A stretch of 26,810 bases of DNA from a virus, in IMG/VR virus record IMGVR_UViG_3300032562_002517, positions 1 to 26,810 of that record; one strand, given 5' to 3'. The notes below the pieces were generated by a model. That model searched no databases and had not been told where the DNA came from. It worked only from the letters and a program-made list of their open reading frames with translations. The translations under genes were made by a program, and so were the position numbers. Positions 1-26,810 of this stretch are shown one piece after another; position 1 is the first letter of the stretch, and each line of letters opens with the position of its first letter.

Positions 1-122
1 CCGTCATCCAATAATACTAATTTAATATCAGAAGCGTGTTTTTTTATAGAAGCATAACAGTTTTTTAAGTGCCTTAAATTGTTATAACCAGGTATTACCA
101 AAGTAATATTTTTTTGATTCAT
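1..122 (-). CDS. Glycosyltransferase family 2, N-terminal part (runs off window)
   Basis: The minus-strand frame opens with ATG at 122 and stays open for 40 codons to the window edge. The translation begins MNQKNITLVIPGYNN and reaches LVLLDDG, which is the first beta strand and the nucleotide-binding DDG motif of GT-A family 2 glycosyltransferases. The start lies just downstream of the homing endonuclease stop at 128. Its N-terminus closely resembles the orphan fragment at 742-873 (shared YNNLRHLKN). It probably adds a sugar in the glycan pathway encoded by the following genes; donor and acceptor cannot be told from 40 residues. Confidence 0.75.
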   Translation of the reverse strand, partial: MNQKNITLVIPGYNNLRHLKNCYASIKKHASDIKLVLLDD

Positions 123-127
123 ATTTT

Positions 128-745
128 TTATTTATTGTATTTAAAAGTATATCCGTTTATTGATTCTTTTTTATTTCTACATATAGCAGATATCGTTGAA
201 TGCTTTATACATAAATGTCTTGCTGCTTCTCTCATACCTTCCCATGTTTTTATAAAATTACCATATAAATCAAATTGATCTATGGGTTTTCTTTTTCTTT
301 TAGCAATTTCTCCCCACTTTGGATTTTTTTTACCATATAGTGGATGTTTTTCTCTTGAAATTAAGTATCCTTTTTTATACATAGGATTTTTTTCTCCTAA
401 TTGTTTATATCCCTTATTAAAAAAATGATTTTTCTCTCCTTTCCATTGGTCTTTTACCGTAATTCCTCCATCACCTGTTTCTTCTTTTAAATTTGCCCAA
501 TTTTCGCTATCAACTACGTTAAATATTTTAGAATAATATAGTCCTATTTTAATTAGATCATCTCTATCCTCTGTTTCATGTAATATCCATGTCTTGATAT
601 CTTTAGGACATAAATTATGTTTTTTTATATGTAGCTTCCAATATTTGCCGGATCCTAAATAACTATCATGATTATTGAGAGTAGTTTTTCCTAAATAGAA
701 TAATCCTAGTGGACTTTGTTTAACATATATCTTAGTTAATTTCAT
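128..745 (-). CDS. GIY-YIG-like homing endonuclease with NUMOD3/NUMOD1 DNA-binding modules
   Basis: This 205-residue protein is probably a mobile homing endonuclease. The N-terminus (KIYVKQSPLG, then FYLGKTTL at about residues 16-23) resembles a GIY-YIG nuclease core. Residues 108-150 hold repeated GEKNPMY/GEKHPLYGKKNPKWG patterns typical of NUMOD3. Residues 154-203 (FDLYGNFIKTW, AARHLCIKHSTIS, GYTFKY) match a NUMOD1 helix-turn-helix module. The DNA is much more AT-rich than the sugar genes around it. Its ATG overlaps the TGA of the truncated GT2 fragment at 742-873, as if it was inserted into or next to a GT2 gene. The nuclease subtype is less certain than the DNA-binding modules because the GIY half is divergent. 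Confidence 0.8.
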   Translation of the reverse strand: MKLTKIYVKQSPLGLFYLGKTTLNNHDSYLGSGKYWKLHIKKHNLCPKDIKTWILHETEDRDDLIKIGLYYSKIFNVVDSENWANLKEETGDGGITVKDQWKGEKNHFFNKGYKQLGEKNPMYKKGYLISREKHPLYGKKNPKWGEIAKRKRKPIDQFDLYGNFIKTWEGMREAARHLCIKHSTISAICRNKKESINGYTFKYNK

Positions 746-873
746 AAAATAAAAATGGATCCAGAGGAAGCAAAGATCGGGGCATGCCTCAATAAAGAAG
801 CGTAAACATTCTTTAAATGCCTTAAATTATTGTAAGACGGTATTATTACCGTAATGTCCTCTTGAGTTAACAT
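742..873 (-). pseudogene. Orphan N-terminal fragment of a GT2 glycosyltransferase
   Basis: A 43-codon frame begins at ATG 873, overlapping the stop of the upstream GT2 gene by 7 bases, and ends at a TGA that overlaps the endonuclease ATG at 745. It starts MLTQEDITVIIPSYNN and continues RHLKNVYASLLRHAP, the first strand-helix unit of a GT2 enzyme. The tail IFASSGSIFIL no longer fits the family. Plus-strand bases 790-855 are visibly similar to 48-110, the start of the next GT2 gene, so this is either a duplicate start or the 5' stub of a gene cut by the endonuclease insertion. A 43-residue piece cannot be an active transferase. Confidence 0.7.
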
Positions 874-2012
874 AATCTTAATTTTGGTTGTTTTGATTTT
901 TTTGATTTAACATTTAGCCAGAACGGGTAAAGTTCGTAAGTTCCTGGGCCCTCCACTTCCTCGTGAATAATGTCCTGTAATTTTCCAAGTAGCGGTTGGA
1001 AAAAGTTATCGGGATTTATTATGTCCTTGTAATTCGCAATGAGCACAATGTCGTCATCCAGTTTCTGAACGAATTTATCTTTTAAATCAAAAGATGTGTA
1101 CTGCTGCATCTGCTTGCAATACTCTTCAGGATCAACATCAATTTTAATGTGATCAAAGTAAGGTTCAATTAAATTGAGTATGCGATGCTCTTCGCACCTT
1201 TTAACCTCTATCCCCAAATTGTATTTAATGTTTGGTATTGGATCTAGCGTTTCGGAGTGTTTTATGAAAGAACCCCACTTTCTGATGTATTCATACATGG
1301 AGATCATATTATTAGTCATCCATTGCGGATCCTTATGATTGAAATCTTCCAACACCCTTGCGTCTGCGAATTGTCCTCCCCTACAGGTCAAGTGATACAC
1401 CATCGCAGACCACGATTGAATTAGTTCGTAACCGCACAACTTCATTCTTCTAAAAAGATCGGCATCCTCAAAAACCGAAAGAAATATTGGGTCATGACAC
1501 AAGTGTTGTTCCTTTTTTATCAACCAAGGAGCAAATATACTATTCGTTATTTTATCTGATCCGTTGTTCAGTACAAACTTATTAAATTCTTCTAGTTTTA
1601 AATCTTCCGGCCATATTCCAAAATCCATAACTATTTTTTCTTGGCCAGGTGGATGAAGAGGGGGTTCGATCCTTGTTGCGCAAACAACGTTGTTATCGTT
1701 CTTTAACATCATCATGTGCCTATCCGCGTGGGGGCCAAGTATCATGTCCGCGTGAAACGCTATTATGTAATCGTACTTTGCTTCTTTAAACATTGTATCG
1801 TACGCGTGACCGATGCCCTGTGGAAAACTCATCCAGTTGTCAATGTGCCTAATTCCCTCTGAATTTAACCACTCTATCGTTCCATCATTATCTTGATCTA
1901 CGTACACCAATATTTCGTTGTCCTTAAAATACGAATTGTCCTGTATTGATTTGATGCAGGGTTTCAAGTACCTCAGATTATTTTTTGAGGGTATGCAAAA
2001 CGTAATTGCCAT
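867..2012 (-). CDS. Glycosyltransferase family 2
   Basis: This 381-residue GT-A enzyme should transfer a sugar from a nucleotide sugar in the cytoplasm. Residues 3-12 (ITFCIPSKNN) form the first strand, DQDNDGT at 39-45 is the nucleotide-binding acidic segment, FHADM at 86-90 stands in for the metal-binding DXD motif, and FEDADLFRR at 181-189 fits the catalytic-base ED motif. The C-terminal ~130 residues are not a recognisable domain. Its start at 2012 shares a base with the stop of the GT17-like gene, and its stop overlaps the start of the GT2 fragment at 873, so it sits in a tightly coupled operon. Linkage and donor are unknown. Confidence 0.85.
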   Translation of the reverse strand: MAITFCIPSKNNLRYLKPCIKSIQDNSYFKDNEILVYVDQDNDGTIEWLNSEGIRHIDNWMSFPQGIGHAYDTMFKEAKYDYIIAFHADMILGPHADRHMMMLKNDNNVVCATRIEPPLHPPGQEKIVMDFGIWPEDLKLEEFNKFVLNNGSDKITNSIFAPWLIKKEQHLCHDPIFLSVFEDADLFRRMKLCGYELIQSWSAMVYHLTCRGGQFADARVLEDFNHKDPQWMTNNMISMYEYIRKWGSFIKHSETLDPIPNIKYNLGIEVKRCEEHRILNLIEPYFDHIKIDVDPEEYCKQMQQYTSFDLKDKFVQKLDDDIVLIANYKDIINPDNFFQPLLGKLQDIIHEEVEGPGTYELYPFWLNVKSKKSKQPKLRLC

Positions 2013-2866
2013 TATTTAAAAAATTTACTGTATTTCTGTTTGTTGTCTAAAATGTATTTCGGTAATTCGGATTCGTCTATCCAAAAATTGAATTCGTTCC
2101 TGCCCAAAACGTCCTGCCCTGCTACGAGTCTATTTTCAACCATGCCCTTTACTGAATCGTTATTGTACTCCTGGTGACCGTATGCTTCAAGTTTTAATTT
2201 TATTCTTTCTGGGCCACCCATGAACGTTAGGTGCCAACCGGCATTTTCAACGTAAGTGTATTCAGTTTTCGAAGGAGTTCTTAAGTGATTTAAACAAGCA
2301 TTTTTTATGTTCTTATAGTTTGTTAAGAGCGGCCCTGCCCAGGGTTCGTTTGATCTAACGTTCATGAATGCTGAATACACTAATTGTTTTAATTTATATA
2401 CTCTGTCCTCGTAAACAGTGTAATCAATTTCTGGGTTCCAGTATTCGTCTATGTCACCGATGAAACACAAATCATCGTCTTCCAAACCCACTAAAGCCCT
2501 TCTTATGTTCTCTTTTTGGTAGAACTCCTTCAACCAGTGAAGTTCACCTGGGGGGACGTTCGATGTGGTTAGCGCTTGTAAACAAATTTGCTTTGTTAGA
2601 GGATCTGTTCCATGATCTTTGATCCTATTGCGCAAATCATCGTAGGATTGTGGAGGATCGTAAGTAATGTGATGAATTATTTTGTGAGAGTACTTGTCAA
2701 ACATGCGCTTGTTCTCCTCAAAATACAGAGGTTTTTTCTTTCCAGAAAAAGTTTCCACGCACTCGACTAAAACAAATTTATCAACGAATTCGTTCAGCAT
2801 TTCTAGCCTAAGCTCAAGAAGATCCAATTCGTTGTAAAATGTGAATACGTCGTAAATCTTAGCCAT
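2012..2866 (-). CDS. Glycosyltransferase family 17-like (N-acetylglucosaminyltransferase type)
   Basis: I start this 284-residue protein at MAKIYDVF (2866) rather than at the longer frame's ATG at 2896, because that ATG overlaps the preceding gene's stop by 8 bases like other junctions here and the family motif begins at once. Residues 3-50 (IYDVFTFYNELDLLELR, then FVLVECVETFSGKKKPLYF) are the GT17 signature; GDIDEYWNP at 137-145 is the acidic GT-A motif, and GWHLTFMGG at 210-218 is also typical. Eukaryotic GT17 enzymes add bisecting GlcNAc; bacterial and phage members have undefined acceptors. It lies between a GT11-like gene and a GT2 gene in the sugar cluster. Confidence 0.8.
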   Translation of the reverse strand: MAKIYDVFTFYNELDLLELRLEMLNEFVDKFVLVECVETFSGKKKPLYFEENKRMFDKYSHKIIHHITYDPPQSYDDLRNRIKDHGTDPLTKQICLQALTTSNVPPGELHWLKEFYQKENIRRALVGLEDDDLCFIGDIDEYWNPEIDYTVYEDRVYKLKQLVYSAFMNVRSNEPWAGPLLTNYKNIKNACLNHLRTPSKTEYTYVENAGWHLTFMGGPERIKLKLEAYGHQEYNNDSVKGMVENRLVAGQDVLGRNEFNFWIDESELPKYILDNKQKYSKFFK

Positions 2867-3749
2867 AAATGTTAGTTCTTTGTTTGTAAAGTTCAAATTC
2901 TCTTAAGCACTCATCGTACGTTTGTAAATTCCCAGATCGATCCATGTACGTAAACTTTCTAGACATATTATAACCGCAACTCCAATAGCCATCGCTAACG
3001 TTATGGCGGGCCCAATACTTTGGAGCGATGATTAAATTAGCATTACCGCAAAACGCTGGAAAGTAGGCAAAACTAGAATTTGACAACACCAACCACTTTG
3101 CATTTTTAATTATCGAATAGTCCTTTGCTATGTCAAAGTGATACACATTTTCCGATAATTCAGGAAGCAATCTCTTCGCCATTTCAGGATTTTCAGTTAT
3201 GACCAAGAATTGCATGTTCGGGTTGATGTTCAACATTTTATATATTGCGTTTACCCAGTATTCCCTTGGAAGAAACAAAGTTTTATCGCCCTCGTAATCC
3301 CTGATGTTCAATACACAGATGTCATAATCTTCAAAATCCCTACAATCGTGCTCATCTTTCACTTTTAACCAATCCTTTACTTGCTCCCTGTAGTCCCAAA
3401 AGTAATCCTCTCCCTGCATAATTCCCAATATTTTTGTGTTATCGGAAACGTTCATCAATTTTCTGTCCAATAATCTTACATCACAACCGTGAATAGAATC
3501 GTGTTGTGAGTGATTGAACTTTATTCTAGTTGTTTTCTCTTCATAAGTGTCTGTTATTCCCGTTACAGGAATTCCAAGGTCAACGTCCATGAAGTACACA
3601 CCTCTATTATTGTACCTTCTGTCTCCAAAATTTTCCAGTCCAGTAAAACCAAAATCGTAACCGTTTCTCATGGCTGTGGCTCGGGTCGTAACGTACACTG
3701 CTAATTGGTTGCCGAAACCCTGGCCCATAAAAAATTCAGTGGTTATCAT
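2859..3749 (-). CDS. Divergent GT11-like (alpha-1,2-fucosyltransferase) protein
   Basis: This 296-residue protein shows the GT11 layout with changed residues. GQGFGNQL at 9-16 matches the family G-x-GNQ motif, NIRDYEG at 148-154 stands where the HxRRGDY donor-binding motif is expected, and SNSSFAYFPAFCG at 223-235 corresponds to the family's NSSFSWW motif. The His-Arg pair of the donor motif is partly lost (N-I-R), so substrate or activity may differ from the clearer GT11 gene at 6669. The gene sits 4 bases downstream of the SDR gene stop (3754) and overlaps the GT17-like start by 8 bases. The fucosyl donor GDP-fucose is inferred from the family. Confidence 0.7.
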   Translation of the reverse strand: MITTEFFMGQGFGNQLAVYVTTRATAMRNGYDFGFTGLENFGDRRYNNRGVYFMDVDLGIPVTGITDTYEEKTTRIKFNHSQHDSIHGCDVRLLDRKLMNVSDNTKILGIMQGEDYFWDYREQVKDWLKVKDEHDCRDFEDYDICVLNIRDYEGDKTLFLPREYWVNAIYKMLNINPNMQFLVITENPEMAKRLLPELSENVYHFDIAKDYSIIKNAKWLVLSNSSFAYFPAFCGNANLIIAPKYWARHNVSDGYWSCGYNMSRKFTYMDRSGNLQTYDECLREFELYKQRTNIYG

Positions 3750-3753
3750 ATTA

Positions 3754-4746
3754 TCATTTTTTCCAAAAAGAATAAAGTCCTTTTTCTATTTCGTACTCTG
3801 GCCAAACGAACTGTTTTCTATTCGGCTGCAATTTTGCCCATTCCCACATGTCCTTTAGACCAGGATACAGTTCAGTTTTGTGTTCAAATCCAAGAATGTC
3901 TATTGATTTTGCAAAAGACGGGATGGAATGTTTGACTTCGTGCCTCTGCTCTTTGTAAACTATTTCCGCTTCCTCCCCTATTACACTAGTTTTGAGAATG
4001 TGCGCAGCTTCGTTAATGCTACATTCTCGTATTCCACCCAAATTTATTATTTGTTTTGATGCTTTGGGTTCTGTGGCCGCCCTCCAAAGTGGTTCGACTA
4101 TGTCGTCTATGCAACTGAAAGCCCTTGTTTGGGTACCGTCCCCGAATATAGTAAGTGGTTGCCCGTTTAAGTGTTGGTGCATCCATATCCCAAGTACATT
4201 TCTGTACTTGTCCCAAATGTTTTGTTTCTTTCCGTACACATTGTGTGGCCGAATTATGCACCAATCCAGCCCGTGTTGCTCTCCCGCTATTTGTATGTCC
4301 ATTTCGCACGCGTACTTTGCAACACCGTAAGGGTCGATGGGCGAGGGAACTTGAGATTCGTCAAACCTCTTTCCGACTCCGTGGCCGTACACCGCTAATG
4401 AAGATGTAAACACTAATCTTTTAATACCGTACTTTATGCAGTTATTCACCACCTTTGCTGTGGCCACTAAATTGTTATTGTAGTTGTACGTTCTTATGAA
4501 TGGGCTTAAACCCTCTGCTGCGTAAGCCGCAAAGTGAAAAACGTAATCCACTCCAAAAAATACCGGATCCAATTCCGAATCCGACAAATTTATTTTCCTG
4601 AATAGCACTTTCTTGTTCACATTATCGATATAACCCCCTGAAAGGTCATCGATTCCTACGATCTGTATTTCTGGTCTATTTTCTACCAACCAATCAGCGA
4701 GTCTAGAACCCAACAGTCCAGCGACCCCAGTTATTAATACTTTCAT
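3754..4746 (-). CDS. NAD-dependent epimerase/dehydratase (extended SDR)
   Basis: This 330-residue extended short-chain dehydrogenase/reductase acts on a nucleotide sugar. The Rossmann motif TGVAGLLGS is at 6-14, the catalytic Ser region FTSSLAVYG at 113-121, and the YxxxK pair at Tyr140/Lys144 (DPYGVAK). The length and an NVYG-type substrate motif later in the protein resemble UDP-glucose 4-epimerase or 4,6-dehydratase enzymes; I cannot separate these by eye. The start at 4746 lies 7 bases downstream of the methyltransferase stop. It could prepare an epimerised or 4-keto sugar for the neighbouring transferases. Confidence 0.85.
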   Translation of the reverse strand: MKVLITGVAGLLGSRLADWLVENRPEIQIVGIDDLSGGYIDNVNKKVLFRKINLSDSELDPVFFGVDYVFHFAAYAAEGLSPFIRTYNYNNNLVATAKVVNNCIKYGIKRLVFTSSLAVYGHGVGKRFDESQVPSPIDPYGVAKYACEMDIQIAGEQHGLDWCIIRPHNVYGKKQNIWDKYRNVLGIWMHQHLNGQPLTIFGDGTQTRAFSCIDDIVEPLWRAATEPKASKQIINLGGIRECSINEAAHILKTSVIGEEAEIVYKEQRHEVKHSIPSFAKSIDILGFEHKTELYPGLKDMWEWAKLQPNRKQFVWPEYEIEKGLYSFWKK

Positions 4747-4753
4747 TTTTTAT

Positions 4754-5317
4754 TCATTTTATTGTTACTGACCAAGAACTGTCCGGGTATATTGTCAAAT
4801 CGTTCACCAAATTTTCTTCGTACAATATTGTGTATATGTGAGGAAGGTAAAAATCGTGGCCGCACAGTGTACCACCGGGTCTGACCTTATTTTTCCATGC
4901 ATTGATGTCCGACCTCACACTGGTGGGATCGTGCTCTGCGTCTATGTACGCTGCATCAAGAGAAAAGTCCTTAAAATCCTTGGAAGCTTCTACGCTGCTC
5001 TTCCTTATTTTAATAATATTTTTAATGTCCTTAGTTCTTTCCAAGAAAAGTTTCTCTGCATCTACAAACAATTGATCGTGGGTGGGAATCCTTCCCGTTT
5101 GCGGCACAACGTAATCGTAACAATCTACGCTGTACACTGTATCAACGAACATCGCAAATAACATTGTGGAAACCCCTTGAAATGATCCGATTTCCACCAT
5201 TCTGTAATAGGGTTTAAAATTTCTGTCTATCAGTTGATAAAGTCCCTCAACGCTGTTGTGCGGTTCCAGAGGGGCGTGTCCCATCCTGGGTGTTTTAAAA
5301 AGTTCTTCTATTGTCAT
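4754..5317 (-). CDS. Class I SAM-dependent methyltransferase (glycan-modifying type)
   Basis: This 187-residue protein carries a short class I methyltransferase fold. VEIGSFQGVST at 41-51 is the SAM-binding glycine-rich loop, VYSVDCYD at 61-68 gives the acidic end of beta 2, and DAAYIDAEHD at 121-130 is the family motif seen in Methyltransf_24-like enzymes, with a metal-binding-like acidic pair. GGTLCGHDFY follows as the next strand. The start overlaps the preceding gene's stop (ATGA), so the two are translationally coupled. In a glycosyltransferase operon it probably O-methylates a sugar, as phage and bacterial surface-glycan methyltransferases do, but the substrate is inferred. Confidence 0.8.
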   Translation of the reverse strand: MTIEELFKTPRMGHAPLEPHNSVEGLYQLIDRNFKPYYRMVEIGSFQGVSTMLFAMFVDTVYSVDCYDYVVPQTGRIPTHDQLFVDAEKLFLERTKDIKNIIKIRKSSVEASKDFKDFSLDAAYIDAEHDPTSVRSDINAWKNKVRPGGTLCGHDFYLPHIYTILYEENLVNDLTIYPDSSWSVTIK

Positions 5318-6684
5318 TTCATGTTTTTTTGTGTTGGATTATAATACGGATGATTTCTACCGTGAAAACCAAATGGCACTATTCCTGCTGTTTCTGGCAC
5401 CTGAGTTTCGTGACTGAACCTCGCTGCCAGTTCTACAGGAGCGAATTTACATCCGTTTGATTCGTACTCTTTTCTATTGTGACAACAGAAAAAACCGTCC
5501 TCGTGATAGTACCCAAAGTAGGGCTTCCACTCAAGATCAATTTTTGTGGCCAGCTCCAATAATTTTTTGCTTCTCAAAGAGAAACCTCCGTTTCCCACCC
5601 TGCAAATGTTTCCCTCTGGGTCCCTAAAAGAAAAATCGTCTTTGGGTAAGTGCCATGGGGCCCCAATGTAATCGTAATCCAAAAATTCAGGATCCCACAT
5701 TCCCGGGTTAACTACGTAGCCATCGTTCTGTACAAGTAAACAGTGTTTGGTTTGTACGTACTCGTGAAGTCTGTACACAATGAAGTGATTGTACTGCTCA
5801 TAATTTAATGGTTCGCACTTGATTATTTGAACATAATCGTCTTGCAAATCTTCTGGCGTTATTAACTTCGCTTCCGCAAAATCCAGTCCTTTGCAACTGT
5901 ATTTTATAGCCTTTAAAGTTTCAACGGCTTTTGTACCTGCCACTCCTATTATCGTAACGTCCTCCAATTTTATTTTTGTGCTTTTTTTCATTCTTTCAAC
6001 CTCCCTCTCCTTTGCTTGTTCAGTTATCATTGTAGTTGTTCTCACCTCAGAATCTCTATTAACAGCACAGACGCTGTCTATCACTATAGGAAGCCCGTAA
6101 TTATCGTACAATCGCTTGTAATATTCTACGTCGACCAGCCAATTCAGGGACTCATCGAATAGCATTGGGTTTTCATTCTTGATTGTTAGTACGGTTGGAC
6201 AGCTTATCGTATTAATTCCTTCGTGTATTCTATCGTGATACCTCGGTACCATTTTATCGTACACCGTTACGCAATCCCTTGTGTGTACGCATGCAGTAAC
6301 GAACCAGCGATTATCGGGGTTTTTAAGAATACTTTCATGTATGATTTCCAAAGAATTTATGTCATAAAGAAAATCGTCCTGAAATAGTATTTTTATGTAT
6401 TTACCGCCGCAATTTTTAATCGCACTATTCAAATTTGGGGCAATTTTGCCTCTCCCCCTTGAATTTTTAAAGTATCCAACGTCCAAAAAATCTTTCCACC
6501 TAAAGCAAACGTCCCTTATGGAATTGTCAAAGCTGTGGTCAGAAACCACAATTTCAAAGTCCTTAAACGTTTGTTGCGCCAAAATGTTAAAAGAATGATC
6601 CAAGTACTCAGCCCCCTTCCCTGCTATTTCCCAAGTTGGGATCGCAACGCTAAAAAAAGGTCGTTTGATTAAACTATCGTCCAT
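5314..6684 (-). CDS. Two-domain GT2 plus DUF5672 glycosyltransferase fusion
   Basis: This 456-residue protein joins two transferase-like domains. Residues 9-215 are a GT2 domain (PFFSVAIPTWE at 9-19, IVVSDHSFDNS at 45-55, LFQDDFLYD at 100-108, and WLVDVEYY at 182-189 as a catalytic-base region). Residues 240-456 look like DUF5672, with LLVQNDGYVVNPGMW at 316-330, YDYIGAPW at 337-344 and VGNGGFSLRS at 363-372. DUF5672 proteins are often adjacent or fused to transferases, so one polypeptide may add two successive sugars. The start overlaps the fucosyltransferase stop by 16 bases, and the end is coupled to the methyltransferase. Neither linkage can be assigned. Confidence 0.82.
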   Translation of the reverse strand: MDDSLIKRPFFSVAIPTWEIAGKGAEYLDHSFNILAQQTFKDFEIVVSDHSFDNSIRDVCFRWKDFLDVGYFKNSRGRGKIAPNLNSAIKNCGGKYIKILFQDDFLYDINSLEIIHESILKNPDNRWFVTACVHTRDCVTVYDKMVPRYHDRIHEGINTISCPTVLTIKNENPMLFDESLNWLVDVEYYKRLYDNYGLPIVIDSVCAVNRDSEVRTTTMITEQAKEREVERMKKSTKIKLEDVTIIGVAGTKAVETLKAIKYSCKGLDFAEAKLITPEDLQDDYVQIIKCEPLNYEQYNHFIVYRLHEYVQTKHCLLVQNDGYVVNPGMWDPEFLDYDYIGAPWHLPKDDFSFRDPEGNICRVGNGGFSLRSKKLLELATKIDLEWKPYFGYYHEDGFFCCHNRKEYESNGCKFAPVELAARFSHETQVPETAGIVPFGFHGRNHPYYNPTQKNMK

Positions 6685-7517
6685 GTTTCTGGGTATAAAT
6701 CTTTAGTATCGTGTATTCCTTCGTAAGCGTGTCCGAACCATTTCTTTGGGGCTATTACCCTCTTGTTAGGATTGTTGTTTAGCCACGCTGCCCACCAACT
6801 GAAAGAACTATTTGCTATAATATTGTGATGACACATACTCATAGCACACATGTCTACCTCAGGTTCGTTATTCTCCATATAAATTATACCTTCTGATTCT
6901 CCGAAAAGATTCTTAGCGTATTCTATATCGTCAGAGAATATTACAAAGTACTTGTCTGTGTTATGATCTTTGTCGCTGAATTCCATCATTGCGCTGAAAT
7001 AATAATCTGCGTCCATTACCGGATGAAACTGTTGTAGTGCTTTGTAATCTCCCACTCTAACGTGAACCGATACCAGCTCAGGGTTTCCTGGTATTTTTGG
7101 TAATGCGTTCTCTGCTTTTTTCTTTATTTCTCTATCGAATTGAAAAAATCCCAATATTAAATCAGAGCAGTGTTCGAAGTACTTTTCAGTTTGAAAGTAT
7201 CCCATCAAATTGGTCTGATCCGGTATAGCAAAGAATTCTGGAAAGAAATGAAATCCTGGTTCTTGCGCTACGTGATTTGTTTCTATCTGATCTAATGGAG
7301 CCAAGGTCATTGTTACATTAGGAAAATATTTTGGTAAATCAAAATACACTTCTCTCGTAACTCCATCTTTAAAGTCTTCTACGCTTGGTATTTCTGTGTT
7401 CTCTTTTGGAAATACGAAGCCTTTGTTTATTTTTCTAGCGATACCAACTGTTGCAGCGAACTGAAACATTTGATTTCCGAGTCGGCCATGCTTTCCTATG
7501 TACTTGAATGAAATCAT
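6669..7517 (-). CDS. GT11 alpha-1,2-fucosyltransferase
   Basis: This is a clear 282-residue GT11 enzyme expected to move fucose from GDP-fucose to a galactose-type acceptor in alpha-1,2 linkage. GRLGNQMFQFA at 11-21, the donor-binding VHVRVGDY at 151-158 and NSSFSWWAAWL at 236-246 are all intact. The ATG at 7517 overlaps the TGA of the upstream homing endonuclease, which means expression is coupled to a mobile gene. No GDP-fucose synthesis genes are visible in this window, so the donor would come from the host or from elsewhere on the genome. It is a second, better conserved copy of the family seen at 2859-3749. Confidence 0.9.
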   Translation of the reverse strand: MISFKYIGKHGRLGNQMFQFAATVGIARKINKGFVFPKENTEIPSVEDFKDGVTREVYFDLPKYFPNVTMTLAPLDQIETNHVAQEPGFHFFPEFFAIPDQTNLMGYFQTEKYFEHCSDLILGFFQFDREIKKKAENALPKIPGNPELVSVHVRVGDYKALQQFHPVMDADYYFSAMMEFSDKDHNTDKYFVIFSDDIEYAKNLFGESEGIIYMENNEPEVDMCAMSMCHHNIIANSSFSWWAAWLNNNPNKRVIAPKKWFGHAYEGIHDTKDLYPETWTIV

Positions 7518-8161
7518 TTTGTTTTAAATTTTAATCGGCCTAATTTCCAACCATTTTTAATATATGATTCTACATCATTAGATTTTATTTGTGATTGAAT
7601 TTCATCTTTATACATCCATTTAGATCCTAGTATGGTTTTAGATATTTTAGATTTAGCTTCCGGATTCCTACGAATAGGATTATTATCTCCCATTTTAATC
7701 TTCCTCATCTTTTCTAGAGTTTCTTCTGAATGTTTTATTCCGAATCTATTGTTAGCTGATCCTGTGTATAATTTAAGTTTTGCTTTAGTTTCATCTGTGT
7801 GTAATCTCCCAGTATTTTTCTCTCTTATTTTTTGTTTAGTTTCTTCTGTCATAGTATGAAAATTTCCAGGATCTTGCAAATTTAACATTTCACATCCACA
7901 ATCTTTATATAAATCATAATATAATTTTTCATATTGATTAATAATCTCAAGGCTTACATCTTTAGGAAGCTCATGTACTAATTCAAATGCATGATTTTCT
8001 TTTCCGTATTTTACCATAGACGCATATAATTTACTATTACGTTTAATAAATTTAGCAATATGATTGTGTGTGTTTACATGTTTTCTAACATTTCTACTCT
8101 GCCCAATATATATTTTATTTTTAGGACTAGTTATCTTATATATTCCAGGATTGTTTGTCAT
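7514..8161 (-). CDS. GIY-YIG homing endonuclease with NUMOD3 repeats
   Basis: This 215-residue nuclease has the classical motif GIYKI at 6-10 and IYIGQS at 17-22, followed by Arg residues in the first helix, as in phage Seg-type GIY-YIG enzymes. Residues about 100-170 carry repeated T-E-E-T-K-x-K/L-x-K segments with N-R-F-G-x-K-H-S-E-E-T (NUMOD3), which bind DNA. The gene is AT-rich compared with both neighbours, a usual sign of an invasive element. Its stop overlaps the fucosyltransferase start. The ATATTTATA motif ends 10 bases upstream of its ATG and the 58-base gap to the SDR gene at 8220 holds no other gene. It probably cleaves related phages lacking the insertion. Confidence 0.9.
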   Translation of the reverse strand: MTNNPGIYKITSPKNKIYIGQSRNVRKHVNTHNHIAKFIKRNSKLYASMVKYGKENHAFELVHELPKDVSLEIINQYEKLYYDLYKDCGCEMLNLQDPGNFHTMTEETKQKIREKNTGRLHTDETKAKLKLYTGSANNRFGIKHSEETLEKMRKIKMGDNNPIRRNPEAKSKISKTILGSKWMYKDEIQSQIKSNDVESYIKNGWKLGRLKFKTK

Positions 8162-8171
8162 TATCTTTTTA

Positions 8172-8180
8172 TATAAATAT
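8172..8180 (-). promoter_or_regulatory. ATATTTATA motif before the homing endonuclease
   Basis: Coding-strand ATATTTATA lies about 10 bases before ATG 8161, in the 58-base gap between the SDR and nuclease genes. Confidence 0.35.
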
Positions 8181-8219
8181 TAATCTACCGACCAAAATGT
8201 CCTATTTTTTTATAACTTA

Positions 8220-9038
8220 TCATAATAATTCATCTATTGATTCTAAAACTGTTTTGGAAGGCTTCCATCCTAAACTCGTTAATTTACTGCATTCTAAATA
8301 CATGTCTTTAACTTGCACTATGTCATGAAATTCTGTGGGTTTCATCGTGCCTATCTTACTCTTTGAATTTAATTTTTGATGTATATGGCTTATGATTGTT
8401 TTAAACAATATTGGTTTTGCAGTAGAGCCTAAATTATATATTTCTCCGCTTTCTCCTTTATCTATTATAAATCTAAGACCGTCAATAACATCTTGCATAC
8501 GTACGAAATCCCTATAAAATTTTCCTCCGTGATAAAGATTAATGTCCCTGTCGTTCTTCATCTCGTCGATCAAATACTGTAGAGCGTTCTTCTTCTTCGA
8601 TACTTTGCCGTCTCCTTTGCCGATTACGTTACCAAGTCTTGTTATGGTGTACTTGATCTTGAACGTTTTGCAATAGGACTCGATCAGTTGCTCTGCTGCC
8701 AGTTTGGTGATCGAGTAGAATCCTTTTGGCTTGCAACAAGAAATCTCTCTTGCAGGCAACTCTACTTCGCCGTAAACGAACCAAGAACTAACGAAATGAA
8801 ACGTAACGTTGTTGTCCTTGTTTGCGTCCAATACTCTCATCAGGTGAATCAAGTTGGTGTTGATGTCCACGTAAGGATCCGTTAACACGTTGTAGTTGTC
8901 TACGGTACTAATTAGGTACAGTATAGCAGAGTTCTGTGGTACTGATAAGATTTCCCTCGGTACCACATTACACTCGTCTTTATATCTTTTACAGAACTCG
9001 GACCCTACGAACCCGGTTCCTCCGAATACTTCAATCAT
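8220..9038 (-). CDS. NAD-dependent epimerase/dehydratase/reductase (SDR)
   Basis: This 272-residue extended SDR follows the aminotransferase-fold dehydratase, and its start shares one base with that gene's stop (TAATG). GGTGFVG at 6-12 binds the dinucleotide, FVSSWFVYG at 82-90 holds the catalytic Ser, and YSITK at 108-112 gives Tyr108/Lys112. RLGNVIGKGD and FRDFVRMQD-type segments further on match sugar-nucleotide SDRs. Since it is coupled to an E1-like 3-dehydratase, it may reduce or epimerise the 4-keto-3-deoxy sugar product, as AscF/Abe-type enzymes do in dideoxyhexose pathways. That role is inferred from position. Confidence 0.83.
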   Translation of the reverse strand: MIEVFGGTGFVGSEFCKRYKDECNVVPREILSVPQNSAILYLISTVDNYNVLTDPYVDINTNLIHLMRVLDANKDNNVTFHFVSSWFVYGEVELPAREISCCKPKGFYSITKLAAEQLIESYCKTFKIKYTITRLGNVIGKGDGKVSKKKNALQYLIDEMKNDRDINLYHGGKFYRDFVRMQDVIDGLRFIIDKGESGEIYNLGSTAKPILFKTIISHIHQKLNSKSKIGTMKPTEFHDIVQVKDMYLECSKLTSLGWKPSKTVLESIDELL

Positions 9039-10324
9039 TATTTAAACTTTTTTACAACTTCTTCGATGTACTCGAACACTTCGTTTGTGTAGTGAGGTGC
9101 TGCGCCAATGAAGAATACTTTGTCTAATACTTTGTTAGCTTCCGGATAATTCTTATAGTCGTCCAAGAATGAATATCCTGGGTGCATTAAGATATTTCCA
9201 GCAAAATAGTTTCTGGTCTGTATCTTGTTCTCTTCCAAGAAAGCGACCAATCTGTGCTTCAACCCTGGTTCATCGCATATAAACGGAGTACCGAACCAAC
9301 AAGGATCGGCTTTGTCCAACTTACTTGGCGTTCTTAGATTAGGGATGTTATCAGTGAAGATCTTTTCCAGTCTTGTTTTAGCATCGCGTCTCTTTTGCTC
9401 CATTGTATCGAGCTTCTCTAACTGCTCCAATCCGATTGCGCCCTGTAGATCCAACGGTTTTAGGTTGTATCCCATTTCGCTGAACACATACTTGTGATCG
9501 ATGACACCGTCGTAGTTCTCTAACCATTTGTCGAATCTGTTACCGCAAGTACCGCAAGGCAATAAGTTAGCAGATCCAATACAGTAACAATCTCTGCCCC
9601 ACCAGCTGAGACTAACGAACAGCTTCTTCAACTCGTCGTCGTTAGAGCATACCATACCGCCTTCTCCAGTCGATATGTGATGCGCTGGGTAGAACGAATT
9701 AGAAAAGGCGATGTAGTACTCGCTCAAATATTTGTCGTCCCATTTTGATCCCAAACTATCGCAGTTATCGCCGATCAATTTTAAATCGTACTTCTCTGCT
9801 AACGCAATCAATCTGTCCATATTAGGTGGGTTACCCAACACAGGAGATACGAAGATACCTCTCGTCTTGTCTGTGATCTTTGCTTCTACTTGATCCAAGT
9901 CAAAGTTAAGTGTATCCCACTCGATGTCTACGAATACAGGTTTCAATCTGTGTTGATACAATACCGATACTGTTGTAGCGAATCCTACCGGAGATATAAT
10001 GATTTCATCATCGTCTGCCCAATTGAATCTTCTCTTTAAAGCTGCGATCAATATTAAGTTAGCAGAACTACCGGAGTTTACCATGTGAGAGTGCTTAACG
10101 TTGAATCTCTTGCTGAATCTGTTCTCGAACTTGTATACTTTTTCTCCTGTGGTAATCCACTTACCGTTCAAGAAACTTTCGATTGCGGCCTCGGTTTCTT
10201 TGTTGTCCCAATAAGGACCACTGTAATAAATTGGAGTAATACCGGGCGTAAAGTTCTTTGCATTATAAATGTAAGGAGCTACGTGGTTGCCTACCAACTC
10301 TTGTATGTTTTCTAATTTTATCAT
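9038..10324 (-). CDS. RfbH/E1-like nucleotide-sugar 3-dehydratase (PMP, [2Fe-2S])
   Basis: I start this 428-residue protein at MIKLENIQEL (10324), whose ATG overlaps the upstream TGA; a longer frame begins at 10372. It has the DegT/AHBA aminotransferase fold (NSGSSAN at 83-89, GDNCDSLGS at 185-193), but the PLP lysine site reads SFYPAHHISTGEGG (210-223) with His215/His216 in place of Lys. That is the hallmark of CDP-4-keto-6-deoxyglucose-3-dehydratase E1 (RfbH/DdhC/AscC). Cys188, Cys246 and Cys248 show the C-X57-C-X-C spacing I recall for the E1 iron-sulphur cluster, with Cys257/Cys260 candidates for the fourth ligand. It should remove the 3-OH of a 4-keto sugar, needing an E3-type reductase not seen here. 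Confidence 0.85.
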   Translation of the reverse strand: MIKLENIQELVGNHVAPYIYNAKNFTPGITPIYYSGPYWDNKETEAAIESFLNGKWITTGEKVYKFENRFSKRFNVKHSHMVNSGSSANLILIAALKRRFNWADDDEIIISPVGFATTVSVLYQHRLKPVFVDIEWDTLNFDLDQVEAKITDKTRGIFVSPVLGNPPNMDRLIALAEKYDLKLIGDNCDSLGSKWDDKYLSEYYIAFSNSFYPAHHISTGEGGMVCSNDDELKKLFVSLSWWGRDCYCIGSANLLPCGTCGNRFDKWLENYDGVIDHKYVFSEMGYNLKPLDLQGAIGLEQLEKLDTMEQKRRDAKTRLEKIFTDNIPNLRTPSKLDKADPCWFGTPFICDEPGLKHRLVAFLEENKIQTRNYFAGNILMHPGYSFLDDYKNYPEANKVLDKVFFIGAAPHYTNEVFEYIEEVVKKFK

Positions 10325-10992
10325 TTGTATGTTGGGTTGAATATGTAACACTCCAATCTTTCGATCATCCACGGTGCACTTTCGTCCTCTAATAAAAGAT
10401 CGCAGATCTTTTTATAAAATTCCCTAGGTCTCAATTTAGCGTGATCTCTTGTGATTCCAAAGTGTCCGCCTGGGATGAATTCGTACTCCTCTGGTTTAAA
10501 ACCTACAAATAATTTTTCCCAATATTCATCAACTTTTATGTTGTGAATTGTATCCTGTGGGTATCCGTTGCTCTTGCACGCAAGGACATTACCGCCTACG
10601 AAATGTTTTGATTTATTCAATTTCCACATTACGCCTCCCCTAGCAGAAGGAACAGTTATTGTATTAAAGTGAAATCCGTAGTACCCTCCGATTCGTAATT
10701 GGCACTTTATCTTTGAAAGATCACCGTTAACAACTTCAATTATGTCTTCCCAATGATCGAAAGGATAGTCCTGAGCAAAAAAAGTGATGTCGGACAAACT
10801 GTTGTACCTTTCGTAAAGGTGATTAAAAAACGTGTGAACGCACCTTCCTACGTTGGGCTCTATTTTAATTTCGTCGTCCCTTTGAGGTTCTTCGTCTCCC
10901 TTTCTGTACACTGTAATTTTAACATCAGAATTTATTTCTTCCAACCAATCCAAATAATTGTCATGAGCCGCTATCACCAATTCCTTTATCAT
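10321..10992 (-). CDS. DUF3431-like putative glycosyltransferase-associated protein
   Basis: This 223-residue protein most resembles DUF3431. The block NVGRCVHTFFNHLYERYN (47-64), followed by SDITFFAQDYPFDHWED (67-83), matches the family pattern in which a Gly-Arg and a Tyr-rich helix precede a strand ending in Q-x-x-P-F-x-H. Members occur in capsule and surface-glycan loci and are thought to be transferase-like; no activity is known to me. Its stop overlaps the E1-like start (ATGA), and its own start overlaps the GT2 stop by 4 bases. No signal peptide or membrane segment is visible. Confidence 0.65.
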   Translation of the reverse strand: MIKELVIAAHDNYLDWLEEINSDVKITVYRKGDEEPQRDDEIKIEPNVGRCVHTFFNHLYERYNSLSDITFFAQDYPFDHWEDIIEVVNGDLSKIKCQLRIGGYYGFHFNTITVPSARGGVMWKLNKSKHFVGGNVLACKSNGYPQDTIHNIKVDEYWEKLFVGFKPEEYEFIPGGHFGITRDHAKLRPREFYKKICDLLLEDESAPWMIERLECYIFNPTYK

Positions 10993-11642
10993 ATTGTATC
11001 GTATAGTGCGTTTTGCTTTTCCTGCCTCTTTATGTCTTTAGGATGAAATAAAGACCAATTTCCTTCGTCATCTGCAGGTAGATAGGTGTAAATCATACAA
11101 CCTTTTAATCTTTCATGAACCTTTCCTTCCCATCTAATGTCGCTCTTTTTCTTAACAACCCTAGTTTGGTAATCAGGATAGTTTATACGACCCTTAGAAT
11201 CTACCTGCCACCTCCACTTTGAAATGTGTTCCTTGGTTATTCCTGAGACCGTGTTGACTCTGGGAACGTGTAAGCACTCAAACACTGGGTTACTGGCCAA
11301 TAACTCCTTTAAATGGGTCATAAGCGCATTAGATGGGTACTCGTCAGCATCTATGAAGAAAATGTAATCCTTTTTGCACTCATCCATCAAATTATTTTTG
11401 AAGTCAGCGAAGTTCTTTTTTAGGGGAAATTTTATCCACCTAAACGAATAAGAATCTAACGATGCGTTAGACTCCCATTTTTTTACTGTCTCCAAAACTT
11501 TATCAGTCACTTTCTCTTCGTCGACTTGAACCACTATTTCGTCTTCGTCGTCTACAGCGTAATTGGTTAAGTTCCTTAAAAGTCTTTGCAATTCTTCGTG
11601 TTCATCGCACGCTGTTATTGCGTAAGATATTGAATTTTTCAT
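10989..11642 (-). CDS. Glycosyltransferase family 2 (WaaE/KdtX-like)
   Basis: This 217-residue compact GT2 enzyme has ISYAITACDEHEEL at 4-17 as the first strand, DEIVVQVDEEK at 34-44 as the nucleotide-binding region, and FFIDADEYPS at 95-104 as the metal-binding DXD motif. The later R-x-P-R-V-N and WEGKVHERL segments (about 174-182) match the WaaE/KdtX group, which adds glucose to lipooligosaccharide cores. No transmembrane segment is seen. The ATG overlaps the zinc-ribbon gene's TGA. Length is slightly under the usual ~250 residues, and acceptor identity is unknown. Confidence 0.82.
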   Translation of the reverse strand: MKNSISYAITACDEHEELQRLLRNLTNYAVDDEDEIVVQVDEEKVTDKVLETVKKWESNASLDSYSFRWIKFPLKKNFADFKNNLMDECKKDYIFFIDADEYPSNALMTHLKELLASNPVFECLHVPRVNTVSGITKEHISKWRWQVDSKGRINYPDYQTRVVKKKSDIRWEGKVHERLKGCMIYTYLPADDEGNWSLFHPKDIKRQEKQNALYDTI

Positions 11643-12091
11643 ATATCAAAAAGTTGAATGTAATCAACGGCCCCAAAAAAATCTTTATCGAAATCCTTTG
11701 TAGAATTCGGATCCGATTTGTGAGTTTGGCCTTTGTACTTAGGATGTCTTTTTTCTTGTTTGGTGAGAGGAACGCTCTTTGTTGCCCTCCACCTCCAATC
11801 TTCGACTCCCTTTCCAAAAGCATACACTGTTCCCTTTCCTTGAACGTTGATGGTCATTGGGTACCAAAATCTATCGAGCTCGTCCGTTTTCTTCAAATCC
11901 TTGTACAAGAGGGGGAAAGAATCGTCGTCCTCGTACTGTTCAAAATCAAATTCTCCCACTCGCATAATATCGTTGGTCTCAAATCCGCACGCCATGCAAG
12001 AGTATTTAAAATGAAATTCGTTTATCGGTTCCACGTTGCAGCACTCTTCTTGTTTGCACAACGGGCACGTGGTTAAATTGCTCTCAATCAT
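11639..12091 (-). CDS. Zinc-ribbon hypothetical protein in the glycosyltransferase operon
   Basis: I do not recognise this 150-residue protein. It has an N-terminal zinc ribbon with CPLC at 9-12 and CMAC at 32-35. The rest is acidic then basic (DDDSFPLLYKDLKKTDEL, about 55-72; WRWRATKSVP, about 99-108), with an aromatic-rich centre and no catalytic motif I can name. It overlaps the GT4 gene stop upstream and the GT2 start downstream (both ATGA), so it is co-translated with glycosyltransferases. A regulatory or scaffold role would be guesswork. Confidence 0.6.
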   Translation of the reverse strand: MIESNLTTCPLCKQEECCNVEPINEFHFKYSCMACGFETNDIMRVGEFDFEQYEDDDSFPLLYKDLKKTDELDRFWYPMTINVQGKGTVYAFGKGVEDWRWRATKSVPLTKQEKRHPKYKGQTHKSDPNSTKDFDKDFFGAVDYIQLFDI

Positions 12092-13398
12092 GATTGCACT
12101 TTTTCTTGTTTTGGAATTTGTATTTTTTTCAATTGAGGAAGCTTCAGTTCCATTTGCTTAGGAATTTTTTCCAAGTGAGGAACAAGTGCCTTCTTCATCT
12201 CTTCAAGCGAGAATAGAGTTTTTAACCTGTGCGCCTGTTGTTTTGCCTTTTCTTGATACTTTGGGTACTTTTCAAAAACGTCCCTTAAGAAATATTCTAC
12301 TTGTTTTATGTCGGGAGCGAACCAACCAGATTCTGGAATTAACATGTTCTCCACTACCGCTGATGGGTGGATCTGTCTTATTTGCCCTCCAACCATGCAA
12401 TTGAAATCAGCAGACAGAAAGTCAAGGTGTCCAGAATAAGCGGAAGCTATTATGGGTTTTTTAGAAAGGCTAAATTCCAATAATGGGCGCCCAAAACCCT
12501 CCCCCTTTGTTAAGCTGATCATTGCTTTCACTTTCTCATGATTATAGAGGTAATTCATGTCCTCGTCGTCCAACTCCCCGTGAATGAGGTACATGTTTGG
12601 AAGGTCCTTTGAATTTACACTCTTTCTTATCATGTCGATCTTTTCCAAAATGGAATCCCTGTCCATGATGCTTGCTCCGCCCCCTGATATTTTTAAAATC
12701 AATCCGGGTTTGTTTCTTTTGTTTTTGAATGTTTCCAAAAACAATTTTATTGTCAAACCCACGTTCTTTCTGTCCTCTCCCATATCACCCGGTAACCAAT
12801 GACCCACAACTAGATAATTAAAACTTTCCTTTATGCTGTCCAGCTTCGACACCAAATCAGTTTCTGGAATGTCTTTGTCCTCTACAAAGAAATATTTGTT
12901 TAAATCGACACCCTCAAAAAGCACTTCTATGGGTTTTGAAACTTTCACTTCCCTTGTTACTCGACCTTGGGGATCTTTTTCTTGAAAAGCAGACTGTTCG
13001 AACACGTTTTTTGCGTGTTGAGAGGACACTAAAGTTAAGTTCATTCTATTGATACCGTCCAACCAGCTTGGGTGGCATAGAGTGGTTTCTATTCCCGCTG
13101 TGACCCCAATGTTATGCTTTCCTATCGGTTGGAATTCGTTGGGCACAGTTATTTGACACCAAAGATCCGGTTGCCTTTTCAATTGACCGGTTGTGTTCAT
13201 TAGGGGTATTAACCAACCCCACTCCTCAATGTTATCTTCTATGTAACCCCATGGGGTAGCTCCCCACCTCTGGGGTAAAATTTCTATTTCCCAATCGTCT
13301 TTCTTTAATTCCCAAATTGCTTTTACAAAATCCCTACTGTGAGAAGAGTACCCACTGTAACAATCTATTGGCGCACTAATTACCGCATATTGTTTCAT
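12088..13398 (-). CDS. GT4/GT1-fold (GT-B) glycosyltransferase
   Basis: This 436-residue retaining GT-B enzyme uses a nucleotide sugar. The N-terminal acceptor half starts YAVISAPIDCYSGYSSHSRDF, with the Gly-rich loop at 15-18. The C-terminal donor half has VVGHWLPGDMGEDRKN at 197-212, ISGGG at 237-241 and the E-x7-E motif in KGEGFGRPLLE (Glu300/Glu308), the key catalytic and donor-binding residues of GT4. It sits 8 bases after the second GT4 gene and overlaps the zinc-ribbon start. The N-terminal pattern resembles phage GT4 proteins that start with a Tyr-Ser-Gly loop. Donor and linkage unknown. Confidence 0.85.
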   Translation of the reverse strand: MKQYAVISAPIDCYSGYSSHSRDFVKAIWELKKDDWEIEILPQRWGATPWGYIEDNIEEWGWLIPLMNTTGQLKRQPDLWCQITVPNEFQPIGKHNIGVTAGIETTLCHPSWLDGINRMNLTLVSSQHAKNVFEQSAFQEKDPQGRVTREVKVSKPIEVLFEGVDLNKYFFVEDKDIPETDLVSKLDSIKESFNYLVVGHWLPGDMGEDRKNVGLTIKLFLETFKNKRNKPGLILKISGGGASIMDRDSILEKIDMIRKSVNSKDLPNMYLIHGELDDEDMNYLYNHEKVKAMISLTKGEGFGRPLLEFSLSKKPIIASAYSGHLDFLSADFNCMVGGQIRQIHPSAVVENMLIPESGWFAPDIKQVEYFLRDVFEKYPKYQEKAKQQAHRLKTLFSLEEMKKALVPHLEKIPKQMELKLPQLKKIQIPKQEKVQS

Positions 13399-13406
13399 AT
13401 ATTTTT

Positions 13407-14792
13407 TTAATAAGTTAATGGATGGGGTATGCTCTTGGGCTTTAATTCTTCTATCTGAACGAATTCAAATTTATCCCTTGGTTTCCACTTTTCAAAAGTT
13501 TCGTTTATTCCGTCAATGATGTTCTTTGCCATCCATCTAGCACTCATCATGGATTCGTCAGAGGACACCCACTCCCTAGCGGATTTTCCCAATTCTTCGA
13601 ATTTAACTGGATCTTTTATTTTGATCTCCCACAGGGACACTATCTGATCTGCTATGTCCCTGAAATCCGCCCTATCGTCCCAAATGTAGGGCGTGGGTAT
13701 GGATCCAACCAAACTCATATTGCTAGGAAATACTGGAAACGCCCAATCCCCACACTTTTTGTACCTGCGGAAATGATTGGAAGGAATTTCCTTTGACGGC
13801 GAAAACCATTTGCCGGACTCGTCTTCGAATCTCATTTGATCCTGCATGCCGCCGGTTACGGTAGCTATTATGGGTTTTCCGCACATCATTCCTTCAGTGA
13901 GACTCAATCCCCAACCTTCGTTGGAAGACACAAGAGCAACAGCGTCGCAAATGTTGTACATCAAATTCATCTGGTCTACTGGCAAAACGTCTGAATTTAT
14001 GATAACGTTCTTGTGATCCTCGGAGCAAAGAAGATTTATAACCGCGGGAAGGTCAGTACCGTTTTCGTCCATGGGTTGTGTGTGCATGAGAAGTACACAC
14101 TTGTTTGCTTTTTCTTTTCCTATGATATCGCAAAATTTAGACCATGCAGCTATCAAATCCGAAACGCACTTTCTTCTTATGTTTCTTGCGTTATAGAATA
14201 GGACGAATTCAAACTCTCTGTCCTTAAACAATCTTCTTTTCATTTCGAGCATTTTATTGTGCTCGTCCGCCATGAATTCGTTAACCGGAAAGAAGTGCTT
14301 TTCGTTGATACCGTGAGGTACATATTTAATCACTTTATCTTTTGCTTTGTCTCCCAACACCATTTCGTTAATTACCTTTGTTTGTTTGGAAATGGCAAAT
14401 AAAGCATCGCAAGACTCGTAAAAAGATTTGTTATACATTGGCGCGGGGAGGTCATCCCAAATGTTCAAATAGATCATTGGAATTTCTCGTCTTATCTCAT
14501 TTTCCATTTGAAACAACCAAGTCCAATACCTTGGATCGGTGAACATCATAATGGCGTCGGGATTTTCCTGCTTTATGATGCTCCTTACCAGTTCTTGAGT
14601 ACCGTAACCGCTGATGGGGTATACAAACACGGAAGCGTCCGTGATTCCCATTATCTTGTTTGTGTCCTCGCAAATGTCCAACCTCTTTCCCTGGTCTGGG
14701 TGATTAATGGCGCCACCCAAATTCACCCAATTAAAAACATGGGAAGTGTTCACCACAATTTCCCTTGCCATCGTGGATATCCCAGATGTCAT
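13407..14792 (-). CDS. GT4-type glycosyltransferase, N-terminus separated by in-frame TGA
   Basis: This 461-residue GT-B enzyme has VSSNEGWGLSLTEGMMCGKP (288-307) containing the E-x7-E pair Glu292/Glu300, and IYLNIWDDLPAP in the acceptor half. The N-terminal segment from about residue 3 (GISTMAREIVVNT) is the usual loop after the first beta strand, but the strand itself is missing. It is encoded upstream in the same frame (14802-14891, KKILLLCDDI), separated by a TGA at 14802-14804. A GAGGA sequence 6 bases before ATG 14792 could start translation here, so a shortened protein is possible. Alternatively the TGA is read through. The enzyme ends 8 bases before the next GT4 gene. Confidence 0.8.
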   Translation of the reverse strand: MTSGISTMAREIVVNTSHVFNWVNLGGAINHPDQGKRLDICEDTNKIMGITDASVFVYPISGYGTQELVRSIIKQENPDAIMMFTDPRYWTWLFQMENEIRREIPMIYLNIWDDLPAPMYNKSFYESCDALFAISKQTKVINEMVLGDKAKDKVIKYVPHGINEKHFFPVNEFMADEHNKMLEMKRRLFKDREFEFVLFYNARNIRRKCVSDLIAAWSKFCDIIGKEKANKCVLLMHTQPMDENGTDLPAVINLLCSEDHKNVIINSDVLPVDQMNLMYNICDAVALVSSNEGWGLSLTEGMMCGKPIIATVTGGMQDQMRFEDESGKWFSPSKEIPSNHFRRYKKCGDWAFPVFPSNMSLVGSIPTPYIWDDRADFRDIADQIVSLWEIKIKDPVKFEELGKSAREWVSSDESMMSARWMAKNIIDGINETFEKWKPRDKFEFVQIEELKPKSIPHPLTY

Positions 14793-14801
14793 TCTGATTC
14801 C

Positions 14802-14891
14802 TCAAATGTCGTCACACAGGAGCAGGATTTTTTTCCTGTCTTCTCTCCTAATGTGACGACATATTAATTCATTTTTATTTGTTTCTGACAT
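14802..14891 (-). pseudogene. 5' piece of the GT4 gene (first Rossmann strand) ending in TGA
   Basis: ATG 14891 opens 29 codons (MSETNKNELICRHI ... KKILLLCDDI) and ends at TGA 14802-14804, exactly in frame with the GT4 gene at 14792. KKILLLCDDI is a textbook first strand of this phage GT4 type, which normally runs straight into R-x-x-S-G-x-x-T-M. Only four codons separate the TGA from the next ATG. The coding segment coincides with an elaborate inverted repeat (14806-14862). It may be a leader peptide, a recoding site, a pseudogenised start or an assembly artefact. Confidence 0.6.
14806..14862 (-). promoter_or_regulatory. Nested hairpin immediately before the GT4 in-frame TGA
   Basis: Left arm 14806-14816 (atgtcgtcaca) and right arm 14852-14862 are perfect 11-bp inverted repeats. 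Inside, 14818-14822 (aggag) pairs with 14845-14849 (ctcct), and 14823-14827 (cagga) pairs with 14834-14838 (tcctg) around a T6 loop. The mRNA would fold into a long stem that ends one base before the TGA. It is not followed by a T-run in the transcript direction, so it does not look like an intrinsic terminator. A translational control or recoding role is inference. Confidence 0.7.
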
Positions 14892-14945
14892 TTTAATATT
14901 TATTTATTAAATTTTTAGTTTTGCAATTTTAAAAATGATACCTAC

Positions 14946-15008
14946 TCATATAGATCCTATTTGGTACTTTCCTGCAATTTCTATTTGATATACTACGAAA
15001 TTAAACAT
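14946..15008 (-). pseudogene. Possible GIY-YIG endonuclease N-terminal remnant
   Basis: A 20-codon frame starts at ATG 15008, overlapping the ribbon-helix-helix stop, and ends at TGA 14946. VVYQIEIAGKYQIGSI resembles the spacing of a GIY-YIG core (V-Y-x ... K-Y-x-I-G-S), after which the frame stops. The sequence to 14892 is AT-rich and holds no other gene. The similarity is short, so this could be chance. Confidence 0.3.
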
Positions 15009-15226
15009 TATTTAACTAGCCCTGGATTTTCTGATCCTGTGTAATAAACGTTAATTTGGTTGTAAATTCTTTTTCTGAACTCTCCGTCTGTCATGTAGAG
15101 GTACAGGGTTCTTTCCACCACCTCTTGCAAGTTCATCTTAGACTTTATGCATGTAACTTTGAAATCTTCGTAAAGAGTCTCTGGTATCTTCAGGGACGTT
15201 GTCGCTTTTTTTGTTTTTGGTATCAT
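15008..15226 (-). CDS. Ribbon-helix-helix (Arc/MetJ-type) DNA-binding protein
   Basis: I start at MIPKTKKATTSLKIPETL (15226), giving 72 residues; a frame to 15370 would add an unlikely N-terminus that overlaps the nuclease gene. Residues 7-14 (KATTSLKI) form the strand and ETLYEDFKVTCIKSKMNLQEVVERTLYLYM (15-44) the two helices of a ribbon-helix-helix fold, which dimerises and binds an operator. An AATATTTATT-type motif (15240-15248) ends 13 bases upstream of the ATG. It could be a phage transcriptional repressor; target unknown. Confidence 0.7.
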   Translation of the reverse strand: MIPKTKKATTSLKIPETLYEDFKVTCIKSKMNLQEVVERTLYLYMTDGEFRKRIYNQINVYYTGSENPGLVK

Positions 15227-15239
15227 TGTTCTGTTTTCC

Positions 15240-15248
15240 AATAAATAT
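15240..15248 (-). promoter_or_regulatory. ATATTTATT motif before the ribbon-helix-helix gene
   Basis: Coding-strand ATATTTATT lies 13 bases before ATG 15226. It also supports choosing 15226 over 15370 as the gene start. Confidence 0.35.
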
Positions 15249-15287
15249 CTACAGAAATGCGTAAATATATTTGGATATACAAAAAAT

Positions 15288-16187
15288 CTACTTCCTTGAA
15301 CACAGATCTGGCCTATTTGCAAATTCGCAGTACTTACAATTTTCAGTACTTTTTTCATACTCTTTGTCAATGTATTTTGCGTCCTCAGTAAAACAATCCT
15401 TTACGAAAGCTTCAAAATCTTCCACTGCTTTTTTTAATTTTATCTTTCCCTGCGCGGGTTTAATTTCTTGGGCCCAATGGGTGGGAAAATCATCGCTTAT
15501 AAAAGGTCTCCTCTTGACTACCATGAACATAACGTCCACTTCGTCTGGAGAAATTTTTAACGCCCTAGAATAAAAGTGCTTGTACAGTAAAACTTGATTG
15601 AGTTTTATATCGTCCCGCTTATCGGATTCTTTCCATCCTCCCGTAGAAGTTTTAAAGTCAATGATCAGGTACTTTTTTAAAATTTTATCGTAAAATATGA
15701 TGTCTATGTAACCCTGTACTATGACGTTGGGTATTTCTTTGATCACGTACTGCTCCATTGGAATTTCTATTCCAATCAGTTTTACATTTTTTGTAGAAAA
15801 GTACTTTTTCCTGTGCTTTTTTATCCAATCCATTATATTCAATCCGTCCTGAATGAAGGCATTGAAGTCTTCTTTTTGAACGTAGTGAACACCTGAGTTT
15901 TTTTCCAAATCCTCTTTGTAATTGGCGATCATCCTCTCCTTTAAAAAATTTTCGTAATCAAATTCTTCTGACTTTTTAACGGATTCTTCGTACATCAACC
16001 TTAAATACTCCTGTATGGTTTCGTGAAAACTCGTACCAAATATCATGTGAATCGATGGCTTAAAAACTTTTTGTTTCTTGACATAGTTCAAGTACCACCT
16101 AAATTTGCACTGTTTGTACATTGAGTACTGACTGTACGATACGGATTTTTGATAAGCGTAATTTATGGTTGATTCCCTTTTTGGCAT
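15288..16187 (-). CDS. PD-(D/E)XK nuclease, Cas4/RecB-like with four cysteines
   Basis: This 299-residue protein belongs to the RecB/Cas4-type nuclease group. GTSFHETIQEYL (51-62) holds the RecB motif His55, GYIDII (159-164) gives Asp162, IIDFKTS (175-181) gives Asp177 and Lys179, and QVLLY (198-202) is the QxxxY motif. Cys27 plus Cys284, Cys287 and Cys296 form the one-plus-three cysteine pattern of the 4Fe-4S staple seen in Cas4 and AddB. It could process DNA ends during phage recombination or replication. The upstream MazG-like stop is only 3 bases away. No CRISPR array or cas gene is visible here. Confidence 0.85.
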   Translation of the reverse strand: MPKRESTINYAYQKSVSYSQYSMYKQCKFRWYLNYVKKQKVFKPSIHMIFGTSFHETIQEYLRLMYEESVKKSEEFDYENFLKERMIANYKEDLEKNSGVHYVQKEDFNAFIQDGLNIMDWIKKHRKKYFSTKNVKLIGIEIPMEQYVIKEIPNVIVQGYIDIIFYDKILKKYLIIDFKTSTGGWKESDKRDDIKLNQVLLYKHFYSRALKISPDEVDVMFMVVKRRPFISDDFPTHWAQEIKPAQGKIKLKKAVEDFEAFVKDCFTEDAKYIDKEYEKSTENCKYCEFANRPDLCSRK

Positions 16188-16190
16188 TGC

Positions 16191-16451
16191 TTATTTTTTA
16201 CCCTCCACTATATTTTTTATCTTCTTCAAGTAAAGAATAGAATCCAAGTGTTCCTGTATTGCGTGCTCTATCCATTCAGACAGTGAAAGATCATTGCGAT
16301 CCATGGTAGTTCCGTACTTTAATTTTCCCGCCACGGATCTCTCTATGAACTGGTCTATTACGCTGTCCACAACGGAATCAGTTTTTTTAACGATTCTTTC
16401 GCTGTTAACATCGATGTAAGTTTCAAGAATTTCAACTGTACTGTTATTCAC
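16191..16451 (-). CDS. MazG-like all-alpha NTP pyrophosphatase-type small protein
   Basis: This 86-residue protein is all-helical by composition. The segment GKLKYGTTMDRNDLSLSEWI (42-61) with HAIQEHLDSILYLKKI (63-78) is a common phage motif that resembles the E-x-x-D helices of MazG-like nucleotide pyrophosphatases, though the first EExxE motif is not clear. It overlaps the zinc-ribbon gene by 8 bases and precedes the nuclease gene by 3. It may hydrolyse non-canonical nucleotides, but the catalytic set is incomplete to my eye. Confidence 0.55.
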   Translation of the reverse strand: MNNSTVEILETYIDVNSERIVKKTDSVVDSVIDQFIERSVAGKLKYGTTMDRNDLSLSEWIEHAIQEHLDSILYLKKIKNIVEGKK

Positions 16452-16689
16452 CGTCTTTCTCTTTTGTTAACTGTTCCAATAATTGGGGAGGTAAAAGTTC
16501 TTTGTTAAGATTTCCGCACGAAGAACACAAAAATACGGGAATGGGAGTCATTCCGTCCTCGGGTTGGCCTGTTATGAACCTACTCACTTTTCTCAACATG
16601 AGGGCTTCAGTGAATGTTTGATTACCGCACTCGCACTTTACTGGAGTTGTTTTGTCAATTGTGATGTTTAACTGTTTTTGGGGTTGCAT
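16444..16689 (-). CDS. Small zinc-ribbon phage protein
   Basis: This 81-residue protein has CECG at 19-22 and CSSC at 55-58, a two-knuckle zinc ribbon, with the intervening segment PVFLCSS as the second knuckle strand. This looks like the small zinc-ribbon proteins found in T4-like phages, whose role is unknown to me. The leader is AT-rich (TTAAAAAATG) with no Shine-Dalgarno. It opens a three-gene cluster with the MazG-like protein and the nuclease. Confidence 0.65.
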   Translation of the reverse strand: MQPQKQLNITIDKTTPVKCECGNQTFTEALMLRKVSRFITGQPEDGMTPIPVFLCSSCGNLNKELLPPQLLEQLTKEKDGE

Positions 16690-16763
16690 TTTTTAATTTA
16701 TTTATTTCATTAATGTAAATAATAAAAACGTCAAAATGAAAAATAAAATTTAAGTCATAAAAA

Positions 16764-16781
16764 AAGGGGCTCACGCCCCTT
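16764..16781 (-). terminator. Intrinsic terminator after the structural gene
   Basis: aaggggc (16764-16770) and gcccctt (16775-16781) form a 7-bp stem with a 4-base loop. On the minus strand it is followed by a run of seven T, giving a strong Rho-independent terminator for the 520-residue gene that ends at 16811. Confidence 0.9.
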
Positions 16782-16810
16782 AGATTAAGATGTATGTAAT
16801 TAAACAAAAA

Positions 16811-18373
16811 TTAAGACATCGCTTCTTGGCCTATTAAGTGAACCCCCACATTTGCAGCGCTACCGCTAGTGGATACAGCCACCGTTAATATATCAGGTAA
16901 ATTACCCCTGATAGTATTGTACAAAGGAAATAAATTGCTCAGATCGAAAGTTTGCAAACCCGAGCCGCCGGAGGGAGCAACAAAAGCGTACACAATTTCA
17001 CCGCTTCCTGAAGTCAACGATGTTGCTGATATGTCTCTAGTCGCGAATGAATAGTTCGAACCCAGTTGGTTCATTGGAATAAAATTTGATCCGGTAAGAA
17101 TGATTGGATTACCTGGAACTGAAGATATTAATTCCACCGTTGCTAAGTTGTCAGAGGACAAAACCAACGATATGGGAAGTATTTGACCCCTATTGATGAG
17201 TCCTATAGTGAATTGAGACCCAGAAGTTTGCGCGGACTGGGTCATGGGCAATCCCGTAACTTGGTCCACAAAATTTATAGAGCTCGAAGTGTTGCTAATT
17301 ATTCTCGCCACTTGCGATCCTGTTGGGAAATACACAGATTTTCCCAACCACTGATTCACCGACCAAGAAGCCGAAGCTATGGTTATGCTGGAAGTGGTTG
17401 CTGATAGTACTGATCCTGTAAATTCTTGTGTGCCCATGGTGCGATTTTGCAACGATAGCACTGGAAATCTGTAAGAATTCGCGGGAACGTTTCTCCTAGG
17501 CTGCGAGGGATTAATACCGTAAGAGTAAGTGAATCCCCTCTGAGCGTCCCTTCCGCCCTCGACTATAACCGAAACGCCGTAGTGAATGAAAGTGGTTGGA
17601 GAAGATATCGTTTGTCCCAGTGAACCGCTATTTCTAACTTCGTATCTAACTGGTAGATTTCCGGTTCTTGACCAAGGACCGTTTGCAACGTTTGCTGTAT
17701 TAATTGTGTGAAATACGTATTGTTCGCTGTTTAAAGTAACCCCGAATCTTACAGTACCTGCTCCGTACCACGCGTACTCAATCCAAAGCATTTGAACATT
17801 ACTCCAATTCAAACTTTGTGCCGTAGTCAAATCCCCGTTCCATGAATTTAGTGGTGTTTTTACGGTCACGGGCAAACTTCCAGTAATACCTGCATCGGAA
17901 CGAACACAAACGTACATTCCGGATGGATTCAAAGAAGATGTCAATCCCTGTTCGAAAAACACGCCGTTGGAATCATCGAAGAATCCGACTCTAGTATAAT
18001 TTCCAGCAACAGGACCTCCGAAATTTGCATTGGCGGACATATACATGGTTTTTCCAGGTTGGTACCTGTGATACGGCCTGGATTGGCGAATTGCAATATC
18101 ATTAGATCCTGTACCTACGCTCATTACAACACCGCCCAAACTTGAAACTTGTTGTACTGAAGCAGATCCGTACGTAAGACTTTCCCAACGTAGAGGTTGA
18201 GGACCGTATTCAAAGTCAGCTTCGTACACGTTTTGGTGAATTGTGACCTTTTGTCTACCGAAGTTATCCGAAGATTTTTCTGACGGTTGGTGATTGACAG
18301 CGTATCCACCGTTGGAAATGAGAACACCGCTCAAACCGTAATTGGGATTTGTTAAATTAAATTGAGAAGACAT
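16811..18373 (-). CDS. Phage virion structural protein (fibre/tail-associated)
   Basis: This 520-residue protein is Ser/Thr/Asn/Gly-rich with a beta-structure composition. It resembles a widespread phage structural protein that includes YEADFEYGPQPLRWE (53-67), RQSRPYHRYQPGKTMYMS and VGFFDDSNGVFFEQG, motifs I associate with virion proteins of T4-like marine phages. The C-terminal third is a string of beta-rich segments (GSNFIPMNQLGS). It probably forms part of a fibre, tail decoration or receptor-binding structure. It has its own terminator downstream and an AATATTTAT-type motif upstream at 18390-18398, so it may be an independent late transcript. No chaperone motif is seen. Confidence 0.75.
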   Translation of the reverse strand: MSSQFNLTNPNYGLSGVLISNGGYAVNHQPSEKSSDNFGRQKVTIHQNVYEADFEYGPQPLRWESLTYGSASVQQVSSLGGVVMSVGTGSNDIAIRQSRPYHRYQPGKTMYMSANANFGGPVAGNYTRVGFFDDSNGVFFEQGLTSSLNPSGMYVCVRSDAGITGSLPVTVKTPLNSWNGDLTTAQSLNWSNVQMLWIEYAWYGAGTVRFGVTLNSEQYVFHTINTANVANGPWSRTGNLPVRYEVRNSGSLGQTISSPTTFIHYGVSVIVEGGRDAQRGFTYSYGINPSQPRRNVPANSYRFPVLSLQNRTMGTQEFTGSVLSATTSSITIASASWSVNQWLGKSVYFPTGSQVARIISNTSSSINFVDQVTGLPMTQSAQTSGSQFTIGLINRGQILPISLVLSSDNLATVELISSVPGNPIILTGSNFIPMNQLGSNYSFATRDISATSLTSGSGEIVYAFVAPSGGSGLQTFDLSNLFPLYNTIRGNLPDILTVAVSTSGSAANVGVHLIGQEAMS

Positions 18374-18389
18374 GAAAATATATATTTTT

Positions 18390-18398
18390 AATAAATAT
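18390..18398 (-). promoter_or_regulatory. Recurrent ATATTTAT motif upstream of the structural gene
   Basis: On the coding strand this reads ATATTTATT, 16 bases before ATG 18373. Similar ATATTTAT(A/T) motifs occur at 8172-8180, 15240-15248, 25051-25059 and 26116-26124, 4-13 bases upstream of starts. It may be a late-promoter-like element, but its orientation is opposite to the T4 late TATAAATA box. Confidence 0.4.
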
Positions 18399-18424
18399 CA
18401 TGACCCTCTAAGGGAACAAAAAAA

Positions 18425-18445
18425 GGCCCCCAAAAATTGGAGGCC
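18425..18445 (-). terminator. Intrinsic terminator after the YkuK-like gene
   Basis: ggccccc (18425-18431) and ggaggcc (18439-18445) form a 7-bp stem with one mismatch and a loop of 7; the minus-strand transcript continues with seven T. It terminates the gene ending at 18473. Confidence 0.85.
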
Positions 18446-18472
18446 GATGTATATCTAAACAATCCAGAAAAA

Positions 18473-18934
18473 TTAAAATTTTACCAACGAGTCTGCTGCG
18501 TACGTCATGACAGGAGAATTTCTCTTGTATCTAACGTTGTAACCCATTCCAGTAACAATCCCGATCGCGCTAGCAAGCGCTTGGTTGGACTTGTACTTTG
18601 GATCTGGGTTCAGGTCAATGTCTATCCACCTGGCTACTATTCCCACTTCAGCTTTTAAAGCTTCGGCTACTTCCACGGAAAACCACACTTCGTTCAACAA
18701 CCTTATTGTGTTGTCCTTTTCCCGAATGGTCTTAAACCTAGAATAAAGAACATGGGCGCCCTTGTGGGGTTTGTAAAGACCCACAACAGTAGCGTAAATC
18801 GTCTCTCTCTTGTGATTTTGCGAATCGCACCCTATCAGTATTTCAACTTCAGGATTTTTTTGCATGTAGTCCCTAACGTAACTTACCAACTCTACTTGCT
18901 TTTTACCCACGAGCGTGCTAAATACTTTTTCCAT
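18473..18934 (-). CDS. YkuK/DUF458-type ribonuclease H-like protein
   Basis: This 153-residue protein matches the DUF458/YkuK family of RNase H-fold proteins. Residues 31-40 (EILIGCDSQN) carry the first catalytic Asp37; VEVAEALKAEVG and WIDIDLNPDPKYKSNQ (about 103-118) supply further acidic residues; the C-terminus (SPVMTYAADSLVKF) is typical. A nucleic-acid processing role is likely but substrate is unknown. It lies between the tRNA array and the structural gene and has its own terminator. Confidence 0.8.
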   Translation of the reverse strand: MEKVFSTLVGKKQVELVSYVRDYMQKNPEVEILIGCDSQNHKRETIYATVVGLYKPHKGAHVLYSRFKTIREKDNTIRLLNEVWFSVEVAEALKAEVGIVARWIDIDLNPDPKYKSNQALASAIGIVTGMGYNVRYKRNSPVMTYAADSLVKF

Positions 18935-18972
18935 GGCCTTTATTGTTTATTAATAATTATGTTCAATCCCAG

Positions 18973-19048
18973 TACCCGTGACAGGAGTCGAACCTGCAAA
19001 AAAACTTGGGTTTAAACCAAGCGCGTCTACCATTTTCACCACACGGGC
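18973..19048 (-). tRNA. tRNA-Leu(UAA) with short poly-U variable region
   Basis: Acceptor 5' GCCCGTG (19042-19048) pairs with CACGGGT (18974-18980). The anticodon loop TTTAAAC gives UAA. The D-arm (GTGAAAATGGTAGACGC) is class II leucine-like, but the variable region is only a T7 run, not the usual stem. CCA is not encoded. Confidence 0.85.
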
Positions 19049-19054
19049 GTTGTG

Positions 19055-19128
19055 TACCCGCTGTCGGAGTCGAACCGACAAAAATTACGGTTTGAACGTA
19101 ATGCGTTTACCAATTTCGCCAAGCGGGC
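19055..19128 (-). tRNA. tRNA-Leu(CAA), short variable region
   Basis: GCCCGCT (19122-19128) pairs with AGCGGGT; loop TTCAAAC gives anticodon CAA for UUG. The T-arm GTCGG TTCGACT CCGAC is perfect. The variable region is only five T, again lacking the leucine long arm. Confidence 0.85.
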
Positions 19129-19133
19129 AAGTG

Positions 19134-19207
19134 TACCCCGGGAGAGACTCGAACTCTCAAATCCCTGAGCCTAAATCAGGTGGATATGCCAATTCTCCTA
19201 CCAGGGC
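19134..19207 (-). tRNA. tRNA-Leu(UAG), short variable region
   Basis: GCCCTGG pairs with CCGGGGT; the anticodon stem CCTGA/TCAGG encloses TTTAGGC, anticodon UAG, reading CUA. Variable region is 5 nt (GATTT). Despite its letters, this is a leucine decoder, not an amber suppressor. Confidence 0.82.
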
Positions 19208-19270
19208 AATAACGCAGTCTTTCCTGCTGTCATCGATTTACAATGCCTACACTAATCGAGAAACCCTGCG
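19208..19270 (-). other. Structured spacer between tRNAs
   Basis: The minus strand reads CGCAG ... CTGCG at its ends with an inner TCGATT ... AATCGA pair, so it folds into a long imperfect hairpin directly after the 143-nt tRNA-like gene. No tRNA T-loop is present. It may be a processed small RNA, a degraded tRNA or a spacer hairpin. Confidence 0.4.
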
Positions 19271-19413
19271 CTGACAGGAAAGGACTTGAACCTCTACGTG
19301 GTCTTTAGAATCGGAACATTGCGCGCTTTGTGGTCAACCCATTATCCCGTTTTTGTCAGATGCTCCACACCCCCGAGACAAGGGGGCTCGTCTGCCAATT
19401 TCGACACCTGTCA
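19271..19413 (-). tRNA. 143-nt tRNA-like gene, anticodon GUC, ~70-nt variable region
   Basis: A perfect 7-bp acceptor (TGACAGG 19407-19413 with CCTGTCA 19272-19278), a class II-type D-arm (TCG AAATTGGCAGA CGA), a perfect CCCCC/GGGGG anticodon stem with loop TTGTCTC (anticodon GUC at 19377-19379) and a T-arm AGAGG TTCAAGT CCTTT fit a single tRNA. Between anticodon and T-arms lie about 73 nt where 4-20 are normal. A GTGG ... CCAC pair could close this region. Position 37 is T, which is unusual. Activity is uncertain. Confidence 0.65.
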
Positions 19414-19421
19414 ATTTTTAG

Positions 19422-19494
19422 TAGTCCAACCGGGACTCGAACCCAGAATTGCTCCTTAGGAGGAAGCAGTTATGTCCAATTTAACTATTGAACC
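19422..19494 (-). tRNA. tRNA-Arg(CCU)
   Basis: GGTTCAA (19488-19494) pairs with TTGGACT (19423-19429) including wobble pairs; anticodon stem GCTTC/GGAGC encloses CTCCTAA, anticodon CCU for AGG. T-arm CTGGG TTCGAGT CCCGG. Confidence 0.85.
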
Positions 19495-19499
19495 GTTTG

Positions 19500-19572
19500 T
19501 GATTCCGAGCAGGGTCGAACTGCTATACTTTGCTTAGAAGGCAAATGTCCTAATCCATTAAACGACGGAACC
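19500..19572 (-). tRNA. tRNA-Arg(UCU)
   Basis: Acceptor GGTTCCG pairs with CGGAATC; anticodon stem TTTGC/GCAAA with loop CTTCTAA gives UCU for AGA. T-arm AGCAG TTCGACC CTGCT is perfect. Confidence 0.88.
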
Positions 19573-19577
19573 GTAAG

Positions 19578-19649
19578 AGCGGCGGAAAGGAATCGAACCT
19601 TCATCTCCAACTTGGAAGGATGGAGTAATAGCCATTATACGACCACCGC
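19578..19649 (-). tRNA. tRNA-Gly(UCC)
   Basis: GCGGTGG (19643-19649) pairs with CCGCCGC (19579-19585); loop CTTCCAA gives UCC. One T-T mismatch in the anticodon stem. Confidence 0.85.
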
Positions 19650-19660
19650 AAAATGTTTTG

Positions 19661-19732
19661 AGCCCAAACCCGGAACCGAACCGGAAACTTATGCTTACAA
19701 GGCATGCGTTTTTCCAGTTAAACTATTCAGGC
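19661..19732 (-). tRNA. tRNA-Thr(UGU)
   Basis: GCCTGAA (19726-19732) pairs with TTTGGGC (19662-19668); anticodon stem ATGC/GCAT with loop CTTGTAA gives UGU for ACA. T-loop is TTCGGTT. Confidence 0.85.
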
Positions 19733-19744
19733 AAAATAATTTCG

Positions 19745-19813
19745 TACCGTACACAAGTGTCGATCTTGCCTGAGGGTCCTTATGAGGAACTCTTGTTCGC
19801 CGGAACGTACGGT
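19745..19813 (-). tRNA. tRNA with CAU anticodon (Met or Ile2), compact
   Basis: Perfect acceptor ACCGTAC (19807-19813)/GTACGGT (19746-19752). Loop CTCATAA gives CAU. The D-arm is reduced (TC ... GA around CGGCGAACAA) and the T-loop reads ATCGACA instead of TTCGANY, so the 69-nt molecule is unusual. Met versus lysidine-modified Ile cannot be told. Confidence 0.65.
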
Positions 19814-19867
19814 GTAATAGTTTTAAATGCTTCTTCAGTATTTGATATAATAATCAAACTTAATCGT

Positions 19868-19938
19868 TGCTGCGTCCTCGAATCGAACGAGGTTTATTTG
19901 GCTTATGAGACCAACCAGATACCTTACCTCCCGCCAGC
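19868..19938 (-). tRNA. tRNA-Met-like (CAU)
   Basis: Anticodon stem TTGGT/GCCAA with loop CTCATAA (CAU) and T-arm CCTCG TTCGATT CGAGG are clear. Only four bases of the acceptor pair cleanly (GCTG/CAGC); the rest needs a bulge. It is the second CAU gene; it lacks the GGG/CCC initiator stem. Confidence 0.7.
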
Positions 19939-19958
19939 TATGTAATTATTCAAAAATT

Positions 19959-20435
19959 TTATATTTTAGGAGTCAATGCGATGAAACTCTTGTTCCCCGC
20001 TTGGTGCTCCGTCCAATCCATGTTAAAAGCGTACGCCACGTACAGCGCAGTTGCTTTATCTGATTCTCTATTTGTGTCGTCGAACAGAATCGGTACGTTT
20101 CTGGGCAACAGATCCAAATTGTTTTTTATGTTCGGTCTATTGGGACCCACCGGACCGTCGACTACGCACGCATCGTAGTGATTGTAAGTTAAATAATTTT
20201 CCACTCTTCTTCTATCGTACCAACCGTACAAGAGAGGGGTGTGAAAGACTATTTTTCCGGGTTCATCAAAGGGTTTTAACTTTTCGTAATACTCTTCGTT
20301 GTCTTCTATGGATACTACGTAAGAAAATATTTTTCTTAACTCAAGTGTGGCCGCTCCCGAACCTAATTCTAACAAAGTGGAACCCGGTTTTTTTGCCACT
20401 TTGTTGGCCAGCATGTCAAACATTTCAACTGGCAT
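19959..20435 (-). CDS. Methyltransferase-like Rossmann protein within the tRNA array
   Basis: This 158-residue protein resembles a class I SAM-binding domain: STLLELGSGAATLEL (19-33) is the glycine-rich loop, YVVSIEDNEEYYEKL (about 39-53) gives the acidic end of beta 2, and DACVVDGPVGPNRPN (about 88-102) is the post-motif strand used in small-molecule methyltransferases. A GAGGG sequence lies upstream of ATG 20435. However, the reading frame upstream (NREVFEGWS) also looks coding and is preceded by a TAG, so the N-terminus may be truncated. It is unlike tRNA methyltransferases I know and could act on a glycan or small molecule. Confidence 0.7.
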   Translation of the reverse strand: MPVEMFDMLANKVAKKPGSTLLELGSGAATLELRKIFSYVVSIEDNEEYYEKLKPFDEPGKIVFHTPLLYGWYDRRRVENYLTYNHYDACVVDGPVGPNRPNIKNNLDLLPRNVPILFDDTNRESDKATALYVAYAFNMDWTEHQAGNKSFIALTPKI

Positions 20436-20490
20436 TGACCAACCCTCAAAAACTTCCCTGTTTACCTATTGCATGAATAACCTTTTGTTG

Positions 20491-20563
20491 TACTGGAGGA
20501 AGGACTCGAACCTTCAACCTCGATGGTATAAGCATCTTGCGCTAACCATTGCGCCACTCCAGC
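20491..20563 (-). tRNA. tRNA-Ile(UAU)
   Basis: Perfect acceptor GCTGGAG (20557-20563) with CTCCAGT (20492-20498), a good D-arm (GGCGCAATGGTTAGCGC), loop CTTATAC giving UAU for AUA, and T-arm GAAGG TTCGAGT CCTTC. Most bacteria read AUA with a lysidine CAU tRNA; a UAU gene is uncommon outside phages. Confidence 0.85.
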
Positions 20564-20571
20564 AAATTTAA

Positions 20572-20641
20572 CTACCCACCCTTTAAGTAATCATCTCTGT
20601 GCCGCCATCCACGTCATGCGCTGGTTATGCATGGCGGGTAG
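20572..20641. other. Compact inverted-repeat structure overlapping the coiled-coil gene end
   Basis: ctaccc (20572-20577) can pair with gggtag (20636-20641), ccgccat (20602-20608) with atggcgg (20631-20637), and catgc (20615-20619) with gcatg (20628-20632). The pairings partly compete, so the RNA could switch between folds. It may end the coiled-coil transcript or be a processed small RNA. No T-run follows. Confidence 0.4.
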
Positions 20642-21524
20642 TGTAAATTTTTTGTATAGATATAAAACTAACCAATTCTTTTTTGGTGCTTACTATTTTA
20701 AAACCGTTATTATATATATCTATTGCGTAAATTACTTTTTCGAAAAATTTCGGTTGTTTTATAAAAGTTTTTACGGATTGATATCCATTTACAACAATTT
20801 TTACGCTCTTGGAATATTCCATTTCTTCTCTGTCCCTAAGGGAAATTTTACCGCTTCCGCCGTCAGTAGAAAGTACAATGCTTCCAGTAGCGTCCTTTAC
20901 AACTACATAAACTTCTGCTGTATCGTTGTTCATCAATCTATTTTCAACGTCGAACGATATTTCAAGTTCGTCTGTTCTTTTAGCCGATTTGACCCTCTTT
21001 ACTTCTCCGTTGTTTTTTACTTTAAGGGCGGTTACGTTAATCGAACGAGCGAACAATGTTGAACCAACGTCAACCATCGATTTTAATACTTCGTTGGTGT
21101 CCTTTACTGATTGTACCTGTTTTACTAGGTCGTCTCCCTGTTTTTGTAATGTATCAACTTTCCCTCTTAGTTCTGAATTCGCCTTTGCGATCTCTTCGTT
21201 TTGTGCAAGCAAAGAATTTATTTTTTCCTCTAATTGCTTGATCAACTCTTCGGCTTTCTTTTTTTCCGCTTCGGTCAAATTCTGTTTCGTTATCAACTTC
21301 CTTATTTCCCTTCTCAAACTGTTAACTTGGGAATTTTTACTGACCAACTTTGACTGCAACACACTATTTTCAGTTAACAGTGAATCCAATCTCACAAGGG
21401 CAGCGCTAAATTCTTTATCAACGTAATCCTTTTCGACAGAAATTTTTGAATATAGTTCGTCCTGCCTTTTAGTGATCTCTGCGTGCTTGTTATTGTTGTA
21501 GAGAGCAACTCCCCCAACTTGCAA
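20625..21524 (-). CDS. Coiled-coil protein with damaged N-terminal membrane anchor
   Basis: The 299-residue frame starts at TTG 21524. Residues about 15-145 form a heptad-like coiled coil (EKKKAEELIKQLEEKINSLL region), followed by a beta-rich domain (ELEISFDVENRLMNND, EVYVVVKDATGSIVLSTDGG) at about 185-260. This resembles Bacteroidetes coiled-coil proteins with a short N-terminal transmembrane helix. Upstream, from ATG 21582, the frames spell MDIKK, then KNLVISVLFFLALA, but in different registers, so single-base insertions and deletions separate the anchor from the body. Either a frameshifted gene, a TTG start or assembly error. Role unknown; perhaps a membrane-tethered structural or inhibitory protein. 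Confidence 0.6.
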   Translation of the reverse strand: MQVGGVALYNNNKHAEITKRQDELYSKISVEKDYVDKEFSAALVRLDSLLTENSVLQSKLVSKNSQVNSLRREIRKLITKQNLTEAEKKKAEELIKQLEEKINSLLAQNEEIAKANSELRGKVDTLQKQGDDLVKQVQSVKDTNEVLKSMVDVGSTLFARSINVTALKVKNNGEVKRVKSAKRTDELEISFDVENRLMNNDTAEVYVVVKDATGSIVLSTDGGSGKISLRDREEMEYSKSVKIVVNGYQSVKTFIKQPKFFEKVIYAIDIYNNGFKIVSTKKELVSFISIQKIYTTRHA

Positions 21525-21582
21525 GAGCTAGAAAAAATAGTACAGAGATTACAAGATTTTTTCAGTGTTTTTTGATGTCCAT
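21525..21582 (-). pseudogene. Frameshifted signal/transmembrane start of the coiled-coil gene
   Basis: ATG 21582 reads MDIKKH then TGA; shifting register gives EKIL, and then KNLVISVLFFLALA, a convincing hydrophobic anchor, in another frame before joining LLQVGGVALYNNN. Two or three single-base changes, near A6 and T6 runs, would restore a continuous membrane-anchored protein. Confidence 0.45.
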
Positions 21583-21594
21583 TTTATTTAATTT

Positions 21595-21651
21595 TTAAGA
21601 TGAACTATACATAGTGAAAAAACCGTGCCAAACTGTCGAATATTCCCACAT
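21595..21651 (-). CDS. Possible 18-residue leader peptide
   Basis: ATG 21651 follows the stop of the 80-residue gene by 3 bases and encodes MWEYSTVWHGFFTMYSSS before TAA. It is aromatic-rich and coupled in position, but too short for a family call. It may be chance. Confidence 0.25.
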   Translation of the reverse strand: MWEYSTVWHGFFTMYSSS

Positions 21652-21654
21652 TTT

Positions 21655-21897
21655 TTAAACGTCCCACTCCCTGCATCCGTGTTCGAAAGCTTCCTCAACA
21701 GAAAGTGTGGGATCATTTTTCATGGCCAACAAAGCAAAAACTATCACTTCAACGTCCAATCCACTTTCTTGTACGTATTGAAGCCTCGAACATATTTTGT
21801 CCATCGCCGAATCTATGTCCGATACTTCACTATCCAAACCGCTCTTCATTTGTAAAACTGTAGAAATTACCTCTTCGCCCGTTAATTCCGTATCCAT
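21655..21897 (-). CDS. Small acidic hypothetical protein
   Basis: I do not recognise this 80-residue protein. It is acidic and mostly helical (VISTVLQMKSGLDSEVSDI, about 10-28; LDVEVIVFALLAMKNDP, about 47-63), with one Cys in ICSRLQ and another near the C-terminus. The start at ATG 21897 has an AT-rich leader (AAAAGTTATG) next to the tRNA at 21913. No membrane segment or nucleic-acid motif is visible. Confidence 0.55.
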   Translation of the reverse strand: MDTELTGEEVISTVLQMKSGLDSEVSDIDSAMDKICSRLQYVQESGLDVEVIVFALLAMKNDPTLSVEEAFEHGCREWDV

Positions 21898-21912
21898 AAC
21901 TTTTAAATTTTA

Positions 21913-21986
21913 GAATTCTGTGAGAGATTCGAACTCCCGTCTCCGGCTCCTTATGCCGGTGCTCTAACCACTGAGCTAACAAAATC
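21913..21986 (-). tRNA. tRNA with AAG anticodon (Leu-type decoder)
   Basis: Acceptor GATTTTG (21980-21986) with CAGAATT (21914-21920), a canonical D-arm (AGCTCAGTGGTTAGAGC), perfect CCGGC/GCCGG anticodon stem with loop ATAAGGA, and T-arm with TTCGAAT. The letters give AAG for CUU. A34 anticodons are rare in bacteria, and the variable region is short, so charging by LeuRS is uncertain. Confidence 0.7.
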
Positions 21987-22092
21987 GACTACTTTTTAGA
22001 GCTTTCTGCAGGAGCTCAATTTAGTAGTGGGACATGAAAGTTATTCCTGTTTCTGCAGTCCAGTTTCGCTTTTCCAATCCCTTTGCTGATCT
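21987..22092. other. Non-coding spacer with small hairpin
   Basis: No gene is visible. gagct ... agctc around 22000-22018 forms a small hairpin, and ctgcagaaa recurs on the minus strand at two places (near 22010 and 22055). It could be tRNA processing spacer. Confidence 0.3.
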
Positions 22093-22156
22093 ACCGGGAA
22101 TTGAGCCCGATTCCTCCCGCCGCATTGCGGGTATGCACCTTACACCACAACCATGA
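22085..22156 (-). tRNA. Degenerate tRNA-like sequence
   Basis: The minus strand shows a weak acceptor (TGGTTGT with TAGATCA), a reduced D-arm and a CCCGC/GCGGG hairpin with a six-base loop AATGCG lacking U33. The T-arm TCGGG CTCAATT CCCGG has C54 instead of T. No anticodon can be assigned (Ala TGC would be the nearest). It is probably a decayed tRNA. Confidence 0.35.
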
Positions 22157-22208
22157 AGCCAGAAATTTCGAACTTTCCAGCCCGGGGTCAATTACTCCCC
22201 GAGTTTGC
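22157..22208 (-). other. tRNA-remnant sequence
   Basis: A T-arm-like GAAAG TTCGAAA TTTC and a strong CGGGG ... CCCCG hairpin with a 9-base loop lie between two tRNAs, with no D-arm or paired acceptor. It may be a tRNA decayed by recombination. Confidence 0.3.
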
Positions 22209-22279
22209 CGAGAGTGGGAGGTTCGAACTTCGACTTTCGTCGTGACAGGACGACGTGCGCGCCATTACACTACACCCTC
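22209..22279 (-). tRNA. tRNA-Asp(GUC)
   Basis: GAGGGTG (22273-22279) pairs with CACTCTC (22210-22216); anticodon stem TCGTC/GACGA encloses CTGTCAC, anticodon GUC. The T-stem is weak (GAAG/CTCC with a mismatch). Confidence 0.78.
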
Positions 22280-22297
22280 GAAATTTTAATTAAACAG

Positions 22298-22375
22298 TAC
22301 TACCGACCGGGATCGAACCGGCACGATGTCCTCATTGAAAGTGAGGTGACCTATTCCCATTTAGTCCCCGGTAGC
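22298..22375 (-). tRNA. tRNA-Glu(UUC)
   Basis: GCTACCG (22369-22375) pairs with CGGTAGT (22299-22305); anticodon stem CCTCA/TGAGG with loop CTTTCAA gives UUC. T-arm TTCGATC. The variable region is slightly long. Confidence 0.85.
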
Positions 22376-22421
22376 ATAAATGTAAAGAATCTATTTTAAT
22401 TTTTACAATACATTTTTTCAG

Positions 22422-22504
22422 TAGTAGCGGTTGGAGTCGAACCAACAATCCATACAGATTATGTGATTTACAGTCACACGCCTGACCGCTTGAGCATCAC
22501 TACC
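22422..22504 (-). tRNA. tRNA-Tyr(GUA)
   Basis: GGTAGTG (22498-22504) pairs with CGCTACT (22423-22429); anticodon stem GTGA/TCAC with loop CTGTAAA gives GUA. The class II variable arm (ATAATCTGTATGGATT) is intact, unlike the leucine tRNAs in this array. Confidence 0.88.
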
Positions 22505-22567
22505 AAATTGGAGGGAAGGGAGAATTTCGAAATCCACTTTAAATATAAATCATTATATAATATTAAT

Positions 22568-23029
22568 TCAATGATCTATAAATTTTTTTGCTTCATTAAT
22601 CTTCTCTTTTGTGTTATTATACAAATCTCTCCATCTTATTCTTAAAATTTTCCATACATGCTTTATACATAATGCGTCTTTTTTATTATCTCTTTCTTTA
22701 TACTCATAAAATCTTTTGTGTTGATCTCCGTCAATTTCAATAGCTTTTTTTAAATCAACCCAAGCAAAATCTAATGAGTATATTCCAATAGGATATTCAG
22801 TTTTATAATTCTTATCCAAAAATTCATTTTTAATAATTTCAACTATCCTTTTCGAACTTACCAACGCACACTTATATTTAATCTCCTCAATCCTTCTCTT
22901 GGGTACATCGTAATGGTGCTTGTGAAACCAACACTTTTTTATTCCCAAATCGTTCGCCATTTTGTACAAATTTTCAACGCTGTAAGGTTCGCACACTAAA
23001 TGTCTACGTTCATCGCAATAGTACTTCAT
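22568..23029 (-). CDS. DUF4031 protein fused to a DUF559/Vsr-like homing nuclease domain
   Basis: This 153-residue protein has two halves of different base composition. Residues 1-68 match DUF4031 (MKYYCDERRHLVCEP, LYKMANDLGIKKCWFH, HHYDVPKRR, KCALVSSKRIVE), a small phage/bacterial family of unknown function. Residues 75-153 are an AT-rich segment with YSLDFAWVDLKKAIEIDGDQH (84-104), showing Asp87, Glu98 and Asp100 of a PD-(D/E)XK Vsr/DUF559 nuclease core. DUF4031 proteins usually stop where the nuclease begins, so a homing endonuclease may have been captured in frame. It overlaps no tRNA but lies between tRNA-Tyr and tRNA-Ser. Confidence 0.75.
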   Translation of the reverse strand: MKYYCDERRHLVCEPYSVENLYKMANDLGIKKCWFHKHHYDVPKRRIEEIKYKCALVSSKRIVEIIKNEFLDKNYKTEYPIGIYSLDFAWVDLKKAIEIDGDQHKRFYEYKERDNKKDALCIKHVWKILRIRWRDLYNNTKEKINEAKKFIDH

Positions 23030-23035
23030 CTTTTG

Positions 23036-23120
23036 CGGAAGATAGAGGTAACGATCCTCTTTGAGTTTTACCCCAGCCTCAGTTTAGCAAACTGGCCATT
23101 TACCTTTCATGCAATCTTCC
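23036..23120 (-). tRNA. tRNA-Ser(GCU)
   Basis: Perfect acceptor GGAAGAT (23114-23120)/ATCTTCC (23037-23043); loop TTGCTAA gives GCU for AGC/AGU. The class II variable arm (GAGGCTGGGGTAAAACTC) is present. T-loop ATCGTTA is non-standard. Confidence 0.82.
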
Positions 23121-23131
23121 AATTGACGGCG

Positions 23132-23203
23132 GGTGTAGGGACGGTATCGAACCGTCTTCCCGGGCTCCACAAACCCGTGCATCACCTTAATGCTTCGAAC
23201 ACC
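23132..23203 (-). tRNA. tRNA-His(GUG)
   Basis: Loop TTGTGGA with stem CGGGT/GCCCG gives GUG. The His-specific G-1 (23203) faces C73 (23132). T-arm GACGG TTCGATA CCGTC is perfect. Acceptor has two mismatches near its base. Confidence 0.78.
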
Positions 23204-23209
23204 GTTTAA

Positions 23210-23291
23210 AAAATCTCCTGTGTGCTACTCCTACCGGTCCCATGTTCGGCGGTTAAAAGTAAGGTACATCTTTTAGTCACCCAGAGATTTT
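23210..23291. other. 82-nt stem-closed element between tRNAs
   Basis: aaaatctc (23210-23217) and gagatttt (23284-23291) form an 8-bp closing stem. Inside are ACCG ... CGGT pairings and CTTTTAA resembling a Lys anticodon loop, but no T-loop. It may be a decayed tRNA or a distinct small RNA; it abuts the next tRNA. Confidence 0.4.
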
Positions 23292-23292
23292 G

Positions 23293-23374
23293 CGGAGGGT
23301 GACGGACTCGAACCCTCACAAGTTTTACCCCTTCACCGTTTTCAAGACGGCTAACTACTCCTTTAGGACCCTCC
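23293..23374 (-). tRNA. tRNA-Ser(UGA)
   Basis: Perfect acceptor GGAGGGT (23368-23374)/ACCCTCC (23294-23300); stem CCGT/ACGG with loop CTTGAAA gives UGA, reading UCA. The variable arm (TGAAGGGGTAAAACTTGT) is long as expected for Ser. Confidence 0.88.
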
Positions 23375-23379
23375 AAAAA

Positions 23380-23733
23380 TCATTTATAATATATCCTCTC
23401 CGGGTACTCCCCAAACATAAACAGAGTCACTGGGCACAGCCACATGGTCAAGTTGGAGTAATCTATTCCTTTGTAATTGCCTATCCTGTAATAAGCTCCA
23501 AACTCATCCCCGAAATCGTCCTCTCTTTCCAGTGTTATGTACTCGGAACCTTCAAATTCTTCGGTGTCAAGTACCAACGTTATTTCTGATTCACCATAAC
23601 TCAAAACGTCCAACCAATAGTCCGCTCCGGCCACCATCTGACACGCTTCCTTTGTTCCTCCTGCCTCTATGTAATCCGGTAAATCTGCGTACCAACAACC
23701 CGATGCTTCCTTGTAAAATCTTAACTCAATCAT
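23380..23733 (-). CDS. Hypothetical acidic protein, possibly DUF6717-like
   Basis: This 117-residue acidic protein begins MIELRFYKEASGCWYADLPDY and continues with GGTKEACQMVAGADYWLDVLS (about 25-45). The alternation of aromatic residues with W-Y-A-D-L-P and V-A-G-A-D resembles the DUF6717 group, but I am not sure. The C-terminus (MWLCPVTLFMFGEYPERIYY) is aromatic and hydrophobic. It is a single gene between tRNA-Ser and tRNA-Gln, with a leader of AAAAAATAAATGTT before ATG 23733. Function unknown. Confidence 0.6.
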   Translation of the reverse strand: MIELRFYKEASGCWYADLPDYIEAGGTKEACQMVAGADYWLDVLSYGESEITLVLDTEEFEGSEYITLEREDDFGDEFGAYYRIGNYKGIDYSNLTMWLCPVTLFMFGEYPERIYYK

Positions 23734-23749
23734 AACATTTATTTTTTAG

Positions 23750-23822
23750 TTGTCCCACTCCGAATCGAACAGAGATTACTAGGGCCAAATCCTAGTGTAA
23801 TTAGCCATTATACCATGGGACA
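23750..23822 (-). tRNA. tRNA-Gln(UUG)
   Basis: TGTCCCA (23816-23822) pairs with TGGGACA (23751-23757); stem CTAGG/CCTAG with loop ATTTGGC gives UUG. T-loop TTCGATT. Confidence 0.87.
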
Positions 23823-23838
23823 GTTTAAACTTTTTTAG

Positions 23839-23908
23839 AGCGACTAGCCAGATTCGAACTGGCATCTCAGCCTTGACAAGGCCGAACACTAACCGTTGCA
23901 CCACACCC
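23839..23908 (-). tRNA. tRNA-like with GUC anticodon and unpaired acceptor
   Basis: D-arm (GTGCAACGGTTAGTGT), anticodon arm CGGCC TTGTCAA GGCTG (GUC, Asp) and T-arm GCCAG TTCGAAT CTGGC are good, but the 5' GGGTGTG does not pair with the 3' TAGTCGC. The acceptor may have been replaced by recombination or eroded. It is the third GUC gene in the array. Confidence 0.6.
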
Positions 23909-23959
23909 GTGTTTCTAAATTTCCCTATTTCAAAGAACCCAACATTCAATACTTTCATT

Positions 23960-24048
23960 GTGCGCCCAGAAGGATTCGAACCTTCAACTGACTTACGTCT
24001 CCCCACTGGTTAAAAGCCAGTTGCTCTACCAATTGAGCCATGAGCGCA
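23960..24048 (-). tRNA. tRNA-Lys(UUU) with expanded variable arm
   Basis: Acceptor TGCGCTC (24042-24048)/GGGCGCA (23961-23967), canonical D-arm (GGCTCAATTGGTAGAGC), stem CTGG/CCAG with loop CTTTTAA (UUU) and T-arm GAAGG TTCGAAT CCTTC. The variable region is about 20 nt (TGGGGAGACGTAAGTCAGTT) instead of about 5 nt, with repeated CAGT at the edges suggesting an insertion. Confidence 0.82.
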
Positions 24049-24104
24049 TTATTTTTTAAATGCCGCACTCACGCTTATTCGGTGCAGCAACTAACGTTTT
24101 CGTT

Positions 24105-24758
24105 TCATATTTTTGTTTTTTTCATGTATTGATTAAAAATATCTCTATCAACAATTTCTAAATCAATATTATTTTGCTCTAAAACTAATTTCATTTTCAA
24201 TCTATCATTTCCCCACCAATGACCTTTTACTTCAAAATATTTTTGTAATTTTGTACTCCAAAAATCTGGAGTGTAATAATGAATTTTTCCATTATGATCT
24301 TTCCACTTAAATGAATGTTTTTTATGCCCAACGCCAATTTTTATCCAATTATCATCTATTAAATTTAAATACGTGGAAAAATCTTTTTCCCAACTACCTT
24401 GCGCTTTAAATTTAATTCCAAAATTATTACAAACTTCAAACCACTTACATCGGCCACCTTTATTATTCTTAGAGAGTTTTTTTCCTATTTTGATTTTAGA
24501 TTCTATACTATGTTTTTTATTTTTCCAATAAGGTATTAACTCTCCTAATTTTACCTTATTTGAATATAATTCTGCGCTTTTTTTAATTATGCTATTAGTT
24601 TCTTTTGTAAGACCTAAATTCCACGCTTTTCTTCCTTCTTTATAAGGTTTATTTATCTTTTTTATATGTTCTAATCCTTCTTTTGTATGACTTCTCCAAT
24701 TATGACTTGTCAAAGCTTTTTTATTCTTTAGTTCTTTATTACAAATTTGACATATCAT
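24105..24758 (-). CDS. Zinc-finger PD-(D/E)XK homing endonuclease
   Basis: This 217-residue AT-rich gene encodes a C2H2 finger (Cys3, Cys6, His19, His24 in CQICNKELKNKKALTSHNW), NUMOD3-like basic repeats (about 36-100: KPYKEGRKAWNLGLTKET, IKIGKKLSKNN) and a nuclease core with SWEKDF (122-127), YYTPDFWS (161-168) and FEVKGHWW (175-182), giving the E ... PD ... EVK motif. It is transcribed just downstream of tRNA-Phe, whose 3' end lies 5 bases from its ATG. This suggests insertion next to a tRNA. It probably cleaves an allele lacking the element. Confidence 0.85.
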   Translation of the reverse strand: MICQICNKELKNKKALTSHNWRSHTKEGLEHIKKINKPYKEGRKAWNLGLTKETNSIIKKSAELYSNKVKLGELIPYWKNKKHSIESKIKIGKKLSKNNKGGRCKWFEVCNNFGIKFKAQGSWEKDFSTYLNLIDDNWIKIGVGHKKHSFKWKDHNGKIHYYTPDFWSTKLQKYFEVKGHWWGNDRLKMKLVLEQNNIDLEIVDRDIFNQYMKKTKI

Positions 24759-24763
24759 ATTTT

Positions 24764-24837
24764 GTGGTAACGAGAAGTATCGAACTTCTCTCTTAAGTTT
24801 TTCAGACTTACGCTAATCCATCTCAGCTACGTTACCA
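24764..24837 (-). tRNA. tRNA-Phe(GAA)
   Basis: Perfect acceptor TGGTAAC (24831-24837)/GTTACCA (24765-24771); stem TAAGT/ACTTA with loop CTGAAAA gives GAA. T-arm GAGAAG-type with TTCGATA. It directly precedes the homing endonuclease ATG. Confidence 0.87.
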
Positions 24838-24846
24838 GGAAATTAA

Positions 24847-24877
24847 AAAAGCCCTGATTTTTTGAACCAGGGCTTTT
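24847..24877. terminator. Bidirectional-looking intrinsic terminator
   Basis: aaaagccctg (24847-24856) and cagggctttt (24868-24877) form a 10-bp stem with an 11-base loop and A/T tails on both sides. It lies downstream of the 49-residue ORF and upstream of tRNA-Phe, so it separates the two units. Confidence 0.85.
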
Positions 24878-24896
24878 ATGATTTTTTGGGTTACTT

Positions 24897-25046
24897 TTAT
24901 CCCAAATCTATATCATTTAGTCCTGGACTTTTGTTCGGTATTGTTTTGGTATCCGGATTAATCGCGTTACTAAAGCAATAACCCACCAATAGCGGATTTC
25001 TTTGCTCCGATTGCCAATTAATTATATGAGATACTACGTGTTTCAT
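24897..25046 (-). CDS. 49-residue hypothetical protein
   Basis: ATG 25046 opens MKHVVSHIINWQSEQRNPLLV and ends LNDIDLG-TAA. It is flanked by an ATATTTATA motif (25051-25059) before the ATG and by a strong terminator after the stop, so it looks like a true small transcription unit. It has one Cys (YCFSN). I do not recognise it; no membrane segment or nucleic-acid motif is clear. Confidence 0.6.
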   Translation of the reverse strand: MKHVVSHIINWQSEQRNPLLVGYCFSNAINPDTKTIPNKSPGLNDIDLG

Positions 25047-25050
25047 TGTC

Positions 25051-25059
25051 TATAAATAT
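25051..25059 (-). promoter_or_regulatory. ATATTTATA motif before the 49-residue ORF
   Basis: On the coding strand ATATTTATA lies 4 bases before ATG 25046, one of five such motifs close to gene starts here. It could be a promoter-core element of a near-leaderless mRNA. Confidence 0.4.
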
Positions 25060-25145
25060 GATAACTTTGTATTCAATCATTATTTTAATGATATAAGGTA
25101 AATATACGAAGTTATTTTGAATTAAAAAAATTTATTTTAAAAAAA

Positions 25146-25213
25146 TGCCCAATGAAAACCAATCTATTAAGCTTAACTGATTGGTTCCCAATTGGGCAAC
25201 ATGTTGGTTTTCA
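25146..25213 (-). terminator. Terminator with an alternative hairpin, downstream of the DUF6515-like gene
   Basis: tgcccaa (25146-25152) pairs with ttgggca (25192-25198) and, inside, aaccaatc (25157-25164) with gattggtt (25179-25186), followed on the minus strand by a T7 run. A competing 10-bp pairing (tgaaaaccaa 25153-25162 with ttggttttca 25204-25213) would block the inner stem. It is either just a robust terminator or an attenuator-like switch. Confidence 0.75.
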
Positions 25214-25224
25214 ATAAAGAATTT

Positions 25225-25758
25225 TTATAAAAGCTTTTTATCCACAACCAAATACATTTTTTTGCGATTGAATTTTACTTTTTTATAATAAACTTCTCCA
25301 TAAGATTCGTAGTACATAACGTTATTAATTACTACTTTTATGCAATTTTTTGGAAGTTTCGGTACCATTGCACCGATCTGTGGTTCAATGACTGCGTATT
25401 GTCCATTTTGATCTTCCGTATAATAAATGCCTTCGTAATAGTAATAATTCAAATTTTCCCACCTAAATGCCCAACAACCGCAAGGTAAATAACTTATAGA
25501 ATAACCAAACGGTGGATATATCAAATTGTAATTAAAATCATAAAACAATCCAGATCTACAATAAAAAATTCTACCCCTGTAATTTTGATAAGCATAATTT
25601 CTATGATCTACTTCCCTAAATTCTTGACCCCTATAAGAGTCTCTGCGCGGTTGAATTGTTGTGTACCTTGAATGATTTCCGTAAAATGCATGATTTCTTT
25701 GAGAAAATACAAGATTGATGAATAACATCATCGCTAAAAATAATGTTAATTTTTTCAT
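25225..25758 (-). CDS. Secreted Tyr-rich protein, DUF6515-like
   Basis: This 177-residue protein starts with a clear signal peptide (MKKLTLFLAMMLFINLVFSQ, cleavage likely near residue 20). The mature part is Tyr- and Arg-rich (YRGRIFYCRSG, NLNYYYYEGIYY, about 108-119), then QYAVIEPQIGAMVPKLPKNC (123-142) and NNVMYYESYGEVYYKK (149-164), typical of the Bacteroidetes DUF6515 group. Such proteins are thought to be exported; function unknown. In a phage it may be an accessory gene acquired from its host. It is followed by a terminator. Confidence 0.75.
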   Translation of the reverse strand: MKKLTLFLAMMLFINLVFSQRNHAFYGNHSRYTTIQPRRDSYRGQEFREVDHRNYAYQNYRGRIFYCRSGLFYDFNYNLIYPPFGYSISYLPCGCWAFRWENLNYYYYEGIYYTEDQNGQYAVIEPQIGAMVPKLPKNCIKVVINNVMYYESYGEVYYKKVKFNRKKMYLVVDKKLL

Positions 25759-25764
25759 GACTGT

Positions 25765-26109
25765 TTATTTTTTACTTTTTATTATTAATTCTCCAATGCA
25801 CTCTATTTTTCCTAATAGTTTTTGAAATTCCGACTGAGTCAATTTCAAATTTTCTCCTGCTTTGTACAATTGTTGTATCAATTTCTTGTACTCCAATTTT
25901 GAAATTTCCGGATCCATTTTTCCCGCTGTCGCTTTTTTGTAGTAAGGAAGTTTCACTGAAAAATGCTGGTAAGTCAGCATTGACGGCCCTCCTTTCTTCT
26001 TTGCGTCCTGAGCTATCTTCGTTGCTCCCTTGAGCCTCTTTTCGGAAAACTCCGTAAACGACTCCTCTTTCTCTAATTCTTCCGTTAATAATTTTTTGAG
26101 TTGTATCAT
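25765..26109 (-). CDS. Small basic phage-type hypothetical protein
   Basis: I start at ATG 26109 (MIQLKKLLTEELEKEESF), 114 residues; a longer frame starts at TTG 26133. The N-terminus resembles many small phage proteins that begin M-I-x-L-K-x-L-L-x-E, with a Lys-rich helix (RLKGATKIAQDAKKKG) and more helices after it (ISKLEYKKLIQQLYKAGENL). No enzyme motif is visible. An ATATTTATA motif (26116-26124) lies 6 bases upstream, inside the tail of the peptidase frame. Confidence 0.6.
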   Translation of the reverse strand: MIQLKKLLTEELEKEESFTEFSEKRLKGATKIAQDAKKKGGPSMLTYQHFSVKLPYYKKATAGKMDPEISKLEYKKLIQQLYKAGENLKLTQSEFQKLLGKIECIGELIIKSKK

Positions 26110-26566
26110 TGTATCTATAAATATTACTAACAATCACTCCCCTGTAATGAGTTTTATAAAATGATTGTGAAAGATCACTAACCACAACCCAGCGTTTTCT
26201 ACTTGATGCATTAACGAATTTATTATTTCCCAAATATATTCCGCAGTGCCATTTACTAGGTGATCTTGGACTTCTAAAAAATACTATGTCCCCCACCATC
26301 AAATCTTTCTTTTTAACTCTTTTCGTGAATTTGTATTGTTGAGTGCAAGATCTCGGAATTCCTATATTATAAACATCACAATATAACCTTTGAGAAAATC
26401 CAGAACAATCTATTCCTGTTTCCTTAATACCGCCTTATTTGTAAGGTCTACCAACCCAAGTATTTACGAAAGCATTTAGGGTAGAATCTTCGGTATAAAG
26501 TTTGGCCTTTTTACCCATCGACACTAGGTCTATTAACAAAAATATTATTATGTATAATAATTTCAT
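25772..26566 (-). pseudogene. NlpC/P60 cysteine peptidase with in-frame TAA
   Basis: From ATG 26566 the frame encodes a hydrophobic signal-like segment (MKLLYIIIFLLIDLV), then an NlpC/P60 domain (IDCSGFS with catalytic Cys54; VGDIVFF; KWHCGIYLG with catalytic His107), a gamma-D-Glu-diaminopimelate or similar cell-wall endopeptidase. A TAA replaces codon 44 (26435-26437) in WVGRPYK-GG, where Tyr is normally found. The remaining open frame from ATG 26302 lacks the catalytic Cys. The domain ends near 26115; the open frame then runs on to 25772 under the next gene, implying a lost stop. It may be a decaying gene or contain assembly errors. Confidence 0.7.
26116..26124 (-). promoter_or_regulatory. 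ATATTTATA motif before the 114-residue gene
   Basis: Coding-strand ATATTTATA lies 6 bases before ATG 26109, matching other gene leaders in this window. Confidence 0.35.
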
Positions 26567-26657
26567 GAGCTGTATTTTTTTTCTGTTTTTTCATATCACC
26601 AAACTTAATTTTTTCCATTTAAAAGCACTCTTATCGTTTAAAAACAGTAATTCAAAA

Positions 26658-26810
26658 TTATTTTATTAAAGATATCGTCCAAAAATCCGAAGCTAATTGT
26701 GAATTGCACAAATAATCAGCAGGAATTTTAAAATATCCTCCCATTCCCCAATCTTCCCCCCAAGAATTCCTCATTAAAAAGGTATCTTCATTCATATCGT
26801 ACCCAACAAC
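26658..26810 (-). CDS. Papain-family (C1) cysteine peptidase, C-terminal part
   Basis: The frame entering from the window edge encodes 50 residues that include VVGYDMNEDTFLMRNSWGEDW and GMGGYFKIPADYL and end with SDFWTISLIK. RNSWGxxWGxxGYF is the Asn-containing motif of papain-like C1A peptidases, and the leading V-V-G-Y follows the catalytic His in this family. The catalytic Cys and His lie beyond the window edge. The stop is 91 bases before the NlpC/P60 start, so two peptidases of different folds are adjacent, perhaps for host-wall entry or lysis. The 26567-26657 gap holds no convincing gene. Confidence 0.8.
   Translation of the reverse strand, partial: VVGYDMNEDTFLMRNSWGEDWGMGGYFKIPADYLCNSQLASDFWTISLIK

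Follow-up and report, generated by a model that had tools for sequence, protein, structure and literature searches.

The 26.8-kb phage fragment analyzed here (26,810 nucleotides; hereafter the window) carries a free-standing endonuclease gene, HEG1, between two glycosyltransferase genes, and we consider it very probable (roughly 0.88) that HEG1 entered near the 5′ end of the downstream gene, GT397, together with a foreign copy of that gene's 5′ part, leaving the old start stranded and a restored, hybrid gene behind the nuclease. At the sequence level, the proposal draws on the gene order of HEG-free relatives, stranded gene starts, a foreign 1.35-kb tract, the hybrid gene itself, and the repetition of the same layout around a second nuclease gene, HEG2.

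A stranded start and a hybrid gene at the HEG1 site

Read along the minus strand, the gene order is GT381 (2012-867), a 43-codon open reading frame (ORF; 873-742), HEG1 (745-128), and a glycosyltransferase start (122-1) that is cut by the window end. GT381 encodes a family-2 glycosyltransferase (PF00535, E 4.4e-11) and HEG1 a 205-amino acid free-standing endonuclease with a C-terminal NUMOD1 module (1.3e-05 in Pfam). The 43-codon ORF begins MLTQEDITVIIPSYNNLRHLKN; its ATG overlaps the GT381 stop, its own stop overlaps the HEG1 ATG at position 745, and the new GT397 ATG lies five bases behind the HEG1 stop, with the gene exiting the window at base 1. An earlier note on this DNA had described the ORF as a 43-codon glycosyltransferase N-terminus overlapping the endonuclease ATG, and the downstream gene as starting alike in both protein and DNA. 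Both observations hold: the N-terminus of the ORF shares 19 of 31 residues with the start of the downstream gene (none of 20,000 residue shuffles scored as high, the shuffle maximum being 11), and the DNA local score between fragment and downstream start is 54, whereas 2,000 mononucleotide shuffles reached at most 41. The glycosyltransferase assignment, however, applies to the first 91 bases of the ORF (873-783, codons 1-30 plus one base), whereas the stretch from 782 onward is nuclease leader, namely a residual 37 bp of the HEG1 element (782-746) that is read as the last codons of the ORF. From position 782 this leader reads CCCCGATCTTTGC..., or CCCCGATCTTTGCTTCCTCTGG... in the ORF reading.

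Two other contigs are >99.9% like the window over overlaps of 7,012 and 1,756 bases, and a 200-base junction stretch is base-for-base the same in 3300032753_002239 and 3300031759_000277, which makes a one-sample assembly chimera unlikely; matching junctions elsewhere, in two contigs for this site and in one contig for the second site described below, led us to reject this explanation. One of the two near-identical contigs, L003, holds the complete downstream gene, GT397, which codes for 397 amino acids (L003:1635-2828).

The nuclease-free relatives indicate what GT397 was before. In L036, L037, L038, and L040-L045, the stop of a GT381 homologue overlaps the start of a full-length GT397 homologue, whose ATG takes the same position as that of the 43-codon ORF. 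GT381 (867-2012, minus strand) is thus the native upstream neighbor of GT397, and the nuclease-free phages carry two glycosyltransferase genes, GT381 and then an uninterrupted GT397, which supports the earlier proposal that the endonuclease had inserted into a glycosyltransferase (GT2) array, here in one of its genes. Their GT397 homologues start MLTQ-, MLRQ-, or MLSQ-, and the window's fragment shares 21-22 of 32 residues with the starts in L036, L037, L040, L044, and L045 and 20 of 32 with that in L038. Because the relatives start GT397 at this very position, codons 1-30 of the 43-codon ORF (873-783) are read as the stranded native GT397 start rather than as part of a third gene, and no third glycosyltransferase copy is needed, since the HEG-free relatives hold both GT381 and GT397. 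Among the observations that count against our preferred explanation, the fragment is no nearer the starts of L037-L045 (20-22/32) than that of L036 (21/32).

We surveyed the best 80 of 182 GT397-family stretches, with up to 3 kb of upstream DNA and less in many (L092 begins inside the gene). HEG1 lies upstream of GT397 in three of these best 80 (L033, L034, and L035, which correspond to this phage, L007, and L008, respectively), and no HEG1 match is found in the upstream DNA, of up to 3 kb, at the other 77; one of the latter, L050, has a weak 30% HEG1 match far downstream. The nuclease search added one more HEG1 locus, L015. Across the 77 HEG1-less loci among the best 80, a similarity search and a stub scan found no short GT397 ORF standing without the nuclease. 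This bears on the alternative that the fragment has a function of its own, either as a short gene or in coupling nuclease expression to GT381 as a translational leader. The stop/start overlaps at both fragment ends would suit such a role, and overlaps of this kind are discussed in an account of T4 endonucleases (PMC2988022), but no such ORF is seen in the HEG-free relatives among the best 80 GT397 loci, L007 and L008 carry a different upstream ORF, and L015 has yet another arrangement. We regard a dedicated function of this kind as very unlikely, even if the fragment may serve coupling by chance.

The layout of the HEG1 element can also be followed in other phages. An exact-pattern scan of the viral collection found the leader in five viral contigs, all five of which carry HEG1, and the sequence before the leader differs in L007, L008, and L015. 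In these three, ATGTTAAGA is followed by about 120 bp of leader, HEG1, and a gene that resumes with the new start ATGAATCAAAAAAAT. ATGTTAAGA equals the first three GT397 codons in the empty allele L036, and 630 of the 660 bases past the new start are the same in L008 and L036. With ATGTTAAGA before the leader and ATGAATCAAAAAAAT after HEG1, the insertion in L007, L008, and L015 is placed near codon 3, with an element-borne new start of about five codons. HEG1 is polymorphic among the relatives for presence and absence at one site, with L036 as the empty and L008 as the occupied allele. A HEG-free allele of this very phage was searched for and none was found, which makes the placing of the left junction in the window, and of any microhomology at it, tentative. 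L015 differs in two further respects: a methyltransferase-like gene, so named by its sequence, lies in two frames between GT381 and the HEG1 leader (L015:4590-5287), and an in-frame gap shortens its HEG1 by 14 residues.

A three-segment fit of L003 to L007 delineates one tract, L003:975-2320, in which only 17 of 1,346 positions mismatch (98.7% identity), set between flanks with mismatches at 91 of 183 positions on the left and 328 of 835 on the right. The tract, whose left boundary L003:975 corresponds to window position 782, covers the last 37 bp of the leader, HEG1, and GT397 codons 1-228, and it is in this 1,346-bp stretch between divergent flanks that co-conversion of DNA flanking HEG1 is seen. 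L003 and L015 likewise agree from the HEG1 start to L003:1989, at 45/47 to 60/60 positions per 60-column window, bar the in-frame gap of L015. In protein trees of 26 chosen loci of the 80, where L003, L007, and L008 stand for the copies L033, L034, and L035, residues 1-226 of GT397 place L003 with L007, L008, and L036 (100/99), and residues 238-397 place it with L037, L038, L039, L040, L044, and L045 (100/100). By its sequence, GT397 is a hybrid, with a foreign 5′ part up to about codon 228, a native 3′ part, and an intact reading frame; its 5′ end is common to another phage lineage, from which it was most likely imported.

The same data speak against the earlier suggestion that the gene was repaired by a paralogous copy. 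GT381 and GT397 are indeed neighbors, related at 34% identity, but the new 5′ end is orthologous to that of another phage, L007, with 98.7% identity over a single tract of leader, nuclease, and 228 codons, and in-genome repair from a paralogous glycosyltransferase, contradicted by both tract and trees, has a negligible probability. Third-position GC in the L003 gene is 0.20-0.28 in the first 160 codons and 0.39-0.45 after codon 240; this was dropped as evidence for import because a similar rise occurs in the HEG-free L036 and partly in L037. The structure model of the hybrid GT397 is moderate (65.5), and a PDB search with it returns chondroitin polymerase, heparosan synthase, TarP, and GtrB among the matches. 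Since residues 179-233 are of low confidence, the model no more than hints at a domain border coinciding with the end of the tract (codon 228).

A second site and further cases in relatives

The layout recurs on the minus strand of the window, at FT282. The TGA of EPI272 (8220-9038), an epimerase-like gene named from its sequence, overlaps the native start codon of the glycosyltransferase gene that follows, as it also does in nuclease-free relatives. In the window, this ATG opens a second stub, MISYKKIGHFGR, which covers 12 codons of the native FT282 5′ end (8188-8223) and is ended by a TAG (8187-8185). HEG2 (7514-8161), a GIY-YIG nuclease with NUMOD3, follows, and its stop overlaps the ATG of FT282 (6669-7517), a glycosyltransferase-like gene, again named from its sequence, of which approximately the first 10 codons (7517-7488) would represent a replacement start by analogy with L128.

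On its own, the likeness of the second stub to the downstream start appears modest (8 of 12 residues, a score reached in 53 of 100,000 shuffles), and it is the relatives that carry the case. The stub matches the start of nuclease-free L125 at 34 of 36 bases and the downstream copy at 21 of 36. In the nuclease-free L118-L127, L129, L131, L134, and L138, the gene starts at the stub position, overlapping the EPI272 stop, and nuclease-free FT282-family starts read MISYKKIGHFGRLGNQ-, MITYNKIGHFGRLGNQ-, or close variants. Of 157 FT282-family stretches, 80 were checked for HEG2 and 40 had their starts read; among the 80, HEG2 lies upstream in four (L113, which is this phage, L116, L117, and L128), and the window shares with L116, L117, and L128 the exact base at which the stub ends. 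For the stubs of the four HEG2 loci, the closest among 15 HEG-free starts agrees at 31-35 of 36 bases; with their own replacement starts, the stubs agree at 21-24 of 36 and differ at 12-15. Among themselves, the replacement starts (window, L114, L116, L117, and L128) agree at 31-36 of 36 bases, and with the best HEG-free start, that of L134, at 25-28. Furthermore, L128, with HEG2, and L129, without it, share 22 of 36 bases in FT282 codons 1-12 and 777 of 789 in codons 13-275; with wider flanks about 84-95% identical, the two are near-allelic at FT282 rather than isogenic.

L114 holds no HEG2; at L114:2944-3001, the stub MITYKEIGHFGQ and a TAG are followed by roughly 20 bases retained from the 3′ end of HEG2 and then by the replacement start. 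Because those bases of HEG2 are still there, we read this nuclease-free stub as the footprint of a later HEG2 loss, perhaps by deletion between short direct repeats (GATTAA.ATTT). Over the whole protein, FT282 shows 92% identity between the window and L114; wider, whole-gene exchange thus seems to happen here too, a point against the preferred explanation. In the same part of the window, a 456-amino acid ORF (5314-6684) combines a GT2 and a DUF5672 domain, which in L115 look, as read by eye, like two successive ORFs.

Further cases come from relatives. A NUMOD3 nuclease gene of L129, HEG3 (L129:281-892), whose GIY-YIG match is below cut-off, lies exactly at the start of a DegT-family aminotransferase gene that begins again behind it. 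From the sequence, HEG3 appears to use the old aminotransferase ATG as its own, with an in-frame ATG 30 bases upstream existing as well. The aminotransferase genes of L129 and L128 are identical at 565 of 713 positions over the first 720 bases (about 240 divergent codons) and at 552 of 565 over the rest, and the HEG3 site shows no stub beyond the common ATGATAA. In L079 (1351-2151), a 10-codon stub, MSKSPLTFCK, overlaps the stop of the preceding gene and is followed by an HNH nuclease (1435-2151) and a glycosyltransferase starting MKINEKSPFTFC / MKINEKSPFTFCIGTYNNL; a glycosyltransferase of L094, 87% identical to that of L079, starts MGKSTKHKLTFCISTYNNL and has no nuclease before it. A generic scan of the window and the collected loci for a stub, an ORF, and a gene with a like start (score at least 34) returned 12 hits, five of them distinct: the two window sites (112 and 38), L079 (36), L068 (36), and L052 (34), as compared with 0 hits on a shuffled control. 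L079 counts as a further case because its middle ORF is the HNH nuclease, and L068 and L052 were rejected, their middle ORFs being a glycosyltransferase and a methyltransferase, respectively. Stubs of lower similarity, as in L116 and L117, escape the scan, as do genes truncated at the end of a locus.

Taken together, these cases bear on a further alternative, namely ordinary mosaic recombination, in which the tract was acquired by homologous exchange between phages with the nuclease as a passenger. Glycosylation islands recombine freely, the whole of FT282 seems to have been exchanged between the window and L114 lineages, and nuclease cleavage is itself a proposal. Mosaic exchange nevertheless sits poorly with three cases, each with a different nuclease and a different gene (GT397, FT282, and the L129 aminotransferase), in which the foreign tract starts at the nuclease element and takes in the 5′ side of the downstream gene. 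It also sits poorly with the L128/L129 pair, which differs at FT282 by little beyond the element and its start. We therefore rate it as improbable relative to nuclease-linked replacement of the gene start.

The nucleases and a proposed route of entry

HEG1 is probably of the GIY-YIG type. Its match to the group I intron endonuclease model TIGR01453 (8.3e-4) is below cut-off, and it shares 30% identity with T4-type genes annotated as GIY-YIG homing endonucleases, which themselves give NUMOD3 and no GIY-YIG match in Pfam; HEG1 likewise has no match to the Pfam GIY-YIG model, where NUMOD1 is its only hit. The family phrog_314 ('homing endonuclease') is matched by the L008 copy of HEG1 (1.6e-09) and by HEG2, and is not among the matches of the window's HEG1 copy at E 0.001. 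A profile comparison of HEG1 with HEG2 is weak (probability 14), the AlphaFold model of HEG1 has a mean pLDDT of 33.8, no solved structure matching the HEG1 profile was found, and the 54 pattern-matching stretches in the genome collection include 0 HEG1 relatives. HEG2 matches GIY-YIG (PF01541, 1.5e-05; 25.6 bits with a cut-off of 22.6), NUMOD3 (PF07460, 1.5e-09), and TIGR01453 (62.6 bits with a cut-off of 56.05). Between L003 and L008, HEG1 shows a dN of 0.051 and a dS of 0.597 (dN/dS about 0.09) and is under purifying selection, as expected for a nuclease that is still selected.

HEG1 is free-standing in that it has its own start and stop, the next gene has its own start, and a search of L003:700-2900 and L007:400-2500 gave no Rfam match up to E 1. 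A group I intron or intein splitting GT397, with the fragment as exon 1, would be in keeping with a NUMOD-module nuclease within a gene and with the weak TIGR01453 match; splicing, however, would duplicate residues, as the residues of the fragment recur in the downstream ORF behind an ATG of its own, and the Rfam search of those two regions was negative, as was Pfam at E 0.1 for an intein domain. We accordingly give a spliced gene next to no weight as compared with a free-standing element.

Near the distant HEG1 relatives of T4-like and Vibrio phages (L030, L031, and L032), we found no clear stub of the downstream gene, the best 12-residue scores being 21, 19, and 17, versus 30, 38, and 56 for the cases described here. 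In L030 and L032 (the Klebsiella KMI12 and Yersinia TG1 phages), these relatives overlap the start of a topoisomerase large-subunit gene, a position habit like that of HEG1, without a clear stub. Elsewhere in the window, a minus-strand cluster of 19 tRNA genes (18972-24836) includes two nuclease-like genes, one with a DUF559 match (23029-22568) and one matching PHROG endonuclease families and, weakly, phage endonuclease I (24758-24105).

As to the route of entry, we propose that, in a co-infection, HEG1 would have cut a GT397 allele lacking the nuclease, somewhere from about codon 3 to codon 228. On the downstream side, repair would have proceeded by homologous recombination with an L007-type donor, ending near codon 228, in a conserved stretch around codon 229. 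On the upstream side, the left arm of the donor (ATGTTAAGA plus the full leader) is unused, which argues for a non-homologous join inside the leader, perhaps at a short common sequence (CAT.CCCC): the leader would have been joined at CATGCCCCGATC here, as opposed to CATTCCCCGATC in L007, L008, and L015, with 30 native codons left behind. The carried 5′ end could both preserve the gene and, as different DNA, shield it from re-cutting.

More generally, these nucleases appear to propagate by exchanging the 5′ portions of functional genes. We put it at slightly better than even that free-standing nucleases of this kind act as natural 'home-and-rescue' drives, in which the nuclease travels with a divergent 5′ end of its target that restores start and frame and removes the cut site; four nucleases, of GIY-YIG/NUMOD and HNH types, would then have converged on this solution at four genes of the window and its relatives, driving the swapping of catalytic parts in glycosylation islands. 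Such drives could enter functional glycosylation genes at their conserved 5′ end and still not inactivate them, and the stubs and hybrid genes would be footprints of nuclease-plus-5′-end units. The HEG1 site would show a free-standing homing endonuclease occupying coding DNA without intron, intein, or split gene, by means of a substitute front end. It would also account for the short 'orphan' gene starts next to phage nucleases and for the way in which hybrid glycosyltransferases can arise through selfish nucleases, here with the first 228 codons foreign and the 3′ part native. With L128 and L129 as occupied and empty alleles, cutting, immunity, and rescue are directly testable.

Comparison with known systems

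Within phages, the closest background is provided by the T4-like group, for which free-standing homing endonucleases of the Seg and Mob kinds are described, together with gene-splitting insertions such as mobE in nrdA of Aeh1 and mobA in gene 60 of T4 (PMC2988022). According to the same account, phage nucleases cut alleles that lack them, and repair copies the nuclease and co-converts its flank. HEG1 and HEG2 resemble the Seg and Mob enzymes, as described there, in being free-standing phage nucleases with flank co-conversion and insertions within genes; mobE and mobA, however, are presented as splitting a gene into two polypeptides (PMC2988022), whereas here the carried 5′ end makes the gene whole and leaves a stub. 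In T4 intron homing, an illegitimate join at microhomology is described as possible where one side is without homology (PMC2988022), and such one-sided repair fits the left junction of HEG1, with the difference that the former is a laboratory intron system and the latter a natural event with putative microhomology. Among the papers listed in searches of an open-licence library, none describes, by title or abstract, 5′-end replacement by a phage homing endonuclease.

Outside phages, the WHO elements of Torulaspora and Lachancea yeasts are described as free-standing endonuclease genes that home into FBA1 and replace its 3′ end at each integration; displaced gene-end fragments remain by the nuclease, FBA1 evolves as a chimera, and the carried end confers resistance, with both cleavage and resistance tested (PMC7282813). 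As in that description, one end of the target gene is replaced upon integration here and fragments are left behind, with the 5′ end in place of the 3′ end. The WHO elements, by the same source, are eukaryotic, intein-derived, and equipped with zinc fingers, in contrast to the phage GIY-YIG/NUMOD- and HNH-type nucleases considered here, known from sequence alone; the intein-like domain and zinc finger of WHO are absent, as Pfam gives only NUMOD1 for HEG1 and only GIY-YIG and NUMOD3 for HEG2. Fungal mitochondrial mobile ORFs offer a second parallel, described for Glomus atp6, atp9, cox2, and nad3 and for Allomyces macrogynus atp6 (PMC3630166): in that account, too, an endonuclease ORF is inserted with a foreign gene end, the gene becomes a hybrid, and the displaced native end is kept. 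The ends exchanged there are carboxy-terminal and mitochondrial (PMC3630166), whereas those reported here are amino-terminal and belong to phages. HEG1 and HEG2 thus work like the WHO elements and the fungal mobile ORFs and are members of neither.
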